A stretch of 64,000 nucleotides of DNA, from positions 492,837 through 556,836 of the forward strand of contig CALUXB010000001.1 in the NCBI GenBank assembly GCA_944324645.1, written 5' to 3'. Positions within the stretch are counted from its first letter, which is position 1. Each line of letters begins with the position of its first letter. The stretch comes from an uncultured Elusimicrobiales bacterium (lineage in GTDB: Bacteria > Elusimicrobiota > Elusimicrobia > Elusimicrobiales > Elusimicrobiaceae). The position numbers and the translations under genes were made by a program. Shown here piece by piece: positions 1 to 64,000 of this stretch. The notes beneath the pieces are model-generated. The model was not told where the DNA came from. It ran no database searches and was given only the letters and a program-made list of their open reading frames with translations.

Positions 1-218
1 GCGTGGGAACGGGTTTCTTGGGCCGGCGCGCTATTTACGAAGTGTACCGCATCAATGAAGAAGTGCGCAATATTATTTACAAGACGCAGGATTTGGTGGA
101 AATGCGCAAGGCAATGGAACGTACGGGCGCGTTGAATTTGCGCGGCAATGGCTGGCGCAAAGTGGTGAAAGGACTGACTACTGTGGAAGAAATTTTAAAT
201 GTCACTACAGAGGATTAA
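1..218 (+). CDS. gspE: Type II secretion / type IV pilus assembly ATPase, C-terminal fragment
   Basis: This is the last 72 codons of a gene that begins before the window; the internal ATG at 3 is not a real start. The segment G-F-L-G-R-R-A-I-Y-E matches the C-terminal region of GspE/PilB ATPases, where a Gly-Arg-x-x-Ile-Tyr-Glu stretch follows the tetracysteine zinc motif, and the helix ending in T-T-V-E-E-I-L is the usual C-terminal cap. In this family the hexameric cytoplasmic ATPase powers pseudopilus or pilus assembly through the GspF/PilC platform. That partner begins 9 bp downstream, so the two genes are almost certainly co-transcribed. The Walker motifs lie outside the window, so an extension ATPase cannot be told from a retraction ATPase directly; the gene order favours GspE/PilB. 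Confidence 0.85.
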   Translation, partial: VGTGFLGRRAIYEVYRINEEVRNIIYKTQDLVEMRKAMERTGALNLRGNGWRKVVKGLTTVEEILNVTTED

Positions 219-227
219 AGGGGTTTT

Positions 228-1454
228 ATGCAAAAATACAGTTACGTAGTGAAAGACGGATCAGGAAAAACGCTTAAAGGCAGTATTAATGCCGAAAGCC
301 GCGACCGGGTCATTTTTGCACTTCAGAACAAAGGTTTTATTATTTTGGAAGTGCGCGAAGGTTCCGGTTCCACCTTGTTTGGCAAGACGGCCGGACGTAA
401 AAAAACCGGAGGCAAAGTGCCGGGGCACGTGTTGGCTTTCTTTGCGGAACAGCTTTCTACACTGATTGCCGGCGGTGTGCCGTTGGTAAGAGCTATCTCG
501 CTGCTTAGCGAATATTCCTCTAACCCGCGTTTGGGCAATGTGCTTAACCAGGTGGCTAAAGATATTGCGGCCGGTAACTCATTGCATTCGGCTTTGTCAC
601 GCCATCCCAAGACATTCAATAATATTTGGTTGTCTTTGGTGCAAGCGGGCGAAGTCGGCGGCCAATTAGCTGAAACATTGGGCCAGATTGCTTTGTATAT
701 CAAAACGCAAGAGGCAATGAAGAGCAAAATTATTACAGCCATTACTTACCCGGCTATTTTGATGGTAGCTTCTGTGGGTGTATTAATTTACTTTGTGCTG
801 GGTATCGTGCCGACATTTGCGCAGATCTTTAAAGACTTTAATATTGATTTGCCAATGATTACAGTGGTGGTGTTGTCCGTGTCTGCGTTTTTTGTCAATC
901 ACGGTATTTTGATTATCGTGGGGATTATTTTGGCAATATTTGGGTTCCGGTTTTATATCAAAACGCCGGAAGGGCGAAAGCGTTGGCACTCCTTCTTGCT
1001 TTCTATGCCGATTTTGGGTAATTTCTTGCGCAATTTGTATTATTCGCGTATGTTGACCACCTTGGCTACTCTGCTGCGCAGCGGTGTGACGATTTTGAAT
1101 GCTATTGCCGTGTTGGAAGAATCTTTTAACACAAACGTAATTATTCAAAATGCGTTGCGTATAGCCAAAGCAGATGTGGCGGCCGGGCGTTCTATTTCCG
1201 ATTCGTTCCGGGCGGCCGGCGTGTTTCCCGGATTAATGACGGAAATGATGCTGATGGGTGAAGAATCTGGTAAATTGCCCAGCATTATTGCCACGTTGTC
1301 TAAATTCTATTCAGATAATGTGGACCAATTTATTGCCCGTTTTTCAGCAGTAATTGACCCTATTTTGGTGGTCGGGGTCGGTGTGCTGATTGGTATTGTG
1401 GTGGCTTCCATTTTCTTGCCGATTTTCAAGCTGTCCCAAATCGGCGGCCATTAA
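228..1454 (+). CDS. gspF: Type II secretion system F / PilC inner-membrane platform protein
   Basis: A 408-residue protein of typical GspF/PilC length with two repeated cytoplasmic F domains (about residues 68-190 and 270-392). Each begins with a motif of the type F-x-x-x-L-x-x-L-x-x-x-G-V, seen as FFAEQLSTLIAGGVP and RMLTTLATLLRSGVT. Hydrophobic segments follow the first domain (about 170-240, probably two helices) and close the protein (about 378-402). In this family the protein sits in the inner membrane, couples to the ATPase and helps feed pilins into the growing fibre. The ATG at 228 is preceded by AAAGGGG. It lies between the ATPase and a run of pseudopilin genes, the classic gspE-F-G order. 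Whether the machine is a T2SS or a T4P cannot be settled without the secretin gene. Confidence 0.93.
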   Translation: MQKYSYVVKDGSGKTLKGSINAESRDRVIFALQNKGFIILEVREGSGSTLFGKTAGRKKTGGKVPGHVLAFFAEQLSTLIAGGVPLVRAISLLSEYSSNPRLGNVLNQVAKDIAAGNSLHSALSRHPKTFNNIWLSLVQAGEVGGQLAETLGQIALYIKTQEAMKSKIITAITYPAILMVASVGVLIYFVLGIVPTFAQIFKDFNIDLPMITVVVLSVSAFFVNHGILIIVGIILAIFGFRFYIKTPEGRKRWHSFLLSMPILGNFLRNLYYSRMLTTLATLLRSGVTILNAIAVLEESFNTNVIIQNALRIAKADVAAGRSISDSFRAAGVFPGLMTEMMLMGEESGKLPSIIATLSKFYSDNVDQFIARFSAVIDPILVVGVGVLIGIVVASIFLPIFKLSQIGGH

Positions 1455-1465
1455 GGAGCAGCATT

Positions 1466-1954
1466 ATGCGACAACTTTCAAAGAAACATTGGCGCAAAGG
1501 CTTTACGCTCTTGGAAGTGTTGGTAGTGGTGGTGATTGCGGTGCTGGTAACGATGTTTGCTGTTCCGTCGTACCGCAAAGCCCAAGAGCGTAACCGCTAT
1601 ATGGCGGCGGTAGGAGTGCTGATAGATATGGGAAATGCGGTGCGAATGTTTCAGGAAGACTACCCAAATGTAATATATACGGGCTCTTTTACAAGCAGTT
1701 CGTATAGCTCGTGCCCGACAGAGCCTGTTTCCAGCACGGTGAGAACTTTTTTGTTGTGCCATAAATATTTGACAGAAATCCCTTTTTCCAGCTCGCAGTA
1801 CCAAGGATATTCTTATAAAATTAGCACTTCTGGGGCGGCCAGCTGCTCTGGCTGTTCGTCCTATGGGGTGGCTTGTATGTACGATTCGGATGCCTTGGTG
1901 TCGGAGTATCGTTGTGCCTACATTGACAGAAATGGAAACTTGCACAATAATTAA
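1466..1954 (+). CDS. Type IV pilin-like protein, GspG-position major pseudopilin candidate
   Basis: A 162-residue pilin-like protein. After a short basic leader it has the prepilin peptidase and N-methylation site KGFTLLE, with cleavage expected after Gly and Glu at mature position 5, followed by one long hydrophobic helix. The C-terminal part holds several Cys residues likely to form disulfides. The start follows AAGGAGCAGCATT, a good ribosome site, 11 bp after gspF. It occupies the gspG slot in a gspF-G-H-I-J-K-like series. The globular domain has no obvious calcium-loop motif that I can recognise, so the major-pseudopilin role is inferred from position only. Confidence 0.82.
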   Translation: MRQLSKKHWRKGFTLLEVLVVVVIAVLVTMFAVPSYRKAQERNRYMAAVGVLIDMGNAVRMFQEDYPNVIYTGSFTSSSYSSCPTEPVSSTVRTFLLCHKYLTEIPFSSSQYQGYSYKISTSGAASCSGCSSYGVACMYDSDALVSEYRCAYIDRNGNLHNN

Positions 1955-1992
1955 GTAAGGGGTTTTATTAGCAAAAGCGTAGGAGAGAATAA

Positions 1993-2547
1993 ATGGCTTT
2001 TGAATGTAAAAACAAGAGGATAAGTAAGGGTTTTACGTTGGTGGAACTGCTGGTGGCTGCCACCATTATTGGCATTTTGGCAGTTTTTGCCACCAACTCT
2101 TACCGTAATAGTGTGATGGAAACGCGCTGGGCGCAGGCAAAAGCCAATGCGGATTTATTGGCGCACGCCGTTCAGAGAGCGTTGATTGATTACCCAAATC
2201 TTGCTTTTAGCGGTCCAATGTTTAATAGTACTACTCCGAATGCCGGGTGTTCTTTTGTTTTGGGCAGAAAAATGGCAGTGGCGCCAGCAGCATTGGTAAA
2301 TTGCGGATACTTAGAGAATGGAAATTGGGGAAATATAGTAAATGGATCTAGCGTGCTTTCTGATACTTATTTTGTGTATTATCCGTGCTCTGTGGAGAAA
2401 GGCTCTTATGGCATTCTTTGCCATCCGGGAACAGATGGAGAGCCGCTGGCTTGTGTGCAATTTTCTGGCAAAAAAATACCTAGCCGCTATAAAAAGTACA
2501 CTTATTGTGTATATGCTGATGTCGGCGGAGTGGAAACCTTATCTTAA
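1993..2547 (+). CDS. Type IV pilin-like protein (minor pseudopilin, GspH-like position)
   Basis: A 184-residue protein with a class III signal peptide: an 11-residue basic leader, then SKGFTLVELLVAATIIGILA with Glu at mature position 5, then a helix and a divergent Cys-containing globular domain. It is separated from the preceding pilin gene by 38 bp, with an AGGAGAG ribosome site just before the ATG. Family knowledge says such proteins are cut and methylated by the prepilin peptidase and join the tip or shaft of a pseudopilus. The exact subunit (H-like or a second G-like) cannot be decided from sequence alone. Confidence 0.8.
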   Translation: MAFECKNKRISKGFTLVELLVAATIIGILAVFATNSYRNSVMETRWAQAKANADLLAHAVQRALIDYPNLAFSGPMFNSTTPNAGCSFVLGRKMAVAPAALVNCGYLENGNWGNIVNGSSVLSDTYFVYYPCSVEKGSYGILCHPGTDGEPLACVQFSGKKIPSRYKKYTYCVYADVGGVETLS

Positions 2548-2559
2548 TCGGGTGGAAAA

Positions 2560-3090
2560 ATGAAAAAAGGTTTTACTTTAATGGAAATCTTGTTTGTGTT
2601 GTTGGTGATTGCGCTGGTATTAAGTTTTGCAGTACCGGCTATCCGCTCTATTCGTTATGATGTGTACAATTCACGTGCCAAAGCCGCCCTTAAGAAATTA
2701 GCGGAAGCCCGTCGTTCCTACTATCAATACACCAAAGGTTCCGATGTGACGGGCAGTTTTTCAGGTACAGATGCGGGCAATTATGCGGCCACATCGTGTG
2801 TGGATATATCCGCCAGCGGCATTCCGGGGAGCCGTCAAACCAGTGCGGTAAGCCAGTTGTTTGCGTGTGGTTTTTTGGATTGGCGAGATTTTGAGGTGCC
2901 TTATACTTTTTTAATTTGTGGTGGGGATCAAGCCATTGGTTCTGTGCCGTGTGTAGCTTTGGGGCAAAATGTCAGCAATACAGTTTATGCTGCGGCAGTG
3001 GCAAATGGTACGGGAGCAGGCAGTAAGTATCAAGCTGACTATTTTATGTCCGTAGCACAGGATATGCAAGTATTAGACAATTTGGAATAA
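2560..3090 (+). CDS. Type IV pilin-like protein (minor pseudopilin)
   Basis: A 176-residue protein whose leader is only three residues (MKK) before the cleavage Gly in KKGFTLMEILFVLLVIALVL; Glu is at mature position 5. The helix runs to about residue 35 and is followed by a globular domain with a few Cys. The gene starts 12 bp after its neighbour with a GGTGG-type ribosome site, so it belongs to the same operon. It is clearly a member of the prepilin superfamily. It makes one more subunit than the minimal G-H-I-J-K set, so the operon may hold an extra G- or H-type subunit. Confidence 0.8.
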   Translation: MKKGFTLMEILFVLLVIALVLSFAVPAIRSIRYDVYNSRAKAALKKLAEARRSYYQYTKGSDVTGSFSGTDAGNYAATSCVDISASGIPGSRQTSAVSQLFACGFLDWRDFEVPYTFLICGGDQAIGSVPCVALGQNVSNTVYAAAVANGTGAGSKYQADYFMSVAQDMQVLDNLE

Positions 3091-3103
3091 CAAAGAGGCG
3101 CCT

Positions 3104-3613
3104 ATGAAACGGTTTTTATCAAATAAAAAAGGGGTTACAATTTTAGAGGGATTAATCGCGTTGACTTTGCTGGCGTTAGTAGCTACGGGCACGTTTGCGG
3201 TATTGCTTTCAACTTCCCGTAAATCATCTCAGCCGGATTTGCGTGAAGAGATGGCTTTGGCGGTGGAGCGGGCCGCCCAAAAGTTGCAGGTTTATGTGTT
3301 TTCTTCTATAGATACGGTGGACGCTGATATGGCGCAACAGGTATATTACGGCTTATGTGGAAATGATTCTCAGCCCACCTCTACAGGGGTACAACATTCT
3401 ATTAATTGTTTATTGCCCCCGGTATGTGACAGCCGGACATCTTCTTTTTATTATTCTATTAGCACCCGGGATACGGACCAGCCCTTGCCGCGTGAGGCCG
3501 ATCAAATAAAGACAAAAGATGCGGATGGGGATGATACGGCAGAGGAGGATGTATCTGGAAAAGATTTGTACGATGTGGTTTTTGAGATTACGTGTAATGG
3601 GTTCACTTTATGA
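3104..3613 (+). CDS. Minor pseudopilin, GspI/PilV-like
   Basis: A 169-residue protein with leader MKRFLSNKKG followed by VTILEGLIALTLLALVATG. The Gly cleavage site and Glu at mature position 5 are kept, although Phe1 is replaced by Val. The helix with early Leu and Ala residues resembles GspI/PilV minor pilins, and its position directly before a GspJ/PilW-like gene fits. Its TGA overlaps the next gene's ATG by 4 bp (3610-3613), which implies translational coupling. In T2SS the I, J and K subunits form the pseudopilus tip; that role is inferred here from order. The C-terminal third is acidic. Confidence 0.72.
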   Translation: MKRFLSNKKGVTILEGLIALTLLALVATGTFAVLLSTSRKSSQPDLREEMALAVERAAQKLQVYVFSSIDTVDADMAQQVYYGLCGNDSQPTSTGVQHSINCLLPPVCDSRTSSFYYSISTRDTDQPLPREADQIKTKDADGDDTAEEDVSGKDLYDVVFEITCNGFTL

Positions 3614-4311
3614 AACACATTGGGATTATGAGAAAATGGAGCAAACAAGCCGGTTTTACGCTGACAGAAGTATTGTTGGCGGTAATGATTGTCGGACTGA
3701 TTTCTGTTGCTTTGGCCTCTTTGACCCGTGCAGCAGCCCGGGAAGCGGGCATAGGCCGCAGCAAGATTATGCTGCGTAACAACCTTTCTTTGTTTGTGCG
3801 CACGTTGCGGGCGGATATGTCTCAGGCTACGCGTGTGGATTATTTGGCAGGCGAAGCAGCGTGTAATTCTAGTAAAGGGGTGGCTTTGTTGCAAATTGCC
3901 CAAAATGTGGATACGGATGATAATTTAATTTTGCACAATGTAACTACCGACGGAGCTTCTGCCGTTACCCAAACGGCCAAATATATCACATATTGCTTTG
4001 CTTGTGGTTCAGATGCAACGAATATTGTGCCATCTACTGCCACGCGCGGTGGGAAGATTTATCGTGTGACTAGAAGCAGCCGTTATTCGGCTGGGGATGC
4101 AGCCTGCACGATGTTAAATTCAAGTGATTTAATTTTGGATCATGTGAAATATATACCAGGCAGTTATTATGTTCCTTCTTTTACGGCCGATTCTTTTAGC
4201 CGCAGCTGGACCAATAGTTTGCTGTCCATCAAAATTATTACAGAGTTAAACAGCACTCCGGTTGTGAATGAGGTGGTAGAAGAAACTTTTGCTATGCCTA
4301 TGGGGTATTGA
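3610..4311 (+). CDS. Minor pseudopilin, GspJ/PilW-like
   Basis: The longest pilin-like protein of the operon (233 residues), as expected for GspJ/PilW. A 15-residue leader ends in SKQAG before FTLTEVLLAVMIVGLISVAL; Glu is at mature position 5. The motif TEVLLAVMIVGL is typical of the J/W class. The gene overlaps the preceding I-like gene by 4 bp and ends 9 bp before the K-like gene. The predicted product is processed by prepilin peptidase and inserted in the inner membrane. The subunit assignment rests on length, order and the N-terminal motif. Confidence 0.75.
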   Translation: MKHIGIMRKWSKQAGFTLTEVLLAVMIVGLISVALASLTRAAAREAGIGRSKIMLRNNLSLFVRTLRADMSQATRVDYLAGEAACNSSKGVALLQIAQNVDTDDNLILHNVTTDGASAVTQTAKYITYCFACGSDATNIVPSTATRGGKIYRVTRSSRYSAGDAACTMLNSSDLILDHVKYIPGSYYVPSFTADSFSRSWTNSLLSIKIITELNSTPVVNEVVEETFAMPMGY

Positions 4312-4320
4312 GAGGAAACT

Positions 4321-4773
4321 ATGAAATTAAATCGCAAGGGCGCAGCTTTAATGCAAGTGTTGTTAATTACTGTCATTCTGGCGGGTCTAGCCACGATGTT
4401 GCTGAGGGCTTCTCTCTCTCGTACAACGTCGGCCCGGCGTACACGGCGTACGGTTTCTGCCCAGGTGTTGATACAAGCGTGTATGGCAGAGGTAAATACG
4501 CTGTGGTCTAAAAAAACTCCGGAAGCTTTCAGGCGTGATTTGCAAGGCGTTGGCAACAGCGGCGTGCCCTATATGTATTGCGGGGGCAGTCAAACCAATA
4601 CCAGCACGTGTCCTTCTGGCGACATCCAAGAAGATTATATTTGCACAATAGATGACCCGTACGGTGGTGACGCCTATCAAATAAGAGCCTATTTTGCGGA
4701 AGATTCTAATGCTAATAACGGACAGATGTTGCAAATTGTATATGAAGTGATTCAGGGTAGCGATGCTTTATAA
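4321..4773 (+). CDS. Minor pseudopilin, GspK/PilX-like
   Basis: A 150-residue protein with MKLNRKGAALMQVLLITVIL at its N terminus. It lacks the usual Glu at mature position 5 (Gln is present) and has the small-residue G-A-A-L start seen in GspK/PilX tip subunits, which also often lack Glu5. It is much shorter than classical GspK (about 300 residues), so PilX is the closer match in size. It lies directly after the J/W-like gene and is the last pilin-like gene of the operon. A small C-terminal domain contains Cys residues that probably pair. Confidence 0.7.
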   Translation: MKLNRKGAALMQVLLITVILAGLATMLLRASLSRTTSARRTRRTVSAQVLIQACMAEVNTLWSKKTPEAFRRDLQGVGNSGVPYMYCGGSQTNTSTCPSGDIQEDYICTIDDPYGGDAYQIRAYFAEDSNANNGQMLQIVYEVIQGSDAL

Positions 4774-4790
4774 CAATAAGGAACGCATCA

Positions 4791-6371
4791 ATGAAAAAAC
4801 TGTTTATAGTTATTGCTCTTTTTGTGTTTCCCGCCGCAGGATATGCACAGACGGCGGCCTATCAGCCGGCTTCTAAGCAGGCCTCCAATGCCGTGGCGGC
4901 GCCGGCGGCCAGTATTGATTTAATTAAATATTCATTGGGGGCGTCTAATGTGGCGGGCACGACGGCTGCTGCGGGAGATAATACAGCTGCTTCCAGCCAA
5001 ACTGCCGCTGCGGCTAAAGTGGCGGCCCCTGCCAAAACGGCGTCCGTTTCAACGGGAACGCGCCAAGCGGCGGTTGCAACAGCTTCAACCGCACAAGCTG
5101 CCTCCGCTTCTGTCCAAAGTAAAACAACTGCAACCCCAAAGATATCAGCTACGATAACTGAAAAAGAAATAGAGACCAAGAATGCCTTGCTGGCCGGGGA
5201 ACGTACCGGCACAACGTCCGGAGGGGCTGCCGTTGCTGCACCGGTGGCGGGTACAGCGGCAGATGCGGAAGAGGCCTCCCGTCAGGCTATTGCCCAAGAA
5301 GAATTGGATTATGCCGCGCGTATTTTGCAGCAAGCGCGCGAAAATATTGCCGCAGGCAGATTTATTCCGCCTTCTGCCCAAGAAACGGCGCAGTCAGTCC
5401 CGACCGTTAATTCCAACCGGCCTTATAACCCCAAAGACTACCGTCCGGGGGTAGAATGGATTGCCTCCTCCACGACGCATTTTACGATTTATACCCAAAA
5501 GCGCGACAATGGAATTAGCTCCTCCAATATGGGAATGACGTTTGAATCTGCCTATTCTACGCTTCGCCGTAATATACCTTGGATGATGTCTGATAAAGTG
5601 CGCGTATTTGTTTATCAGGACCATAACAGCTATTTGAAACACGAGCCGAATGCCAAAGCCTGGACGCGGGCTTTGGCGTATCCGACGCGCGGTGAAATTG
5701 TGGTGTATGACGAGCCCGGCAAACAGCAGGAACTTAAAGAGGTCTTTACGCACGAACTGGTGCATATTTTTACACAAAAATATTTTGATAAATATAAAAC
5801 AGGCCGGATGATGACCCCCGCTTGGTTGGACGAAGGATTGGCGGTGTATATGGAGGACCAGGCCTATAATGGTACAAAAGGCGGGCCGTGGGCCAATGAT
5901 TTTAAAACGCTGAATTTCCAGCGCAGCAAAGAAACACAGGTGGCTAATTTCTCATCCAGCAATATGTTTGGTTCTTCCCGCTCTTTTTCTAGTGGGAAAC
6001 AACGTAACGGGCAGCCTTTGTATTTTATGCCGTTTGATGAGTTTATGCAGGAGGGGTCTTTGGCCTCTATGGAAGGGCGCGACAAAACGCAAGACTGGTA
6101 TTTCCAAGCGTATGCGATGGTGCGCTTTTTGTTAAATCCGGCAGGTTCTCTCTCTCCGTCCAATCGTATGCAGTTTGAACAATTTACCCGTTTGATGTCA
6201 CAGGGAGAGCAAGTGCGTGACCCCCGCACCGGTTTTCCCGCGCGTGATAAAAACGGCAAACCTGTTTATAAGCCTTATTCGACGGAGAAAGCGTTGGGTC
6301 GCTCTTACCGCTATAACAACACGGCCAACTTTGAAGACGCTTTCTGGCGCTGGGCCGACGGCGCACGCTGA
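4791..6371 (+). CDS. Exported HExxH peptidase (gluzincin, peptidase-MA-like) with Ala/Thr-rich linker
   Basis: A 526-residue protein with a signal peptide (MKKLFIVIALFVFPAAGYAQ), then about 170 residues of Ala/Thr/Ser/Gln-rich low-complexity sequence, then a catalytic domain. The zinc motif H-E-L-V-H is at residues 321-325, and a second motif WLDEGLAVY supplies Glu348, a gluzincin arrangement like the peptidase MA family. The protein is therefore predicted to be a secreted or periplasmic metallopeptidase. It starts 17 bp after the last pseudopilin gene, so it is probably in the secretion operon and is a natural candidate substrate for that machine. Substrate specificity is unknown. The linker could be a cell-wall-spanning or flexible stalk. 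Confidence 0.8.
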   Translation: MKKLFIVIALFVFPAAGYAQTAAYQPASKQASNAVAAPAASIDLIKYSLGASNVAGTTAAAGDNTAASSQTAAAAKVAAPAKTASVSTGTRQAAVATASTAQAASASVQSKTTATPKISATITEKEIETKNALLAGERTGTTSGGAAVAAPVAGTAADAEEASRQAIAQEELDYAARILQQARENIAAGRFIPPSAQETAQSVPTVNSNRPYNPKDYRPGVEWIASSTTHFTIYTQKRDNGISSSNMGMTFESAYSTLRRNIPWMMSDKVRVFVYQDHNSYLKHEPNAKAWTRALAYPTRGEIVVYDEPGKQQELKEVFTHELVHIFTQKYFDKYKTGRMMTPAWLDEGLAVYMEDQAYNGTKGGPWANDFKTLNFQRSKETQVANFSSSNMFGSSRSFSSGKQRNGQPLYFMPFDEFMQEGSLASMEGRDKTQDWYFQAYAMVRFLLNPAGSLSPSNRMQFEQFTRLMSQGEQVRDPRTGFPARDKNGKPVYKPYSTEKALGRSYRYNNTANFEDAFWRWADGAR

Positions 6372-6422
6372 CAAAGGGCGCTCTGGCCCCGCTTATTTCT
6401 TTTCTCACTCACTTCCCAAAAT

Positions 6423-6498
6423 CCGCCGGCAAATTGCCGGCGGTGATTTGCTGTAAATAGGCTTGTATTTTCTTTGTGTGCCGGGGGCCTTTCCCCGG
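6423..6498 (+). terminator. Pair of GC-rich hairpins after the secretion operon
   Basis: Two short GC hairpins follow the peptidase gene: CCGCCGGC/GCCGGCGG with a 5-nt loop (6423-6443) and CCGGGG/CCCCGG (6481-6498). Neither is followed by a good T-run, so intrinsic termination is only possible. They do mark the boundary between the secretion operon and the phage block. Confidence 0.4.
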
Positions 6499-6552
6499 TG
6501 TTTCCCGAGTATTTGGCAAATTTCTGTAAAAAAGACTGCTTCGGCTAGTAAT

Positions 6553-6581
6553 TTGACAAATAGTCATAAATTTGCTATAAT
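6553..6581 (+). promoter_or_regulatory. Perfect sigma70-type promoter at the head of the phage block
   Basis: TTGACA at 6553-6558, a 17-nt spacer, and TATAAT at 6576-6581 preceded by TGC (extended -10). Both hexamers match consensus fully, which is rare in a chromosome and suggests strong host-polymerase transcription unless repressed. The predicted +1 is near 6588, leaving about 180 nt of leader before the small terminase gene. A short inverted repeat TGAC-N5-GTCA (6554-6566) overlaps the -35 box. Confidence 0.8.
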
Positions 6582-6587
6582 TAATAT

Positions 6588-6617
6588 ATACAAACAATCC
6601 TCTGTTTGTATTTTTTT
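6588..6617 (+). promoter_or_regulatory. Dyad at the predicted transcription start: operator or attenuator
   Basis: ATACAAACA (6588-6596) and TGTTTGTAT (6603-6611) form a perfect 9-bp inverted repeat with a 6-nt loop, followed by six T. It begins at the predicted +1 of the preceding promoter. As DNA it looks like a repressor operator; as RNA it is an AU-rich hairpin plus U-run that could stop transcription after about 30 nt. The sequence alone cannot choose between these. Confidence 0.55.
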
Positions 6618-6766
6618 GTCCTTATTTTCCTCTATCTATCAGCAGGCGGTGCAGAACAATTGTTTGGTTTCTGTTTGCGCCTTTTATCTATTAACTGCGC
6701 TCTGCCAAACCGGGCTTTTATTTGGTCCAGAAAGCAGAGTGCCGTATGCTCACATAGGAGTCCTTT

Positions 6767-7453
6767 TTGAATAAAAAATCTACAAAGTCGGTGTCTTCTT
6801 CTGCATTAAAGAGGCAGGGATTGCCCGGGGGGAAAGCGGCAGTTTCTCTCCCTTGTGTAAAAGAGCAAACGGCGGGCTCTCAGGCGGGGCCTGGGCAGGA
6901 ACTGCTGTTTGAAATCCCGGTTTGTGAGAAACTTCCTTCTCCAATGCCTGCCGCCAAGAAACATTCATCCAAAACATCTTCCTCAGCCGTTATTGGCAAG
7001 GCCGCTTCAAAACCGCTCAAAACGCGCAAAAAAGGCGCCGTAAAACGCCAAACGGGCCGCCAGGCCCCTGCCTATAGCCCGCAGTATTGCGAGCGTTTGC
7101 TGGCGTTTTTTGATGTATCTCCTTTTACAGTTACCGAAGTAATAAAAAAAGACGGCTCCGTAAGCCTGGTGGAAACCGCGGCCGAACTGCCCACCTTTGC
7201 GGCTTTTGCGCGCAGTTTGGGGGTAACGCAGGCGGTGTTGCTGCAATGGGAAGAAAAGCACCCGGATTTTGCCGAAGCCGCCAAAAAAGCGCGTGATTTG
7301 CAGGGGGATATTTTAATTCAAAACAGCCTGCGGGGGAATTATTCTTCTTCTTTTGCCGTATTTACCGCCAAGAATATTTTGGGGTGGAGCGACGGCAAAA
7401 ACGAGCCGCCCGCCGCGGCGGGCCCGCTGGTGGTGCGCTGGGAGAAAGAATGA
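6767..7453 (+). CDS. Phage terminase small subunit
   Basis: A 228-residue protein starting at TTG (6767) with AGGAG six bases upstream. The first 100 residues are Lys/Ser/Pro-rich and probably disordered. The C-terminal half carries a helix-turn-helix-like region (FAAFARSLGVTQAVLLQWEE) and the helical segment around SLRGNYSSSFAVFTAKNILGW, typical of small terminase subunits that recognise phage DNA and hand it to the large subunit. Its TGA overlaps the ATG of the large-subunit gene. It is the first structural gene after the strong promoter at 6553. The long basic N-terminal extension is unusual and could bind DNA. The family call is by pattern and position. Confidence 0.75.
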   Translation: MNKKSTKSVSSSALKRQGLPGGKAAVSLPCVKEQTAGSQAGPGQELLFEIPVCEKLPSPMPAAKKHSSKTSSSAVIGKAASKPLKTRKKGAVKRQTGRQAPAYSPQYCERLLAFFDVSPFTVTEVIKKDGSVSLVETAAELPTFAAFARSLGVTQAVLLQWEEKHPDFAEAAKKARDLQGDILIQNSLRGNYSSSFAVFTAKNILGWSDGKNEPPAAAGPLVVRWEKE

Positions 7454-8769
7454 AAAAGAAAAACTCTTCGCCTTGCGTTACTATTCCGTATAAACCGCGC
7501 TATCCGCAGACGCTGATTCACCAAGCGTTGGAAACGCATCGCTTTTGCGTTCTGGTGACGCACCGGCAAATGGGCAAAACCGTCTGCGCGGTCAACCATT
7601 TGCTTAAAAGCGCGCTGTTGTGCCCCCGTCCGGCACCGCGCTATTTTTATATTGCTCCGTTTTTAAAACAGACCAAACTAATCGCCTGGGATTATGTCAA
7701 ACGTTTTACAGCGGTGCTGCCGGGGGTAAAACTGTCGGAAACGGAGCTTTGTGTGCAGTTGCCCAACGGCGCAAAAATTTGGCTGTTGGGGGCCGACAAT
7801 CCAGACGCGCTGCGCGGCACTTATGCCGACGGTGTAGTGCTAGACGAATACGCCCAAATCAAACCCGACGTATTTGATGAAATTGTGCGCCCTATGCTTC
7901 TTTCTCGCAACGGTTGGGTGTTGTTCACGGGGACTCCTAAGGGGCAGAATCAATTTTACGAACTCTACAACTACGCCGGCAAAGCCGCCCAGCAGGACGG
8001 GCAAACCTGGTGGTGCGGTGTATTTCCTGCCGATGAAACGGGGGTCATCGCCCCGCAGGAGCTGGAGGAAATCCGCCGCCGCACGCCGGAGCATTTGTTC
8101 CGCCAGGAATATTTGTGCGATTTTACGGCGGATGCAGAAGACGTGCTGATAGCTTCTTCTTTGGTGTCGCAGGCGTGCGCGCGGCGCTACGGCGGGGCGG
8201 AAATTGCCCACGCGCCCAGAATTATAGGGGTGGATCCTGCGCGTTTTGGGGCGGACCGCAGCGTTATTTTCAGGCGGCAGGGGCTGCAGGCTTTTGCGCC
8301 GGCAGTACTGCATAAAACCGACCATATGAGCTTAGCCGCCCGCGCCGCACAGGAGATAGAGGCCTTTCATCCGGACGCGGTTTTTATAGACGCCGGGTGC
8401 GGCGGCGGCGTGATAGACCGGCTGCGCCAGCTGGGGTTTTGCGTGACGGAAATCCACTTTGGTTCCGCCCCGCTCAAAGCCGGCCAGTACGCCAATAAAC
8501 GCGCCGAAATGTGGGGGGAAATGCAGCAATGGCTGCAAGCCGGAGGCGCTTTGCCGGCGCTGGCGGAGCTTAAGGCGGATTTATGCGGCGTGCGCTATGG
8601 TTTTGACGCGGCCGGGCGGCTGAAGCTGGAGAGCAAAGACGAGCTCAAAGCCCGCAGCGGCCGCAGCCCCGATTTGGCTGACGCGTTGGCGCTGACATTT
8701 GCCTTGCCTGTTAGAAAAACGGGCCGCGGCGGCGGGGAGTTTGCCCGTACGGAATATGAAGTGCTGTAA
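7450..8769 (+). CDS. Phage terminase large subunit
   Basis: A 439-residue motor-nuclease. ATPase part: Walker A-like HRQMGKT at about residues 38-44 and Walker B VVLDE with Asp132/Glu133. Nuclease part (RNase H fold): GVDPARFGADRS with Asp262, FIDAGCGG with Asp314, and PDLADALALTF with Asp408/Asp411, a plausible metal-binding acidic set. In this family the protein cuts concatemers and pumps DNA into the prohead. I chose ATG 7450 (ATGA overlap with the small-subunit stop) rather than the in-frame 7384 start, which would only translate codons inside the upstream gene. The catalytic residues are all present, so the motor looks intact. Confidence 0.93.
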   Translation: MKKKNSSPCVTIPYKPRYPQTLIHQALETHRFCVLVTHRQMGKTVCAVNHLLKSALLCPRPAPRYFYIAPFLKQTKLIAWDYVKRFTAVLPGVKLSETELCVQLPNGAKIWLLGADNPDALRGTYADGVVLDEYAQIKPDVFDEIVRPMLLSRNGWVLFTGTPKGQNQFYELYNYAGKAAQQDGQTWWCGVFPADETGVIAPQELEEIRRRTPEHLFRQEYLCDFTADAEDVLIASSLVSQACARRYGGAEIAHAPRIIGVDPARFGADRSVIFRRQGLQAFAPAVLHKTDHMSLAARAAQEIEAFHPDAVFIDAGCGGGVIDRLRQLGFCVTEIHFGSAPLKAGQYANKRAEMWGEMQQWLQAGGALPALAELKADLCGVRYGFDAAGRLKLESKDELKARSGRSPDLADALALTFALPVRKTGRGGGEFARTEYEVL

Positions 8770-9060
8770 GAATGGCACTTGCGCAATAACAATAAGAGGT
8801 AAAATTTTGCCTGCGCGGAATATGGAGCGCTGTTAAAAAACGTGCAATAGAGTCTAGGGCGCATACAAGAACGGAGGCTATCTCTCAGACAATCTGCGTA
8901 ACGTGTGCTAAACAGATTGTTGCTTGCGGGTATGTTTGCAACGCTTGCTAAAATAAAATTTAGAGCAAAATGAGGCGCTTAAAGAAATGGGATAAATAAA
9001 AATACTAGCATAAAAAATATTTTTTCAGAAGATAAAATTTTAAAATGCTAACAATAAATG
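8770..9060. other. Non-coding gap with a diverged copy of the terminase 3' end
   Basis: No convincing gene. Bases 8806-8837 resemble the last 30 bases of the terminase gene (8740-8769); translated in the same register they read F-A-C-A-E-Y-G-A-L against F-A-R-T-E-Y-E-V-L. This looks like the tail of a second, diverged terminase gene, a possible recombination scar. The rest is AT-rich. Confidence 0.5.
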
Positions 9061-9089
9061 TTGACAAAACTTACAAATTATGCTATAAT
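9061..9089 (+). promoter_or_regulatory. Second perfect sigma70-type promoter within the phage block
   Basis: TTGACA 9061-9066, a 17-nt spacer ending in TGC, TATAAT 9084-9089: the same architecture as the promoter at 6553. It probably drives the portal and downstream virion genes, with a leader of about 600 nt. A short repeat AACA-N5-TGTT (9050-9062) overlaps its -35 box and faintly echoes the core of the dyad at 6588. Confidence 0.75.
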
Positions 9090-9319
9090 TGCCTTATAGT
9101 CATTCTAGCCCTTGTTTGTGGCCTGGGTGCTTTTCTGTGCGGGGCCGCCGGCGGTTTTTCTTACCTGGTATTTCTGGCCCGCTTGGGCTTTAGCCATAAT
9201 TTCTACATAATGTGTTTTGTCTTAGCGATTTCCCTCTTGCAAAAAATTTTTTAACTTCTGCGGCCTCTTGTTTTACTACGGCGCCACAAGCGGCAACTCG
9301 GTAAAACGCGCAATATAAT

Positions 9320-9349
9320 GCCGTTGCTGTTTATATAAACAGCAACGGC
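9320..9349. repeat. Perfect 30-bp palindrome
   Basis: Bases 9320-9349 are self-complementary with no mismatch (arms GCCGTTGCTGTTTAT and its complement). There is no T-run on either side, so it is not a standard terminator. It lies between the second phage promoter and the opposite-strand small membrane-protein gene; it could be a protein-binding site or an RNA hairpin in the portal leader. Confidence 0.7.
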
Positions 9350-9406
9350 TAAAAGAAAAGATTATCTCCGGCACGGAGCCAATGGCAACGCTTGCCAAAC
9401 CGCTTT

Positions 9407-9586
9407 TTACAGCGGAGCCCCCGCCATTACCACGCCCAACACGGCCACTAACAGCAAAGTTACTAACGCAGACAACCAAAGCGCCGCTTTGCGGCTGCCG
9501 CCTTTAAATACCTTTCGGGTAATAATATAAAAGCCCGGAAACCCTACCAAAGCGGCAAATACCAAAATCAAAATAACAGCTCCCAT
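9407..9586 (-). CDS. Small two-helix membrane protein (phage accessory gene)
   Basis: A 59-residue product starting MGAVILILVFAALVGFPGF, with a second hydrophobic segment ALWLSALVTLLLVAVLGVV and a basic loop (RKVFKGGSRK) between them. I use the ATG at 9586, preceded by GGGAGGG, rather than the longer frame from 9616. It lies on the opposite strand inside an otherwise one-directional phage operon, the usual place for accessory (moron) genes such as superinfection-exclusion proteins; that role is speculation. I do not recognise a family. Confidence 0.5.
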   Translation of the reverse strand: MGAVILILVFAALVGFPGFYIITRKVFKGGSRKAALWLSALVTLLLVAVLGVVMAGAPL

Positions 9587-9694
9587 ATACCCTCCCGTGC
9601 GCCGCCTTTGCGGCACAGTACAAATATATCCTAATAAATTTTACGCTTCTTTCTCCGTTTTTTTACGCAGGAAAAATTAAATTACAGGTGATTT

Positions 9695-11278
9695 ATGAAC
9701 GCAAACGATATGCAACAGGCGGATTTTTTCCGCACCCGCTACGAAGATATGAAAACCCAAGCGCAACAATGGCAAAGCACTTGGAAAGAATTGGCTAAAT
9801 ATATCGCGCCGACGCGCGGTTTTTTTGACGGGGACCGCCCCGCAGACGGGCGCAAAATAGACCACCGCGCCCTGATAGACTCCGACCCGCTGCTGGCTGT
9901 AGAGGTGCTCAGCGCGGGGATGGTGTCTGGGCTGACCAGCCCCAGCCGCAGCTGGTTTGAGCTGTCGCTTTCCGATGAAAAGTGTATGAAACAGCAAGGC
10001 GTGCACGCCTGGCTGTATGAAGTGCGCCGCCGGATGGAAGAGGTGTTTGCCCGTTCTAATATTTACCATACTTTGCACAGTTTTTATCAGGAAATTTCCG
10101 TCTTTGGTACGGCGGCATTTCTGTTGGAAGAGGATATGGACCGCGTACTCTGCTGCCGGGCTTTTACTGCGGGGGAATATGTGCTGGACTGTGACGGAAA
10201 AGGCAACGTGAACAGCTTTGGACGGGAGTTTTGGATGACGCCGGAGCAAATGCAGAATCAATTTGGTTTAGATGCGTTGCCCCTTTCTGTGCGCCGTGCG
10301 GCGCAGGAAAAGCGCGGCGGTTGGTTTAAAGTGCTGCACGTTATTTTGCCCAATCCGCAAGCAGATGAGCGCAAGTTAGACGCAGCGCATATGCCTTACC
10401 TTTCGGCCTATTTTACGCCGCAGGGGGAAATGCTGCGCCGCGGAGGATACCGCGAATTTCCGGTCATTGCCGCGCGCTGGGAAGTGCGCAACAGCAGCGA
10501 CATATACGGCCGCGGCCCCGGCTGGAAAGCGTTGGGCGATGTGAAAATGCTGCAAAAAATGCAAAAGACCAAACTGGTGGCGCTGGACAAAAATACCAAC
10601 CCGCCTATGATGGTCTCTGCCAATGTGCAGGGGGAAGTCAACCTGCTGCCCGGCGGCCTGACGCGCTACAGCGGCAGCGGCTCAGACGGGGCCGTTAAGC
10701 CCGCTTATCAAGTGCCGGTGGATTTAAACGCGTTGGAACAGAGTATAGAGCGCGTAAAACAAACCATTAAAGGGCAATTCTTTGCCGACGTGTTTTTAAT
10801 GCTCAGCACGCAGAACTTTTCCAATATGACCGCTACCGAAGTGGCGGAGCGGCACCAGGAAAAAATGCTGGTGCTGGGCCCGGTGTTGGAGCGGCTGAAA
10901 AATGAACTGCTGGACCCTTTGATAGAACGCAGCTTTGCCATTATGCTTCGTCGGGGCGTTATCCCGCTGCCGCCAGCTGAAATACAGGGAAAAGAGATGA
11001 AAGTGCAATATGTTTCTATGATTGCCCAAGCGCAAAAACAAAGCGGTATGGCGGCTTTGCAGCAAGGCATTGCCTTTACCAGCAATTTGGCGCAAGGCAA
11101 CCCGCAGGTGCTGGATAAAATTAATTTTGACGCCGCGTTGGAAGAAGGGCTGGATATGCTGGGGGTATCGCCCCGGGTGCTCCGCTCTGATGAAGAAACA
11201 GCCCAAATCCGTGCCCAACGCCAACAGCTCTTGCAGGCGCAGGCCGCCGAAGCGGCGGCAAAAAACAGCGCACAGTAA
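9695..11278 (+). CDS. Podovirus-type portal (head-to-tail connecting) protein
   Basis: A 527-residue protein resembling the head-tail connector family of T7/BPP-1-like podoviruses. The N terminus contains FFRTRYEDMKTQAQQWQSTW and a conserved stretch ending GMVSGLTSPSRSWFELSL. Central signatures include EISVFGTAAFLLEED and YGRGPGWKALGDVKMLQKM, and the C-terminal helical part carries a Gln/Ala-rich tail. Twelve copies of such proteins form the portal ring at one capsid vertex, the docking site for the terminase and the tail. The start ATG 9695 follows AGGTGATTT. It lies 0.9 kb after the terminase gene, a wide gap for a phage operon. Length and motifs look complete. Confidence 0.9.
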   Translation: MNANDMQQADFFRTRYEDMKTQAQQWQSTWKELAKYIAPTRGFFDGDRPADGRKIDHRALIDSDPLLAVEVLSAGMVSGLTSPSRSWFELSLSDEKCMKQQGVHAWLYEVRRRMEEVFARSNIYHTLHSFYQEISVFGTAAFLLEEDMDRVLCCRAFTAGEYVLDCDGKGNVNSFGREFWMTPEQMQNQFGLDALPLSVRRAAQEKRGGWFKVLHVILPNPQADERKLDAAHMPYLSAYFTPQGEMLRRGGYREFPVIAARWEVRNSSDIYGRGPGWKALGDVKMLQKMQKTKLVALDKNTNPPMMVSANVQGEVNLLPGGLTRYSGSGSDGAVKPAYQVPVDLNALEQSIERVKQTIKGQFFADVFLMLSTQNFSNMTATEVAERHQEKMLVLGPVLERLKNELLDPLIERSFAIMLRRGVIPLPPAEIQGKEMKVQYVSMIAQAQKQSGMAALQQGIAFTSNLAQGNPQVLDKINFDAALEEGLDMLGVSPRVLRSDEETAQIRAQRQQLLQAQAAEAAAKNSAQ

Positions 11279-11622
11279 TTTGCTGTTCTGCCAAAACGGC
11301 GCACCAAAAATAGACTTGTCTGTAAAGAAGAGGCAGCGGCGTATTTTTTGGCGGCAGATGCCGCGGGCGGCAGTCTGTGCGGGCGCTTATAGGAAATACT
11401 TGTCAAGCAAAGCTGCGGCGCATACCGGTGTGCCACCTGCCTTTAAAACAAAGCTGCGGCGCGGGGCGGTCTAAAATTATCGTACGCCCCTACGCAGAGG
11501 CGGGGGAAACGAACCGGACGTTTTCCCCCGGCCCCAAGCCTTGCCAGTCTTTCTTACCAAATAAAACATACGGCTCAAACGGAGAAGAACAATCCGTACT
11601 TTGCCCCAAACATTCCCCAATT
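11279..11622. other. Gap between portal and Bbp19-like genes with a 14-bp direct repeat
   Basis: An open frame continues upstream of the Bbp19-like gene here, but its translation is compositionally unlike a protein and I do not call it. CAAAGCTGCGGCGC occurs twice (11408-11421 and 11449-11462), 41 bp apart. No promoter or terminator is evident. Confidence 0.4.
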
Positions 11623-11931
11623 ATGAAGAAAAAAACACTGGAAAAACGCAACGCGGCCGATTTGGCCGCCGTGTTAAAACTGCCGCAAGGCAGGCGGCTG
11701 CTGTGGCGTGTGCTGCAGGCGGCCCAAGTGAGCGGGCACGGTTTTGTGCCCGGGGACCCGTGCGCCACCGCATTTCATTGCGGGCAGAAGAGCATTGGTC
11801 TTTTTTTGCAGGAACAAATTGCGGAAATTTCGCCGCTTTTGTTAGCACAGATGCAGGCGGAGTATTTGTCTGAAGTCACTTCCCAGCAAAACGAAATTAA
11901 CCGCCAAAGTGAGGAAATGCACAATGTCTGA
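11623..11931 (+). CDS. Bbp19-like phage protein
   Basis: A 102-residue protein matching the pattern of the Bbp19 family of podoviruses: L-x-x-V-L-x-x-x-x-G-R-x-L-L-W near the N terminus, a central G-Q-K-S-I-G-L-F-L, then an amphipathic helix. The family lies between portal and scaffold genes, exactly its position here; its molecular role is poorly defined. ATG 11623 has no clear Shine-Dalgarno sequence, and an in-frame GTG at 11377 would add 82 implausible residues. Its stop overlaps the start of the scaffold gene, suggesting coupled translation. Confidence 0.7.
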   Translation: MKKKTLEKRNAADLAAVLKLPQGRRLLWRVLQAAQVSGHGFVPGDPCATAFHCGQKSIGLFLQEQIAEISPLLLAQMQAEYLSEVTSQQNEINRQSEEMHNV

Positions 11932-12529
11932 AGAGAATAACACCGCTTCTTCAGCGGTACAACCCGATTTGCAAACGGCGCAGACTGCACAAGTCTGCCC
12001 CGGGCCCAGCGGCGCAGAGGACGCCTCTGCCTCCGATAGGCCAAACGAAAATAACCCGGCAGAAACTTCTTTGCCTGCCGGCCTATACCCAGACCTGAAA
12101 CTGCCGGAAGAGTTAAACGGATGTGAAGAAAATTTTGCGTCGTTTAAAAAACTGGCCTCTGAGCTAAAACTGCCTGCCCAAGCCGCAAAAAAACTGGTGG
12201 AGTGGGAAAGTAAAGCCGCTGCGGACGGACGCCAAAACGCGCAGTATGCGCGGGCGCAAATTTTGCAGCGGTGGACGGAGCAAACCCGCCAGCTTTTTGG
12301 CCCGGGCTACCAACAGGAAGTAGCCCGCGCTTTGGCGGCGGCGGAGCGTTTTGGCGGGCCGGAGCTGCGCGCACTGCTTGATGCTACGGGGCTGGGCAGC
12401 CACCCGGCGGTGGTAAAGACGTTTCATCAAATCAGCCAACAAATCGCAGAAGACACGTCTGTGTCCGGGCGCGTGCGCGCCGCTGCAGACAAGACTTTTG
12501 CCGAGGCGTTGTACGGAAAAGCGCAGTAA
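11924..12529 (+). CDS. Phage scaffold / capsid assembly protein
   Basis: A 201-residue, acidic, Ala/Gln-rich protein. Residues 1-55 are Ser/Asn/Pro-rich and probably disordered. The rest is helical with the pattern LKLPEELNGCEENFASFKKL and LDATGLGSHPAVVKTFHQI, as in scaffold proteins directly upstream of podovirus major capsid genes. Such proteins template the prohead and then leave. ATG 11924 has GAGGA upstream and overlaps the preceding stop; an in-frame GTG at 11909 is less likely. No protease motif is visible, so a maturation protease fused to the scaffold is not supported. Confidence 0.75.
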   Translation: MSEENNTASSAVQPDLQTAQTAQVCPGPSGAEDASASDRPNENNPAETSLPAGLYPDLKLPEELNGCEENFASFKKLASELKLPAQAAKKLVEWESKAAADGRQNAQYARAQILQRWTEQTRQLFGPGYQQEVARALAAAERFGGPELRALLDATGLGSHPAVVKTFHQISQQIAEDTSVSGRVRAAADKTFAEALYGKAQ

Positions 12530-12580
12530 GCGTTTTTCTCTGTCCGCAAGGACCGAATTTACAAAGGAAACCATTTATTT

Positions 12581-13558
12581 ATGGCAATCATTGCAGATAA
12601 ATATTACAACCTGATGGACTATGCCAAACAGTTTGACCAATCCGGTCAAGAGTTGGCTATTGCTGAGGTGCTCAGCAAGTCCAATGACATTATTGGCGAT
12701 GCACTGGTGACGGAAAGCAACTTAGACAGCGGCCACGAATACGCCGTGCGCACCGGTATCCCCGAAGGTACCTGGCGCCGCGCCTACCAAGGCATTGAGC
12801 CGGCCAAAGCCACTACCAAAGTGGTGGTGGAAAGCTACGGCACGCTCTCTGCCTATTCCGTGGTGGATAAACTCATTGCAGAAAAAGGCGGCAACTTGCA
12901 GTCTGTGCGCACCGGGCAGAGCAAGGCGATTATTGCCGGTATGTCCAACACGATGGCGCGCAACCTCATTTACGGCAACGCCGGAGAAACACCGGAACGT
13001 TTTACCGGCTTGGCCGCTCGCTATAACACGCTGACCGATGCGGAAAGCGCGCGCAACGTTATTGACGCCGGCGGCGAAACGGACGGGCAGAACTCCTCCA
13101 TTTATTTGGTGGTGTGGGATACGGACAAAGTGTTCACGTTCTTCCCCAAAGGTTCCAAAGCCGGTATCCAGCGTGTGGACCACGGCTTGGTCAATCATAT
13201 TGACTCCGACGGCAACGAATACCCCGCCTACAAAGAATATTTTGAATGGAAAATGGGCCTTGCCGTACAGGACTGGCGCTACGCCGGGCGCATTTGCAAC
13301 ATTGACGTCAAAAACGTGCCCGCCAGCTTGATTGACAATATGTGCGAATTGGAAGAGCGTATCCAGAGCCTGAACCTGGGCAAGCCGTTCTGGTATATGA
13401 ACCGCACCGTCAAGGCCGCTTTGCGCAAGCTGACCAGCAACAAGCAAAACGTCCAGTACACGCCGGACCAGATTACGTCCCGCCCGCTGATGACGTTTAA
13501 CGAAATCCCCGTCCATATCTGCGACGCGATTGAAGACACCGAAGACGTGGTGGCTTAA
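12581..13558 (+). CDS. Phage major capsid protein
   Basis: A 325-residue protein starting MAIIADKYYNLMDYAKQ, resembling BPP-1/Bbp17-type major capsid proteins (presumed HK97 fold). Recognisable regions are the helical N terminus, the turn around EYAVRTGIPEGTWRRAYQGI, the long central GQSKAIIAGMSNTMARNLIY helix, and the C-terminal domain with YKEYFEWKMGLAVQDWRYAG. There is no cleavable delta domain of the HK97 type. Codon use is more biased than in flanking genes, as expected for the most abundant virion protein. It follows the scaffold gene and precedes a cluster of strong hairpins that may isolate its expression. Confidence 0.9.
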   Translation: MAIIADKYYNLMDYAKQFDQSGQELAIAEVLSKSNDIIGDALVTESNLDSGHEYAVRTGIPEGTWRRAYQGIEPAKATTKVVVESYGTLSAYSVVDKLIAEKGGNLQSVRTGQSKAIIAGMSNTMARNLIYGNAGETPERFTGLAARYNTLTDAESARNVIDAGGETDGQNSSIYLVVWDTDKVFTFFPKGSKAGIQRVDHGLVNHIDSDGNEYPAYKEYFEWKMGLAVQDWRYAGRICNIDVKNVPASLIDNMCELEERIQSLNLGKPFWYMNRTVKAALRKLTSNKQNVQYTPDQITSRPLMTFNEIPVHICDAIEDTEDVVA

Positions 13559-13565
13559 TTGGATG

Positions 13566-13676
13566 GTCCGGCGCGTTTAGTCGGGCCGGACTGCCCGGCG
13601 GCTCTGTAGAGCCGCCCGCCGCGAGGTCATATGCGGCGTAACCACAGTGACCCGGGGCCCGCTTAGTGGGCCCCGG
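13566..13676 (+). promoter_or_regulatory. Three successive GC-rich hairpins downstream of the capsid gene
   Basis: Within 111 bp are three stem-loops: GTCCGGC/GCCGGAC (13566-13591), GGCGGCTC-TGTA-GAGCCGCC (13597-13616) and CCGGGGCCC/GGGCCCCGG (13652-13676). None has a terminal T-run. They could protect the 3' end of the capsid mRNA or cause partial termination, separating capsid output from tail genes. Confidence 0.6.
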
Positions 13677-13710
13677 CAGGGGGCGCCAACCCCTAAGTTA
13701 AGGAGAAACT

Positions 13711-14088
13711 ATGTTGATTGATTCTACGTTAGTTCTTTCAGACCAGCAGAAAATTACCTCTTCCGCCGCGTCTGAACATATCATTGACCAGACGGCAGCC
13801 GCCGACGCGCACCACCGCCTGGTAGTTGTAGCCCAAGCCGACGAAGATTTTGCCGGCTTGAGCAACCTGAAAATCAGCCTGCAAACTTCCGCCGTGGAAA
13901 GCTTCAGCCAGCCGACGGAGCTTTTGGCTGCGTCGTTTGCCTTGGCGGATTTAAAGAGCGGCAAGGCCTTGTTTAAAATGGTCTTGCCGGCGGGCGCTTT
14001 GCGCTATATCCGCGGGTATTATACCGTCAGCGGTACGGCGACGGCGGGCAAAATCTCGCTGTTTATTACCGACGAAGTAGATATGTAA
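13711..14088 (+). CDS. Bbp16-like phage head protein
   Basis: A 125-residue beta-rich protein beginning MLIDSTLVLSDQQKITSSAA and ending in an L-P-A-G-A-L-R-Y-I-R-G-Y-Y core followed by beta strands, the pattern of the Bbp16 family that follows the major capsid gene in BPP-1-like podoviruses. It may decorate or stabilise the capsid. The start has a clear AAGGAG 6 nt upstream. The gene is complete and followed by a long untranslated gap. Confidence 0.75.
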   Translation: MLIDSTLVLSDQQKITSSAASEHIIDQTAAADAHHRLVVVAQADEDFAGLSNLKISLQTSAVESFSQPTELLAASFALADLKSGKALFKMVLPAGALRYIRGYYTVSGTATAGKISLFITDEVDM

Positions 14089-15025
14089 CCCCTACGGGGC
14101 GCGCTTGCTTCTGCCCGCGCCCCGTCCCCCTTTACATCGCATCATTTTTGGCGGAGTGGTTAAAAAAAGGGGGAGTTTTCTCTTTCACTTGGCGCTTTGC
14201 CCAAAACAAAATCCGTCTTTTGTTTCCTGTTGCTTTTTTCAAGTAAAAATCAAATGGGAAAAAAACAAAGACCCGCTCAAAAGGCAGCAAGCGGGAGAGC
14301 CTGTTGCCAAGGGGGTTGTTCAAGTCAAAAAAAGAGCAGGAAGCATAAAGAACAGCCCGGCGAGAAATAGAAACAGAAGTCATTCCGGGTTTTATTCAAT
14401 GCCAAATGAGAAGGGCAAGAGGCACAAAGAACGGCTTGGATAGAAACAGAAAGCAGGCAACCGCGGGGTTAAAAAAGAAAGAAGCGTTTGGCAAGGAAGG
14501 ACTAAAAAAGCAAGATGAGCAGAGGCTTTGTTTCTTAATTAAAAATAAAGGAAAAAAAGTCTTTTTACAGGCAGTTTAGCCGTTTTATTCTAGCCAGACA
14601 CCTACCCTGGGCCATTAAACGCTCGTTTAGAGGCAGAAATGGCCCAAAATGAGCTAAAAATAGGGGCCAAAAGCGTAAAATTTCGGATTTCAAGAGGCTT
14701 TATACGTAAAAATATAGATTTTTTCTGCCCAAGAGGGCAAAGCGTGGCAAAATGTTTGATCTGCAGAAAAGAGGCAAAAAAGTATTTTTAAAAATATAAA
14801 TGATTTTAAAAAATATTAAAATTTAAGTATTTTTAAAATTATATACATTTTTTAAAAATAAACAAATATTAAAAAATATATCGCGACAATATATCTTATA
14901 AAGATGTGTTTTATTTTGAAAATTATTAAAAAATAATAATTTTTAAAACAAATAATAAATTTTTATAAAAATAAAAATAATAAAAAATACTTAAATTTTA
15001 ATATAAACTAAAATAGGAGCATAAA
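14089..15025. other. 937-bp non-coding region inside the virion gene cluster
   Basis: No persuasive gene: the longest frame (14105-14443, +) has no phage-like features and is basic, low-complexity translation. The first two thirds are A/G-rich; the last 250 bp are extremely AT-rich. This is the largest gap in the block and may be the scar of a lost gene. Confidence 0.5.
14813..15004. repeat. AT-rich segment bounded by a 23/24-bp inverted repeat
   Basis: Bases 14813-14835 and 14981-15004 are inverted copies of each other, differing by one extra A in an A-run. The interior is nearly pure A/T apart from a TCGCGA at 14880-14885. A shorter direct repeat (AAGTATTTTTAAAA) occurs at 14780 and 14825. 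It could form a stem or cruciform, nucleate silencing proteins, or be a miniature-element remnant. It ends just before the tail tubular A gene, whose ribosome site is AGGAG. Confidence 0.55.
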
Positions 15026-15613
15026 ATGGTATCAAAATTAGACATTTGTAATATAGCTTTGGCTCATTTAGGACAAGAGCCTATTTCTTCTTTGGGACAA
15101 GAAGATGAACGCGCCCGCCGCTGCAGTCTGTTTTATGAACCAGTAAAAAAAGAGGTGCTCCGTACCCATAATTGGGCTTTTGCAGGCAGTCAGATTTCGC
15201 TGGCTTTGCTGGCTGGTAATAGTGAAGAAGAATGGCCGTATATGTATGCCTATCCGCAGGATTGCCTGTTTCTGCGGCGGGTGTTTGCCCCGGGCCCTCA
15301 GGGCCGCAACGGCGCTTTTAAAGAGGTGTATAACCAGGATTTACACGCAAGAGTAATTTTTTCTGGCATAGAACAAGCCCGGGCGGAATATACGCGGGAT
15401 GTAAAGGATGAAAGCTTATTTGACCCAGCCTTTGTGAAAGCATTTTCTTTGGCTTTAGCGGCAGATTTGGCAGTAGCGCTGACCGGGGATAGCACATTGG
15501 CGCGCACCGTATTGCAGAAATATACGTTGGTGTTAGAAGAAGCGCGCCGCAGCAATATGAGCGAGAATTTTGACATACGCCGCGCAGACAGTGCTTTTGT
15601 GGAGGCTCGTTAA
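15026..15613 (+). CDS. Tail tubular protein A-like (T7 gp11-type adaptor)
   Basis: A 195-residue protein. The opening LDICNIALAHLGQEPISSL and the region FYEPVKKEVLRTHNWAFA are hallmarks of the tail tubular A / gatekeeper family, which binds beneath the portal and links it to the nozzle. The C-terminal part is helical (AFSLALAADLAVALTGD), as expected. ATG 15026 has AGGAG upstream. Its stop is 1 bp before the next gene's start, so the two are coupled. Family members are usually 180-210 residues, so the gene looks intact. Confidence 0.88.
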   Translation: MVSKLDICNIALAHLGQEPISSLGQEDERARRCSLFYEPVKKEVLRTHNWAFAGSQISLALLAGNSEEEWPYMYAYPQDCLFLRRVFAPGPQGRNGAFKEVYNQDLHARVIFSGIEQARAEYTRDVKDESLFDPAFVKAFSLALAADLAVALTGDSTLARTVLQKYTLVLEEARRSNMSENFDIRRADSAFVEAR

Positions 15614-15614
15614 T

Positions 15615-18221
15615 ATGCCTATACATACCATACAGACCAACTTTTCCGGCGGGGAGATTAGCCCGCACCTCTACAGCCAGGCTGCAGCCCAGGGGGAAGG
15701 ATCCTGGTTAAAGACGGCCTGCAACTTTTTAGTGCACCCGCAGGGAGGGGCTTCTAACCGGCCCGGCACAGCGTATGTGGCCAGTGCCAAATACAGCAAT
15801 AAAAATGCCCGTTTAATCCCATTTGTGCTGGGAGAAGAAGAAGCCTATGTATTGGAGTTGGGGCATAAGTATATGCGGGTGCACGCCCCAGCGGGAACTT
15901 TGCTTGATACAAATGGGGCTGTGTATGAGCTGGAGAGCCCCTACACGGAGTATGACTTGCCTGATGTGCAGTATGTACAGTATGAACAAACGCTTTTTTT
16001 GGTTCATCCCAGCTATTATCCCAAAAAATTACTGCGCGGAACGGACGGTTATTTTACCCTTTCGGATATGGTGATAAAAGACGGGCCGTTTATGTTGCCC
16101 AATACGGAGGAAAACAAAAAGCTGCGTTTGGTCAGCCAAAGCGATACGATTGTATCGGAAGGGGTGAGGGCCACGCTGTCTTTTTTGCCGGTAAGCTATC
16201 CCAACTATTTTATTCAGGCCTACTGGAAAGGGGAGCGTTTTTATAATCCCAGTGACTATGGCTTTAATGTGGGGGAAGTGGTCTATGCTTTTAACCTGCG
16301 TTGCAGTGCAGACGGCTGCCAGGCCTACAATCAGGGCGGCGTGCTGCGTATAGAATCCCCCAAAGCAACCGGCGGTGATTTTAACGGTACGGAGCTGATG
16401 ATTTACTACCGGCAGGGAATTATCGCCCCGCCGAATTTAATTGTTACACACGCATTGAGCGGCGGATGTAACGCCGGAGAAATTATCAGCCAAGGAGAAC
16501 CGAAATGGTATCTGGAGGCGGATTTTGACGCGTTTGTTCCGGGGCAGGTGGGGGCTTTGTTTGCTTTGCGCCACCGGGTGGAAAGCCCTTCAGAAAGCGG
16601 CACATTAACCTATCAGGAAACATCTAAAGTAATTAAAACCGGGGGAGATTGGCGCTTGCGTACGACGGGGAGCTGGTATGGGGAAATTGTGCTTGAGTCT
16701 TCAACAGATAATACAACGTGGGAGAAAGTAAAGCATTTTACCAAAGCACAAGGAGAAGATAATTTAAACACTTTGGGCAGTTTAGAAGTGTCGGCCAAAA
16801 TGTATTATTTGCGCATTCGCTGCCAGGGTATTAACGGAGAAATGGGATATGTGCTGCAGGCAGACTCTTTTAACCAAGAGGGGATAGTCAAAGCAGAAAA
16901 TTATGTAAGCGAACAGAAAATGCAAGTCAGCATCCAGCGTGCGTTGGGGGTGGAAGAAGAGTGGACGGCAGATTGGTCTGAGGGATCTTTCAGCCCGCAA
17001 TCCGGTTACCCTTCCTGTGTATTTTTCTATCAAGACAGGCTGGGGTTTGCCGGCAGTAAAAAAGAACCCCAAACCATTTGGTTTTCCAAGACGGGAGAGT
17101 ATGAAGATTTTGGCTACTTGCGCACTTTGGAAGATTCGGATTCTATCAGCTTAACGCTCTCCGGCAAAAAATTGAATGCCATCAATTCCGTGGCGGTCGG
17201 CGCAAAATTACTGTTATTTACAGCCGGCAGCGAATGGAGCCTGGGCTGTTCCGGCGCGCTGACTCCGTACAATATAGAAATTCACCAGGAAGGGGAGCGC
17301 GGCGCCAGCCGTGTGCCGCCCATTGTGGTGGGGAACCGTACCCTGTTTGTGCAGTCGCGCGGAAGCGTACTGCGGGATTTCTATTACCAGTACAGTACGG
17401 CTTCTTATACCGGGCGGGATTTAACATTGCGGGCACGTCATTTATTTTTTAATCAAGAAATAAAAGAAATGGCTTACCAACAAGAGCCGGACAATCTGAT
17501 TTGGTGCGTGTTGGGAGACGGAAGTTTGCTCTCTTTAACCTATTTGCCGGAGGAAGATATTTTTGCTTGGACGCGCCATCAGACGCAAGGCAAGTTTTTA
17601 AGCATATGCAGTATCCCGTCCAGCGGCTATGATCAGACCTGGCTGCTGGTAGATCGCAATGGCGTGCGTTGTGTGGAGCGTTTATTGCCGCGTCTGACTA
17701 GCAAAGAAACACAAGACCAAGTATTTCTAGATTGCAGCGTATCTAAAAAAAGCAGCGAAACTTTTACAGAATTGGGAGGCCTTGCTCATTTAGAAGGTGT
17801 TGCCGTCAGTGTGTTGGCAGACGGCAGCCCGCTTAGCGGTTTGATGGTTACGAACGGCAAAATACAGCTGCCTTCGGCTGTGCATACGGCCCACGCGGGT
17901 TTGCCTTACCAAGCCACATTGCAGACTTTGCCGCCTGATTATACGTTTTCAGACGGAACACAACAAGACCGCAAACGCCGTCCCGCACAAGTGATGATAA
18001 AAGTGTTAGACAGTTTAGGTGGAGAGATAGGTATGACGGAGGAAAAGTTGGATGCGCTGGCTGGATATGCGGCCTCTGTGTACGGGGAACCGGCCCCGCT
18101 GCAGACGCGTGATTACATTAAACTTTTTCCCGCTTGCCATAGTTATTTTCCGTCTGTTACGTTTGTGCAAAAAGATCCGCTGCCTGTTACCTTGTTAGCC
18201 ATTATTACCCAGCTTTGTTAG
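15615..18221 (+). CDS. Tail tubular protein B-like nozzle protein
   Basis: An 868-residue, beta-rich protein. The N terminus QTNFSGGEISPHLYSQ followed by N-F-L-V-H-P-Q-G-G-A-S-N-R-P-G-T is highly typical of podovirus tail nozzle proteins (T7 gp12-like in role). Further conserved parts include FYQDRLGFAGSKKEPQTIWFS and GERGASRVPPIVVGNRTLFV. The protein is expected to form the tapered tail tube tip through which DNA leaves. I use ATG 15615, with GGAGG nine to ten bases upstream, not the in-frame 15570 start that lies inside gene A. A strong terminator follows 8 bp later, so this ends a sub-operon. Confidence 0.9.
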   Translation: MPIHTIQTNFSGGEISPHLYSQAAAQGEGSWLKTACNFLVHPQGGASNRPGTAYVASAKYSNKNARLIPFVLGEEEAYVLELGHKYMRVHAPAGTLLDTNGAVYELESPYTEYDLPDVQYVQYEQTLFLVHPSYYPKKLLRGTDGYFTLSDMVIKDGPFMLPNTEENKKLRLVSQSDTIVSEGVRATLSFLPVSYPNYFIQAYWKGERFYNPSDYGFNVGEVVYAFNLRCSADGCQAYNQGGVLRIESPKATGGDFNGTELMIYYRQGIIAPPNLIVTHALSGGCNAGEIISQGEPKWYLEADFDAFVPGQVGALFALRHRVESPSESGTLTYQETSKVIKTGGDWRLRTTGSWYGEIVLESSTDNTTWEKVKHFTKAQGEDNLNTLGSLEVSAKMYYLRIRCQGINGEMGYVLQADSFNQEGIVKAENYVSEQKMQVSIQRALGVEEEWTADWSEGSFSPQSGYPSCVFFYQDRLGFAGSKKEPQTIWFSKTGEYEDFGYLRTLEDSDSISLTLSGKKLNAINSVAVGAKLLLFTAGSEWSLGCSGALTPYNIEIHQEGERGASRVPPIVVGNRTLFVQSRGSVLRDFYYQYSTASYTGRDLTLRARHLFFNQEIKEMAYQQEPDNLIWCVLGDGSLLSLTYLPEEDIFAWTRHQTQGKFLSICSIPSSGYDQTWLLVDRNGVRCVERLLPRLTSKETQDQVFLDCSVSKKSSETFTELGGLAHLEGVAVSVLADGSPLSGLMVTNGKIQLPSAVHTAHAGLPYQATLQTLPPDYTFSDGTQQDRKRRPAQVMIKVLDSLGGEIGMTEEKLDALAGYAASVYGEPAPLQTRDYIKLFPACHSYFPSVTFVQKDPLPVTLLAIITQLC

Positions 18222-18226
18222 GCGTC

Positions 18227-18254
18227 AAAAAACGCCCGGGTGGCCGGGCGTTTT
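18227..18254. terminator. Bidirectional intrinsic terminator
   Basis: AAAACGCCCGG/CCGGGCGTTTT with a 4-nt loop, flanked by A-run and T-run, lies between the converging nozzle gene and the opposite-strand membrane-protein gene, so it can serve both. Confidence 0.9.
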
Positions 18255-18272
18255 AAAAAGAGAGCGCTGTAT

Positions 18273-19052
18273 TTACGGCAAGGTGGGCGCAGGCGTATCA
18301 GCCGCGGCCGGCTGCGGATTTTGCAGACGGAAGCTTTCCACCGTTTGATACATTTCTTCTGGCGGCATATTGCTGCCGCCCACCACATAATAGACCGTAT
18401 CTGCTTGTTTGGCCACCAGTAAAGTGAAGGCCAAATTATCTGCGGTGCCGGGTGGATAAAAATTGCCGCTTACTTGAGCTGCTGTCGTATTTGGCCCTGC
18501 ATAGACAGAAGCGATAGGGCCAAGATCCACTTCCCCTTCAAATTCTGCCTGCTCCAGGCCGGTGGTAATTTCTTGCAATAAATCCATTGCCGTATCCAGT
18601 GAGAGCTCTTTGGCTTGGCGTGCAATAGCGTAGAAGGTAAAAGGGAAAAACCCGTCTTCTTCATCGGATTCATAGAAGAAAACGTTAGTGTCAAACCCTA
18701 CTTTAAAAGAGATGTTTTCTACGTCAATCCAATCACTCAAAACCGTTCCGTCATAGAGCGTCAGGCTGAAAGGATAGCGTGTGTCTGCATACGGATAAGC
18801 CCCATATACCGGTTCTGTGCGGGATTGGACGGCTTCAATAATAGGAGTAAAAGGCTGCAGAAATTTGTTCAAGGTATAAACCGTTGCCCAAACGGTGCCC
18901 GCCAGCAACAAGACGGTAGCTACCCCGGCCAAAATCAGAGGCCAAAAGTTGCGCTGTTTTTTAAATAAAATCCAAATCAATTTAAAAAACAGAAAGAAAA
19001 TGCCATACAATATGGCAGCCCCAATCAATCCCACCAAGATCAACCAAATCAT
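18273..19052 (-). CDS. Membrane-anchored protein of unknown function (phage accessory gene)
   Basis: A 259-residue protein on the opposite strand of the phage operon. Two hydrophobic segments lie near the N terminus (about residues 2-30 and 37-58), separated by a short basic loop (ILFKKQRN); the remaining 200 residues are predicted to face the periplasm and end in a Pro/Ala-rich tail. The start has AAGGAG upstream, and its 5' end faces the gp13-like gene with no room for a large promoter. Location and orientation suggest a moron, perhaps lysogenic conversion or exclusion of other phages. No family recognised. Confidence 0.7.
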   Translation of the reverse strand: MIWLILVGLIGAAILYGIFFLFFKLIWILFKKQRNFWPLILAGVATVLLLAGTVWATVYTLNKFLQPFTPIIEAVQSRTEPVYGAYPYADTRYPFSLTLYDGTVLSDWIDVENISFKVGFDTNVFFYESDEEDGFFPFTFYAIARQAKELSLDTAMDLLQEITTGLEQAEFEGEVDLGPIASVYAGPNTTAAQVSGNFYPPGTADNLAFTLLVAKQADTVYYVVGGSNMPPEEMYQTVESFRLQNPQPAAADTPAPTLP

Positions 19053-19069
19053 ACTTGCTCCTTTTGAAT

Positions 19070-19582
19070 ATGGAAAGTTTCTTTTCTCATCATATTAGTT
19101 TAGAGCGTCTTTGTAAAGAGCATTTAGACGAGATATGCCCTTTCCTGCGTTGGCAAGACCAACAAGAAATGTGGGCGGCTTACCGCCTGCCGGCGCGGGA
19201 GGCGCTGGCTCTATGTTGGAAGCATTCTTCTTTCGCGGTGGCAATGCGCTACCGGGGGTGTGTGGCGGCGGTAGCCGGGGTGGAAGGGCAGACATTGCTG
19301 GGCGGCCGCGGTTGTGTGTGGTCTTGGACGGCAGAGGCGGTTTTGCGCTGCCCCAAATCTTTTTGGCAGGTATCCTGCCGGCTGTTGCAGCAATTTCAGC
19401 AGCTGTACCCTATGTTGTATGCCGCGTGCGATGAACGCTACCTTTCTGCCCGTCGCTATTTATTGCGTTTGGGGGCACGGCAAGCCGGGGAAAAATTCTA
19501 TTTGGCGGGAAAGGAAACCCGCTTTGTGCCATATGTTTTTGCCGCCCCTGCGGGGCGTATATTCATAAATAAGGAGAAATGA
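19070..19582 (+). CDS. T7 gp13-like / DUF2833 acetyltransferase-like phage protein
   Basis: A 170-residue protein with the pattern of the T7 gp13 / DUF2833 group, which has a GNAT-like fold: AVAMRYRGCVAAVAGVEG, then LLGGRGCVWSWTAEAV, then FWQVSCRLLQQFQQLYPML, and a final R-R-Y-L-L-R-L-G-A-R. In T7 this protein is needed for virion assembly, although it may not be abundant in mature particles. ATG 19070 is preferred; a TTG at 19055 is possible, and neither has a strong ribosome site. It directly precedes the gp14-like gene (1 bp apart), mirroring T7 gene order 13-14-15. Confidence 0.68.
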   Translation: MESFFSHHISLERLCKEHLDEICPFLRWQDQQEMWAAYRLPAREALALCWKHSSFAVAMRYRGCVAAVAGVEGQTLLGGRGCVWSWTAEAVLRCPKSFWQVSCRLLQQFQQLYPMLYAACDERYLSARRYLLRLGARQAGEKFYLAGKETRFVPYVFAAPAGRIFINKEK

Positions 19583-19583
19583 T

Positions 19584-20099
19584 ATGGGAGGAGCCATAGG
19601 AGGAGTTTTATTTACGGGAGGAACTATTTTGTCCACGGCCGCTTCGCTGTTGGGAAAAGACGCGGCGGAAAACGATTATTATCAGTCTGTTGCGGCTACG
19701 GCCGAGGCCCAAGCCCGTCAGACGGAGGAAACTGCCCGGCGCAACGCAGAATATATTTTTGAAGATGCCGCATACCAAAACAGTCAATTGATTCGGAATT
19801 ATTCTTCTGTATTGGGCCAACAAAAAACTGCACTGGCTGCCAGCGGGTTGGGGGCGTCTTCTGTCACCGCGCAAATGATATTAAAAAACAGCCGCTTAAA
19901 CGCATTGCTGGACCAAGAAATGCTTAACGACAATATGGACCGTGCTGTATATGAAAACAATACTTCCGCTGCATTGGAGGCAATGCAATACCGCACGCAA
20001 GCCCAACAATACCGCCGCGCCAACCGCCTGCGCCCCAGCCTTTGGACCCAGGTGGGGAGCACCTTGGGCGGGTTGTTTTCTTCTGGAAGAAGCTATTAA
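19584..20099 (+). CDS. T7 gp14-like internal virion (ejection) protein
   Basis: A 171-residue protein with a Gly/Ala-rich hydrophobic N terminus (MGGAIGGVLFTGGTILSTAA) followed by a long helix rich in Ala, Gln, Arg and Glu, and the conserved region LAASGLGASSVTAQMIL. This matches T7 gp14-type internal core proteins, which are ejected to form an outer-membrane pore for genome entry. The start has AAGGAG upstream and lies 1 bp after the gp13-like stop. Confidence 0.78.
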   Translation: MGGAIGGVLFTGGTILSTAASLLGKDAAENDYYQSVAATAEAQARQTEETARRNAEYIFEDAAYQNSQLIRNYSSVLGQQKTALAASGLGASSVTAQMILKNSRLNALLDQEMLNDNMDRAVYENNTSAALEAMQYRTQAQQYRRANRLRPSLWTQVGSTLGGLFSSGRSY

Positions 20100-20108
20100 G
20101 GAGTTTAT

Positions 20109-21719
20109 ATGAGAGTACCTGTTTATCAACCCCACATAAGCTATCAGCAAACTTTGGCCCGTAATGTCAGGCTGGCCCAGCCTCTGCGGGAAGCGTCTGG
20201 CCGGAAAGAATGGACCGACTTACAATCCATCGCCGGCCTGATGGAAAGTGCATATGCGTTGCCCACTGCCCTCAATCAGACTGCAGAAGCGTTTGCTTCT
20301 TCCCAAAACCAATGGGAAAAAGAATGGGCGGAGGTGTCAAGAAAAATAAGCGGGCCCACGCAGGCCAAGAGGCAAGAATCCGCGGCTGAACAAATAAAAG
20401 CGGCATCCGCCGTGTCTGGCAAACAAGAGCAGGCACAAAAGGCGTCTTGGCAAGCAAAAGCCGAAACAAAAAACGCCTTTTCTTCTGCGGCGCGCGCACA
20501 GCAACTGCGTTTTGCGCGGGACGAAGTTTTTTCTTCCACTCCCGCAGCTGTTTCCGGCGCAGAAGCGGGCGCGAACACAAGTGCCGTAGAACGGCTGGAT
20601 GAAAAATTTATTTCGTTGTTTTCAGAGGAGGCGCAAGTTCCCGGCGCAGCGGAGAGCTTACTGGCGCAGGATTATGTCATCTTGCGTCAGGAGATAGAAA
20701 ATTTGGAAGACAAATCCCGCCGCTTTCAAGCCCAGCAAAATATACAGCAGGGGGCTGCTTCTTTTGTGCAGACGGCCGCCTTGGTCCGCACGCCGCGCGC
20801 TTTGGAAAACTATATGCAGGATAATTTGGCCTCCGCCGCCCAGGAAGCACGCCGCGCGGGCATAGAGGAAAAAGAATGGAAAGCCAAAAGCCAAATGTTG
20901 TTGCGGCAGGCAGTACGCCATAATGTGGAAGCAGCCTTGGAGGCGGGAGAAGCAGACCGGGCGGAAAAAATGTACCGTCATTTTTCGTCCCGTCTTTTAC
21001 CGCAAGAACAAACGCTTTTGCAACACAAGCTCACAAGCCGCCGGGCGGACTTGCTGGCCGAAAAACTCTGGCCTGCAGCACGCCAATTATGCACAGATGA
21101 AAAAGGGAGAATAGACGAAAAAAGCTTGGCTTCTTTTACGACGCAGCACACCACAGAGGAAGACAAAGATTTCCAGCAGGAGCTTTCTTCTTGCCTGCAA
21201 GCCCGCTTGGCCCAAAGTTACCGGCGGGATTTGCTCCACCGTGCTGCGGGATATCAACGCTTGTTACATACCACGGCAACGGAAGATTTGGCTTGTTTAA
21301 TGCTTGGCGATGAATTTAGTGCACAAGATTTATATTCTAACCGTTTGGCGCTGCACCGGTTGCAGTGCGCCCCGCAGCAATCTTCTTCTGCGCCGGTGTT
21401 TAACCGGCTCTACCAAGCCATTTTGTCAGGCCAGGCGGATGAGAACGCCACAGAAAAAGCATTGCGGGACGGCGCGCTTTCTGCCAGAGATTATTGGCGC
21501 CTTAAAAAACACACCGCTTTAGCCCAAGCGGCGGAAACAGATGGCAGGGCCCGCCTGCTCTGCCAGGCGCTGACACGTTTTTGCCGCCAAAATGAGTTAT
21601 CTGCCCAAGAAAGCGAAGAGGTGCGTTACTTTGTGTTCACCGCGGGAGAAAGTGTGCCGGAGCAAATTCAAGCGGCACATACCGTTAAAAACATCTTTCT
21701 TTTACAGGAGAATAAATAA
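20109..21719 (+). CDS. Probable phage internal virion protein (gp15-like position)
   Basis: A 536-residue, almost entirely helical, Ala/Gln/Glu-rich protein beginning MRVPVYQPHISYQQTLARN. I do not recognise a family by motif. Its place after the gp13-like and gp14-like genes and before the tail fibre is that of T7 gp15, an ejection protein that lines the DNA channel, so a virion-core role is likely. The start has AAGGAG; the stop shares one base with the tail-fibre start. No separate gp16-like transglycosylase gene follows, and no transglycosylase motif is visible here. Confidence 0.6.
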   Translation: MRVPVYQPHISYQQTLARNVRLAQPLREASGRKEWTDLQSIAGLMESAYALPTALNQTAEAFASSQNQWEKEWAEVSRKISGPTQAKRQESAAEQIKAASAVSGKQEQAQKASWQAKAETKNAFSSAARAQQLRFARDEVFSSTPAAVSGAEAGANTSAVERLDEKFISLFSEEAQVPGAAESLLAQDYVILRQEIENLEDKSRRFQAQQNIQQGAASFVQTAALVRTPRALENYMQDNLASAAQEARRAGIEEKEWKAKSQMLLRQAVRHNVEAALEAGEADRAEKMYRHFSSRLLPQEQTLLQHKLTSRRADLLAEKLWPAARQLCTDEKGRIDEKSLASFTTQHTTEEDKDFQQELSSCLQARLAQSYRRDLLHRAAGYQRLLHTTATEDLACLMLGDEFSAQDLYSNRLALHRLQCAPQQSSSAPVFNRLYQAILSGQADENATEKALRDGALSARDYWRLKKHTALAQAAETDGRARLLCQALTRFCRQNELSAQESEEVRYFVFTAGESVPEQIQAAHTVKNIFLLQENK

Positions 21720-23875
21720 TGAGCGTTTCTTACACATCTGCCAAAGTAATTTATGAGGGCAACGGACAAACTGCACAATGGGATATTCCCTTTCCCTATA
21801 TAAGTGATGAAGATTTGCAACTCTATCTGGTAGAGGCAGACGGCACGCAGCAAGCGTTGGAAGCGGACTTTACCATAGATTCGGATTTAAACGCCGTGCT
21901 TTATCCTATGCCCGATAGCCAAACACCGCTGTTGCAAAGCGGGCAAAAGCTGATGATTTTGCGCCGTACCCCATTAACCCAGCAGACGGAATTTGAAGAA
22001 CAGCAAGCCATTGACCCTTTTGTGTTGGAAGAAGGCTATGACAAGGCTATAATGATAGCCCAAGAACAGGCTGAAGAATTGACGCGTGCTATTAAGTTTC
22101 CGGCTTCTTGCAGTAATGTGCAAACTAATGCGCAAAGCTATTTGTCCCAAATTACCGGCGGGGTAACAGCGGCTCAGCTTTCCGCCCAGGCCGCCCAAAC
22201 CAGCGCAGACAACGCCGCCCAATCGGCAGCAGACGCTTCAGACGAAGCGGACCGCTCCGCTTGGAATGCAGACAATGCGCAGCAGGCTCAAATAAACGCC
22301 GCGGTGTCATATAATCAAGCCAAACAAGCTGCGGAGAGTGCTTCTTCCTCAGCAGCGTCTGCTGTAAGCAAAGCCGCTGAAGCGCAAACGGCTTCCACCT
22401 CGGCGCAGACTAGCCTGACAGCTGCCCAGCAAAGCGCGCAGGCCGCCGCTGCCTCTGCTGCAGAAGCGCAGGGTGCGCTACAAGCACATAACAGCAATGC
22501 CCAAGCGCACGCGGATATCCGCTCCACGCTTTCCGGCAAAGCAGAGCAAACGGCTTTGGTGGCGCATACGGCCCGCACGGACAACCCGCACGCGGTAACC
22601 AAAGCGCAGGTAGGCCTTGGCAATGTGGACAACACCTCAGACGCAGACAAGCCTGTGTCTGCCGCGGTGCAAGCGGCTTTGGATTTAAAGGCCAACAGCG
22701 CAGAGGTGGACGCCGATATTTCTGATATTAATGCGGCTTTAGAGCGCAAACAGGACGACGACGAGTTCCACCCGGAGGACTACGGCTGGCCCGATATCCG
22801 CCCCGCCGCGCGGCCTAATGCGGTTGTTCTGCTTGCCGGAGTAAAATCAGATTATTCCGCTTATGACAATTTGGGTTTCAAAGCCACCTGTACGGGGGGG
22901 TATAACGTTTTTATTGACGGGGTGCAATATGGCGACACTTACGCTAGCAAAAGCCAATGCTCTATCACTTGGAGTCAGTATTATGCTACGACTGGCTTTC
23001 CTGTTACCCAGCCCGAAGCCTTAATGGCGCACATCGTGCAAATTGTGCCTGCGGTGACAGGGAATACCATTACGGAATTTCAAATGGTGCGGGTGGCTGC
23101 CAGCGGGGCGGAAGCGCAGGGGCTTTTGTGGCTGCATTTAACTACACAGACGGCCCTTCCCTTTGGCAGCGTGTCTGTAAGCGGGCAATATAGCAACAAT
23201 TTGCTAAAAGCGATTAGCAGCGTGCAGAACAGCTTAAAAATAGGCAATTCCAATAATACTTTTTATGGTACGGCGGGACTGGCCTATCTGCCGGAGTGTG
23301 ATATGGCAGAGTCTATAAATCCAGGCATACTCAGTTTTGTGATAGACAGCGCACTCAAGAAAATCACGCTGGCAAACAGAAAAACAACAGGCAGTTTATA
23401 CCGGGCTTTTCACGGGTGCGTAAAATTAGAGGAAATTATTTTAAAGAATGCTTCTCTTTGCCCTTATGAAGTCCACCAAGCTTTTGCAAACTGTCAGGCT
23501 TTAAAACATCTTCCTCCGATAGACTTTAGCCAAGTCACTTCGGCCTATCAGTTTTTATACAACGGCTACAACTTAAAAGACTTGGTGTTGGACCTGTCTT
23601 ATGCGCATTTATTGCAAGTGTTCCATTTTTACAATACGCCCGGGCTGAAAGGTTTAATCGTCAGTCCGCAGGCCCCGTTTGATTATGCTACCGCACCGCA
23701 AATTAACGTGTCCAATACGGGCCTTGACCAAGCCGCGCTGGTGGCACTGTTTAACAGTTTGCCCACAGTAACGGCGGGGCAGGTAATTAATATTACGGGT
23801 GCAACAGGTGCGGCTTCTTTGACGGCAGAGCAGCTGGCTATTGCCACGAATAAGGGCTGGACGGTAACGAGATAG
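21719..23875 (+). CDS. Tail fibre protein with T7 gp17-like N terminus and BspA-type leucine-rich C-terminal region
   Basis: A 718-residue mosaic. Residues 1-150 resemble the T7 tail-fibre attachment domain (Y-x-G-N-G-x-T-x-x-W-D-I-P-F-P-Y, then ILRRTPLTQQTEF). Residues about 150-270 are an Ala/Gln/Ser-rich coiled coil. A phage-fibre repeat with KAQVGLGNVDNTSDADKP follows (about 290-315). A middle domain with several aromatic residues leads to about 540-660, where short units (FHGCVKLEEIIL, FANCQALKHLP, LYNGYNLKDLVL) look like BspA-type leucine-rich repeats. The last 40 residues carry LTAEQLAIATNKGWTV. The C-terminal part probably binds the host receptor. AGGAG precedes the start. Confidence 0.85.
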   Translation: MSVSYTSAKVIYEGNGQTAQWDIPFPYISDEDLQLYLVEADGTQQALEADFTIDSDLNAVLYPMPDSQTPLLQSGQKLMILRRTPLTQQTEFEEQQAIDPFVLEEGYDKAIMIAQEQAEELTRAIKFPASCSNVQTNAQSYLSQITGGVTAAQLSAQAAQTSADNAAQSAADASDEADRSAWNADNAQQAQINAAVSYNQAKQAAESASSSAASAVSKAAEAQTASTSAQTSLTAAQQSAQAAAASAAEAQGALQAHNSNAQAHADIRSTLSGKAEQTALVAHTARTDNPHAVTKAQVGLGNVDNTSDADKPVSAAVQAALDLKANSAEVDADISDINAALERKQDDDEFHPEDYGWPDIRPAARPNAVVLLAGVKSDYSAYDNLGFKATCTGGYNVFIDGVQYGDTYASKSQCSITWSQYYATTGFPVTQPEALMAHIVQIVPAVTGNTITEFQMVRVAASGAEAQGLLWLHLTTQTALPFGSVSVSGQYSNNLLKAISSVQNSLKIGNSNNTFYGTAGLAYLPECDMAESINPGILSFVIDSALKKITLANRKTTGSLYRAFHGCVKLEEIILKNASLCPYEVHQAFANCQALKHLPPIDFSQVTSAYQFLYNGYNLKDLVLDLSYAHLLQVFHFYNTPGLKGLIVSPQAPFDYATAPQINVSNTGLDQAALVALFNSLPTVTAGQVINITGATGAASLTAEQLAIATNKGWTVTR

Positions 23876-23884
23876 GAGCGAGTG

Positions 23885-24142
23885 ATGAGCGAAAAAGAAA
23901 TGCTGTATAAAATCTGCCCGGACGAGCAGGGCGAATATGTGGATGCGCAGGGCCAGCGGTGCAATTTGCTGGTGTGCAACGAGGTGGTATTCCCGCCGCA
24001 GGAAACGCTGGACGAAGAAGGAAATGTAGTAGAAAGCCGCGTGCCTACACCGCAGGAGCGGGGGTATTATAGCTATCCGTCCCTAGAGGCGGCATTGGCG
24101 GGGCTGGGACTTCAGAAAGCGCAAGAGGGCAGATATGAATGA
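23885..24142 (+). CDS. Small phage protein of unknown function after the tail fibre
   Basis: An 85-residue acidic soluble protein (MSEKEMLYKICPDEQGEYVD). No family recognised. It follows the fibre gene by 9 bp with AGGAG six bases before ATG 23885, and its 3' end overlaps the next gene by 8 bp. A position directly after the fibre is common for fibre chaperones or assembly factors; that is only a suggestion. Confidence 0.65.
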   Translation: MSEKEMLYKICPDEQGEYVDAQGQRCNLLVCNEVVFPPQETLDEEGNVVESRVPTPQERGYYSYPSLEAALAGLGLQKAQEGRYE

Positions 24143-24446
24143 AGAGCTGTTTAAAATGTTAGGCACGCTGGCGGTGTCTGTGGGGGGCACGTGGGTGGCT
24201 TTGCATAAAAAGCTGGAGAACCTGTCCACGCGCCTGCAGGCGGCGGAAAAGAACTTAGACAAAATGGAGCAAAACCACCGCTCCGACATTGTGGAAGTGA
24301 AAAGCAAAATTCGCTCCGCTGAGACCACACTTTCTGAAATCCGCGCACAGTATGCGGTGACTTCGGCAGACATTAAGAATTTGACTTCTTTGGTGTCTGA
24401 GCTACGCTCCGATGTCAAAACGCTGATTTCGCAGGGGGTGCAATAA
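24135..24446 (+). CDS. Small phage membrane protein with coiled coil
   Basis: A 103-residue protein with a short hydrophobic N terminus (MLGTLAVSVGGTWVAL) and a long heptad-like coiled coil to the end (KLENLSTRLQAAEKNLDKM and on). It overlaps the previous gene by 8 bp and the endolysin gene by 1 bp, so it belongs to the lysis cassette. It could be a holin accessory protein or a membrane-tethered lysis regulator. It is not the spanin, since a better spanin pair lies downstream. Confidence 0.65.
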   Translation: MNEELFKMLGTLAVSVGGTWVALHKKLENLSTRLQAAEKNLDKMEQNHRSDIVEVKSKIRSAETTLSEIRAQYAVTSADIKNLTSLVSELRSDVKTLISQGVQ

Positions 24447-24865
24447 TGCCGGTATTTAGCAAAAAAAGCGAGCAGCGTTTAAGCACCTGCCACCCGGATT
24501 TGCAGGCGGTGTGCCGCGAGCTCATCAAACAGTACGACGTTGCTGTGCTGTGCGGGCACCGAAACAAAGCCGAGCAAAACGCCGCTTTTGACGCAGGCCG
24601 CAGCCGCCTGATTTACCCGCAGAGCAAGCACAACAGCCAGCCTGCTTTAGCGGTGGATATCGCCCCGTACCCGATAAACTGGGACAATTTGTACCGCTTT
24701 CGGGAAATGCTCTGCCGCTTTGACGCGCTGGCGCGGCTCATGCGGGAGCGCGGGGAGATAGAAAGCGAATTTGAATACGGCGCGGACTGGACTAGTTTAA
24801 AGGACTATCCGCATATTGAAATAAAAAGTTACTCTCCGCAAAATGCGGGGGAAAAGGAGAAATAA
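24446..24865 (+). CDS. Endolysin, M15 family peptidase (VanY-like, L,D/D,D-peptidase)
   Basis: A 139-residue M15-type metallopeptidase common in phage lysis cassettes. The zinc site is visible as S-K-H-N-x(4)-L-A-V-D-I-A-P-Y with His62 and Asp71, and P-H-I-E-I with His123 near the C terminus. Such enzymes cut the peptide stems of peptidoglycan at the end of infection. There is no signal peptide, so release should depend on a holin, consistent with the small membrane genes on either side. The N terminus resembles family members beginning with F-S-x-x-S-x-x-x-L-x-x-C-H-P-D-L. It appears intact. Confidence 0.9.
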   Translation: MPVFSKKSEQRLSTCHPDLQAVCRELIKQYDVAVLCGHRNKAEQNAAFDAGRSRLIYPQSKHNSQPALAVDIAPYPINWDNLYRFREMLCRFDALARLMRERGEIESEFEYGADWTSLKDYPHIEIKSYSPQNAGEKEK

Positions 24866-24867
24866 GA

Positions 24868-25053
24868 ATGGAATGGATACAGACAAACTGGAGTGATGTG
24901 CTCAGCATTATCGGTGCGGTGATTTTGATTATCACCTTGGTGGTCAAGCTAACCTCCACCGACAAAGACGACACCGTATGGGCGCAGGTGCTAAAAGTAC
25001 TTTCGGCCCTGTCGCTGTGCAACCCAGACGGCTCGTTTATTAGCAAGAAATAA
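24868..25053 (+). CDS. Holin-like small membrane protein
   Basis: A 61-residue protein with one strongly hydrophobic segment (VLSIIGAVILIITLVVKL) and a charged C-terminal half (TSTDKDDTVWAQVLKVLSAL). Size, single helix and position between endolysin and spanin genes fit a holin or pinholin. AAGGAG precedes the start; the stop shares a base with the next ATG. The functional assignment is by context. Confidence 0.7.
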   Translation: MEWIQTNWSDVLSIIGAVILIITLVVKLTSTDKDDTVWAQVLKVLSALSLCNPDGSFISKK

Positions 25054-25259
25054 TGGGGACGGCCTTAGTAGTATTGACTGTGTGCGGGGGGCTTTTGGCG
25101 TTTGGCGCGGTGTGCTGGCGCGCCGGGCACAAAAGCGCGCAAAACCAAGTGCTTAAAGAGAGGGAAAAAGAAAATGCCAAAGTGGATAAAATTGTTGCCG
25201 CTTATGCTCATCTTAGCCGGGACGAGTGCCTTGAGCGGCTGCGCGGCACTCAGAAGTAA
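25053..25259 (+). CDS. Inner-membrane spanin subunit (Rz-like)
   Basis: A 68-residue protein with an N-terminal membrane anchor (ALVVLTVCGGLLAFGAVCW) and a charged helical periplasmic part. In a +1-shifted frame within it starts a lipoprotein gene (25174), the hallmark embedded Rz/Rz1 arrangement. The pair is expected to fuse inner and outer membranes as the last step of lysis, which only makes sense in a host with an outer membrane. It is shorter than lambda Rz, but many spanins are small. Confidence 0.75.
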   Translation: MGTALVVLTVCGGLLAFGAVCWRAGHKSAQNQVLKEREKENAKVDKIVAAYAHLSRDECLERLRGTQK

Positions 25260-25365
25260 TGCCGCTGTATGCCGCGTGCAATTTGACTATAGTGATGTAG
25301 CCCTGGAGAAGCTTAACTTGCAGAATTTACGTGCACTGGCGGCCTACCAAGAGATATGCCGCTAA
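25174..25365 (+). CDS. Outer-membrane spanin lipoprotein (Rz1-like), start embedded in the Rz gene
   Basis: A 63-residue protein whose ATG lies inside the Rz-like gene in another frame and whose end extends past it. A lipoprotein signal is clear: basic start, hydrophobic core LLPLMLILAGTSA and lipobox L-S-G-C with Cys23, leaving about 41 mature residues. AGAGAGGG lies upstream. Earlier in-frame starts (25102) would put 24 basic residues before the signal, which is unlikely. It lacks the Pro-richness of lambda Rz1 but has the right location and topology. Confidence 0.78.
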   Translation: MPKWIKLLPLMLILAGTSALSGCAALRSNAAVCRVQFDYSDVALEKLNLQNLRALAAYQEICR

Positions 25366-25523
25366 CTGTTCTGCAAACGACGTAGAGCAAAAACGGAGCA
25401 ACATCTTGTCTTTCAGGTTACCGTTTTAGAGAGAGAAAAGTAGGCTTGATTGGTTGGATAAAGGAACCCTTAAAAGTAGGTGCTTGTTATTATCGGTGTT
25501 TGTGTTACTATTTACAGGTATAA

Positions 25524-25551
25524 AAAAACCGCCCGGTAAGGGCGGTTTTTT
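25524..25551. terminator. Bidirectional intrinsic terminator at the right end of the phage block
   Basis: AAAACCGCCC/GGGCGGTTTTTT with a 5-nt loop lies between the converging spanin and pilin genes. About 160 bp of featureless sequence separates it from the spanin stop. Confidence 0.9.
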
Positions 25552-25564
25552 ATTAGACGGTTAA

Positions 25565-26080
25565 TTAAAAGCCCGTATTAGGCGTGGCGTTGCTGGCAAT
25601 CGCTTTGCAGATTTTCAACGCTTCACCCGTAGCGGCCGTGCAGCCCGTGCTGGCTACAGCGCTTCCGCAGCAGCGGGTGGCGGTGCCATCGGTGCTTACA
25701 ATGGTGCCCAAAACATAGTTTGTGCCCCCGCCCGTGCGGGTAGCCGTAATGACATAGGGCTGTGAGGAGGTAGCGGAGGTGCCGCCGCCGCTGGTAGTCA
25801 AAGTATAGTTCTTAGAGCCATAAGCGGTGCAGGCGCCGCCGGTCCCGGTTGTTTTGCAGGGCAGTTCAATATCTAATACGCTCATATCCGTGCCCGGAAA
25901 ATAACCCGTCTGCAAGCGGTAGCGTTCACCGGCATAGCGCAGGTTGGCCATCAAGGTAATAGCTTCCGTTGCGCGGGCTTTTTCTACAGCGGTAGTGTAT
26001 TGCGGCAAGGCAATAGCGGACAGAATGCCGATAATGAGCACCACTACCAGCAATTCAATTAAGGTAAAACCTTTTTTCAT
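25565..26080 (-). CDS. Type IV pilin
   Basis: A 171-residue pilin with the minimal leader MKKG, then [24 protein letters not shown], mature Glu5 and a long N-terminal helix (described here in two pieces: the motif [10 protein letters not shown] and the helix end LSAIALPQY). The variable domain is rich in Gly, Thr and Ser, with Cys pairs including a C-C-G-S motif. An AAAGGAGAGAG ribosome site precedes the ATG, unlike the palindrome-type pilins near 54 kb. The gene stands alone with its own terminator. Which fibre it belongs to is unknown. Confidence 0.85.
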   Translation of the reverse strand: MKKGFTLIELLVVVLIIGILSAIALPQYTTAVEKARATEAITLMANLRYAGERYRLQTGYFPGTDMSVLDIELPCKTTGTGGACTAYGSKNYTLTTSGGGTSATSSQPYVITATRTGGGTNYVLGTIVSTDGTATRCCGSAVASTGCTAATGEALKICKAIASNATPNTGF

Positions 26081-26258
26081 AACTCTCTCCTTTAGCTACA
26101 AACTGGGCACCAAATAGTGCTCTTAAATAGTATAGCAAAAAAATAAAAAAAAGCAACATAAAGAAAAATCTTAAACTCTACGTGCTGCTTGGGTGTCTTT
26201 GTTAAGTTTAGATTGTTTTTTGTTGGGCTGGGTTTAGACCCCCAAAACGCTTTCTGCT

Positions 26259-26723
26259 TTAGAAAGTGCAACGGGTGCCTGAAAAGCTCTGGGAGTCACA
26301 ATTGGCAACTCCGGAAATAGCTCTGCAGACAGAGGTGCTTCCCATACAGTAACGTGAAGGGGTCATCGTGCCGGTCGTTTCATCGCGGAAAACCTCTTGG
26401 TATAGAGTATAGAAATTGGAATCACTTTGATCTATGCCAATAGGAAAAGCAACCACAGAGAAAGGATTCTGATAAGACATCAGACTGATTGAATAGTATT
26501 TTCCGGTGGTTTGCGCCTCTAAAAGATTTAAGTTGGAAGGCCAGTCCCCGTTAGTGAGCCGGTAAAGTTCTGCTTCTTTATGGATTTTGTCCATAAGGAC
26601 CATTGCCTCTGGTACGCGGGCTTTTAATACGGCTCTTTGATATTGCGGCAAGGCAATAGCGGACAGAATGCCGATAATGAGCACCACTACCAGCAATTCA
26701 ATCAAGGTAAAACCTTTATTCAT
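26259..26723 (-). CDS. Type IV pilin
   Basis: A 154-residue pilin beginning [10 protein letters not shown] with the same helix as its neighbour at 25565 but a different globular domain holding four Cys toward the C terminus (around [10 protein letters not shown] and [12 protein letters not shown]). I use ATG 26723, preceded by AAAGGAGAGCG, instead of an in-frame start seven codons upstream. DNA encoding the first 30 residues is nearly identical to that of the neighbouring pilin, so the two are likely paralogues that diverged in the exposed part. Confidence 0.85.
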
Positions 26724-26880
26724 AACGCTCTCCTTTAAACACAAAATAACTACATCTGAGGGTGTTTGTTTAAGTATAACAAAAACTCAAGAAATAAAGA
26801 AATACTGAGTAGATACAAAGACTTATATCTACCCAATATAGTTTAGCATAAATACCTAAATTATCAAGGATTTGTATTAT

Positions 26881-26915
26881 TTGGAGCAAAAGGGAAAAAT
26901 TGATACCATATAACT
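26881..26915 (+). promoter_or_regulatory. Predicted leaderless promoter of the O-antigen-ligase gene
   Basis: TTGGAG (26881-26886), a 17-nt spacer ending in TGA, TACCAT (26904-26909), then only 6 nt (ATAACT) before ATG 26916. The predicted transcription start coincides with the start codon. The nearest AGGG is more than 20 nt from the ATG, too far to act as a ribosome site. Confidence 0.45.
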
Positions 26916-29300
26916 ATGGCCAAACATTCCACCAAAAACAAAAGAAATCACGCTTCTGCCGGTATGCCCCCAGCCCGTACAACCTTAAAGGCGGAGGCGG
27001 TTCGGCAATCTTTGCCGATGCCGCGTGCCTCTGCCAGCGTTCCAGGCGCTTCCCAGCGTTTTGTTTCTTTTATAGACCAAGCTCTTTCTTGGGGGCTGGG
27101 GCTTTTGTGTTTGTTGGTATCGGTCTGTTTTTACACGGGTACATATGATACGGCCTTTGTCAAGATTACCTTGTTGCAAACGGGTGGGATTGTTTTGTCG
27201 GCTCTGTGGATTTCTTTGTTGGTTGTTCAAAAACGCTGGCCTTTTTCCCGCTGCAGCTGGCCGTGGCTGTTGCCGTTTGTTATATATTTCGGGTGGAATT
27301 TTTTGATTTATGTCCTTTCCCCGTACAAAGCGGAAGGGTTTGATGAATTCTTGCGCTATGTGCTTTATTTTCTTTTGGGGTGGTGTGTGTTGGACCGCTT
27401 TACCAAGGAGTCTGCGCGCATATTAACCAAATGTATTGTGCTGGCGGCTTGGATTTCTGCATTGTATGGGTTGGTGCAGGTGTTGGACCGCTGGCTGCCG
27501 GGAATAGATATGCTGCCCTGGAGAGGGTTTTTCGGCACGCGTATTTTCTCCACGCACGCTAACCCGAATTTCTTTGCTGACTTTTTGGTCTTTTCTTCTT
27601 TTATCGTATTAGTAGAATTTTTGCGTACCCGACAGAAACGGCTGTTGCTGCTTTTGGGAGTAGCGGCGGTGGATTTGTTCTTTACGGAAAGTAAAGGCGC
27701 TTGGGTAGGGTTTGCTGCATCAGCAGTGTTTTTTGTTGTACTGTTTAGCAACGCTGCAAGCGGTTGGGTGCGCAAACATTTACGCCTGGTGAATGCCGCC
27801 GCCATCGTTCTTTTATTGGGGGCGGCTTTATTGGTAGGCGTGTATGCATCCAAACGCTTCCAATCGGTCAGCTTCCGTGCTTATACGTGGGCCAGCACCT
27901 TTGCGATGGTGCAGGACCGCCCGGTCATAGGCACCGGGGTGGGCAGTTTTAAAACGATTTATCCGGCCTACCGCAAGCCGCAAATCTTTTATATAGAAAA
28001 GGCGCACAATAACGAAACACAACACGCAGAAAATGAATATTTGGAACAATGGGCCACCGCGGGCACGGCGGGGTTGGCTATTTTCTTGTGGCTTTTATTT
28101 TTTGTGCTCTACAGCGGGGTGCGCGCATTAAAGAGCCAAACGCAGACGGCCCAGGCTGCGGGGAAAAAATGGGACGATTCTTCTTGGTGGCTTTTAGGGT
28201 ATTTGGCGGCATTTTTTGGGATTATGGTACATAGCTTTTTTGATATCAGTATCCGCTTTGTATCCACGGGCCTGTTCTTTGCGCTGTTTGCCGCGCTGAT
28301 TGTGCGGCTGTCTATGCCGCAGGATATGGCGCAGCCTTGTTATGGGGCGGAGGTTCCGTCCCGCCATCGGGGATGGTTGTTGCTGTGGCGTTTAGTATTG
28401 ACGGCCGCGGCAGTATGGCTGGCGGGGTATTTTATTTATATGTTTGCGCAAACGGCGGGAAATGCCGGTGTGAAAAACGTGGGGGAAGGGCTGCTGCGCG
28501 CGGTGGCGTGGGGAGTGTTGTGCCTCTTGGCGCTAGGCGGCATATGGCTGTATGTGCGTGCGGCCTTTTTAGCCCAGTGGGCGCGGGTGCCGTTTATTTT
28601 ACTGCTTAGCATTTGGCCTTTGCAGTTTGTGTACGGCTTTTTTCTTTCTGACCATTTTTATGGCATAGCGGCGGAGTTTTCCCGCCGGCAAATATTTGAC
28701 GGCGCGCTGGAGTATTATGACAAAGCTATAAAATATAATCCGCTGAATGCTTCTTACTACCAGTACCGTTCCTATATTTTGCGTCAAACACAGGATTTGC
28801 AGCGTTCGTATTCTCCCGTAAAAGGAGACGTCACACCATTGCCGGGCCAAACTTTGCTCAATGATTATGACCGGGCCTTGCGGGATTTGAACATCGTTTT
28901 AAAACGGGCGCCTAACCACGCGCTGCTGCACCAGGCGTTTGGGGAGTTTTACTATACCTATGCCGTTCTTTTTACCAAACTTTCCCAAACGGCTCCATTA
29001 GCGTATCAACGGCAAGAGTATGAAAAAAAAGCGGTGGAAAATATGGAGTTAGCTAAAAAGAGTTTTCGCTATTCTCTGCTTTTAGATCCCGTCAATGTGG
29101 CTACCTATGTGCATATGACCAGTATTGCTATGATGGAACGGGACCCGGCAGGGGCGCAAGCGTGGATAGATGCCTATCGCCGCGGCCCGGAGGGCGTAAC
29201 AGAGCCGGAATTTTTGCAAACCCACCAGCACGAGCCGCGTTTGGAGCAAATGGAGCAGCGTTTGCGCCAGCCTCCGTTTAATTATATGACGGAGAAATAA
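26916..29300 (+). CDS. O-antigen ligase (WaaL/Wzy-type) membrane protein with C-terminal TPR region
   Basis: A 794-residue protein. Residues 1-45 are basic and soluble. About a dozen hydrophobic helices follow to residue about 580, with the O-antigen ligase signature region around FSTHANPNFFADFLVF and FTESKGAWVGFAAS and a long periplasmic loop containing VIGTGVGSFKTIYPAYRK and the charged motif HAENEYLEQWATAG. The C-terminal 200 residues are soluble and TPR-like (ALEYYDKAIKYNPLNASYY). The family transfers lipid-linked glycans to lipid A core or, in the PglL/PilO branch, to pilins. Lying next to pilin genes, either acceptor is possible; the sequence does not decide. Confidence 0.83.
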   Translation: MAKHSTKNKRNHASAGMPPARTTLKAEAVRQSLPMPRASASVPGASQRFVSFIDQALSWGLGLLCLLVSVCFYTGTYDTAFVKITLLQTGGIVLSALWISLLVVQKRWPFSRCSWPWLLPFVIYFGWNFLIYVLSPYKAEGFDEFLRYVLYFLLGWCVLDRFTKESARILTKCIVLAAWISALYGLVQVLDRWLPGIDMLPWRGFFGTRIFSTHANPNFFADFLVFSSFIVLVEFLRTRQKRLLLLLGVAAVDLFFTESKGAWVGFAASAVFFVVLFSNAASGWVRKHLRLVNAAAIVLLLGAALLVGVYASKRFQSVSFRAYTWASTFAMVQDRPVIGTGVGSFKTIYPAYRKPQIFYIEKAHNNETQHAENEYLEQWATAGTAGLAIFLWLLFFVLYSGVRALKSQTQTAQAAGKKWDDSSWWLLGYLAAFFGIMVHSFFDISIRFVSTGLFFALFAALIVRLSMPQDMAQPCYGAEVPSRHRGWLLLWRLVLTAAAVWLAGYFIYMFAQTAGNAGVKNVGEGLLRAVAWGVLCLLALGGIWLYVRAAFLAQWARVPFILLLSIWPLQFVYGFFLSDHFYGIAAEFSRRQIFDGALEYYDKAIKYNPLNASYYQYRSYILRQTQDLQRSYSPVKGDVTPLPGQTLLNDYDRALRDLNIVLKRAPNHALLHQAFGEFYYTYAVLFTKLSQTAPLAYQRQEYEKKAVENMELAKKSFRYSLLLDPVNVATYVHMTSIAMMERDPAGAQAWIDAYRRGPEGVTEPEFLQTHQHEPRLEQMEQRLRQPPFNYMTEK

Positions 29301-29430
29301 TCTTTTGAGCTTTTGGCGGAGCTTGCTGCCGGGGCAGTGAAGCTGGAACGGGCACAGACGGGGTTTGGCCGCCGCGCCACAGACAGAAAAACCGGAAGGG
29401 ATTATTTCCGTCTGAGAAAATAAGAAACTG

Positions 29431-29459
29431 GTGCAAAGTCTATCTGTTTTTTGTAAAAT
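29431..29459 (+). promoter_or_regulatory. Possible tRNA promoter
   Basis: GTGCAA (29431-29436), 17-nt spacer, TAAAAT (29454-29459). The -10 box is good and the -35 poor. It lies 24 bp before the tRNA gene, a suitable distance. Confidence 0.4.
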
Positions 29460-29483
29460 ATATTTGTAGTTGAAACCGATTTT

Positions 29484-29556
29484 GCCAAGATAGCTCAGCT
29501 GGTAGAGCAGCCGCTTCGTAAGCGGCAGGTCCGGGGTTCGATCCCCCGTCTTGGCT
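29484..29556 (+). tRNA. tRNA-Thr (anticodon CGT)
   Basis: A complete cloverleaf: acceptor GCCAAGA/TCTTGGC, D stem GCTC/GAGC, anticodon stem GCCGC/GCGGC with loop TTCGTAA (anticodon CGT, reads ACG), T stem CGGGG/CCCCG with TTCGATC loop, discriminator T. CCA is not encoded. A terminator follows 9 bp later. No integrase or att-like duplication is seen beside it. Confidence 0.96.
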
Positions 29557-29564
29557 TATTTTAC

Positions 29565-29587
29565 AGCCCGCGTAAGCGGGCTTTTTT
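29565..29587 (+). terminator. Intrinsic terminator of tRNA-Thr
   Basis: AGCCCGC-GTAA-GCGGGCT followed by six T directly after the tRNA. Confidence 0.92.
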
Positions 29588-29631
29588 ATTAGGCAACTAG
29601 GGCGGGATTGCGCAGAGCTTTAAGCCAAGAA

Positions 29632-29653
29632 GCACACCAACTGCTTGGTGTGC
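29632..29653. repeat. Perfect hairpin in an otherwise empty 275-bp gap
   Basis: GCACACCAA-CTGC-TTGGTGTGC, nine perfect pairs with a 4-nt loop and no T-run. The surrounding 29588-29862 holds no credible gene. Confidence 0.5.
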
Positions 29654-29862
29654 GGCGGGGGATTGAAAGGCGCCACACTGTTTTTGTTTGAGCAGAAATG
29701 TGCCAGGAGAATACTTTTTCTAAAAGGCCAAATCCATTGCTCCACGAGGAGCAGAAAGTTCATTGGGACCTTTGCCGAGAAAGAGACACAAAGTCAGTCC
29801 GCCCCTTGAGAGCTTGGCAGAAAGAGAGCGCGAAATCATTTACTTTCTCCACCCTTACACAC

Positions 29863-29890
29863 AAAAAACCCCGCCGAAGCGGGGTTTTTT
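29863..29890. terminator. Intrinsic terminator of the SPFH-NfeD operon
   Basis: AAAAAACCCCGC-CGAA-GCGGGGTTTTTT, symmetric and so active in both directions; it lies 15 bp after the stop of the SPFH gene. Confidence 0.92.
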
Positions 29891-29904
29891 ATAGCAAGCA
29901 GTCT

Positions 29905-30912
29905 TTATTTGGTTTGCGGTGCACCGCCGGTTAAATCTTTAATGGCAGCCACGGCGCCCAGCACATTGCTGGCTTCATAGGGCATATAAATAATTTTATT
30001 GTCTTTGCCTTCCGTCATTTTGGTCAGAGCTTCAATGTATTTCAAAGACACCTGATAGCTGGCGGGGTTGGCGCTTTGCCCAATGCCGGAGGCGATGATG
30101 CGTACGGCCTCGGCCTCGGCGTTGGCTACTTTAATTTTCGCCTCCGCGATACCCTCCGCCTGCAAAATGGCGGCCTGTTTCATACCTTCAGCTTTTTTAA
30201 TTTCTGCTTCGCGCACGGCTTCGGCTTTTAAGATTTGGGAGGTTTTCAACCCTTCCGCTTCCGTTACGGTGGCGCGGCGGTCGCGTTCGGCTTTCATTTG
30301 TTTTTCCATCGCTTCGCGGATGGCGGAGGGGGGAATAATATCCTGCAATTCCACCCGGTTGACTTTAACGCCCCATTTGTTAGAGGCATTATCCAATGTA
30401 ACCAACAGTTTGCTGTTGATTTTTTCGCGGGCGGTGTAAGTCTGGTCCAAGTCTAATTCGCCAAAGATGTTGCGCAGCGTGGTCTGCGTCAGTTTCTCAA
30501 TGGCGGTGGGCAAAGATTCCACTTCGTAAGAGGCCTTGACAGGGTCGGTGATTTGGAAATAGAGTACCGCGCTGATTTCAATGGTGGCATTGTCGCGCGT
30601 AATGACGCTTTGGCGCGGGAAATCATACACCGTTTCACGCATATCAATAACGCTGCGCATTTCCATATACGGCACGGAATGCGGGCGGCCGCTGGCGTCT
30701 AAAAATTCGCGGCTGCTGCGCCATTCCATCAGGTGCGGCTTATCCATAATGGGGATAATCCAGTTAATACCCGGATAAAGCACCCCGTGGAATTTGCCGA
30801 AGCGCTCCACAATAACCACCTGTGCCTGATCCACAATTTTGATACCTTTTGCAATCAGCACAATGGCGAAAAAAACCAATACTGTCAGAAATACAACGTA
30901 TAAATCCGTCAT
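29905..30912 (-). CDS. SPFH/Band 7 (stomatin-prohibitin, QmcA-like) membrane protein
   Basis: A 335-residue protein with an N-terminal membrane anchor (LYVVFLTVLVFFAIVLIAKG), a Band 7 domain (about 22-200: QAQVVIVERFGKFHGVL, then EMRSVIDMRETVYDFP and ITRDNATIEISAVLYFQI), and a long Ala/Glu-rich helix with repeated K-A-E-A/G units (about 205-275). These proteins form oligomeric membrane microdomain cages. The NfeD gene upstream overlaps it by 4 bp, the usual partner arrangement, so the two products probably work together in the inner membrane. The nearest described type is QmcA/stomatin rather than HflK/HflC. Confidence 0.92.
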   Translation of the reverse strand: MTDLYVVFLTVLVFFAIVLIAKGIKIVDQAQVVIVERFGKFHGVLYPGINWIIPIMDKPHLMEWRSSREFLDASGRPHSVPYMEMRSVIDMRETVYDFPRQSVITRDNATIEISAVLYFQITDPVKASYEVESLPTAIEKLTQTTLRNIFGELDLDQTYTAREKINSKLLVTLDNASNKWGVKVNRVELQDIIPPSAIREAMEKQMKAERDRRATVTEAEGLKTSQILKAEAVREAEIKKAEGMKQAAILQAEGIAEAKIKVANAEAEAVRIIASGIGQSANPASYQVSLKYIEALTKMTEGKDNKIIYMPYEASNVLGAVAAIKDLTGGAPQTK

Positions 30913-31355
30913 TCTTTTTCTCCTCCGTTTTGAATAGGTGTTACAAAAAGCGTATTTCCTTCCACTTTCTCTACCCGCACCTCCGAGCCTTTTTTAGCCG
31001 GGGCAGAAAAGCAAGCACGCCAGTTATCCCCGTCGGTCTGTACGCGCCCAATATTGTCTTGTCCTTCCGGCTCTGCCAGTACAATAACCATACGCCCAAT
31101 CAGCGCGTCCACATTCATTTTTACATTTTTGTTTTTATGGTAGAGATGTTTTAAGGCCAGCGGGCGTATGCCCACAAACAAAGCCAGGGACAATGCAATA
31201 AAAATAACAACCTGCCACCCCAGGCTTAACCCCAGCCAAGACGCCACAGAAGCGCCCAACAGGCCCAGCCCAAAACACGTCAGCGAAAAGTCCATCGTGA
31301 ACAATTCGCCTATAAAACACATCACGCCCAAGATAAGATAGACGTAATAAGCCAC
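30909..31355 (-). CDS. NfeD-like membrane protein
   Basis: A 148-residue short-form NfeD. The N-terminal half holds three hydrophobic helices (YVYLILGVMCFIGELF and on to WQVVIFIALSLALFVG), followed by a soluble OB-fold domain (about 80-142) with G-R-M-V-I-V-L and R-V-E-K-V-E-G-N-T-L-F-V. The family pairs with SPFH proteins, and here the gene overlaps the downstream SPFH start by 4 bp. It lacks the ClpP-type protease domain of long NfeD proteins. An AGGAGG site precedes the start. Confidence 0.88.
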   Translation of the reverse strand: MAYYVYLILGVMCFIGELFTMDFSLTCFGLGLLGASVASWLGLSLGWQVVIFIALSLALFVGIRPLALKHLYHKNKNVKMNVDALIGRMVIVLAEPEGQDNIGRVQTDGDNWRACFSAPAKKGSEVRVEKVEGNTLFVTPIQNGGEKE

Positions 31356-31376
31356 TTTTTCCTCCTTACAGGAAAA

Positions 31377-32222
31377 TTAATTTTTTAAAATATCCATATA
31401 CCGGCGCAGGTAAGACAAGCGCCGTTCATCGCGCAGTTTGTTGAGGATAAAAATTATATTGGCTAAAAAGCGCCGCAGCAGCGCACGGGAAGAAAGCGGT
31501 ATGGCAAAAGCGTTGCTCCATTCCAGGTTGCGCGAGAAAATATAGTCTTTGCAATCGTTTAAGGTAAGCAGTTTGCCCTGATCGGCCGGGTCAGCAAACA
31601 GCATTTCTTCGCCGTTGTCCGGGGTGAAGCAGGCCAATACACGGCCCGCCATATCCACCACGCCGCTGTCTAAGCCAAAGCGCGAGCCTATCACCGCATA
31701 CAAACAGGCCATACATAAAGCCGAGCCTTGTTTTTTCTGCACAAAACGCCCAAAAGAAACGTCTTTAATGTCGTGGGCGGCGGGCAACACGGTAAAGCCC
31801 TGCGCGCGGTAAAAGAAACGGCTGAGTGTATTGCTGATTTCCGCCGGGCCGGTGCAGTTGGCCAGCAACGGGCGGAGCATTACGCAGAAAGAATCCAAAT
31901 GGTTGGTAATTTCATCGCGGCTGACGGCCGGATTGACAAAGCGGGATACAATAGCCAGCCCTTCTTCTAAATCCGGGTTGATTTTGCCGCTGAAGCGGGC
32001 GCAGGCGCCGGCCAATTCTTCCCAGCAGACTTCTTCCATCGCACAGATCAACGCCGCCGGCACGGAGGAATGAAAGTCCCGCTCAATGACTTCGTGCAGC
32101 TCCTGCGGCTGCTCTTTAATCACGCGGGCCAGCTCTTGGCGCAAGGTTTCGGCCCGGGGGCCGGTTTCTCCGTCCAAGAGTTCAATTAATGCTTTAATAT
32201 GGTTGTTCTCCGTTGTCGGCAT
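31377..32222 (-). CDS. SirB1-like transglutaminase-fold family protein
   Basis: A 281-residue protein. The middle part (about 115-215) matches the SirB1/transglutaminase-like core: LSRFFYRAQGF, then K-K-Q-G-S-A-L-C-M-A-C-L-Y-A-V-I-G-S-R-F, equivalent to the family's G-x-P-I-S-L helix, and a later MAGRVLACF strand. Function is unknown for the family. Unlike typical SirB1 there is no clear C-terminal TPR region. It lies upstream of NfeD with a 21-bp gap. The start has no Shine-Dalgarno sequence and instead a -10 box six bases before the ATG. Confidence 0.68.
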   Translation of the reverse strand: MPTTENNHIKALIELLDGETGPRAETLRQELARVIKEQPQELHEVIERDFHSSVPAALICAMEEVCWEELAGACARFSGKINPDLEEGLAIVSRFVNPAVSRDEITNHLDSFCVMLRPLLANCTGPAEISNTLSRFFYRAQGFTVLPAAHDIKDVSFGRFVQKKQGSALCMACLYAVIGSRFGLDSGVVDMAGRVLACFTPDNGEEMLFADPADQGKLLTLNDCKDYIFSRNLEWSNAFAIPLSSRALLRRFLANIIFILNKLRDERRLSYLRRYMDILKN

Positions 32223-32237
32223 ATTTATAACATAGCA
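32223..32237 (-). promoter_or_regulatory. Predicted leaderless promoter of the SirB1-like gene
   Basis: On the - strand TGC (32237-32235) and TATGTT (32234-32229) are followed by ATAAAT and then the ATG at 32222. An extended -10 so close to the start codon predicts transcription from about the ATG. No purine-rich ribosome site is present. Confidence 0.5.
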
Positions 32238-32463
32238 AATTTAAGGAAATTTGTGGGGAATTTTTCCGGGGGAATTTCAGACGGTTTTTATTGGTGTTTG
32301 CGGCGGAAGAGTGAAATGTCTGCGCCGGGCCCAGCTGTGTTTGTGGCGCAACTTGCTTTTAGGAGAGAGCGGGAAATAGAAAAAAGCAAATCCTCTCCGG
32401 GCGGAGCTGCCGGCGGGGACATTTTGCACGAGGTGGCAACTTGTTTTGCCGGTGCGAAAATAT

Positions 32464-32494
32464 AAAAAACCCCCAGTTAAACCGGGGGTTTTTC
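32464..32494. terminator. Intrinsic terminator of the OmpA-family lipoprotein gene
   Basis: AAAAAACCCCC and GGGGGTTTTT around a 9-nt loop, 15 bp after the gene's stop on the - strand. Confidence 0.88.
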
Positions 32495-32508
32495 TGCCGG
32501 GGAAAAAG

Positions 32509-33162
32509 TTATTGAATGTCTTTTTCGTTGGCGGTAATGAGCAGTTCTACACGGCGATTCATTGCGCGTCCGGCGGCGGTGTTGTTGGAAGCCACCGGGT
32601 TGGCAGAGCCGTAACCGACGTATTGAATGCTCTTGGTTTTTAAGCCGTTGGCGATTAAATAATCATACACGGCTTTGGCCCGCTGCTCAGAGAGCGGGTT
32701 GTTAATGGCGTCGTTGCCGGTGGAATCCGTATAGCCGGCTACGATGATGTTGTTTTTCGGATATTTTTTCAGCACGCGCAAAAGGCCGTTAAGCGTGGTA
32801 ACCGACGCAGCAGACAAGGCGGCGTTGTTGCTGTCAAACAAAATATCGTTTTTGAGCGTGATGACCAGGCGAATGGTGTCGCCGTTGGCGTCTTTCACTT
32901 TTTGTACGTCGGCAATTTCCGCCAGTTCTTTGGCCTGCTTGTCATAATAGTTGCCAAGCAATCCGCCCGCGGCCGCACCGGCCAGCGCGCCGTAAATGGC
33001 GCCGGTTTCGCTCTTGCCGCCGGTGTTATTGGCAATAATGGCCCCCGCCAAAGCACCCACCGCCGCACCGCCGCCGGCACCGATAGCCGTGCGCGTGCCC
33101 GGCGTGGTGCACGCCGTGGCTAATAGACAGCCCGCCAAAACGGGCAAAATGATTTTTTTCAT
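32509..33162 (-). CDS. OmpA-family lipoprotein (YiaD-like) with glycine zipper
   Basis: A 217-residue protein. A lipoprotein signal (MKKIILPVLAGCLLATAC) places the lipidated Cys at residue 18. Residues 27-72 are a Gly/Ala zipper (GAGGGAAVGALAGAI and GALAGAAAGGLLGNYYD) that may insert in the outer membrane. The C-terminal OmpA-like domain (about 95-210) has D-S-T-G-N-D-x(4)-L-S-E-Q-R-A and GRAMNRRVELLI, the peptidoglycan-binding pattern. It is expected to tether the outer membrane to the wall. It is monocistronic, with a good GGAGAAT-type ribosome site and its own terminator. Confidence 0.92.
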   Translation of the reverse strand: MKKIILPVLAGCLLATACTTPGTRTAIGAGGGAAVGALAGAIIANNTGGKSETGAIYGALAGAAAGGLLGNYYDKQAKELAEIADVQKVKDANGDTIRLVITLKNDILFDSNNAALSAASVTTLNGLLRVLKKYPKNNIIVAGYTDSTGNDAINNPLSEQRAKAVYDYLIANGLKTKSIQYVGYGSANPVASNNTAAGRAMNRRVELLITANEKDIQ

Positions 33163-33313
33163 ACCGATTCTCCTTATCTATGGCCCAAAGGCCGGTTGTG
33201 ATTTTGAATGAACGGGTATATTCTATCTTTTTTCTAAAAAAGAGAAAAGCCTTATTTTTTTCTCTATTATAAGGAAAGGCCGAGCTGGCAGGCCGGTTTT
33301 GAATGTTTGAATT

Positions 33314-33329
33314 TGCTACAATAATATAT
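33314..33329 (+). promoter_or_regulatory. Predicted leaderless promoter of the yceD-rpmF-fab operon
   Basis: TGC (33314-33316) and TACAAT (33317-33322) are followed by 7 nt and then ATG 33330. No Shine-Dalgarno sequence lies before that ATG, so a leaderless transcript is likely. Confidence 0.55.
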
Positions 33330-33824
33330 ATGACGGAAAATGATTTTTACCAACATTATGAAGTGCCCCAGGATTTGCGTTTCTTTACGCAGGATATTTT
33401 GCGCAACGGGGGGCTGAAGTGTTCTGTTAAGCTGGCGCCCAAATATTTTGACAATATTTTTACGCCGCCCAACAAAATTACCGAGGTCCGCACCGAGCTG
33501 GAGTTTTGGCCCGCCGGCAAAGAGATTATGGCCCGGGGCCGCGTGTGGGGCAAACGCCTTGTGCGCTGCGACCGGTGTTTAAAAGAAACAGTGCAAGACT
33601 TTGATGAGTCTTTTCTAGAGAGCTATAGCGTACAAAGCGAAATAATTGATATAATGTTGCTTGTGCGGCAAACGCTTGCGTTGACCGAAGACATTCAGTT
33701 CCTGTGCCAGCCGGATTGCAAAGGTCTGTGTGCTCAGTGCGGAAAAGATTTGAACGAAGGCCCGTGCGCCTGCCAGCCTGAAGTAATGTCGCCTTTTGCG
33801 GCGTTAAAAGGAAAATTTAAGTAA
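33330..33824 (+). CDS. DUF177 / YceD family protein (23S rRNA accumulation)
   Basis: A 164-residue protein of the YceD/DUF177 family, almost always found before rpmF, as here. Conserved features are the R-C-D-R-C-L pair (about residue 87) and the C-terminal cysteine cluster LCQPDCKGLCAQCGKDLN, with the family's characteristic LCxxDCKGLC pattern. It is linked to 23S rRNA processing and envelope-lipid coordination in other bacteria. Start choice: ATG 33330 is preferred because a -10 box lies 7 nt before it. The in-frame ATG at 33303 lies upstream of that box and would be used only by a longer transcript. Confidence 0.88.
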   Translation: MTENDFYQHYEVPQDLRFFTQDILRNGGLKCSVKLAPKYFDNIFTPPNKITEVRTELEFWPAGKEIMARGRVWGKRLVRCDRCLKETVQDFDESFLESYSVQSEIIDIMLLVRQTLALTEDIQFLCQPDCKGLCAQCGKDLNEGPCACQPEVMSPFAALKGKFK

Positions 33825-33861
33825 ATTCATTTGACGTATCAAATGCAGAGGAGTAAATACA

Positions 33862-34065
33862 ATGCCTAATCCGAAGAAAAAACATACCCGTTCCAGAAGA
33901 GATATGAGACGCTCTCACAACTCCGTGATTGAAGTGGCGCAGCTCGTGGAATGCCCCAACTGCAAGGCTATGCGCCTGCCCCACAATGTCTGCCCTTCTT
34001 GCGGGTTTTATAAAGACCGTGTTGTAGTCGCCCAAAAAGCGGCCAAAAAAGAAGAAGCTAAATAA
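33862..34065 (+). CDS. rpmF: 50S ribosomal protein L32
   Basis: A 67-residue basic protein starting MPNPKKKHTRSRRDMRRSH, the standard L32 N terminus, with the zinc-ribbon type C-P-N-C-x(9)-V-C-P-S-C-G and an acidic/Lys C-terminal tail. All four Cys are present, so this is the zinc-binding (C+) form. It lies 37 bp after yceD with a GAGGAG ribosome site and precedes plsX, the widely conserved yceD-rpmF-plsX order that couples ribosome and lipid synthesis. Confidence 0.97.
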   Translation: MPNPKKKHTRSRRDMRRSHNSVIEVAQLVECPNCKAMRLPHNVCPSCGFYKDRVVVAQKAAKKEEAK

Positions 34066-34073
34066 CACTTCCT

Positions 34074-35129
34074 ATGATTAGAATAGCCCTAGACGCTTTA
34101 GGAGGGGATTTTGGAGCCACACCCAACGTGCTGGGCGCGTTGGAGGCGGCTAAACGTTTGGACGCTGAAATTATTTTGGTAGGCGACCAAACAGTCATCC
34201 GCCGTGAACTAACGGCGCTGGGCCATTCTGATTTACCCAAAAATATTTCCGTGGTGAACGCCCCCGATGTCATAGATATGGGGGCTGATCCCGCGCGGGA
34301 AGTGCGCGCCAAAAAAACGGCCAGCATTGTCGTTTGTGCCGAACTGGTGCATAAAGGCCAGGCAGACGCATTTGTATCTGCCGGACACAGCGGGGCCGCT
34401 ATGGTGGCGGCGCTGCTTCGTATGGGGCGCATCAAAGGCGTTTTGCGTCCGGCCATTGCCACCCCAATGCCTACTTATGAGGGCGTAAGCCTGCTCTTAG
34501 ACGGCGGCGCCAATGCCGACTGCAAACCCATTCACCTGTTGCAATTTGCCGTGATGGGCTCTGCCTATATGGAAAAGGTTTTTGACGTAAAAGACCCGTC
34601 CGTAGGCATTTTGTCTATTGGGGAAGAGGAAACCAAAGGCAACCATTTGGTCAAATGCACTGTGCCGCATATGCGTGAGATTGGTATTAATTTCAAAGGC
34701 ACGGTGGAAGGGCGTGACGTGAACACCGGCGAAACGGACGTCATAGTCTGTGACGGCTTTGTAGGCAACATCGTGCTGAAAATGGCGGAAGGTTTAGCCA
34801 AAACGATGATGAATATGATTAAACGCGAAATCAAAAAACGCCCGCTGGCCGTAGCCGGGGCGTTGTTGTCCAAAGGCGCGTTTAAAGCCGTTAAAAAGCA
34901 TACTAACCCAGACAATTACGGCGGTGCGCCGCTGGTGGGGGTGAACGGCGTGGCGATTATTTCGCACGGCAAATCCAATGAAGTAGCCATTTTTAATGCT
35001 TTAAAAACGGCTGAAAAATTGGTAAAAAAAGATTTTATAGGGGACGTGGCCCAAAAAATGGCCTCCCTGAAAGATACCTTTGAGCGCATAGAGGCCGAAT
35101 GCGCCCACGAGGGGGAAAACAATGCCTGA
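34074..35129 (+). CDS. plsX: Phosphate acyltransferase PlsX
   Basis: A 351-residue protein starting MIRIALDALGGDFGATPNV, the PlsX signature. The family makes acyl-phosphate from acyl-ACP for phospholipid synthesis at the inner membrane. Further conserved blocks are AGHSGAAMVAALLRMGRI, DGGANADCKP and VGNIVLKMAEG. Length is normal. It starts 8 bp after rpmF and its TGA overlaps the fabG start by 8 bp, so translation is probably coupled. Confidence 0.97.
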   Translation: MIRIALDALGGDFGATPNVLGALEAAKRLDAEIILVGDQTVIRRELTALGHSDLPKNISVVNAPDVIDMGADPAREVRAKKTASIVVCAELVHKGQADAFVSAGHSGAAMVAALLRMGRIKGVLRPAIATPMPTYEGVSLLLDGGANADCKPIHLLQFAVMGSAYMEKVFDVKDPSVGILSIGEEETKGNHLVKCTVPHMREIGINFKGTVEGRDVNTGETDVIVCDGFVGNIVLKMAEGLAKTMMNMIKREIKKRPLAVAGALLSKGAFKAVKKHTNPDNYGGAPLVGVNGVAIISHGKSNEVAIFNALKTAEKLVKKDFIGDVAQKMASLKDTFERIEAECAHEGENNA

Positions 35130-35865
35130 TTTTAAAGGCCAAAAGGTTGCCGTTACCGGTGCCACGCGCGGCATAGGGCTGGCTATAGCAGAAGCGTTTG
35201 CCCAGGCCGGTGCAGATGTGGCGGTGTGCGGCACCAATGAAGAACTTTTAAAAAAGACCAAAGAACATTTGCTTTCTTTTGGCGGTAAAGTTTGTGCGCT
35301 GAAGGCGGATATTTCCAAAGCGCAAGACTGCGACACTTTTGTGGCCGCCGCTGTGCAGGAATTGGGCGGGCTGGACGTGCTGGTAAATAATGCCGGCATT
35401 ACCAAAGACGGGCTGGTGGTGCGTATGCGCCCCGAAGATTGGGACAGTGTGATAAACGTCAACCTAACCGGCACATTTTTAATGTCCAAAGCCGCATTGA
35501 AAGTGATGTTTAAACAAAGAAGCGGAAACATTGTCAATATTTCCTCTGTGATAGGAGAAATGGGCAATGCCGGGCAGGCCAATTATGCCGCCAGCAAGGC
35601 GGGCATTATTGGGCTGACCAAGTCTTTAGCTAAAGAATTTGGCTCACGCGGGGTGCGCGTCAATGCAGTGGCGCCGGGTTTTGTGCGCACGGCTATGACG
35701 GACGCTTTGAGTGAAGAAATGAAGGAAAAGGCTTTTGAAGCCGTTCCGCTGAAACGATTTGCAGAACCGCAGGATATCGCCAAAGCAGTTATGTTTTTGG
35801 CCAGCCAGGACGCGGCCTATATTACGGGGCACGTGCTGGCCGTCAACGGCGGACTTTATATTTAA
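35122..35865 (+). CDS. fabG: 3-oxoacyl-ACP reductase
   Basis: A 247-residue short-chain dehydrogenase. The nucleotide site is VTGATRGIGLAIAEAF, the structural motif is NNAGIT, and the catalytic set is Ser (NISSVIGEMG) with Y-A-A-S-K (Tyr and Lys). It reduces 3-oxoacyl-ACP with NADPH in fatty-acid elongation. It lies between plsX and acpP without a fabD in between, a slight variant of the usual plsX-fabD-fabG-acpP order; fabD must be elsewhere. Confidence 0.96.
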   Translation: MPDFKGQKVAVTGATRGIGLAIAEAFAQAGADVAVCGTNEELLKKTKEHLLSFGGKVCALKADISKAQDCDTFVAAAVQELGGLDVLVNNAGITKDGLVVRMRPEDWDSVINVNLTGTFLMSKAALKVMFKQRSGNIVNISSVIGEMGNAGQANYAASKAGIIGLTKSLAKEFGSRGVRVNAVAPGFVRTAMTDALSEEMKEKAFEAVPLKRFAEPQDIAKAVMFLASQDAAYITGHVLAVNGGLYI

Positions 35866-35886
35866 GTATCATATTCGGAGGACAAT

Positions 35887-36132
35887 ATGTCTGTAGAAAA
35901 CGTGCAAGAAAGAGTGAAAAACATCATCGTAGAACAATTGGGTGTGGAAGCCGACCAGGTGAAACCGGAAGCCCAGTTTGTCAACGATTTGGGTGCGGAC
36001 TCTCTGGACACCGTGGAATTAATCATGGCGCTGGAAGAAGAGTTTGATATTGAAATTCCCGACGATAAAGCTGAAAAAATCAAAACCGTGGGCGAAGCGG
36101 TCAGCTATATTGAAGCCAACGCCAAAAAATAA
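35887..36132 (+). CDS. acpP: Acyl carrier protein
   Basis: An 81-residue acidic helical protein with the phosphopantetheine attachment motif [19 protein letters not shown]; Ser in D-S-L carries the prosthetic group. It starts 21 bp after fabG with a CGGAGGA ribosome site. It shuttles growing acyl chains for the Fab enzymes and supplies PlsX and the lipid A acyltransferase encoded at 61 kb. It appears normal in length and motif. Confidence 0.97.
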
Positions 36133-36139
36133 AGCAACC

Positions 36140-36820
36140 GTGCCGACAGAGTTAGAAAGCATCATTGGTTATTGCTTTAAAGACGCAACTGTTTTAAAGG
36201 AAGCACTCACTCACAAGTCTTTTGCGGGCGAACACCGGGCCGCGTGCCATAATGAGCGGTTGGAGTTCTTGGGGGATAGTATATTAGGGGCTATTGTGGC
36301 CAATTATATTTACCGCCAATGCCCGCACAGCGAAGAGGGAGTGCTTTCTAAAATCAAATCCAATTTAGTTTCTCGCCATAATTTGTATTTGTGGGCCAAA
36401 GAATTGGATTTGGGGCGTTTTCTGTATTTAGGCCACGGGGAGCTCTCCACCGGCGGCCGCCAGCGCGACAGTATTTTGTCTAACGCGATGGAAGCTGTTA
36501 TCGGCGCCGTATATATTGATGGCGGTTACAGCGCAGCAGAGCAGGTGGTGCTGCCGTGGGTAAAAACGCAACAACTTACGCAGGACAGCGGCGATTATAA
36601 GAGTATGCTGCAGGAATATATCCAAAAACGCAGCCGCCATATGCCGCAGTATGAAGTGGTGCAAACCGTAGGGCCTGAACACGACAAGGTGTTCACGGTA
36701 GAAGTGCTTTTAGAGGGCAAAGTATTGGGTGCAGGCAAAGGAAAAAATAAGAAATTGGCCGAACAAGATGCTGCACGTAATGCCTATGCCCAGTTAAAAG
36801 AAAACAGCGCTCACAAATAG
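36140..36820 (+). CDS. rnc: Ribonuclease III
   Basis: A 226-residue protein. The endonuclease domain carries NERLEFLGDSILGAIVANYI, with the catalytic Glu/Asp signature, and the second acidic cluster in SNAMEAVIGAVYIDGG. A double-stranded RNA-binding domain follows, starting at DYKSMLQEYIQKR and ending A-A-R-N-A-Y-A-Q-L. It processes rRNA and other duplex RNA. I use GTG 36140; the open frame runs 32 codons further upstream, but that part overlaps acpP in another frame and is not RNase III-like. It lies 7 bp after acpP, an arrangement common in many phyla. Confidence 0.95.
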   Translation: MPTELESIIGYCFKDATVLKEALTHKSFAGEHRAACHNERLEFLGDSILGAIVANYIYRQCPHSEEGVLSKIKSNLVSRHNLYLWAKELDLGRFLYLGHGELSTGGRQRDSILSNAMEAVIGAVYIDGGYSAAEQVVLPWVKTQQLTQDSGDYKSMLQEYIQKRSRHMPQYEVVQTVGPEHDKVFTVEVLLEGKVLGAGKGKNKKLAEQDAARNAYAQLKENSAHK

Positions 36821-36833
36821 GACGGAGGAAGCA

Positions 36834-38051
36834 GTGGCATTTAAAAAAACTACGTCTAAAATCTCAGTTACTCCACCCAAGCAGGTCAAGCAGGCTTTAG
36901 ATAAAGCTAAGAGCAGACCGTGGGTGGCTATTGGCGTAGTAGCATTGATTCCGTTGGTCATTATGCTGGCCTTTACCATCAAGGGCGGTGCGTCTTTTAC
37001 GCGTTCGCGCAAGGCAGCAAACATAGATGTAGTCGTCTCATCTCAAACTCCGCAGGAAATTGCAGAAGAAGCTACTACCGCTTTGCGCAAAGGCGATAAC
37101 GATGCTTTTTTTGATATTCTGGATAGAAAAGTAAAAGATCCTAATATTGTCAACACACACGGCGATACGTTATTATTGGCCGCTGCTACATTGGGCAATT
37201 TAGAAGCAGTGGAACGTTTGCTGTCTATGGGGGCAGACGTCAACAAGCAAAATGCCTATACGCGTGATACGCCTATTTTGCGCAGCGTCTATGGCGACCA
37301 CGATGAGATTACAAAACTGCTTATTTATGCCAATGCGGATTTAAACTTGCCTAATAATTACCGCCAGACCCCAATGGGTTTGGCTGTAGAAAAGCAGAAA
37401 GGAGAGTTGATTGATTTGTTTTTAACCAGCGGGGTGCGTGCCGGGCTGGAAGGAGAAACATTGCTTCGTGCCAGCGCGCAGCGCAATTATATCGGGGTGT
37501 TAGCTATGCTGAAAGGCGGCGTAAGCCCCAATGTGAAAAACGCACCAGGCAATACACCGCTGATTATATCGGCCTCTTTGGGCGATACGCAGAGTGTGCG
37601 TGCGCTGCTTGCGTATCGGGCGGATGTCAACGCTGCTAATAATGACGGAAACACCGCTATGCTGTATGCCGCGCGTTATAACCACCCGGAAACGGTGCTT
37701 GCCTTGTTGGCCCCGCTGACTATGCAATACCGTGCCGACGTTAATATGCAGAATAAAAAAGGGGAAACGGCTTTGTATTGGGCGGCAATGAAAGGATATA
37801 CCCCGGTTGTCAAAATTTTGTTAGCCAATGGTGCAGACAAAAAACTGAAAACGAAAGAAGGGCAAACGGCTCTGGACGTGGCTAAAAAATATAAACGGGA
37901 AGAAATTATTAATTTGCTGCAAATGTCCACCAACCAGGTAAAAGATTTGTTTAATAAAGACCAAGAAGCCCGAATGGCGGCTAAAGCCGCCGAAGAGGCC
38001 CGCAAGGCCGAAGCGGAAGCGGCCCAAAGCCAGTCTGCTCAACCTGTCTAA
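36834..38051 (+). CDS. Membrane-anchored ankyrin-repeat protein
   Basis: A 405-residue protein starting at GTG 36834 after GGAGG. It has a basic N terminus, one transmembrane helix (VAIGVVALIPLVIMLAF, about 32-48), then six to eight ankyrin repeats (about 85-360) with units such as H-G-D-T-L-L-L-A-A-A and NTPLIISASLGDTQSVRALL, and a C-terminal Ala/Glu/Lys helix. The repeats are predicted to face the periplasm (N-in), where such proteins act as protein-binding scaffolds. It follows rnc by 13 bp and is probably the last gene of the operon. The ligand is unknown. Confidence 0.88.
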   Translation: MAFKKTTSKISVTPPKQVKQALDKAKSRPWVAIGVVALIPLVIMLAFTIKGGASFTRSRKAANIDVVVSSQTPQEIAEEATTALRKGDNDAFFDILDRKVKDPNIVNTHGDTLLLAAATLGNLEAVERLLSMGADVNKQNAYTRDTPILRSVYGDHDEITKLLIYANADLNLPNNYRQTPMGLAVEKQKGELIDLFLTSGVRAGLEGETLLRASAQRNYIGVLAMLKGGVSPNVKNAPGNTPLIISASLGDTQSVRALLAYRADVNAANNDGNTAMLYAARYNHPETVLALLAPLTMQYRADVNMQNKKGETALYWAAMKGYTPVVKILLANGADKKLKTKEGQTALDVAKKYKREEIINLLQMSTNQVKDLFNKDQEARMAAKAAEEARKAEAEAAQSQSAQPV

Positions 38052-38081
38052 AATATTAAATAGTTTGTGTTTTGTGCCATT

Positions 38082-38111
38082 GCCCCCGAATAAGTTGCGG
38101 GGGCTTTTTTT
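38082..38111 (+). terminator. Intrinsic terminator after the ankyrin gene
   Basis: GCCCCCG/CGGGGGC with a 9-nt loop and seven T. Confidence 0.9.
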
Positions 38112-38437
38112 GTATTGGCAGTGAGCGGGGCCTGTGCGTGGAGCCGGGCAAGACAAAAGTTAGACTTATGTTTTTAAAAATGCCGGGGGATAAGCCTTTT
38201 TTGACAGCTGGCATTTTTCAAGAGCCAACCGTATAGAATATTTGAAAGCGGAAATAGAAAAATCATCCATATCTAGGAAATAGCAGCAGGGGGTAGACGT
38301 TCTGAGAAAGAGGCGTCCAATGAGGCGGCAACGCTGCGGCGGATACAAAAATAACATTCCATTTTGGCAGTGCAGCGGGTTTTGGGTGCTGTAGAAGAAA
38401 AATATTGTAAGAAGTACGGGCACAGCGGGAAATATTT
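38112..38437. other. Non-coding gap between converging operons
   Basis: About 325 bp. A frame on the - strand (38166-38423) has neither a ribosome site nor protein-like character, so I leave it out. No clear terminator for the FtsA-like gene is visible here. Confidence 0.4.
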
Positions 38438-39595
38438 TTAATTTAAGCCCAGTTTAGCCAGCATACGGTCAAACAGGCCGGCGGCTTTGCTGCGCAAAGA
38501 AGAGCTGCGGGCTGCCACCTGCCCGCCGTGTTTTTGAGAGTATAAAGCCAAAGAAAGCGCAGAGGTATATGCCGGGGCCAGCAAGTCTTCGCTGTCTGCA
38601 ATCATATTGTCGTGTGCACTTAGGCGTACGCGGCGCGTGCCTAACACGCTTTTGACGGCGTTTTTAACGGCTAAATTCGCGCCGCCGCCACATAGCACTA
38701 CGGTTGAAGCTCCATATTTAATATAAGGCAGCGACTGGCGCAGCTCCGCCTGTATTTTGCGCATAAGTTTGCGGGCGGCGTCGTCCAGCACGTCGTCCAT
38801 AATTTCATCGTCCCCATAGCTATAATCTTTAAGCAGAGCCCGGGTGCTTTTTAAATCGTTTTGAAGAATGTCGGCCACTTCTTCCACAATAATGTCTGCT
38901 CCCAGCGGCAACTCCCGTGCGTCCTCTAACATTGCCTTGTGGTAAAGCGCGGCGGAACTGTTGGCCGCTCCGATGTCCAAAAGCAACACGCCGGTTTGTT
39001 TTTCTTCGGGTTTAAGCAGACTTTCGCATAAAGCCAATACAGTCGGCACAGCTTCAAAATCTTCACACCCGGCAGCGGTTAAAACGCGGTTTAAATTGTT
39101 CAAATGGGTGGACAAGCCCAACGAAAGAAATGTTTCCGCCTCCAAACAGTTGCCCGCCAAGCCGACGGGGTTTTGCACGCCGGTTTTTCCGTCCACCGTA
39201 TAGCTTTGCGGCAATAAATCCACCACTTCCAGCGCTTGGGGCAGGTTAGGGGGGATAGATTTGTCCAGCACTGCGCGTACGTCTTTATCGGTGATAAGCT
39301 GGCCGGGGTTTTCCGCCGGGTGAAACCCGCCGCAGCGGCGGAAGCTCAAGAAATCTCCGCGCAGTCCCACTACGACGGTGGGCGTAAAAGAAATATATTC
39401 ATTTAGTTGGGCAAAAAGGCGGTTTAAGCTGCGCACCGTTTTGTCAAAATCCAAAATATAACACGCGCTGACGCTGGGGCAAGTTTCCGCCGCGGCGTGG
39501 CGCACGCGGCAGGTGCCCGTGTTTTCGTCATAAACAGTTAGTACAGCGGTAATTTTGCCGCTGCCAAAATCCAGCGCGATAAAGTTTTGGCTCAT
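38438..39595 (-). CDS. FtsA-like actin-fold cell division protein
   Basis: A 385-residue actin-fold protein. The phosphate-1 loop is IALDFGSGKITAVLTVY, the 1C/SHS2-type insertion lies around VVVGLRGDFLSF and QLITDKDVRAVLDKS, phosphate 2 is VLLLDIGAANSSAALY, and the adenosine motif is VVLCGGGANL. The very C terminus (AGLFDRMLAKLGLN) resembles the amphipathic membrane-targeting helix of FtsA. The protein is therefore likely to tether FtsZ filaments or a related system to the membrane. It stands outside any ftsQ-ftsA-ftsZ cluster here, so it may be a second, diverged FtsA. No Shine-Dalgarno sequence precedes the start. Confidence 0.75.
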   Translation of the reverse strand: MSQNFIALDFGSGKITAVLTVYDENTGTCRVRHAAAETCPSVSACYILDFDKTVRSLNRLFAQLNEYISFTPTVVVGLRGDFLSFRRCGGFHPAENPGQLITDKDVRAVLDKSIPPNLPQALEVVDLLPQSYTVDGKTGVQNPVGLAGNCLEAETFLSLGLSTHLNNLNRVLTAAGCEDFEAVPTVLALCESLLKPEEKQTGVLLLDIGAANSSAALYHKAMLEDARELPLGADIIVEEVADILQNDLKSTRALLKDYSYGDDEIMDDVLDDAARKLMRKIQAELRQSLPYIKYGASTVVLCGGGANLAVKNAVKSVLGTRRVRLSAHDNMIADSEDLLAPAYTSALSLALYSQKHGGQVAARSSSLRSKAAGLFDRMLAKLGLN

Positions 39596-39610
39596 AGGCT
39601 TATTTTATCA
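39596..39610 (-). promoter_or_regulatory. Predicted leaderless promoter of the FtsA-like gene
   Basis: On the - strand TGA-TAAAAT (39610-39602) is followed by AAGCCT and then ATG at 39595. The extended -10 lies six bases before the start codon, and no ribosome site exists. Confidence 0.5.
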
Positions 39611-39687
39611 AATTTGCCGTTTGGGCTTCCCCGGCGGCCGTCCGTCTAGAAAAGCATATTCTACGACGGAGAAATAGAAAAATTTTC

Positions 39688-39700
39688 TATAATATATCTA
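39688..39700 (+). promoter_or_regulatory. Predicted leaderless promoter of the ABC-F gene
   Basis: A perfect TATAAT (39688-39693) is followed by 7 nt and ATG 39701. No -35 box of quality and no Shine-Dalgarno sequence are visible. Transcription is predicted to start at the ATG or one base earlier. Confidence 0.55.
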
Positions 39701-41563
39701 ATGATAGAGATTAAAGATTTATCCTTCCATTTTGGTTTGCGTACCCTGTTTGAAAATGCCAATCTGCTGCTGCCTGACGGGTTAAAAGTGGGCGTGGTGG
39801 GGCTCAACGGGTGCGGCAAGTCCACGCTGTTTAAACTCATCACCGGGGAGTTGTTCCCCGACGGAGGGAAAATAGAAATCTCCCGCAGTACGCAAATAGC
39901 CTCTGTTGCCCAGGACATCAAAGACCCTTCCAAAAAACTGCTGGAGTTTGTGCTGGAAGCGGATAAAGAAATTACCCGCCTGCACCGGGAACTCGCGCGC
40001 CCGGATTTATCCGGCGAGCGTATGGCGGAAATTTACGACCGCCTAGACAGCCTGGGCGCCCACGCCGCCCAAGCGCGCGCCTGCGCCATTTTGAGCGGTT
40101 TAGGGTTTGAAAATGCGGATTTTGAGCGCCCGCTTAAAGAATTTTCCGGCGGCTGGCAGGTGCGCGCCAACCTGGCGGCTACGCTTTTTGCCCCCAGCAA
40201 CTGCCTGCTCTTAGACGAGCCGACCAACCACCTGGATTTGGAAACATCTACCTGGCTGGAAAATTATTTGGCTAAGACGGATAAAACCGTCCTGCTCATC
40301 AGCCACGACCGCCACATTTTAAACCGCCTCTGTGATAAAATCGTGCACGTGGAGCAAAGCCAGCTCAAAATGTATAACGGCAATTACGACACCTACGAAC
40401 GCACGCGTGAGGCCGAGCAAGAGGGCGCCCGTCTGGCCGCGGCCAAGCACGAGCGGGTGGTGGCGCATTTGCAGTCTTTTGTGGACCGCTTCCGCTACAA
40501 AGCCACCAAAGCCAAGCAGGCCCAAAGCCGTATCAAGATGATAGAAAAAATGGGCCAGCCGCCCGCCGTGGTCAAAGACCCGGAAGTACATTTTCAGTTT
40601 CCTTCGCCGGTGCATTTGACGCAGGCGCTGATTACCCTAGAAGACGGCGTAGCCGGCTATGATGACAAACCCGTGCTGCAGCATTTAACCCTGCGTGTGG
40701 AGCCCGACGACCGCATTGCCCTCTTGGGCGCCAACGGCAACGGCAAATCCACGCTGGCTAAAATTCTTTCGCACCGCTTGCTTTTGATGAGCGGGCGTAT
40801 GACCATAGCCAAAAAAATTAAAATTGCTTATTTTTCCCAGCACCAAACCGAAGAGCTGGACGTGGAAAAAACGCCGTATGAACAGCTCTCCGCCCTGATG
40901 CCGGATAGCACCGAAACGCAAATCCGCGCGCAGCTGGGGGCGTTTGGGTTAAATAAAGCCAAGTCCGACACGCTGATCGGCAAGCTGTCCGGCGGGGAAA
41001 AGTCCCGCCTGCTTTTGGCGCTTATCACGCGCGACGCGCCGCACCTGCTGATTTTGGACGAACCGACCAACCACCTAGACATTCTTTCCCGCCAGGCCCT
41101 GCTGGAAGCGCTCAACGCCTATGAGGGCGCGGTGGTGCTGATCACGCACGATTTGCACGTGATAGAAATGGCCTGCGACACGCTGTGGCTGGTCAAAGGC
41201 GGCACCTGCCAGATTTACCGCGGGGATTTGGAAGATTATAAAGCCAGCCTGCTCAAACACAATGACAAAGCCAGCCCCGCCAGCGACAAAGAAAACGCCG
41301 CCGAAACCCGCCGCCGCACCGCCGCCCAACGCCGGGCGGAACTGGCCCCGCTGAAAAAAGAAATCCGGGAGCTGGACAAAAAGTTGGATAAGCTGCACAA
41401 GCGCAAACAGGAGCTGGAAAATTTACTGCTCCAACGCTACGATACCGACAACAGCATAGAGCTGGCCCTGCTGGGCGACCAGCTTTCTAACGCCGAGGAG
41501 CGCTGGCTGTTTCTTAGCCAGCAGTGCGAAGAAATAATGTCAGACAAAGAGGGAGACGAATGA
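39701..41563 (+). CDS. ABC-F family ATPase (Uup/YheS-like)
   Basis: A 620-residue protein with two ABC domains and no membrane segments. Domain 1: Walker A GLNGCGKST, signature FSGGWQ, Walker B LLLDEPTNHLD. Domain 2: GANGNGKST, LSGGEKSRL, LILDEPTNHLD. The linker is basic and helical (RFRYKATKAKQAQSRIKM), as in ribosome-associated ABC-F proteins, and the C terminus (about 525-610) is a coiled coil like that of Uup. It probably acts on ribosomes or translation factors. Its TGA overlaps the helicase ATG, so the two genes form an operon linked to RNA and translation. Confidence 0.94.
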   Translation: MIEIKDLSFHFGLRTLFENANLLLPDGLKVGVVGLNGCGKSTLFKLITGELFPDGGKIEISRSTQIASVAQDIKDPSKKLLEFVLEADKEITRLHRELARPDLSGERMAEIYDRLDSLGAHAAQARACAILSGLGFENADFERPLKEFSGGWQVRANLAATLFAPSNCLLLDEPTNHLDLETSTWLENYLAKTDKTVLLISHDRHILNRLCDKIVHVEQSQLKMYNGNYDTYERTREAEQEGARLAAAKHERVVAHLQSFVDRFRYKATKAKQAQSRIKMIEKMGQPPAVVKDPEVHFQFPSPVHLTQALITLEDGVAGYDDKPVLQHLTLRVEPDDRIALLGANGNGKSTLAKILSHRLLLMSGRMTIAKKIKIAYFSQHQTEELDVEKTPYEQLSALMPDSTETQIRAQLGAFGLNKAKSDTLIGKLSGGEKSRLLLALITRDAPHLLILDEPTNHLDILSRQALLEALNAYEGAVVLITHDLHVIEMACDTLWLVKGGTCQIYRGDLEDYKASLLKHNDKASPASDKENAAETRRRTAAQRRAELAPLKKEIRELDKKLDKLHKRKQELENLLLQRYDTDNSIELALLGDQLSNAEERWLFLSQQCEEIMSDKEGDE

Positions 41564-43446
41564 GCGCCTTTGACGCCTTGCCCTCCGCTTTGCAGGCGGC
41601 CCTTTCGCGCCTGCATATCAGCACGCCTACGCCGGTGCAGCAGGCCGCTCTGCCGCCTGCCTTAAAAGGGCGCGACGTGCTGGCCACTTCGCAGACGGGT
41701 ACCGGAAAAACCTTTGCGTTTTTGCTTCCACTTTTGGTGCGTTTGCAGCAAAGCCCGGACACTACGGCGCTGATTCTTTCGCCCACGCGGGAGCTGGCCC
41801 AGCAGACGCAAGACGCTTTGCATTCCCTTTTAACTACCCCCGAAGAAATGCCCTCTGCGCTCATTATCGGGGGGGACAATATCCATAAACAATATGCGGA
41901 TTTGCGCCGCAAGCCCCGCATTATCATCGGCACGCCGGGGCGCGTGATAGACCATATCGGGCGCAAGAGCCTGACGCTTAAAAACACCGCTTTTTTGGTG
42001 CTGGACGAGGCCGACCGTATGCTGGATATGGGCTTTATCCCCGACGTGCGCAAAATTTGCTCCGCCGTGCCCGGTGCGCGCCAAACCTTTTTGTTTTCCG
42101 CCACATTGCCTAAAGAAATAGAAGAACTTTCAGACGGATTTTTGCAAAACCCGGTGCGGGTGCAAATCGGCTCTGTTACGCGCCCGGTGGATTTGGTGCT
42201 GCAGCAGTTTGTCCGTCTGACTACGCGCGAAAAACTGCCCCAGCTGGTGCACGAGCTGCAAACGCGCAAAGGCTTGGTGCTGGTGTTTGTCAAAAGCCGC
42301 CACGGGGCGGAGCGGCTGGCTAAACAGCTCAAACTCTACGGCTGCAAAGTAGCGGCCCTGCATGGGGATTTGCGCCAGAGCCGCCGCCGGCAGGTGATGG
42401 AGCAGTTCCGCCTAGGCGATGTGCCGGCGCTGGTGGCTACCGATGTAGCCGCGCGCGGAATAGATGTGGACGGGATTTCCTGCGTGATTAATTACGATTT
42501 GCCCCAATGCCCCGAAGATTACATACACCGCATAGGCCGCACAGGCCGCGCCGGCAGCGTGGGAACGGCGTTGTCTTTTGTGACGGAAGATAAAGACAAG
42601 TGGGCCGCCATTTGCCGCGTTTGCCACTTGGGTAAATTGACCGAGCTTACCAAAACCAGCCAGGTGTTGCCCGCGCCTAAATTTGTGCCGGGCGCCCCGG
42701 TTAAAAAGAAAAGCGCGGGCCGCGCTCAGCCGGAGTCTGACAGCCAGCGGGCGCGCGCGGGTGCGTCGGGCCGAACGCCTGCAAAAGACGAGGCGGCTGA
42801 AAGTTTGCGCCGCGGGACAGAAGAAAAAGAAAGTGTTTCTTTTTTAAGAGGCGGAGGTATTTTGTTTGATGAGGGAAGTACCGGGCGCGCCAGCCGCGCA
42901 GGCCATTTGGACCAAGCCGGCGCAGATGATTCTGCTCAAGTCGGGGCGGAAAGAAAGGCTATTTTGCCGTTGCGCCGTCGGGCTGCCCAGGCGGGAAATA
43001 CGCAACAGGCGGGCGCTGCCGCTGCGCTGCCGGGGCTAAGGAAGAAAAAAGAAAAATCTGCCGCGTCTGCCCAGGCTGTTGCTTCTACTAAAAGACAGGG
43101 TACTGCCCCAGCCGTTGTTTCTTCCAAGAGACCGGGTCCTGCTTCGGCCAAAGCTCAGGGCGGAGTAGTTACTTTCCGCAAGGCTTCCCGCGCCGCTGAA
43201 GTGCTGACGCAGGAAGAACAAGACAATTCTTTTTGGGCGCAGAGCGGTTTTGCCGTACTGCGCGTGGGTTCTAAAAAACAAGCCGCCAAAAAGCGTGCAT
43301 CTGAGCAACAACCAGGGCGCAGCCCCTTTACTTCCGCCCAAGCTACCCATTTCGCCGCCAGGCGTCTGCGCGGCTTTGCAGGCGGCAAAAGGGCGGGGAA
43401 AACCTTTTGCTCTAGAAACCGCCGGCGAAAAGGAAAGAAAAAATAG
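41560..43446 (+). CDS. DEAD-box RNA helicase (RhlE-like) with long basic C-terminal tail
   Basis: A 628-residue helicase. Core motifs: Q motif region (PTPVQQAALP), I A-T-S-Q-T-G-T-G-K-T, Ia PTRELAQQ, II LDEADRMLDMGF, III FSATLP, and VI HRIGRTGRAG. After residue about 375 comes a 250-residue low-complexity tail rich in Ala, Arg, Lys, Gln and Ser, probably an RNA-binding region. The fold and order match RhlE-type helicases that remodel RNA or ribosome precursors. ATG 41560 overlaps the ABC-F stop (ATGA) and has a GAGGGAG site. The tail is longer than in typical RhlE. Confidence 0.93.
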   Translation: MSAFDALPSALQAALSRLHISTPTPVQQAALPPALKGRDVLATSQTGTGKTFAFLLPLLVRLQQSPDTTALILSPTRELAQQTQDALHSLLTTPEEMPSALIIGGDNIHKQYADLRRKPRIIIGTPGRVIDHIGRKSLTLKNTAFLVLDEADRMLDMGFIPDVRKICSAVPGARQTFLFSATLPKEIEELSDGFLQNPVRVQIGSVTRPVDLVLQQFVRLTTREKLPQLVHELQTRKGLVLVFVKSRHGAERLAKQLKLYGCKVAALHGDLRQSRRRQVMEQFRLGDVPALVATDVAARGIDVDGISCVINYDLPQCPEDYIHRIGRTGRAGSVGTALSFVTEDKDKWAAICRVCHLGKLTELTKTSQVLPAPKFVPGAPVKKKSAGRAQPESDSQRARAGASGRTPAKDEAAESLRRGTEEKESVSFLRGGGILFDEGSTGRASRAGHLDQAGADDSAQVGAERKAILPLRRRAAQAGNTQQAGAAAALPGLRKKKEKSAASAQAVASTKRQGTAPAVVSSKRPGPASAKAQGGVVTFRKASRAAEVLTQEEQDNSFWAQSGFAVLRVGSKKQAAKKRASEQQPGRSPFTSAQATHFAARRLRGFAGGKRAGKTFCSRNRRRKGKKK

Positions 43447-43461
43447 CTTCTTTTTTACTAC

Positions 43462-43489
43462 AAAAACCCGCTTTTACGGCGGGTTTTTT
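43462..43489 (+). terminator. Intrinsic terminator of the ABC-F/helicase operon
   Basis: AAAAACCCGC/GCGGGTTTTTT around a 7-nt loop, 16 bp after the helicase stop. Confidence 0.9.
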
Positions 43490-43604
43490 ATCATAATATC
43501 GGCAATCCGTCCCAGAGAGGAAGGAAAAACTCGTTTTACAGGAAAGGAGTTTTCAGATATGGGCTGTGTTGGCAGGCCAAACAAAGCGGATTTCAAAATA
43601 ACAG

Positions 43605-43632
43605 AAACCCCGGGCATAAGCCCGGGGAGTTT
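43605..43632 (-). terminator. Possible terminator of the pilin gene
   Basis: CCCCGGGC-ATAA-GCCCGGGG is a strong 8-bp stem downstream of the - strand pilin gene, but the T-run is short (TTTCTGTT). Confidence 0.55.
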
Positions 43633-43665
43633 CAGATGCGTACGCTATAACGGAGCAGAGCTTTA

Positions 43666-44118
43666 TTATTTGCAGCCGTTTGTTATGCCTTCTCCTGCAT
43701 TTTTGCACAACCAAACGCCGTCTTTGTCGGCTCCGTCAGCACAGCAATAAATAACTTGGCTTACTCCAGTGGAAGAAACGACGGGGAACATCATCTGCAT
43801 TTTATAGCTGCTTATGTTATTAGTTACCGTTAGCCGGTCTGTGCCCAGCGTATAAGTAAAATTGCCGTCCACAAAAGAACTCCCCGTAGTGTTTGCGCCG
43901 GGGAAGCCGACGTCAATTTGGTTGAACTGAGTCGGGGCGGATCCGTTTACGGATTTGTAACGGAGAGCAGAATCATAAATGGTCTTTCCGTTGGTTAACC
44001 CTTCTATCATTTCGGCCCGGCGCACGCTGCGGCCGTATTGTGGAATAGCATATGCGGAAATGATACCAATAATAAGCACCACCACCAATAGCTCTACCAA
44101 AGTGAAACCTTTTTTCAT
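43666..44118 (-). CDS. Type IV pilin
   Basis: A 150-residue pilin: MKKG leader, [20 protein letters not shown] with Glu5, and a globular domain with a C-C-A-D-G motif and two further Cys near the C terminus. AAGGAG lies nine bases before the ATG, so it is of the ribosome-site type, like the pilins at 25.6 and 26.3 kb. It is a single gene between an RNA-helicase operon and a porin-like gene. No partner gene for assembly is nearby. Confidence 0.85.
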   Translation of the reverse strand: MKKGFTLVELLVVVLIIGIISAYAIPQYGRSVRRAEMIEGLTNGKTIYDSALRYKSVNGSAPTQFNQIDVGFPGANTTGSSFVDGNFTYTLGTDRLTVTNNISSYKMQMMFPVVSSTGVSQVIYCCADGADKDGVWLCKNAGEGITNGCK

Positions 44119-44185
44119 TTCTTGCTCCTTAATATATGTATATATAAAGTATAGTGATTTCGGTTTTTTGTTTCAAGCGCGGCGT

Positions 44186-44218
44186 AAAAAAAGCCCGTTG
44201 TTAGGCGGGCGCTTTTTA
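44186..44218. terminator. Possible imperfect terminator upstream of the outer-membrane barrel gene
   Basis: An A-run, GCCCG/CGGGC stem and T-run lie in the 230-bp region before the barrel gene. A bulge makes the stem imperfect. It could end leftward or rightward transcription. Confidence 0.4.
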
Positions 44219-44348
44219 AAGGAGTAATAGAATATCACTCTTTGAATATTTTTGTCAAGCCCCAATTTAAATAAAGCTTGCAATACTTTTTTCAATTAGT
44301 TAAAGTAAGGGGGTAGGGTAGTTTAAATTACTAAGGAGGATGTACTGC

Positions 44349-45530
44349 ATGAAGAAACTACTGGGCTTACTGCTGGTCATAACTATGGCCTGGCCTGTAA
44401 GCGCTAACGTATTGAATAATGTGGAACTAAAAGGCGAGATCCAGACCATCGCTTCCGATGCGTTGCATGATACCGCCGCTGGTCTGTACGGTTCCGGTAC
44501 GAACTACCGCGTGTTGGCGGGTCTGTCTGCCGAATTGGTGGAAGACGTAACCGCCAATGTGCTGTTCCAATATAACAGCGCGTGGGACGGCGCCACGGCC
44601 GGCAGCAATCTGGACCACTATTGGAACCAGGTGAACTTGGTGGAAGCCAATGTAGTGCTTTCTAATCTGTTTGACCGCTTTGAAGTAACAGTCGGCCGTC
44701 AGTTCTACGGAGATGAAGACAGTGCGGTAATGTATTTTGGTCCCGATCACTATATCTTCAATATGAATGCGGCTCCGTCTTTGGACGCGGCCAAACTGGT
44801 CTACAGCGATGACTTTAAAGCCATCACCTTGTTGGCCGGTAGAGTAGAAGCCAATGCGGGTTTTGGTAATGAATATTTTGATTTGTATGGTGCTGACATC
44901 CGCTTGAATCTGACGGATGCGCTGAACCTGCAAGTCTATGGTTATGACTTCGTTGCCAATGCCGACACCATTGCGTTGGGTGAAGAAGATCATAATGGTT
45001 TCTATGGTGCCAAATTGGGCTATGCGGCTGAACTGGGCGCCTTGAGCGTGGAATATGCCCGCGCCCATGGCGGTAACCGCTTAATCAAAGAAAGCCACGA
45101 CAACCCGTATATGGTGAAAGTGGACGGCTCTTTGAATATGGAAGCCATCACTCCGCGCGCCACCTTCATGTACGCCAAAGGCGAAGTGTCTCCGTTTGGC
45201 AACTATCGCCCGGGCTTGTTGGTTGGTCATGTCCGCAATATTTATCAATATTCTGTGGATTGGGACAACAACGGCTTAAGACTCTTCAACGTCGGTGTGG
45301 ATTACACCACCGGCAAATGGGTGTTCTCCTTGGACGGCTATTCCTTCCAGGATCGCACCGCCAGCGAATCGGCTACCTTGGAAGCTGACCTCAACGTCAA
45401 ATACAACCACAATGACTATGTGCAGTTGTTTGCCGGTATTGGCTATGGCAAATACGGCGGCAATGCAAAAGAAGCGTTGGGCGTTTCGGACAACACCATT
45501 GGTCAGTTGGGTATGCTCGTGAAGTTCTAA
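44349..45530 (+). CDS. Outer-membrane beta-barrel (porin-like) protein
   Basis: A 393-residue exported protein. The signal peptide is MKKLLGLLLVITMAWPVSA. The mature part consists of alternating amphipathic strands (for example YRVLAGLSAELVEDVTANVL and YVQLFAGIGYGKY) and ends in Phe (GQLGMLVKF), the usual C-terminal barrel signal. It looks like a 16- to 18-strand general porin or an alginate-export-like channel, but I cannot name a substrate. ATG 44349 has AGGAGG nine bases upstream, the best ribosome site in the window, and codon use is strongly biased, so it is probably a major outer-membrane protein. Confidence 0.82.
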   Translation: MKKLLGLLLVITMAWPVSANVLNNVELKGEIQTIASDALHDTAAGLYGSGTNYRVLAGLSAELVEDVTANVLFQYNSAWDGATAGSNLDHYWNQVNLVEANVVLSNLFDRFEVTVGRQFYGDEDSAVMYFGPDHYIFNMNAAPSLDAAKLVYSDDFKAITLLAGRVEANAGFGNEYFDLYGADIRLNLTDALNLQVYGYDFVANADTIALGEEDHNGFYGAKLGYAAELGALSVEYARAHGGNRLIKESHDNPYMVKVDGSLNMEAITPRATFMYAKGEVSPFGNYRPGLLVGHVRNIYQYSVDWDNNGLRLFNVGVDYTTGKWVFSLDGYSFQDRTASESATLEADLNVKYNHNDYVQLFAGIGYGKYGGNAKEALGVSDNTIGQLGMLVKF

Positions 45531-45546
45531 TCTGTTTTTTACAGAT

Positions 45547-45578
45547 AAAACCCCGCCCCGCAAAGGGCGGGGTTTTTT
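45547..45578 (+). terminator. Strong intrinsic terminator of the barrel gene
   Basis: AAAACCCCGCCC/GGGCGGGGTTTTTT with a 6-nt loop, 16 bp after the stop. Confidence 0.94.
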
Positions 45579-46023
45579 ATTGTGCTTGGCGTCATCGGCT
45601 GGGCATAACCCAAGAGTTGCTGTAGATTTATAATCCTGTCAGCGTAGAATGGTATCCTCAGCGTTTCATATCCCCGTTGAGCCGGGGCGTTTCTTGCCGC
45701 TACAAGGTGCCAGCGCTTTATTTGGAAAAGACAGCTAGTATCTCTCCTATGGGTTTAGTGGCAAAAGGAGAGTTGTCTAAAGCTTGCCCGGTTAGGTGCT
45801 GGCGCTGCTCTTTAGCCGGGGCAAACCCGTCAAGAGAGAACTGTGCAAAGGAACCTCAGTATTTTTGGGGGCTTGTCCTTTAAATGGGGCAGAGCAAGCT
45901 CCTGCGCTCCGTGCAGCGTTTAGCAGTGGGAAGGGAATGAGGGTGAAATCTAGGGTTTCTTTCCATATATAAAATAGATACAATAAAAATAGATTCATTA
46001 CCTTGGGTGAGGGGGACGTGTAT
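45579..46023. other. Non-coding region before the macroglobulin gene
   Basis: About 445 bp without a convincing gene. TATAAT occurs at 45629-45634 with no good -35, and TACAAT at about 45978 could be the -10 of the downstream operon. A small hairpin CCCCG/CGGGG lies near 45673. No known structured RNA is recognised. Confidence 0.4.
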
Positions 46024-49000
46024 ATGAAAGGACTAAGACATTGGGGCGCGGCTTTGGGGCTGGCCTTTTTATTTTCTTTTGCGGGCGCGCAGGATTTGCA
46101 AGTGGTATCTGCGGCTCCGAAAGCAGATACGCAGGTCAGCGGCCGTACGGCCATTCAAGTTAATTTTAATCAGCCGGTAACCGCTTTGTCTGAAAATGCC
46201 GCTTTTGCTTCTGGAGAATGCCCCCTGCAAATTATTCCCTTGGTAGAAGGCACCTGCCGCTATTCCGGCACCCAAACTTTGCTTTTTGAGCCCAAAACGG
46301 ACTGGCAACAAGCCACACAATATACGGTCACCCTGCCCGGCAGTTTTAAATCCGCCGTTTCTGATAAAACATTGGGCCAGGATTATCAATGGACCTTTGT
46401 CACCGCCCGCCCCCGCGTACAAAACGTTTCCCCTTATAATAATGAAATGTGGATAGGCCGCCGCCCGCTGATTTATGTCACGCTGAGCCAGCCGGTGGAC
46501 TTTTCGTCGGTGGCTTCTGCGGCGCGTTTGACCTATATGGGCACGAAAATGGACTGGATAGATAAGCTGAAATCTTTTTTTAATTTGTCACCAAGCGAAA
46601 AAGAAAAAGAAGAAATCTCCGTGCCTTTGCAAGTGCGCTCCTTGACGGACGAAGAATATGAAAAAGAATATCCTTATTTGAATCGGGACCAGGTTTTTGT
46701 GCTGGTGCCGCAGGCGGATCTGCCCGCCGGCACACAGGTTACTTTGACGTTAGACCCCCCGTTGCGCGGCAAGCTGGGGCTGCTGGGATTGGCTGAGCCG
46801 TATGTGTCTGTTTTCTATACATATCCTGCTCTGCAGATAGTTGGGGGAAACTATAGCGGCTGCCTGCCTTTTGACGCGTATATTTCCTTTTCTTCTCCGG
46901 TGCGCTTGGCGGATTTATTAAAACACATTCAAGTAACCCCGGCCTCTGCTTTGCGTGAAGTGAGCGAGCAGGAAGCCCAAACGCTGGGCCGCCAAAGAAG
47001 CGGCGAAACCCCCGGAGAAGGGTGGTTTGAAATGCCGCTTTCTTTCTTAAATTTAGAGCCGGGCCAAACCATTACACTAACTGTGGACAAAGATTTAACC
47101 GATATTTACGGCAACCGCTTGGGCTCCTCTCAAACATTCTCTGTTGCCAACGAAGGCTATTGCCCCGCTGCTACCTTTAAAGGCGGCCAAGGCGTGCTGG
47201 AGAGTTATTTGCCTTTGCGTCACCCGATTGATGTGCTGAACGAGAAGGAGTTAGAGGTGGTCGCCGCGCGTTTTAGCAAGGCCGATTTTATTGCTTTTGC
47301 CCAAAAAAGGGTGTCTTATTGTTCCGAGGCGGAAATAGCCGAAGCGAACCTGCAGTTTAAGGGGACCTATCCTTTTGAAATTTCCGAAAATAAAACCCAA
47401 AAAACCTATTTGGATCTGAAGAAATTCAACCCCACCGGGCAGAACAGCATTATTTATTCCCAGGTCCGTGTGCCCAGCAAAAACAGAAAAGACGGCTATT
47501 GCTGGGTGGGCGCTACGGATAATATTACCGACTTGGGCGTCACGCTGAAAACCTCTGCCGAAAATGTTTTGATTTGGGTAACCTCTTTGCAGACCGGGGA
47601 AGCGCAAGGCAATGTAAATGTGGAGCTTAAAGACCAAGAAAACCATACACTCTGGAGCGGCAGTACCGACGCAAACGGTTTGGCAATGGCCCCCGGTTTG
47701 GAAGAGTTGAAACCTGCCCGTGAAAATGAATGGAGCAACCCGGCGGTGTATGTTTTTGTTACCAGCCCCGGCGGGGACGCAGTGCTTGCCAGCACGTGGA
47801 ATGACGGATTGGAGCCGTGGCGTTTTAATATTAATTATAATTATTCCCCGCAAAAAGCGGTGGTCAAAACCGCTTTATTTACCGAACGTGGCATCTACCG
47901 CCCCGGAGAAAAAGTGTATGTGGCCGGTTTAACCCGCCGTATGCAAGCGGGGCAATGGACTTTGCCCTCGGCGGCTAAAGGCACGCTGAAAGTATATAAT
48001 TCCCGCGGAGAGGAAACGCTTAGCCACACCCTCTCTTATGCGGCGGGAAGCGGCAGTTTCTCTTGGCAGTTTGAGCTGCCTTCAGATGCAGTGACGGGCT
48101 CTTGGTATATGACTTTTACCCCCGCTGACGGCCAAGGAGAGAGTTATTATTCCTTCCAGGTGGAGGCGGTCAAACAAGCCGACTTTCATATCAGCCTGCG
48201 CACGCTGGAACCCTTCTATATCAGTGGGCAGACGGCGCAGCTGACGGCTTCGGCCGATTATTTGTTTGGCGCTCCTGTATCCGGCGGTAAAGTGAACTGG
48301 AGCGTGCGCTATATGTTTTCTAATTATTCTCCCAAAGGTTATGAAGAATATACCTTTGTGCCGTATTTTGTGGAGCGGGATTTAAAAGACCATTTGCTCA
48401 CCCAATCTTCGGGCAAGTTGGACGCAGAGGGAAAAATTAATTTCAATGTGCCGCTTCCACAGGTGAGCGTTCCTCAGCAGGTTTATGCCGAAGCCGGTGT
48501 GCAAGCTCCGTCCGGCCAGCAACTTTTTGCCCGTACGGACTTTGTGCTTAATCCGGCGCAATTTGCTTTAGGCGCCAAGACGGAAAACTATAGCGTGGAA
48601 GAGGGCGGCTCCGCCCGCGCCCACATCGTAGCTGTTACCCCGCAGGGGCAGGCTGTGGACGGCGTCAAAGTAAAGGCCAAAATACAAAAGGAAGAATATT
48701 TCAGCATTCGCAAAAATGGCCTGGCGGGCCGCTTGGAATGGGTGAGCCAGCGGCGGGTAAAAGATTTCCCATCCCAAGAATTTACCATTGGAAAAGAAGG
48801 CTATGATTTCTCTTTTAACCCTACCGAGCCGGGCTCTTACCAAGTAACGCTGAGCGCCAAAGACGCGCAGGGCCGTGAGGTGCTGGGCGGTTTTGGCTTT
48901 ATGGTCTATGGCAAAGGGGAGGCTTATTGGAAGCAAACCGATGATGATATCTTGCAATTAGAACAGGATAAGAAAGAATATAATCCCGGCGATACGGCGC

Positions 49001-51666
49001 GCATTTTGGTCAAGAGCCCCTATGAAAGTGCGCTGGCATTGGTTACCGTAGAGCGTGAGGGCGTGCTGGACGCTTGGACGACGGCGGTGTCTTCCGGCGC
49101 CGATTACATAGAAGTGCCGGTTAAATCTTCCTACCTGCCCAATGTATTTGTGGGAGTAACGTTGGTCCGTCCCCGCGCCGCAGAGCCGGAGTATGACCAA
49201 GAAGGGTTGGACTTGGCCAAGCCTCAAGGCAAAACAGGCTATGTCAATTTAACCGTGTCCCAGCAACAGCGGGAAATTTCCACCACCCTTACCCCTAATA
49301 AAAACAGCTATCTGCCTGGGGAGGAGGTAAGCCTGTCTTTGCAAACTTCCGTGCAGGGCAAAGCCGCGCCGGCTTATGTGACGGTGATGGCGGTGGACGA
49401 AGGGGTGCTCTCTTTAACTGGATATAAACGCCCGGATTTAATGGACGTGTTTTACGCGCCGCAGCCGCTCTCTGTCTCTACGGCAGACAACCGCGTGTTC
49501 ATTATCGGTCAGCGTAACTTTGGCGAAAAAGGCGAAAACCGCGGCGGCGGGGGCGGTGTGTCGGATAAACTGGGCGGGGCGGATTTGCGCAGCCGCTTTG
49601 AGTTCACCCCGTATTTTCAAGCTTTTGTCCGTACGGACAGCAAGGGCCGCGGCAAAATAAAATTTACTTTGCCGGATAATTTAACTACATTTCGTGTGAT
49701 GGCGGTGTCTGCCACCGTGCGCGAATTTGGCGGTGCGGAAACGGCGCTCAAAGTGTCCCAACCGCTGATGGTCACGCCCAAAATGCCGCGCTTTGCCCGC
49801 GTGGGGGATTCTTTCCAATGCGGGGCGGTGGTGTATAATTACGAAGATGAAAAAGGCAATATTACCGTTTCTGCCCAGGCGCAGGGCGGGGTGCGTTTGG
49901 AAGGCGGAGAGAAAAAGATACAAGTAGCCAAAGGGGCCGCCCAAGTGGTAACTTGGAACTGCCGGGCCGAACAGCCCGCTACGGCAGAGGTGGCGTTTTT
50001 TGCCCAAGCGGGTCAAAACAGCGACGGGGTAAAAATCACCTTGCCCGTTGTAGAGGTGGAAAAAGAGCAAACGCTTGCCCTGTATTCCGCCACGACGGAA
50101 AGCCAGGAGCAAGTGTTGGAGAAACCGTCTTTGGTAAATGAAAAAGTGCCTGCGGAAGCGGCGGTCAGTCTGGCTTCCACTGCGCTGATTCATTTACGCG
50201 GCGCGATAGGATATTTATTGAATTATCCGTATGACTGCTTAGAACAAAAAATGTCTAAAATCCGCCCCGTCATTGACGGCGCGGATATGATAGAAGATTT
50301 TGGCTTGGGGGATTTGACCCAGTATAAGAAACAAACGCAGGATATTTTAAACCAAATGACCCAATATCAGTCTGACGCCGGCGGCTTTGCTTATTGGCCG
50401 GGCAGTCTGCCCGATCCCTATGTGACCGCCTATGCGCTGGATACAGCTTGGCGGGCGCAACAGGCGGGATATAAAGTAGATACGGCGTCATTAAACCGTG
50501 CGGCGGCGTGGCTGAAAGGTTTGTTTGGTAAGAACCAGCCGCAGGCTTATCCTTATTCCATAACAGAAAATGAAACGGCACGCGCTTATGCGGTGCTGGT
50601 ATTGTCTTTGTACGGGGAAAAGATGGAAGGCCAGTTTAATAATCTCTACGCCAAGCGCAACAGTTTAAGCGCTCCGGCGCAGGCCTATTTGTTGTTGGCG
50701 GCCAAACAATTAAACCAAGGGGCCGATGTCAAACTGCAACTGGCCCAAGACCTTTTAAACCGCACCCAATACGGAGCGCAGACGGTGCACTTTTCGGCGC
50801 AGGGGCAGCAGCCTTGGCTGCATATGGACGATGTCAAAGTAACCGCCCTGTCTTTGGAATCGCTTTTGGTGGTGGGGGATTATTTGCCCCAACCTTATCA
50901 GGCGGTACAGTGGCTGATACAGCAGCTGGGCAAAGAAGGGTATTGGTCCAATACCAGTTCCAACGCCGCGGTGCTGAGCGCATTAAACGCCTATTACCAA
51001 CTCAAAGAGTCAGTTGAGCCCGACTTTACGGCTTCCGTTTCCTTAGACGGCAAAAATGTACTTTCTGCCCTGTTTAAAGGCCGCACGCTTACAACCACCA
51101 ACGGGCAATGGCCTTTTGAACAGGTGTATAAGAAAGCTTCTCAGGCACGCGTGCGCTTTGTCAAAGCCGGCACAGGCACTCTTTATTATACGCTGTGGCA
51201 GCATTATGCGCCGGCGGCATATGCAGAGCCGGTCAACGCCGGTTATGAAGTATCACGCCAAGTGACGGATTTGGAGGGTAACCCCGTTACGGAGTTTAAA
51301 GCCGGCGCGCGCTACAAAGTAACATTGCACGTGCGCGGCACCGCTTCGGGCCAGTTTGTGGTGCTGGAAGATTTTATCCCGGCGGGTTTTGAAATCGTCA
51401 ATACTTCTTTGGCTACGGAAAGCCAGCAACAAGCCGCCTCTTTAAACCAAGATACTTGGGGAGGCTTCACGCGCGATGAAAAGTATGATGACCGCATTTT
51501 GGTTTTTGCCGATTATCTGACGGCGGGCGAGCATAACTATTCCTATTTGGTGCAGGCCGCAACCGCGGGAGATTTTGCCTACCCCAGCCTTTGGGCCAGC
51601 CAAATGTATGAGCCGGCGGTGTTCGGGCGCAATGCTACGTCGCGCATTGTTGTCAAACCGCAATGA
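46024..51666 (+). CDS. Bacterial alpha-2-macroglobulin with thioester motif
   Basis: An 1880-residue secreted protein. The signal peptide (MKGLRHWGAALGLAFLF) ends at G-A-Q and lacks a lipobox, unlike the lipid-anchored E. coli homologue. Several beta-sandwich macroglobulin domains follow, then a bait-like region around residues 1150-1190 containing GGGGGVSDKLGG. The thioester motif C-L-E-Q starts at Cys1405 within YPYDCLEQKM and is followed by an alpha-helical toroid with WPGSLPDPYVTAYALD. Such proteins trap attacking proteases in the periplasm. ATG 46024 has GAGGGGGA upstream. Its stop overlaps pbpC, the conserved partner that repairs peptidoglycan. Confidence 0.94.
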   Translation: MKGLRHWGAALGLAFLFSFAGAQDLQVVSAAPKADTQVSGRTAIQVNFNQPVTALSENAAFASGECPLQIIPLVEGTCRYSGTQTLLFEPKTDWQQATQYTVTLPGSFKSAVSDKTLGQDYQWTFVTARPRVQNVSPYNNEMWIGRRPLIYVTLSQPVDFSSVASAARLTYMGTKMDWIDKLKSFFNLSPSEKEKEEISVPLQVRSLTDEEYEKEYPYLNRDQVFVLVPQADLPAGTQVTLTLDPPLRGKLGLLGLAEPYVSVFYTYPALQIVGGNYSGCLPFDAYISFSSPVRLADLLKHIQVTPASALREVSEQEAQTLGRQRSGETPGEGWFEMPLSFLNLEPGQTITLTVDKDLTDIYGNRLGSSQTFSVANEGYCPAATFKGGQGVLESYLPLRHPIDVLNEKELEVVAARFSKADFIAFAQKRVSYCSEAEIAEANLQFKGTYPFEISENKTQKTYLDLKKFNPTGQNSIIYSQVRVPSKNRKDGYCWVGATDNITDLGVTLKTSAENVLIWVTSLQTGEAQGNVNVELKDQENHTLWSGSTDANGLAMAPGLEELKPARENEWSNPAVYVFVTSPGGDAVLASTWNDGLEPWRFNINYNYSPQKAVVKTALFTERGIYRPGEKVYVAGLTRRMQAGQWTLPSAAKGTLKVYNSRGEETLSHTLSYAAGSGSFSWQFELPSDAVTGSWYMTFTPADGQGESYYSFQVEAVKQADFHISLRTLEPFYISGQTAQLTASADYLFGAPVSGGKVNWSVRYMFSNYSPKGYEEYTFVPYFVERDLKDHLLTQSSGKLDAEGKINFNVPLPQVSVPQQVYAEAGVQAPSGQQLFARTDFVLNPAQFALGAKTENYSVEEGGSARAHIVAVTPQGQAVDGVKVKAKIQKEEYFSIRKNGLAGRLEWVSQRRVKDFPSQEFTIGKEGYDFSFNPTEPGSYQVTLSAKDAQGREVLGGFGFMVYGKGEAYWKQTDDDILQLEQDKKEYNPGDTARILVKSPYESALALVTVEREGVLDAWTTAVSSGADYIEVPVKSSYLPNVFVGVTLVRPRAAEPEYDQEGLDLAKPQGKTGYVNLTVSQQQREISTTLTPNKNSYLPGEEVSLSLQTSVQGKAAPAYVTVMAVDEGVLSLTGYKRPDLMDVFYAPQPLSVSTADNRVFIIGQRNFGEKGENRGGGGGVSDKLGGADLRSRFEFTPYFQAFVRTDSKGRGKIKFTLPDNLTTFRVMAVSATVREFGGAETALKVSQPLMVTPKMPRFARVGDSFQCGAVVYNYEDEKGNITVSAQAQGGVRLEGGEKKIQVAKGAAQVVTWNCRAEQPATAEVAFFAQAGQNSDGVKITLPVVEVEKEQTLALYSATTESQEQVLEKPSLVNEKVPAEAAVSLASTALIHLRGAIGYLLNYPYDCLEQKMSKIRPVIDGADMIEDFGLGDLTQYKKQTQDILNQMTQYQSDAGGFAYWPGSLPDPYVTAYALDTAWRAQQAGYKVDTASLNRAAAWLKGLFGKNQPQAYPYSITENETARAYAVLVLSLYGEKMEGQFNNLYAKRNSLSAPAQAYLLLAAKQLNQGADVKLQLAQDLLNRTQYGAQTVHFSAQGQQPWLHMDDVKVTALSLESLLVVGDYLPQPYQAVQWLIQQLGKEGYWSNTSSNAAVLSALNAYYQLKESVEPDFTASVSLDGKNVLSALFKGRTLTTTNGQWPFEQVYKKASQARVRFVKAGTGTLYYTLWQHYAPAAYAEPVNAGYEVSRQVTDLEGNPVTEFKAGARYKVTLHVRGTASGQFVVLEDFIPAGFEIVNTSLATESQQQAASLNQDTWGGFTRDEKYDDRILVFADYLTAGEHNYSYLVQAATAGDFAYPSLWASQMYEPAVFGRNATSRIVVKPQ

Positions 51667-53960
51667 ATAAAATAGCTTCTGCAACACTTTGCTTGTTTGG
51701 GGCGCTTCCCTGCCTTTTAGGCGGGGAAGCGTTTTCTGCGCCGTTTGGCACCCCGGCCCAAGGCCAAACACGGCAGCAACCTTCAGTCCAAACACCAACC
51801 CAGGCTCAAAGGCAGGCGCAAGACCTAGCCCAACGGCCCGTACAGGAGTCGTTACAACTACAACTCACTGCCCCGGCTTTAGTGTCTGCTCCGGCTCAGG
51901 TACAGACGCAAGCCCCGGCCCAGTCAGTTTCTCTTTCTTCTGTGCAGCTTTTTGACCGGCAGGGCCGGGCGCTGCGTGCGTTTCTTTCCCCGCAGGAAAC
52001 ATATAGTGAGCCGGTGGCTTTATCCGCTGTTTCCCCGTGGCTTGTTTTGGCGGTGGTGGCGGCGGAAGACAGGCGTTTTTACACACACCACGGTGTGGAC
52101 TGGCGGGCGGTGCTGCGCGCCGTGTGGCAGAATATACGCGGCGGGGGGGTGGTGTCGGGGGCGTCCACCATTACGCAGCAATTGGTGCGCCTTCGTAGTC
52201 CGCGCCCTAAAACATTAGGGGGAAAAATACGCGAAGCGTGGGACGCCTGGCATTTGGAACGAAAACTGAGCAAAGAGGAAATTTTACAGGATTATTTGAA
52301 CCGGGTTTCCTTGGGAAATTTGACGCAGGGAGTACAAAGCGCGGCCTTGTTTTATTTCGGGGTGCCGGCTTCGGATTTGTCTTTGGCGCAGGCGGCACTG
52401 CTGGCAGGGGTGATACAGGCCCCCTCTCGTTTAAACCCGGTGCAAAACCCCAAAGGCGCGCTGCTGCGGCGCGGGCGGGTGCTGGAAGCAATGTATAAAA
52501 ACGGCTCTATTACAGAAGAGCAATATCAGCTGGCTATGAAAGAGCCCCTGGGCCTCTCTGCCGGGGAGCGGCCTTTTTCCGCCCCGCATTTTGCGCGCCG
52601 CGTGTATGCAATGGCCCCGCAGGCTACCCGTGTGGATACTACCTTGGACAAGGATTTGCAACTGTATGCGGAAAGAGCCATACAAAACCATTTAAGCAAA
52701 CTAAAAGACAACAACGTAACCAACGCCGCCGTTGTGGTGTTGGATAATGCCACCGGCGGGGTGCTGGCGTATGTGGGCTCGGCTGATTTTTATGACGTGC
52801 GCCACAGTGGGCAGGTGGACGGAGTCGCCGCGCTGCGCCAGCCGGGGTCTTCTTTAAAGCCTTTTGTATATGCGCTGGCTTTGCAGAACGGATTAACGGC
52901 AGCCAGTGTTTTAGAAGATGAGGATACTTTTTTTGAAGGCGGGTTCCGCCCGCGTAATTACGATGAAAAATTCCACGGCGGCGTGCCATTGCGGCGCGCG
53001 CTGGCTTGTTCTTACAATGTGCCCGCCGTCAAAGCCGCAGAGCCGCTGGGCGCGGCGCGGCTGCTGAATTTATTGCATATGCTGGGCTTTTCTTCATTAA
53101 ACAAAGCGCCTGAATTTTATGGCCTGGGGCTGGCGCTGGGCGGGGGGGAAGTGACGCTGCTGGAATTGGCAAACGCCTATGCCGCGCTGGCGCGCGGCGG
53201 GGTGTTGGCCCCGGTAGTATTTGCCACCCAGCCTCAAATAGTTTGGGGGCCGGCGCGCAGAGAGGTATTGCCGGCCGATATCAGCTATGTGATTACGGAT
53301 ATTTTGTCTGACAATGCCGCCCGCGCAGACGCTTTTGGCCTCAACTCTGCGCTGCATTTTACCTTTCCCGCCGCCGCCAAAACTGGCACCAGCAAAGATT
53401 ACCGCGATAATTTTGCCATTGGCTATACCCCGCGTTTAACTGTAGCGGTATGGGCGGGCAACTTTGATGCTTCGTCTATGCAAAAGGTATCCGGCATTTC
53501 CGGCGCGGCGCCCATTATGCACGATGTGCTTTTATATGCCCAGCGCAAATACCCTGCCGGTGCGTTTGATATGCCGGAAGGGATTACGCGCGTAAGCGTA
53601 TGTGAGCAAAGCGGCCTTTTGGCAGGCCCGGGCTGTGCCCACACGCGTGAAGAGGTGTTTGTGGCGGGCACTGTGCCCCAGCAAGTGTGCGACGGCACCC
53701 ACCAAGCTATTTCTGATACGCTGCAAATTACTTTTCCCATTTCAGGCGATGTGTATAAATACGACCCGGCCCTACCGGCAGCGGGCCAGCAGCTGCATTT
53801 TAAAACAGCCGGCGCGCAGGGGCCTTGCCGCTGGCGTTTAAACAGCAAGGAGCTGTCGGGCACCGAAACAGATTTGTGGTGGCCTTTGCAGAAAGGGGAT
53901 TTTAAACTGCAGGTTATTTGCGGCGGCAAAAGCGCAGAAACGCGTTTTGAAGTGTTATAA
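51663..53960 (+). CDS. pbpC: Penicillin-binding protein 1C
   Basis: A 765-residue bifunctional enzyme. The N-terminal hydrophobic segment is followed by an unusual 65-residue Gln/Pro/Ala-rich linker. The glycosyltransferase-51 domain has AAEDRRFYTHHG (Glu135 catalytic) and GASTITQQLVR. The transpeptidase domain has S-S-L-K (Ser396), SYN (in CSYNVPAV) and KTG at 573-575. A C-terminal domain (about 680-765) with a beta-rich BiPBP-like pattern closes the protein. It polymerises and cross-links peptidoglycan in the periplasm. ATGA overlap with the macroglobulin gene reproduces the yfhM-pbpC pairing, a defence and repair unit. Confidence 0.95.
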   Translation: MNKIASATLCLFGALPCLLGGEAFSAPFGTPAQGQTRQQPSVQTPTQAQRQAQDLAQRPVQESLQLQLTAPALVSAPAQVQTQAPAQSVSLSSVQLFDRQGRALRAFLSPQETYSEPVALSAVSPWLVLAVVAAEDRRFYTHHGVDWRAVLRAVWQNIRGGGVVSGASTITQQLVRLRSPRPKTLGGKIREAWDAWHLERKLSKEEILQDYLNRVSLGNLTQGVQSAALFYFGVPASDLSLAQAALLAGVIQAPSRLNPVQNPKGALLRRGRVLEAMYKNGSITEEQYQLAMKEPLGLSAGERPFSAPHFARRVYAMAPQATRVDTTLDKDLQLYAERAIQNHLSKLKDNNVTNAAVVVLDNATGGVLAYVGSADFYDVRHSGQVDGVAALRQPGSSLKPFVYALALQNGLTAASVLEDEDTFFEGGFRPRNYDEKFHGGVPLRRALACSYNVPAVKAAEPLGAARLLNLLHMLGFSSLNKAPEFYGLGLALGGGEVTLLELANAYAALARGGVLAPVVFATQPQIVWGPARREVLPADISYVITDILSDNAARADAFGLNSALHFTFPAAAKTGTSKDYRDNFAIGYTPRLTVAVWAGNFDASSMQKVSGISGAAPIMHDVLLYAQRKYPAGAFDMPEGITRVSVCEQSGLLAGPGCAHTREEVFVAGTVPQQVCDGTHQAISDTLQITFPISGDVYKYDPALPAAGQQLHFKTAGAQGPCRWRLNSKELSGTETDLWWPLQKGDFKLQVICGGKSAETRFEVL

Positions 53961-54004
53961 GGCGAGCCGTTAGAAAACAGACACGCTGTCAATTAGCAAA
54001 GAGC

Positions 54005-54061
54005 TTGCATTGTTTTTTTTTTTTGATAAATTTTGCTTATGAGCAAAATTTATCAAAAAAA
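54005..54061 (+). promoter_or_regulatory. Pilin 5' element, copy 1: T12 spacer promoter and 44-bp palindrome centred on the ATG
   Basis: TTGCAT (54005-54010), a 16-nt spacer containing twelve T (54013-54024), TAAATT (54027-54032), six bases, then ATG 54039. Bases 54018-54061 form a perfect inverted repeat with 20-bp arms; its 4-nt centre T-A-T-G contains the start codon. No Shine-Dalgarno sequence exists. The -10 position predicts a leaderless mRNA, and the T-tract in the spacer could vary by slippage. Confidence 0.7.
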
Positions 54062-54593
54062 CATTTCCGATGTAAAAACCCCCGTAAAACGCAGATTTGG
54101 CGGTTTTACACTTATTGAACTTTTGGCGGTGGTGCTGATTATTGGCATTTTGGCCGCCATTGCCTTGCCGCAATATCAAATGGCGGTCTATAAAGCACGC
54201 CTCTCCCGTCTATTACCTCTACTTAAAAGCATTAAGACAGCTAATCAAGTTTTTTATATGGCCAATGGGTATTATACGAACGATATTGAGCAATGGGATC
54301 TTTCTTTCCCTGAAGGCACAACCGTTACTCTAAGTGAAGATGATAAAGCGGCTATTATTAAACTTCCCAATGGAATGACTTTCAGCACGGTATCCGCTTC
54401 TTTGCCCGATAGGCCGCAGCCCCGCGTACAAGGGTTGGCATCGGATGTTCCGGTGGGAATAATGATTTTTTACGATACAGATGAATGGAAATGTTATCCT
54501 ATGGGAACGGCAGTAGGATGGCGTTTATGTAAAAGTTTAGGCTGTACGGGGGAACAACCTCCCCAGGGAACAGGCTGTGTCTTTTCATATTAA
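54039..54593 (+). CDS. Type IV pilin (palindrome class)
   Basis: A 184-residue pilin with a long leader (MSKIYQKNISDVKTPVKRR) before F-G-G and the mature start [20 protein letters not shown], Glu5 present. The C-terminal domain ends with three Cys (KSLGCTGEQPPQGTGC and one earlier). The first 25 residues are almost identical to those of the next two pilins and similar to the one at 63.6 kb, whereas the exposed domain is different. The start is the ATG in the palindrome centre; a TTG two codons earlier is ignored. It begins 78 bp after pbpC. Confidence 0.87.
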   Translation: MSKIYQKNISDVKTPVKRRFGGFTLIELLAVVLIIGILAAIALPQYQMAVYKARLSRLLPLLKSIKTANQVFYMANGYYTNDIEQWDLSFPEGTTVTLSEDDKAAIIKLPNGMTFSTVSASLPDRPQPRVQGLASDVPVGIMIFYDTDEWKCYPMGTAVGWRLCKSLGCTGEQPPQGTGCVFSY

Positions 54594-54616
54594 CTAGGTG
54601 CGTTTTTTGCAAAGCC

Positions 54617-54671
54617 TTGCATTGTTTTTTTTTTTTGATAAATTTTGCTTATGAGCAAAATTTATCAAAAA
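54617..54671 (+). promoter_or_regulatory. Pilin 5' element, copy 2
   Basis: TTGCAT (54617-54622), 16-nt spacer with T12 (54625-54636), TAAATT (54639-54644), six bases, ATG 54651. The inverted repeat spans 54632-54671 (18-bp arms) with T-A-T-G in the centre. From the T-tract through codon 7 it is identical to copy 1. Confidence 0.7.
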
Positions 54672-55172
54672 CATATCCCCGGCGTGAAAACCCCCGTAAA
54701 ACGCAGATTTGGCGGTTTTACGCTTATTGAACTTTTGGTGGTGGTGCTGATTATTGGCATTTTGGCCGCCATTGCCTATCCCCAGTATCAAAAAGCGGTT
54801 ATCAAAGCGCGTATAGCGCGGGTATTGCCACAGCTTAAAGCCATTCAAGAAGCGCAAGAGCGTTTTTATATGGCTAACGGTCATTATACGACTGAAAAAG
54901 ACGATTTGGATATTGATTGGGAAAGAGAGGGGCTGGAGCCGCATTCCAGTTTTAATATAACGGCAAATAAAGTTAGCTATGATATGGGAACTGGGCCGGG
55001 AATATCCCGCTGCTATCAGTTTGCCAACAGGTCGGAGGATAATGGCTGTCCTGAGAATGCACAGGGAAAATTTGTTTGCAATGGATATGGTTCAGATTTA
55101 TATAAACAAATTTGCCGCAGTTTTAGTACAAATACAATCTATCCGTGGGTGGATTATGCAACTTACTGGTAA
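54651..55172 (+). CDS. Type IV pilin (palindrome class)
   Basis: A 173-residue pilin. The long leader MSKIYQKHIPGVKTPVKRRF is followed by the cleavage Gly and [20 protein letters not shown], then YPQYQKAVIKARIARVLPQL. The C-terminal domain has four Cys (RCYQFAN, NGCPEN, FVCNG, QICRS), probably two disulfides. It is a close paralogue of the next gene: the first 80 or so residues are nearly identical, and differences cluster after the Y-T-T motif. It has its own terminator. Confidence 0.88.
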   Translation: MSKIYQKHIPGVKTPVKRRFGGFTLIELLVVVLIIGILAAIAYPQYQKAVIKARIARVLPQLKAIQEAQERFYMANGHYTTEKDDLDIDWEREGLEPHSSFNITANKVSYDMGTGPGISRCYQFANRSEDNGCPENAQGKFVCNGYGSDLYKQICRSFSTNTIYPWVDYATYW

Positions 55173-55195
55173 GTGCTAGAAGCACAACTAAATTT

Positions 55196-55225
55196 AAACC
55201 CCTGGCTTTAGCTGGGGGTTTTTTT
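55196..55225 (+). terminator. Intrinsic terminator after the second tandem pilin
   Basis: AAACCCC and GGGGTTT flank a loop with inner pairing GGCT/AGCT, followed by a run of seven T. Confidence 0.82.
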
Positions 55226-55264
55226 GATATAGGTTGTTGCCTAGGAGTTCCATTCTAAAAAGCC

Positions 55265-55319
55265 TTGACTTGTTTTTTTTTTTTGATAAATTTTGCTTAT
55301 GAGCAAAATTTATCAAAAA
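55265..55319 (+). promoter_or_regulatory. Pilin 5' element, copy 3
   Basis: TTGACT (55265-55270), 16-nt spacer with T12 (55273-55284), TAAATT (55287-55292), six bases, ATG 55299; palindrome 55280-55319 with 18-bp arms. This copy has the best -35 box. A terminator upstream isolates it, so it must carry its own promoter. Confidence 0.72.
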
Positions 55320-55820
55320 CATATCCCCGACGTGAAAACCCCCGTAAAACGCAGATTTGGCGGTTTTACACTTATTGAACTTTTGGTGGTGGTGCTGATT
55401 ATTGGCATTTTGGCCGCCATTGCCTATCCCCAGTATCAAAAAGCGGTTATCAAAGCGCGTATAGCGCGGGTATTGCCCCAACTCAAAGCCATTCAAGAAG
55501 CGCAAGAGCGTTTTTATATGGCTAACGGTCATTATACGACCGACAAAGCAGCGTTGGACATTAATTGGGAAGATTTGGGTATAGAACCACATTCCAGTTT
55601 CGTTATAGGAGCCAATAAAGTAAGTTATGGTTTGGGAGCGGGCCCAGGTATACAGCGTTGTTATCAGTTTGCCAACAGAGAAGAAGTAAATACGTGTCCG
55701 GAAGTAGCGCGTGGCAAATTTGTTTGCAATGGGGCTGGCGCTGATATGTATGCGCAGATTTGCCGTAGTTTTAGTCAAAATCAGATTTATTCTTGGACGC
55801 CGCACGCTACGTACTGGTAA
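55299..55820 (+). CDS. Type IV pilin (palindrome class)
   Basis: A 173-residue pilin, equal in length to its upstream neighbour and nearly identical to it through the leader, helix and first part of the globular domain (up to FYMANGHYTTDK). The remainder keeps the four Cys and the ends ICRSF and HATYW but differs in many surface residues. The pattern suggests a recent duplication with selection or gene conversion. It lies between two terminators and is transcribed alone. Confidence 0.88.
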   Translation: MSKIYQKHIPDVKTPVKRRFGGFTLIELLVVVLIIGILAAIAYPQYQKAVIKARIARVLPQLKAIQEAQERFYMANGHYTTDKAALDINWEDLGIEPHSSFVIGANKVSYGLGAGPGIQRCYQFANREEVNTCPEVARGKFVCNGAGADMYAQICRSFSQNQIYSWTPHATYW

Positions 55821-55830
55821 AAATCCGCAG

Positions 55831-55860
55831 AAAAAAGCCCGATACCAATCGGGCTTTTGT
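55831..55860 (+). terminator. Intrinsic terminator of the third tandem pilin
   Basis: AAAAGCCCGAT/ATCGGGCTTTT with a 4-nt loop. Confidence 0.9.
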
Positions 55861-55885
55861 ATTAGCAAAGTTTTTCCCTTGAGTT

Positions 55886-55913
55886 AAAAAGCCCCACTTC
55901 AAGCGGGGCTTTT
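55886..55913 (-). terminator. Intrinsic terminator of pyrG
   Basis: AAAAGCCCC/GGGGCTTTT around a 9-nt loop, just beyond the pyrG stop; on the - strand it ends in a T-run. Confidence 0.85.
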
Positions 55914-55918
55914 ATTCT

Positions 55919-57511
55919 TTATTTTTTGCCTTCTTTTCTTTTTAAACTGGCTTTAATCAGTCCGTCAAAGAGCGGGTGCGGGCGCAGCGGGCGGGAGCCA
56001 AACTCCGGGTGGAACTGGCCCGCAATAAAATACGGGTGGTCCTCACGTTCCACAATTTCAGGCAGTACCCCCTCGTGCCAGCCGGTTACTTTTAAGCCCA
56101 CTTCGCGCAGTTGCTTAACGTAAGCGGGGTTGAGCTCGTAGCGGTGGCGGTGGCGCTCCTGGATTTGGTCCTTGCCGTAGAGCTTGCGCGCCAAGGAACC
56201 TTTCTCTAAGTCCGCCGTATAATTGCCCAGACGCATCGTGCCGCCTTTATAAACCACGTTTTTCTGCTGCGGGGTTAAATCCACCACCGGGTCTTTAGTC
56301 TGCGGGTTAAATTCGGTAGAGTTGGCGTCTGAGAGGCCGCAGAGGTTGCGCGCCGCTTCTATGACGGCACACTGCATACCCACGCAAATGCCCAAAAAAG
56401 GCACCTTGTTTTCGCGCGCGTAGCGTACGGTTTCTATTTTGCCTTCAATGCCGCGCGTGCCAAAACCGCCCGGGATTAAAATGCCGTCGGCGTCTTTTAA
56501 TTTTTTGGTTACATCGTCTTTTTCCGTATTGACATAAATGATTTCCACTTTGGCGTCATTATTCATACCGGCGTGGCGCAGGGCTTCGTTGATGGATTTA
56601 TACGCGTCTTGCAGTTCAGAATATTTGCCTGCTACGGCGATTTTGACCGTTTGGGTGGGGTTGAGGGCTTTTTCAAAGAATTTGAACCACTCCGCGTCCA
56701 CCGCGTGTTTGGGCTTGAGGTCCAAGAGTTCCAGCACTTGCTCATCTACTTTTTGTTTATAAAAATTCAGCGGCACTTCATAAATGGATTTGGCGTCTGC
56801 GCATTCAATGACCGCTTGGGCCGGCACGCTGCAGAACAGAGAGAGCTTGTTTTTAATTCCTTCAGAGAGTGGCTTTTCCGTGCGGCAAATTAACATGCTG
56901 GGCTCTATGCCCACTTCGCGCAGTTTGTTGACGGAGTGCTGGGTGGGCTTGGTTTTCAGCTCCTGCGCTACGGCGATATACGGCACCAGCGTCACATGTA
57001 CGCAGATGACATTTTTGGCGCCTTTTTCCAGCCGCAGCTGGCGCGCTGCTTCCAGGAAAGGCAAAGACTCTATGTCGCCCACCGTACCGCCGATTTCAAT
57101 GATTGACACATCATAATCTTTTTCAAACGCGCAGAAGCGTTTTTTGATTTCGTTGGTAATGTGCGGAATGACCTGCACCGTTGCGCCCAAGTATTCGCCG
57201 CGGCGTTCTTTGTCAATGACGGTTTGGTAAATGCTGCCGGCGGTGTTGGTGTTGGCCTTGGTCATATTGACGTCTAAAAAGCGTTCATAATGGCCCAAAT
57301 CCAAATCGGCTTCCGCCCCGTCCACCGTCACGAACACTTCCCCGTGCTGGTAGGGGCTCATGGTGCCCGGGTCCACATTGATATAGGGGTCGCATTTAAT
57401 CATATTCACTTTCATTCCGTGCAGCTGCAGCAGTTTGCCGATGCTGGCCCCGGAAATACCTTTCCCCAGCGAGCTGACCACCCCGCCGGTGATAATAATA
57501 AATTTAGACAT
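55919..57511 (-). CDS. pyrG: CTP synthase
   Basis: A 530-residue protein of normal length. The amidoligase domain opens with GGVVSSLGKGISGASIG and contains EIGGTVGDIESLPFLEA and the nucleotide-binding KCDPYINVDPGTMSP. The C-terminal class I glutaminase has the nucleophile Cys in FLGICVGMQCAVIE and the His/Glu pair in FHPEF. It makes CTP from UTP, ATP and glutamine, the same CTP that KdsB uses. The start has AAGGAG. A terminator separates it from kdsB upstream, so it is probably a separate unit. Confidence 0.97.
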   Translation of the reverse strand: MSKFIIITGGVVSSLGKGISGASIGKLLQLHGMKVNMIKCDPYINVDPGTMSPYQHGEVFVTVDGAEADLDLGHYERFLDVNMTKANTNTAGSIYQTVIDKERRGEYLGATVQVIPHITNEIKKRFCAFEKDYDVSIIEIGGTVGDIESLPFLEAARQLRLEKGAKNVICVHVTLVPYIAVAQELKTKPTQHSVNKLREVGIEPSMLICRTEKPLSEGIKNKLSLFCSVPAQAVIECADAKSIYEVPLNFYKQKVDEQVLELLDLKPKHAVDAEWFKFFEKALNPTQTVKIAVAGKYSELQDAYKSINEALRHAGMNNDAKVEIIYVNTEKDDVTKKLKDADGILIPGGFGTRGIEGKIETVRYARENKVPFLGICVGMQCAVIEAARNLCGLSDANSTEFNPQTKDPVVDLTPQQKNVVYKGGTMRLGNYTADLEKGSLARKLYGKDQIQERHRHRYELNPAYVKQLREVGLKVTGWHEGVLPEIVEREDHPYFIAGQFHPEFGSRPLRPHPLFDGLIKASLKRKEGKK

Positions 57512-57594
57512 AAGACGCTCCTTGCTTGATAATTTAAAATAAAATCTGTCGGCCCGGATTGGCCTTCTGGCTCCGGGGCTGCCCCAAAAAGGGG

Positions 57595-57617
57595 AACTCC
57601 CGCCGGGGGCGGGAGTT
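57595..57617 (-). terminator. Intrinsic terminator of the LPS operon after kdsB
   Basis: AACTCCCGCC/GGCGGGAGTT, ten pairs with a 3-nt loop, 8 bp past the kdsB stop; a short T-run follows on the - strand after CCCC. Confidence 0.75.
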
Positions 57618-57624
57618 CTTCGCT

Positions 57625-58362
57625 CTAATGCGATTTAAAATATTCTTCGGCAGCTTGCAGGTCGTGGGCGGTGTCTATTGCCGGGCCTGCGGAATCTATG
57701 ACCACGCATTTGAGGGTCATGCCGTCCTCCAGCGCGCGCAGCTGCTCCAACCGCTCCAGCTGTTCCAGCGGGCTGGGCGGCAGGCTGACAAAGCGTTCCA
57801 ACGCTTTGCGCTGGTAGCCGTAAATGCCGCAATGCTGCCAGTAGGGCACCCGTTTGTTTTCTTCTGTGAGTTCCCGTTTATACGGCACGCGCGAGCGGGA
57901 GAAATAAAGCGCCTGGCCCCGTCTGTTTAATACGGCTTTGACGCAGTTAGGGTCGTTGATTTTGTTTTCATCTAACGTGGGGGCGACGGCGGATGCAATG
58001 TCGCACTGCGGCTCCTGCTGCAATAAACGGGCAATTTTCTGCACGGTAAGCGGGGCGATGAAAGGCTCATCTCCCTGCACATTGATCACAATTTTTTCGG
58101 GGCGGTTTTTGGCCGCTTCATACACGCGGTCGGTGCCGCTTTGGCACGCCTCGCTGGTCAGCACGCCCTTGGCGCCAAATTGGGCCACGGCGTCTATCAC
58201 AATTTGATTTTCGGTGGCGATAAGCACCTCGCCTACGCCGGCTTTTACACAAGCTTCCCACACGTGCTGTACCACGGGTTTGCCCGCCAGCAGCTTAAGG
58301 GCTTTGCCCGGCAAACGGGTGGACCCGTAGCGGGCCGGAATAACAATTAAAACGTCGCTCAC
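57625..58362 (-). CDS. kdsB: 3-deoxy-manno-octulosonate cytidylyltransferase
   Basis: A 245-residue nucleotidyltransferase with VIPARYGSTRLPGKAL at the N terminus (CTP-binding loop), then SGTDRVYEA and VINVQGDEPFI, and a sugar-binding region around YFSRSRVPYKR. It activates Kdo as CMP-Kdo for the inner core of LPS. Its start overlaps the rfaE1 stop by 4 bp. Length and motifs are standard. Confidence 0.96.
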   Translation of the reverse strand: MSDVLIVIPARYGSTRLPGKALKLLAGKPVVQHVWEACVKAGVGEVLIATENQIVIDAVAQFGAKGVLTSEACQSGTDRVYEAAKNRPEKIVINVQGDEPFIAPLTVQKIARLLQQEPQCDIASAVAPTLDENKINDPNCVKAVLNRRGQALYFSRSRVPYKRELTEENKRVPYWQHCGIYGYQRKALERFVSLPPSPLEQLERLEQLRALEDGMTLKCVVIDSAGPAIDTAHDLQAAEEYFKSH

Positions 58363-59348
58363 GGCAATACCTCCTCTACTTCCTGCACGGTCACGGTGGC
58401 GGTGCCGCTTTTGCCCACCACAATGCCCGCGGCATAGTTGGAAAGCACCGCCGCTTCGTGCAGTTTGGCTCCGCAGGCCAGGGCCAGCGTAAATACCGAT
58501 ATCACCGTGTCGCCCGCGCCGGTAACGTCAAACACTTCGCGCGCGGTAGCTTTGACGGTGATAGGGGCTTTTTTGCCTTTTTCAAACAGGCTCATACCGT
58601 CTGCGCTGCGGGTGATTAAAATGGAGTCTGCATTGAGCATTTTCAAAATTTTCCACCCCAGGTTTTCCATTGCTTCCTCTCCGCTTTTGGGCGTCAGGCC
58701 GGAGCCTTCCCACGCTTCTTTGGTGTTGGGGGTCATGCAGGTAATGTTTTTATATTTTTTGAAATTGTCAATTTTCGGGTCCACACAGACGGGGATTTTG
58801 CGTTTGCGGCAGGCAGATACCAAGTTTTTGATGTTTTTATCGCTGAGCATTCCTTTGCCGTAGTCGGACAAAATCACCCCTTTGGCGTGAGTTAAGGCTG
58901 TATTAAAATTTTTCATACATTCCGCCGCCACTTCGTGCGAAATGGTTTGTTTGCTTTCCCGGTCAAAGCGCACGATTTGCTGCTGCTCCGCCATCACGCG
59001 CACCTTTTGGGTGGTGGGGCGGTCGTAATCTTCGGCAATGCCGCTGATGTTGACGTTTTGCTTGCGCAGAAAATCTTTAAGCAGCTCGCCCCCGGCGTCG
59101 CGCCCGACGACGGATACCAACGTCGGCTTGGCGCCCAGCGCGGCTAAATTGACCGCCACGTTGCCCGCGCCGCCGGCTACAAAAAATTCTTTATTTACCA
59201 CCACCACCGGCACCGGGGCTTCGGGGGAAATGCGTGATACGTCGCCTTTAATAAAGTGGTCCAGCATTACATCGCCCACCACAATCATTTCTTTTCCTTT
59301 AAAAGCGCGTAAAATTTCTTTCAGTCTTTTGGTTGTTACGGTTTGCAT
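58359..59348 (-). CDS. rfaE1: Heptose 7-phosphate kinase (HldE/RfaE domain I)
   Basis: A 329-residue PfkB-type sugar kinase corresponding to domain I of HldE. Motifs are VVGDVMLDHFIKGDVSRISP, the glycine-rich GGAGNVAVNLAALGA, and the C-terminal ATP/anion-hole DVTGAGDTVISVF. It phosphorylates heptose 7-phosphate at position 1 in ADP-heptose synthesis. The nucleotidyltransferase half of HldE is absent, so a separate enzyme (RfaE2/HldC) should exist elsewhere. I use ATG 59348, with AGAGG five bases upstream, rather than GTG 59354. Together with gmhB it indicates a heptose-containing core. Confidence 0.93.
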   Translation of the reverse strand: MQTVTTKRLKEILRAFKGKEMIVVGDVMLDHFIKGDVSRISPEAPVPVVVVNKEFFVAGGAGNVAVNLAALGAKPTLVSVVGRDAGGELLKDFLRKQNVNISGIAEDYDRPTTQKVRVMAEQQQIVRFDRESKQTISHEVAAECMKNFNTALTHAKGVILSDYGKGMLSDKNIKNLVSACRKRKIPVCVDPKIDNFKKYKNITCMTPNTKEAWEGSGLTPKSGEEAMENLGWKILKMLNADSILITRSADGMSLFEKGKKAPITVKATAREVFDVTGAGDTVISVFTLALACGAKLHEAAVLSNYAAGIVVGKSGTATVTVQEVEEVLP

Positions 59349-59370
59349 GGACACCTCTTATACTGTTCCA

Positions 59371-60564
59371 TTATAAAATATTTGTCGGCTCTTGTCTTTT
59401 ATACTCCAGCAGCTTGGCTGATACCGAGCCAATAAACACTTCCACCTGCATTTTGACGGGCATTTTGTATTCGTCGTCTGTGAGCCAAACCTTTAAGCTT
59501 TTGCCTTTAGATACAAAAATTCCTTCCCCGCGCAGCTGCGGCTCCACTACAATACAGTCAAAGGTGCCGGCGTCTGTCTTAACTTTTTCTTTTTTAAGCA
59601 CCTTGACTACCAGCGGGTATTGCTTTTCGCGGTTGACGATGTCAAACACAATGTCCTGCCCGGGCACCAGCTTTTGAGAGCGCACATAATAAAGCGAGGT
59701 TAAAATATCCAGCACTTTTGTATCCAGCGGGCCTTGAATGTCCCAGCCGTCTTTTTTCTTTTTAATTTTGCCGCTGTAGGTGTGGTTTTTATAGTCAAAA
59801 GTCAGCCATTCGTCGCGTATGTAGCCGCCTTCGCGCACGCTTTGTCCGTAGCCTAGGGAATAGAAATTTTCTGCGTCCAGCCAGGATTGGTTGACGTCGC
59901 GCACCTTGAAAAATGCGTCTATTACCGTGGCGGAAAAAGCGGTGGTCTGCAGTAAATAAGCGGGTCGTCCGTTGATATTGACCAGGCCGCGGTTGCGTAT
60001 ATACGCCGTGCCGGCTTTAATAAATGAATAGTACACACCGTATTTTAGTTGTTCATACGCCCACGGCGCGTGCTGGGGGGCTTGGGCGTCTGGCTGTAAG
60101 GCGGCGTAGGGGTGTAATATGCGTCCTTCAAAATCAATTAAATCTTCATTCTCAAATACAGCTTGGTCCGGCGCCGGCTGCGGCGGCTGGGGCTGCTGTG
60201 ATGAAGCAGCGGCGGTTTGGGCGGGCTGCGTTTCGGTTTGCTCCGCTTGGGCCGCGGTGGTTTGGGCGGGCTGGGCAGCGCGCTGTGCGGCGGTGGAAGT
60301 TGGCTGTTCCAACGGGACGGCTGTTGGGGTTTGCTCAGCGGAGCGGGAAGTGAAATCTGACGTTTGGGTTTGGAACGGCGGGGTATCGGCAACATTTGAT
60401 AAAGAAGGATTTTGTACGGCACGGGCTAGAGTTTTTACGTCTTGGGCCGGGGCGGCCCCTTGCGGAGCTAGCAAGGTTTGTTGTGAAAGGGCGGAAGTTT
60501 TATTCTGCGCGTAACAAGCCGCCAGCAACGTACACCCCAGCAAAAGCCCCAGTATTTTACGCAT
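59371..60564 (-). CDS. DUF3108 lipoprotein with Gln/Ala/Pro-rich linker
   Basis: A 397-residue lipoprotein: signal MRKILGLLLGCTLLAAC with lipidated Cys17. Residues 18-140 are a Gln/Ala/Thr/Pro-rich low-complexity linker. The remainder matches DUF3108, a beta-rich domain: LKYGVYYSFIKAGTAYI near its start, then SYGQ-like and KKDGWDI elements and VWLTDDEYKMPVKMQVEV near the end. The function of the family is unknown; it is found in Gram-negative envelopes. It lies inside an LPS operon, between gmhB (overlapping by 8 bp) and rfaE1 (22 bp), so a role in LPS or outer-membrane assembly is plausible. Confidence 0.83.
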   Translation of the reverse strand: MRKILGLLLGCTLLAACYAQNKTSALSQQTLLAPQGAAPAQDVKTLARAVQNPSLSNVADTPPFQTQTSDFTSRSAEQTPTAVPLEQPTSTAAQRAAQPAQTTAAQAEQTETQPAQTAAASSQQPQPPQPAPDQAVFENEDLIDFEGRILHPYAALQPDAQAPQHAPWAYEQLKYGVYYSFIKAGTAYIRNRGLVNINGRPAYLLQTTAFSATVIDAFFKVRDVNQSWLDAENFYSLGYGQSVREGGYIRDEWLTFDYKNHTYSGKIKKKKDGWDIQGPLDTKVLDILTSLYYVRSQKLVPGQDIVFDIVNREKQYPLVVKVLKKEKVKTDAGTFDCIVVEPQLRGEGIFVSKGKSLKVWLTDDEYKMPVKMQVEVFIGSVSAKLLEYKRQEPTNIL

Positions 60565-61117
60565 ATTTTTTATCCTCTCTTAGTATATACCGCGCGGCAT
60601 AAAGCATATCTTTTGCCGCAAAATTTGGCTTTAAATCGGGGTATTTCTGCAGGTGTTTTTTGCCGTTGGCGGTGGTGACCAGCACACTTTTAAAGCCCAG
60701 CCCGCGGCCAAAAAGTACGTCGGCCTTTTTGTCGCCCACCATAAAAGAGCGCGCCGGGTCTATGTGGTATTTGCGCACCAGCCGCTCGCCCAGCAGAGTA
60801 CCGGGTTTGCGGCAGGAGCATTTTTCATCGGGGCTGTGCGGGCAAAATACAATTTTTTTTATTGGGACGGGCTGGAGCAGCTCCTGCAAACGCGCGTGTA
60901 CGGCGCGGACTTCTTTTTCCGTGAAATAGCCGCGCCCGATGCCGGACTGGTTGGACACGATAAAAAAAACAAAGCCCGCTTTTTGCAGTTTTTTCAGGGC
61001 AGGCAAAACGGGGGCGTAGAGTTTGACTTTGGCCGGGTCGCTTAAATAGGTGCCCGGTTTTTCGTGGATGAGGGTGCCGTCGCGGTCAAAAAAGACCGCT
61101 TTTATTTGATTTTGCAT
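60557..61117 (-). CDS. gmhB: D-glycero-D-manno-heptose 1,7-bisphosphate 7-phosphatase
   Basis: A 186-residue HAD phosphatase. Motif I is FFDRDGTLIHEKPGTY, motif II is VSNQSGIGRGYF, the zinc loop is C-P-H-S-P-D-E-K-C-S-C, and motif IV is VGDKKADVLFG. It removes the 7-phosphate in ADP-heptose synthesis, acting after the kinase encoded downstream. Its start overlaps the acyltransferase end by 16 bp. Typical length and complete motifs. Confidence 0.94.
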   Translation of the reverse strand: MQNQIKAVFFDRDGTLIHEKPGTYLSDPAKVKLYAPVLPALKKLQKAGFVFFIVSNQSGIGRGYFTEKEVRAVHARLQELLQPVPIKKIVFCPHSPDEKCSCRKPGTLLGERLVRKYHIDPARSFMVGDKKADVLFGRGLGFKSVLVTTANGKKHLQKYPDLKPNFAAKDMLYAARYILREDKKYA

Positions 61118-62040
61118 TCCGGGTGCTCCTCAAACCAGCGCTGGCCTTCTTTTTCTCTTTTCCAGCGGTTGTGCGCCCAAAGCCAGTTTTGGGGGTTTTG
61201 GCGTATCCAGCCTTCATAAATATCGGTCAGTTGGCGCACAAAAAGGCGGATATTGTCTTGGCTATATTCTTTAGGCGGCAAAATGGGGTCTTCCACTGTG
61301 CAGACCAGTTTGTCGTGTTCGCGCGTAACCACGACGGGAAACACCGGCACCTGCAGGCGTATAGCCAGCAGCGCCGTGATGGGGGAAATGGCGGCGGGCC
61401 GGCCTAAAAAATGCATAAAAATTTCACTGGCTACGACATTTTGGTCTGTCAGAATGCCAATGAGTTTGCCGCGTTTAAGCCAGCGCGCACAAGCAAAAAA
61501 CGGGTTGGCATCGTGATTGCTGTAGAAGGTGCGCCCGCCGAAAATATTGCGCAGGCGGTTGGTTTCTTCGTCCACATAGGGGTTGTCCACGCGCTGGGCC
61601 AACACGGCTTTGTCTAAGCCATATACGGAAACGGCTAGGCCAAAGGCTTCCCAGTTGGTAAAATGCCCGATATGAATAATGCCGCCGGTTTTGTTTTTTT
61701 CGGCTTGCTGCATTTTTTCAATCCCGCGCACGATGACGTGTTTTTTAAATTGTTGCGGGCAATAAGAAGAGAGTTTTATAAACTCCGCCAAAATTTGCCC
61801 CATATTGCGCCAGGAGTTAATGGCAATATCATAGACTTCTTGCGGTGATTTGTCTGGAAAAGCGCGGGCGATATCGTTTAAGTTGCGGTTAAAACGCTTT
61901 TTCATTATATGGGCCGCCATACCCGTGCAGAAGCGCCCTACCGCACGCGCTGCCCGGTAAGGCAGCAGGCGCAACGTCCAACACACCGCTTTTAGTCCGG
62001 CGTATTGCATAAAATAAGAGGGGGACTTTTGAAAACGCAT
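61102..62040 (-). CDS. Lipid A acyltransferase (LpxL/HtrB family)
   Basis: A 312-residue membrane-associated acyltransferase. The catalytic H-x4-E motif is H-F-T-N-W-E in IIHIGHFTNWEAFG; conserved downstream elements are LIGILTDQNV and PVFPVVVTREHD, and the C-terminal part has NWLWAHNRWKR, the W-x-H-x-R-W pattern of LpxL/HtrB. It adds a secondary acyl chain to lipid A using acyl-ACP. It heads the operon lpxL-gmhB-DUF3108-rfaE1-kdsB on the - strand. Which acyl position it modifies (LpxL or LpxM) is not resolved. A TATAAT lies five bases before the start. Confidence 0.92.
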   Translation of the reverse strand: MRFQKSPSYFMQYAGLKAVCWTLRLLPYRAARAVGRFCTGMAAHIMKKRFNRNLNDIARAFPDKSPQEVYDIAINSWRNMGQILAEFIKLSSYCPQQFKKHVIVRGIEKMQQAEKNKTGGIIHIGHFTNWEAFGLAVSVYGLDKAVLAQRVDNPYVDEETNRLRNIFGGRTFYSNHDANPFFACARWLKRGKLIGILTDQNVVASEIFMHFLGRPAAISPITALLAIRLQVPVFPVVVTREHDKLVCTVEDPILPPKEYSQDNIRLFVRQLTDIYEGWIRQNPQNWLWAHNRWKREKEGQRWFEEHPECKIK

Positions 62041-62051
62041 ACCCTATTATA
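62041..62051 (-). promoter_or_regulatory. Predicted leaderless or near-leaderless promoter of the LPS operon
   Basis: On the - strand a perfect TATAAT (62051-62046) is followed by AGGGT and then ATG 62040. With only five bases between, transcription should begin within or next to the start codon. AGGG is too close to act as a ribosome site. Confidence 0.55.
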
Positions 62052-62187
62052 CTATTTTTACGCTATTTTACCGTACGCGAAAAGGCCGGTGCACAGCGCC
62101 CGGCCCACTGGCGACGGAGCAGCCCGGATTTTCCTTTCCGATTCATTTTTGAGCCTCCGGCAAATAGGCAAAATAAAAGTGCAGAAA

Positions 62188-62196
62188 TGCTAAAAT
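62188..62196 (+). promoter_or_regulatory. Extended -10 promoter of lpxK
   Basis: TGC-TAAAAT at 62188-62196, with the start at 62229 and a GAGGT ribosome site in between. It overlaps the alternative upstream ATG (62187), which argues against that start. Confidence 0.55.
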
Positions 62197-62228
62197 ATAT
62201 CAAAATATTTGGCGTGAGGTTAAAAACT

Positions 62229-63329
62229 ATGGACGCGTTGTCTTTGCGGGAAAAACTGAAACAAAATTGGGCAGGAAGGCTGCTGTTGCTGTTTGCCAGC
62301 AAAATATATGGCTTAGGTGCTTGGGTGGACCGCGCCTGCTACGAAAACGGCTGGAAAACCGTCAAAACGGTCAATTCCCGCGTGGTGTGCATCGGAAATA
62401 TTACCGCAGGAGGAACGGGGAAAACGACGGCTGTTTTGCTGGCGGCTACGGCGCTTGCCAAAGAAGGGATTCGCGTGGCTATTGTGTCGCGCGGGTATAA
62501 ACGCCAGCAAAATAAAGATGAGGTCGTCGTTTTGTTTGATAATCCGGACGCAGACTGGCGCAGCGCCGGCGATGAGCCGTATATGATGAGCCGCGTGTTA
62601 AACCAATACAAAGTGCCCATCGTCATCGGGCGCGACCGGGCCGCCGCCGCCACAGAAGCCTTGCGCCGCTTTAAAAGCCAAATTATTTTGTTAGACGACG
62701 GGCTGCAGCACCACCGTTTAAAACGCGACGCCAATATCATTTTAATAGACGCCAAAAATCCTTTTGGCGGCGGTTATTTGCTGCCGTTGGGTAATTTGCG
62801 TGAGCCGCTTTCCGCCCTCAAGCGCGCCTCTTTGGTGGTGCTGACACATTGCGACCAAGCTTCCGAGCGGGAGCTGGAAGCCGCCAAAGATAAAATCCGC
62901 GAATATAATGATTTGGTGGAAATTTTGGAAAGCGAACACAAGCCGGAGTATTACTTTGACATTTGCAAAGGGGAAAAAGTGAATTTGCAGGACGTCAAAG
63001 GCGACGCAGCTTGCTTTAGCGCTTTAGGCCACCCGGAAACCTTTGAAAATACGCTCAAAGGTCTGGGGCTGACGCTCAAACAGGTGTGGCGCTTTCCGGA
63101 CCACGAACGATATACAGAAGACAACCTCTATACTTTTGAGCAAACCCGCGCGGGCCTGCCGCTGGTTACCACGTTTAAGGATTTTGTCAAATTCCCCGAT
63201 AACTGGCGCGATATTTTGACCGGCGGAGTATATGTGTTGTCGGTAAATCTCAAAATCCGCGGCGCAGAGACGGAGTTTAATAAGTTCACGGATGTGCTCT
63301 ATCCCAAGTTTTCCCAAATGAGGAGATAG
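62229..63329 (+). CDS. lpxK: Tetraacyldisaccharide 4'-kinase
   Basis: A 366-residue membrane-associated kinase. The Walker A motif is GNITAGGTGKTTAVLL, and the conserved LLDDGLQHHRLKRD with Asp follows. The N-terminal hydrophobic helix (RLLLLFASKIYGLG) anchors it to the inner membrane. It phosphorylates the 4' position of the lipid A precursor, just before Kdo transfer. I use ATG 62229, with GAGGT eight bases upstream; the longer frame from 62187 overlaps the promoter. It is divergent from lpxL, so lipid A synthesis genes share this intergenic region. Confidence 0.95.
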   Translation: MDALSLREKLKQNWAGRLLLLFASKIYGLGAWVDRACYENGWKTVKTVNSRVVCIGNITAGGTGKTTAVLLAATALAKEGIRVAIVSRGYKRQQNKDEVVVLFDNPDADWRSAGDEPYMMSRVLNQYKVPIVIGRDRAAAATEALRRFKSQIILLDDGLQHHRLKRDANIILIDAKNPFGGGYLLPLGNLREPLSALKRASLVVLTHCDQASERELEAAKDKIREYNDLVEILESEHKPEYYFDICKGEKVNLQDVKGDAACFSALGHPETFENTLKGLGLTLKQVWRFPDHERYTEDNLYTFEQTRAGLPLVTTFKDFVKFPDNWRDILTGGVYVLSVNLKIRGAETEFNKFTDVLYPKFSQMRR

Positions 63330-63348
63330 ATTTTCTGTTTGCCAAAAG

Positions 63349-63373
63349 CCCCGCGCCAAACGCGGGGTTTTTT
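63349..63373 (+). terminator. Intrinsic terminator of lpxK
   Basis: CCCCGCG-CCAAA-CGCGGGG followed by six T. Confidence 0.92.
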
Positions 63374-63539
63374 GTTGTATGAAAGTTGCTTGGCATAGGG
63401 GCAAGCTTTCTTTTGGTTAGGCACAGACGAGATATGTTGGAGAAGGAGTTGCTGGAAGCGAGTTTTTAATCGCCGGAGCGGCTTCTTTTTTGCGGCGTGA
63501 CGGAAGGCGTATTTGGGGCAGGAGTGCAGAAGGGGCTTG

Positions 63540-63580
63540 TTTTTTTTTGATAAATTTTGCCTATGAACACAATTTATCAA
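63540..63580 (+). promoter_or_regulatory. Pilin 5' element, copy 4 (diverged, T9)
   Basis: T9 (63540-63548), TAAATT (63551-63556), six bases, ATG 63563. The outer palindrome arms (TTTGATAAATT/AATTTATCAAA) are intact, but the inner pairs have drifted on both sides. The T-tract is three bases shorter than in copies 1-3 and no -35 box sits at the equivalent distance, so this copy may be weak or off. Confidence 0.6.
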
Positions 63581-64000
63581 AAAATCATTTCCCGCTATAA
63601 AAACCCTCTAAAACGCAGATTTGGCGGCTTTACGCTTATTGAGTTGTTAGTCGTGGTGCTGATTATCGGCATTTTAGCTGCCGTTGCCTTGCCGCAATAT
63701 CGGCTGGCGGTGGAAAAGAGCCGCGCCATGCAGGTGGTAATAGCGGTTAGAGCCATCAGCGACTCTTTTGAACGGTATTATATGGCTAATGGGAATTATG
63801 GGCCTAATATTTCTGGGGATAGTCTTGTTGATTTTTCCGTATTGGATATTTCTATGCCTGATGTGGATGGTTTTTATTATTTCAGACACCAAAATATTTA
63901 TGTGGCAGCCAAAAGAAAAAACAGCGATACTATCTATACTATCTCTAAGACTTTAAAGAACGGCACCCAAAATGCAGAATGGCAGAAAAGAGGACTGACT
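63563..64000 (+). CDS. Type IV pilin (palindrome class), truncated by the window edge
   Basis: An open frame of 146 codons with no stop before the window ends. The leader MNTIYQKIISRYKNPLKRRF is followed by the cleavage Gly and [20 protein letters not shown], then LPQYRLAVEKSRAMQVVIAV; Glu5 is present. Later parts include FERYYMANGNYGPN, aligning with FYMANGHYTT of the tandem pilins at 54-56 kb. It is the fourth member of the long-leader class. The C-terminal end and any Cys pair lie outside the window. Confidence 0.85.
   Translation, partial: MNTIYQKIISRYKNPLKRRFGGFTLIELLVVVLIIGILAAVALPQYRLAVEKSRAMQVVIAVRAISDSFERYYMANGNYGPNISGDSLVDFSVLDISMPDVDGFYYFRHQNIYVAAKRKNSDTIYTISKTLKNGTQNAEWQKRGLT

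Follow-up and report, generated by a model that had tools for sequence, protein, structure and literature searches.

Two described promoter-terminator arrangements come closest to the one treated here. The PR'-tR' pair of lambdoid phages, served by Q proteins (21Q, lambda Q), consists of a phage late-gene promoter with an intrinsic terminator before the first gene, and a short terminated RNA is expected from it; in Pseudomonas aeruginosa, PalpB-tB with AlpA likewise has an intrinsic terminator behind its promoter, with lysis/phage-like genes further downstream (PMC7969949, PMC9371919). In lambdoid Q systems as in that of AlpA, the binding site of the factor lies between -35 and -10, and a -10-like element holds the polymerase (PMC7969949, PMC9371919, PMC6606751). 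As to gene content, the nearest parallel is given by RcGTA-like gene transfer agents (GTAs), domesticated phage particle clusters that keep conserved genes for structure, packaging and lysis, lack recognised integrase and replication genes, and descend vertically while purifying selection acts on them.

In this work, we present a computational analysis of P1, a promoter at the head of a phage-like block in a member of a genus with some records named Candidatus Avelusimicrobium (Elusimicrobiaceae, Elusimicrobiota); in the literature searched, no paper on a gene transfer agent or domesticated phage was found for Elusimicrobiota. A cultured isolate that may be a relative, An273, is reported as Elusimicrobium (PMC6069880). 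P1 is laid out like PR'-tR', and the spacer element that defines the Q/AlpA class, for which we tested, appears to be missing from it. Judged from its sequence and that of its relatives, P1 is probably a maximal sigma-70-type promoter joined to an intrinsic terminator beginning at the first transcribed base.

Methods

The window is the whole 64-kb stretch of DNA that was analysed, and coordinates refer to it unless a contig is named. Genome-wide statements come from pattern searches of the 1.5-Mb genome, and all start sites were predicted from the position of the -10 element. The comparison set comprised 55 congeneric loci with terS-terL of the same type as in our genome. For covariation, the hairpin arms were aligned by anchoring on their conserved ACAAA/TTTGT core, with the loop swapped for a constant spacer. 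The infC set consisted of 12 leaders (L210, L243-L252, L254).

Results

Anatomy of promoter P1 and its start-site hairpin

The following elements were located, all on the plus strand.

6553..6581, promoter P1: TTGACA, 17-nt spacer, TG-N and TATAAT; 12/12 match plus extended -10, counterparts in 43 relatives
6553-6558, -35 element TTGACA of P1, by direct reading and scan
6573-6574, TG of the extended -10, by direct reading
6576-6581, -10 element TATAAT, by direct reading
A6588, predicted +1 of P1, from the -10 position
6588..6611, start-site hairpin ATACAAACA-ATCCTC-TGTTTGTAT: perfect 9-bp dyad with 5' arm starting at the predicted +1 and covariation among relatives
6588-6596, 5' arm ATACAAACA, by direct reading
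6603-6611, 3' arm TGTTTGTAT, by direct reading
6611..6617, T7 tract adjoining the hairpin, U-tract of the proposed intrinsic terminator
6618..6766, leader from the terminator to terS, its first 50 nt pyrimidine-rich among relatives (mean 71%)

A preliminary description of this DNA had reported TTGACA-17-TATAAT with an extended -10, followed by a perfect 9-bp inverted repeat and T6 starting at the predicted +1, and each of these elements lies exactly where it had been placed; the first T of the T7 tract is also the last base of the stem, which leaves T6 beyond it. P1 scored 12/12 in the promoter scan, with TG present. In the pattern search, TTGACA-N14-TG-N-TATAAT (17-nt spacer) occurred at only two sites of the 1.5-Mb genome, 6553 and 9061, both inside the phage block, and permitting an 18-nt spacer added one further perfect extended promoter, upstream of infC. 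The small TGAC/GTCA repeat described over the -35 is present (TGAC 6554-6557, GTCA 6562-6565) but not conserved, the closest relative having TTGACAAACAGCCAT there, and it was dropped as an element.

None of 20,000 dinucleotide shuffles of the 60 nt produced a stem of at least 9 bp next to a T6 near +1, and across both strands of the 64-kb window this is the single stem of at least 9 bp that abuts T6. The RNA predicted at P1 is about 30 nt long (6588 to about 6617) and the stretch 6588-6617 folds at -7.5 kcal/mol (z -9.2). Intrinsic terminators are also expected to have a stable, G+C-rich stem; predicted stem stability ranges from about -5 to -16 kcal/mol across loci, and a home-made d'Aubenton-type score ranges from -47 to +25 across species. 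Since the stem of our own genome is A+T-rich and its score is near zero (+1.5), termination at P1 may be partial. Riboswitch and leader-peptide attenuators have leader RNA before the terminator that can fold in another way or code for a peptide; here the stem begins at the predicted +1, and an Rfam search of the 64-kb window returned one tRNA only, with no match at the P1 leader.

Conservation and covariation across the genus

The arrangement of P1 promoter, hairpin at about +1 and T5-T8 recurs in 44 of the 55 terS-terL loci. Their promoters are exact with a 17-nt spacer in 35 cases and with an 18-nt spacer in five, the other four having one -10 mismatch; 40/44 copies retain all 12 hexamer bases as well as the TG. 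Hairpins start 4-12 nt downstream of the -10, mostly 7-9, and loops measure from 3 to 16 nt, while the T-run abuts the stem in 44/44 loci (T5-T8; T7 in 34 of them). Each of the 44 hairpins folds better than its own shuffles (mean z -5.1). The covariation score of the arms was 0.247, compared with 0.092 +/- 0.016 for shuffled and at most 0.069 for slid partners, and two-sided changes numbered 29 vs 12. Replaced pairs include A-U to U-A beside the core and C-G to G-C or A-U within it. The ACAAA/TTTGT core of the arms is itself nearly invariant, and some sequence constraint beyond what pairing alone explains remains.

Two features expected of an intrinsic terminator are thus found at P1: a hairpin with conserved pairing, seen in covariation and z-scores, and a U-tract right after the stem in every one of the 44 loci. 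Because the arms covary and loop length is free (3-16 nt) while the U-tract is fixed, the dyad is best read as an RNA terminator and not as an operator of fixed spacing. The preliminary description had offered both, early termination giving an RNA of about 30 nt or repression through an operator at +1; anatomy and covariation support the former and speak against the latter. A dimeric repressor would find a perfect dyad at +1, a classical position for repression, with a nearly invariant core, but half-sites of a repressor operator keep a fixed spacing among orthologous promoters, which at P1 varies with the loop and largely refutes this reading. The arms, moreover, are replaced by complementary sequences, the T-run, which an operator does not need, is always kept, and the second genomic copy of the dyad that had been proposed as a check was not found by pattern search of the 1.5-Mb genome, where all other matches carry 3 mismatches. 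We regard an operator as highly improbable, and it does not follow that a repressor must be encoded elsewhere.

Promoter and terminator also delimit a 30-nt transcription unit, as a stand-alone, trans-acting small RNA gene would, but loop and arms are not conserved past the pairing core and hence no target-pairing stretch is conserved, which makes this the least credible of the readings considered. A further candidate, that the hairpin simply terminates the upstream peptidase gene, was rejected: the genes upstream of P1 differ among clades, and the hairpin persists at its 4-12 nt from the -10.

As for the eleven remaining loci, one contig (L022) stops too early to judge, and the other ten, which are intact and lack P1, fall into one clade of the TerL tree, which would fit a single loss or replacement. 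In eight members of this clade a promoter lies 1.1-2.5 kb upstream of terL; it has a hairpin at +1 but lacks a T-run.

In one clade (L079, L080 and L084-L089) there is, at that same distance from terL, a TTGACA-18-TGCTATACT-type promoter whose +1 hairpin likewise has no T-run, then a conserved, apparently structured region of about 200 nt, which gave no Rfam match besides tRNAs, and an extra ORF of about 100 aa directly before terS. On the nearest viral contig (L125), with a capsid 66% identical, the terminase is different and a promoter of the P1 kind was not found.

The phage-like block and its second promoter

The genes and sites below, all on the plus strand, make up the block downstream of P1.

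6767..7453, terS, small terminase, TTG start (PHROG 3064, 8e-21)
7450..8769, terL, large terminase (PHROG 2, 5e-52)
9048..9075, imperfect direct repeat CTAACA-N16-CTTACA with a period of 22 bp, lying on both sides of the P2 -35; conserved in the clade to which our genome belongs
9061..9089, promoter P2, second perfect extended promoter, no start-site hairpin; found by scan, counterparts in 45 relatives
9695..11278, portal / head-tail connector, epsilon15-like (about 40% identity to epsilon15)
11909..12529, probable scaffold protein, by position only (synteny)
12581..13558, major capsid protein (PHROG 212)
15026..15613, tail tubular protein A-like (PHROG 394)
15570..18221, tail tubular protein B-like (PHROG 376)
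21719..23875, tail fibre (PHROG 1640)
24446..24865, endolysin (PHROG 465)
24868..25259, holin-like and Rz-like small ORFs, by position and length, with no Pfam match

Behind P1 lie terS and terL, and behind P2 the portal, capsid, tail tubular A and B, fibre, endolysin and small lysis ORFs, in a gene order kept throughout the compared loci. No integrase or replication genes were recognised near the block on reading the ORF lists, part of the ORFs being also searched against family libraries. TerL was present in 59/66 genomes of the genus, usually as one intact copy, and its identity to the copy of our genome tracks that of an ABC-F-like core protein (Spearman 0.78, n = 43). Across the genus, copies of the major capsid protein share 84-100% identity, which makes it better conserved than the ABC-F-like protein; its median dN/dS is 0.07, compared with 0.14-0.26 for the other five genes tested. 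In other genera of the order the portal is absent or below 30% identity. Particle genes without recognised integrase or replication genes, vertical descent and purifying selection are marks of a GTA, as would be particles that package and transfer random host DNA, and for the first three reasons we treat the block as a vertically inherited, putatively functional, gene-transfer-agent-like podovirus cluster.

P2, with at least 11 of 12 bases, was found in 46 loci about 340-650 nt upstream of the portal gene, a position that holds even with up to about 10 kb of other genes between terL and portal. A hairpin with T-run follows it in 10/46 loci only, and P2 is therefore not in general a second promoter-terminator pair. 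The CTAACA/CTTACA repeat is a possible regulator site; as a regulon it was discarded, other genomic matches being at control level. In the 18-nt-spacer clade, the first 20 or so bases transcribed from P2 (TAAAAAATAGNAGTAATCCT) are strongly conserved and form no hairpin.

The preliminary description had supposed that the dyad keeps a lethal block silent. This may hold in part, as the hairpin can restrain P1 and with it terS-terL; but the genes from portal to lysis are headed by the hairpin-free full-consensus promoter at 9061, so the P1 hairpin alone cannot silence them and the block must have further control.

In a middle clade (L056, L057, L058, L059, L061, L067, L068, L073), inserts of up to about 10 kb are found between terL and P2. 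The insert of L057 (3610-14587, minus strand) holds tandem paralogous secreted proteins of about 450 aa, in block orientation, with weak likeness to ChaN/Tiki (PF04187, below cut-off). Many type IV pilin-like genes surround the phage block in the window (228-4773, 25565-26744, 43666-44118 and 54033-55820).

Start-site hairpins at infC and other host promoters

The promoter of infC (IF3) in our genome (L210, G000:C3:23651-23710, minus strand) reads TTGACACTTTTTAGCGTAACTTGGTATAAT, then AAAAGAGTCCT-aaaa-AGGACGA-T8. The eleven other infC leaders of the genus have hairpins with varying, complementary arms, and T6-T8 occurs in 10/12 overall. In TTGACA-18-TG-N-TATAAT, hairpin at about +1 and usually T6-T8 this promoter resembles P1; it differs in serving a host translation gene, in the 18-nt spacer, in the few nt between stem and T-run and in the two of 12 leaders with T4 only. 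As infC has the same start-site hairpin and T-run, the device is not phage-specific. A perfect promoter with a +1 hairpin and no T-run was seen at apparent rRNA leaders, the rRNA being assigned by eye from leader sequence and contig ends. Together, these cases suggest that the genus habitually places start-site hairpins behind full-consensus promoters, and that the device employed by the phage block is of host type.

The probable rRNA promoters, and likewise those of the deep clade with +1 hairpins and no T-run, would also suit a hairpin that guards the 5' end of the mRNA, any T-run being incidental. Protection does not need a T-run, yet one adjoins the P1 stem in all 44 loci, and we hold this explanation of P1 to be quite improbable.

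At L211 (G000:C2:70572), a near-perfect promoter with a long hairpin behind it, GGATAAAAAGAC/GTCGTTTTTATCC, stands before a SAM riboswitch aptamer, and a ClpX-like ATPase ORF comes after the aptamer.

Search for an antitermination factor

A specific form of the explanation that we favour, a conditional terminator, would be processive antitermination of the Q/AlpA type, in which a promoter-loaded factor makes the polymerase ignore the terminator. It shares with P1 the layout of promoter, early terminator and phage packaging/lysis genes (PMC7969949, PMC9371919, PMC6606751). In 39 aligned P1 copies with the 17-nt spacer, however, no motif beyond promoter-related bases is conserved between -35 and -10, where the factor-binding element should lie, and the initial transcribed region, A+T-rich in all copies, has no distinct conserved hexamer. 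No protein scored above the Pfam cut-off for the two lambdoid Q families searched, PF06530 and PF03589, though a factor of an unknown family, comparable to AlpA's, is conceivable; and the same hairpin stands at the host gene infC. Antitermination of exactly this type is accordingly unlikely. The variant with a NusG paralogue of LoaP/RfaH type was rejected, the genome having a single NusG.

An unregulated, leaky attenuator that lowers terminase output relative to the P2-driven capsid genes would need no factor. A particle requires few copies of terminase, P2 matches P1 in perfection but has no hairpin, the predicted terminators are weak to moderate, and neither the two Pfam Q families nor the NusG count revealed an antiterminator. 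For the same purpose, however, a weaker promoter would be less wasteful, yet P1 stays full consensus in nearly all species. We consider constitutive attenuation a real contender, if on the whole a rather unlikely one.

Discussion

We propose that RNA polymerase would start efficiently at P1 and that the first 24 nt or so of the RNA would fold as its entire 5' end. Many polymerase complexes would let go an RNA of about 30 nt at the U-tract, terS-terL would be reached by read-through transcripts only, and terminase output would be set by read-through (attenuation), not by initiation. As the hairpin occupies the very start of the predicted RNA, there is no room for a riboswitch, leader peptide or upstream antiterminator fold, and read-through would then depend on the terminator's own strength or on a trans factor. 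That about 40 species have retained a perfect promoter along with a terminator makes a conditional stop the most likely case; it would be relieved when particle genes are wanted, by a trans factor acting on the polymerase or on the hairpin. The complete picture, which we put forward tentatively as one possibility, is that of a domesticated podovirus-type GTA present throughout the genus, its packaging genes switched by a start-site terminator in a host-level mode of control shared with infC; full-consensus promoters would fire permanently into the stop hairpin at +1 and be released by a trans factor distinct from the known Q proteins and from NusG paralogues.

If this is true, P1 would represent attenuation reduced to a minimum, with promoter and terminator so close that no leader remains for riboswitch or peptide. 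It would offer a clean test of polymerase escape from a stop within 30 nt of initiation, as well as a way to learn when a phage-particle cluster that appears to be domesticated turns on.

Compared with RcGTA, the block has a podovirus (epsilon15-like) portal and tail where the former is of siphovirus type, and belongs to a different phylum. P1 differs from lambdoid PR'-tR' in a spacer without a conserved Q-binding element and in a genome where no Q homologue (PF06530, PF03589) was found, and from PalpB-tB in having no counterpart of the AlpA spacer element GGGACG. Its promoter is an exact consensus and its terminator, unlike tR', begins at +1; in comparison with PalpB-tB, too, the P1 hairpin sits at the start site itself.
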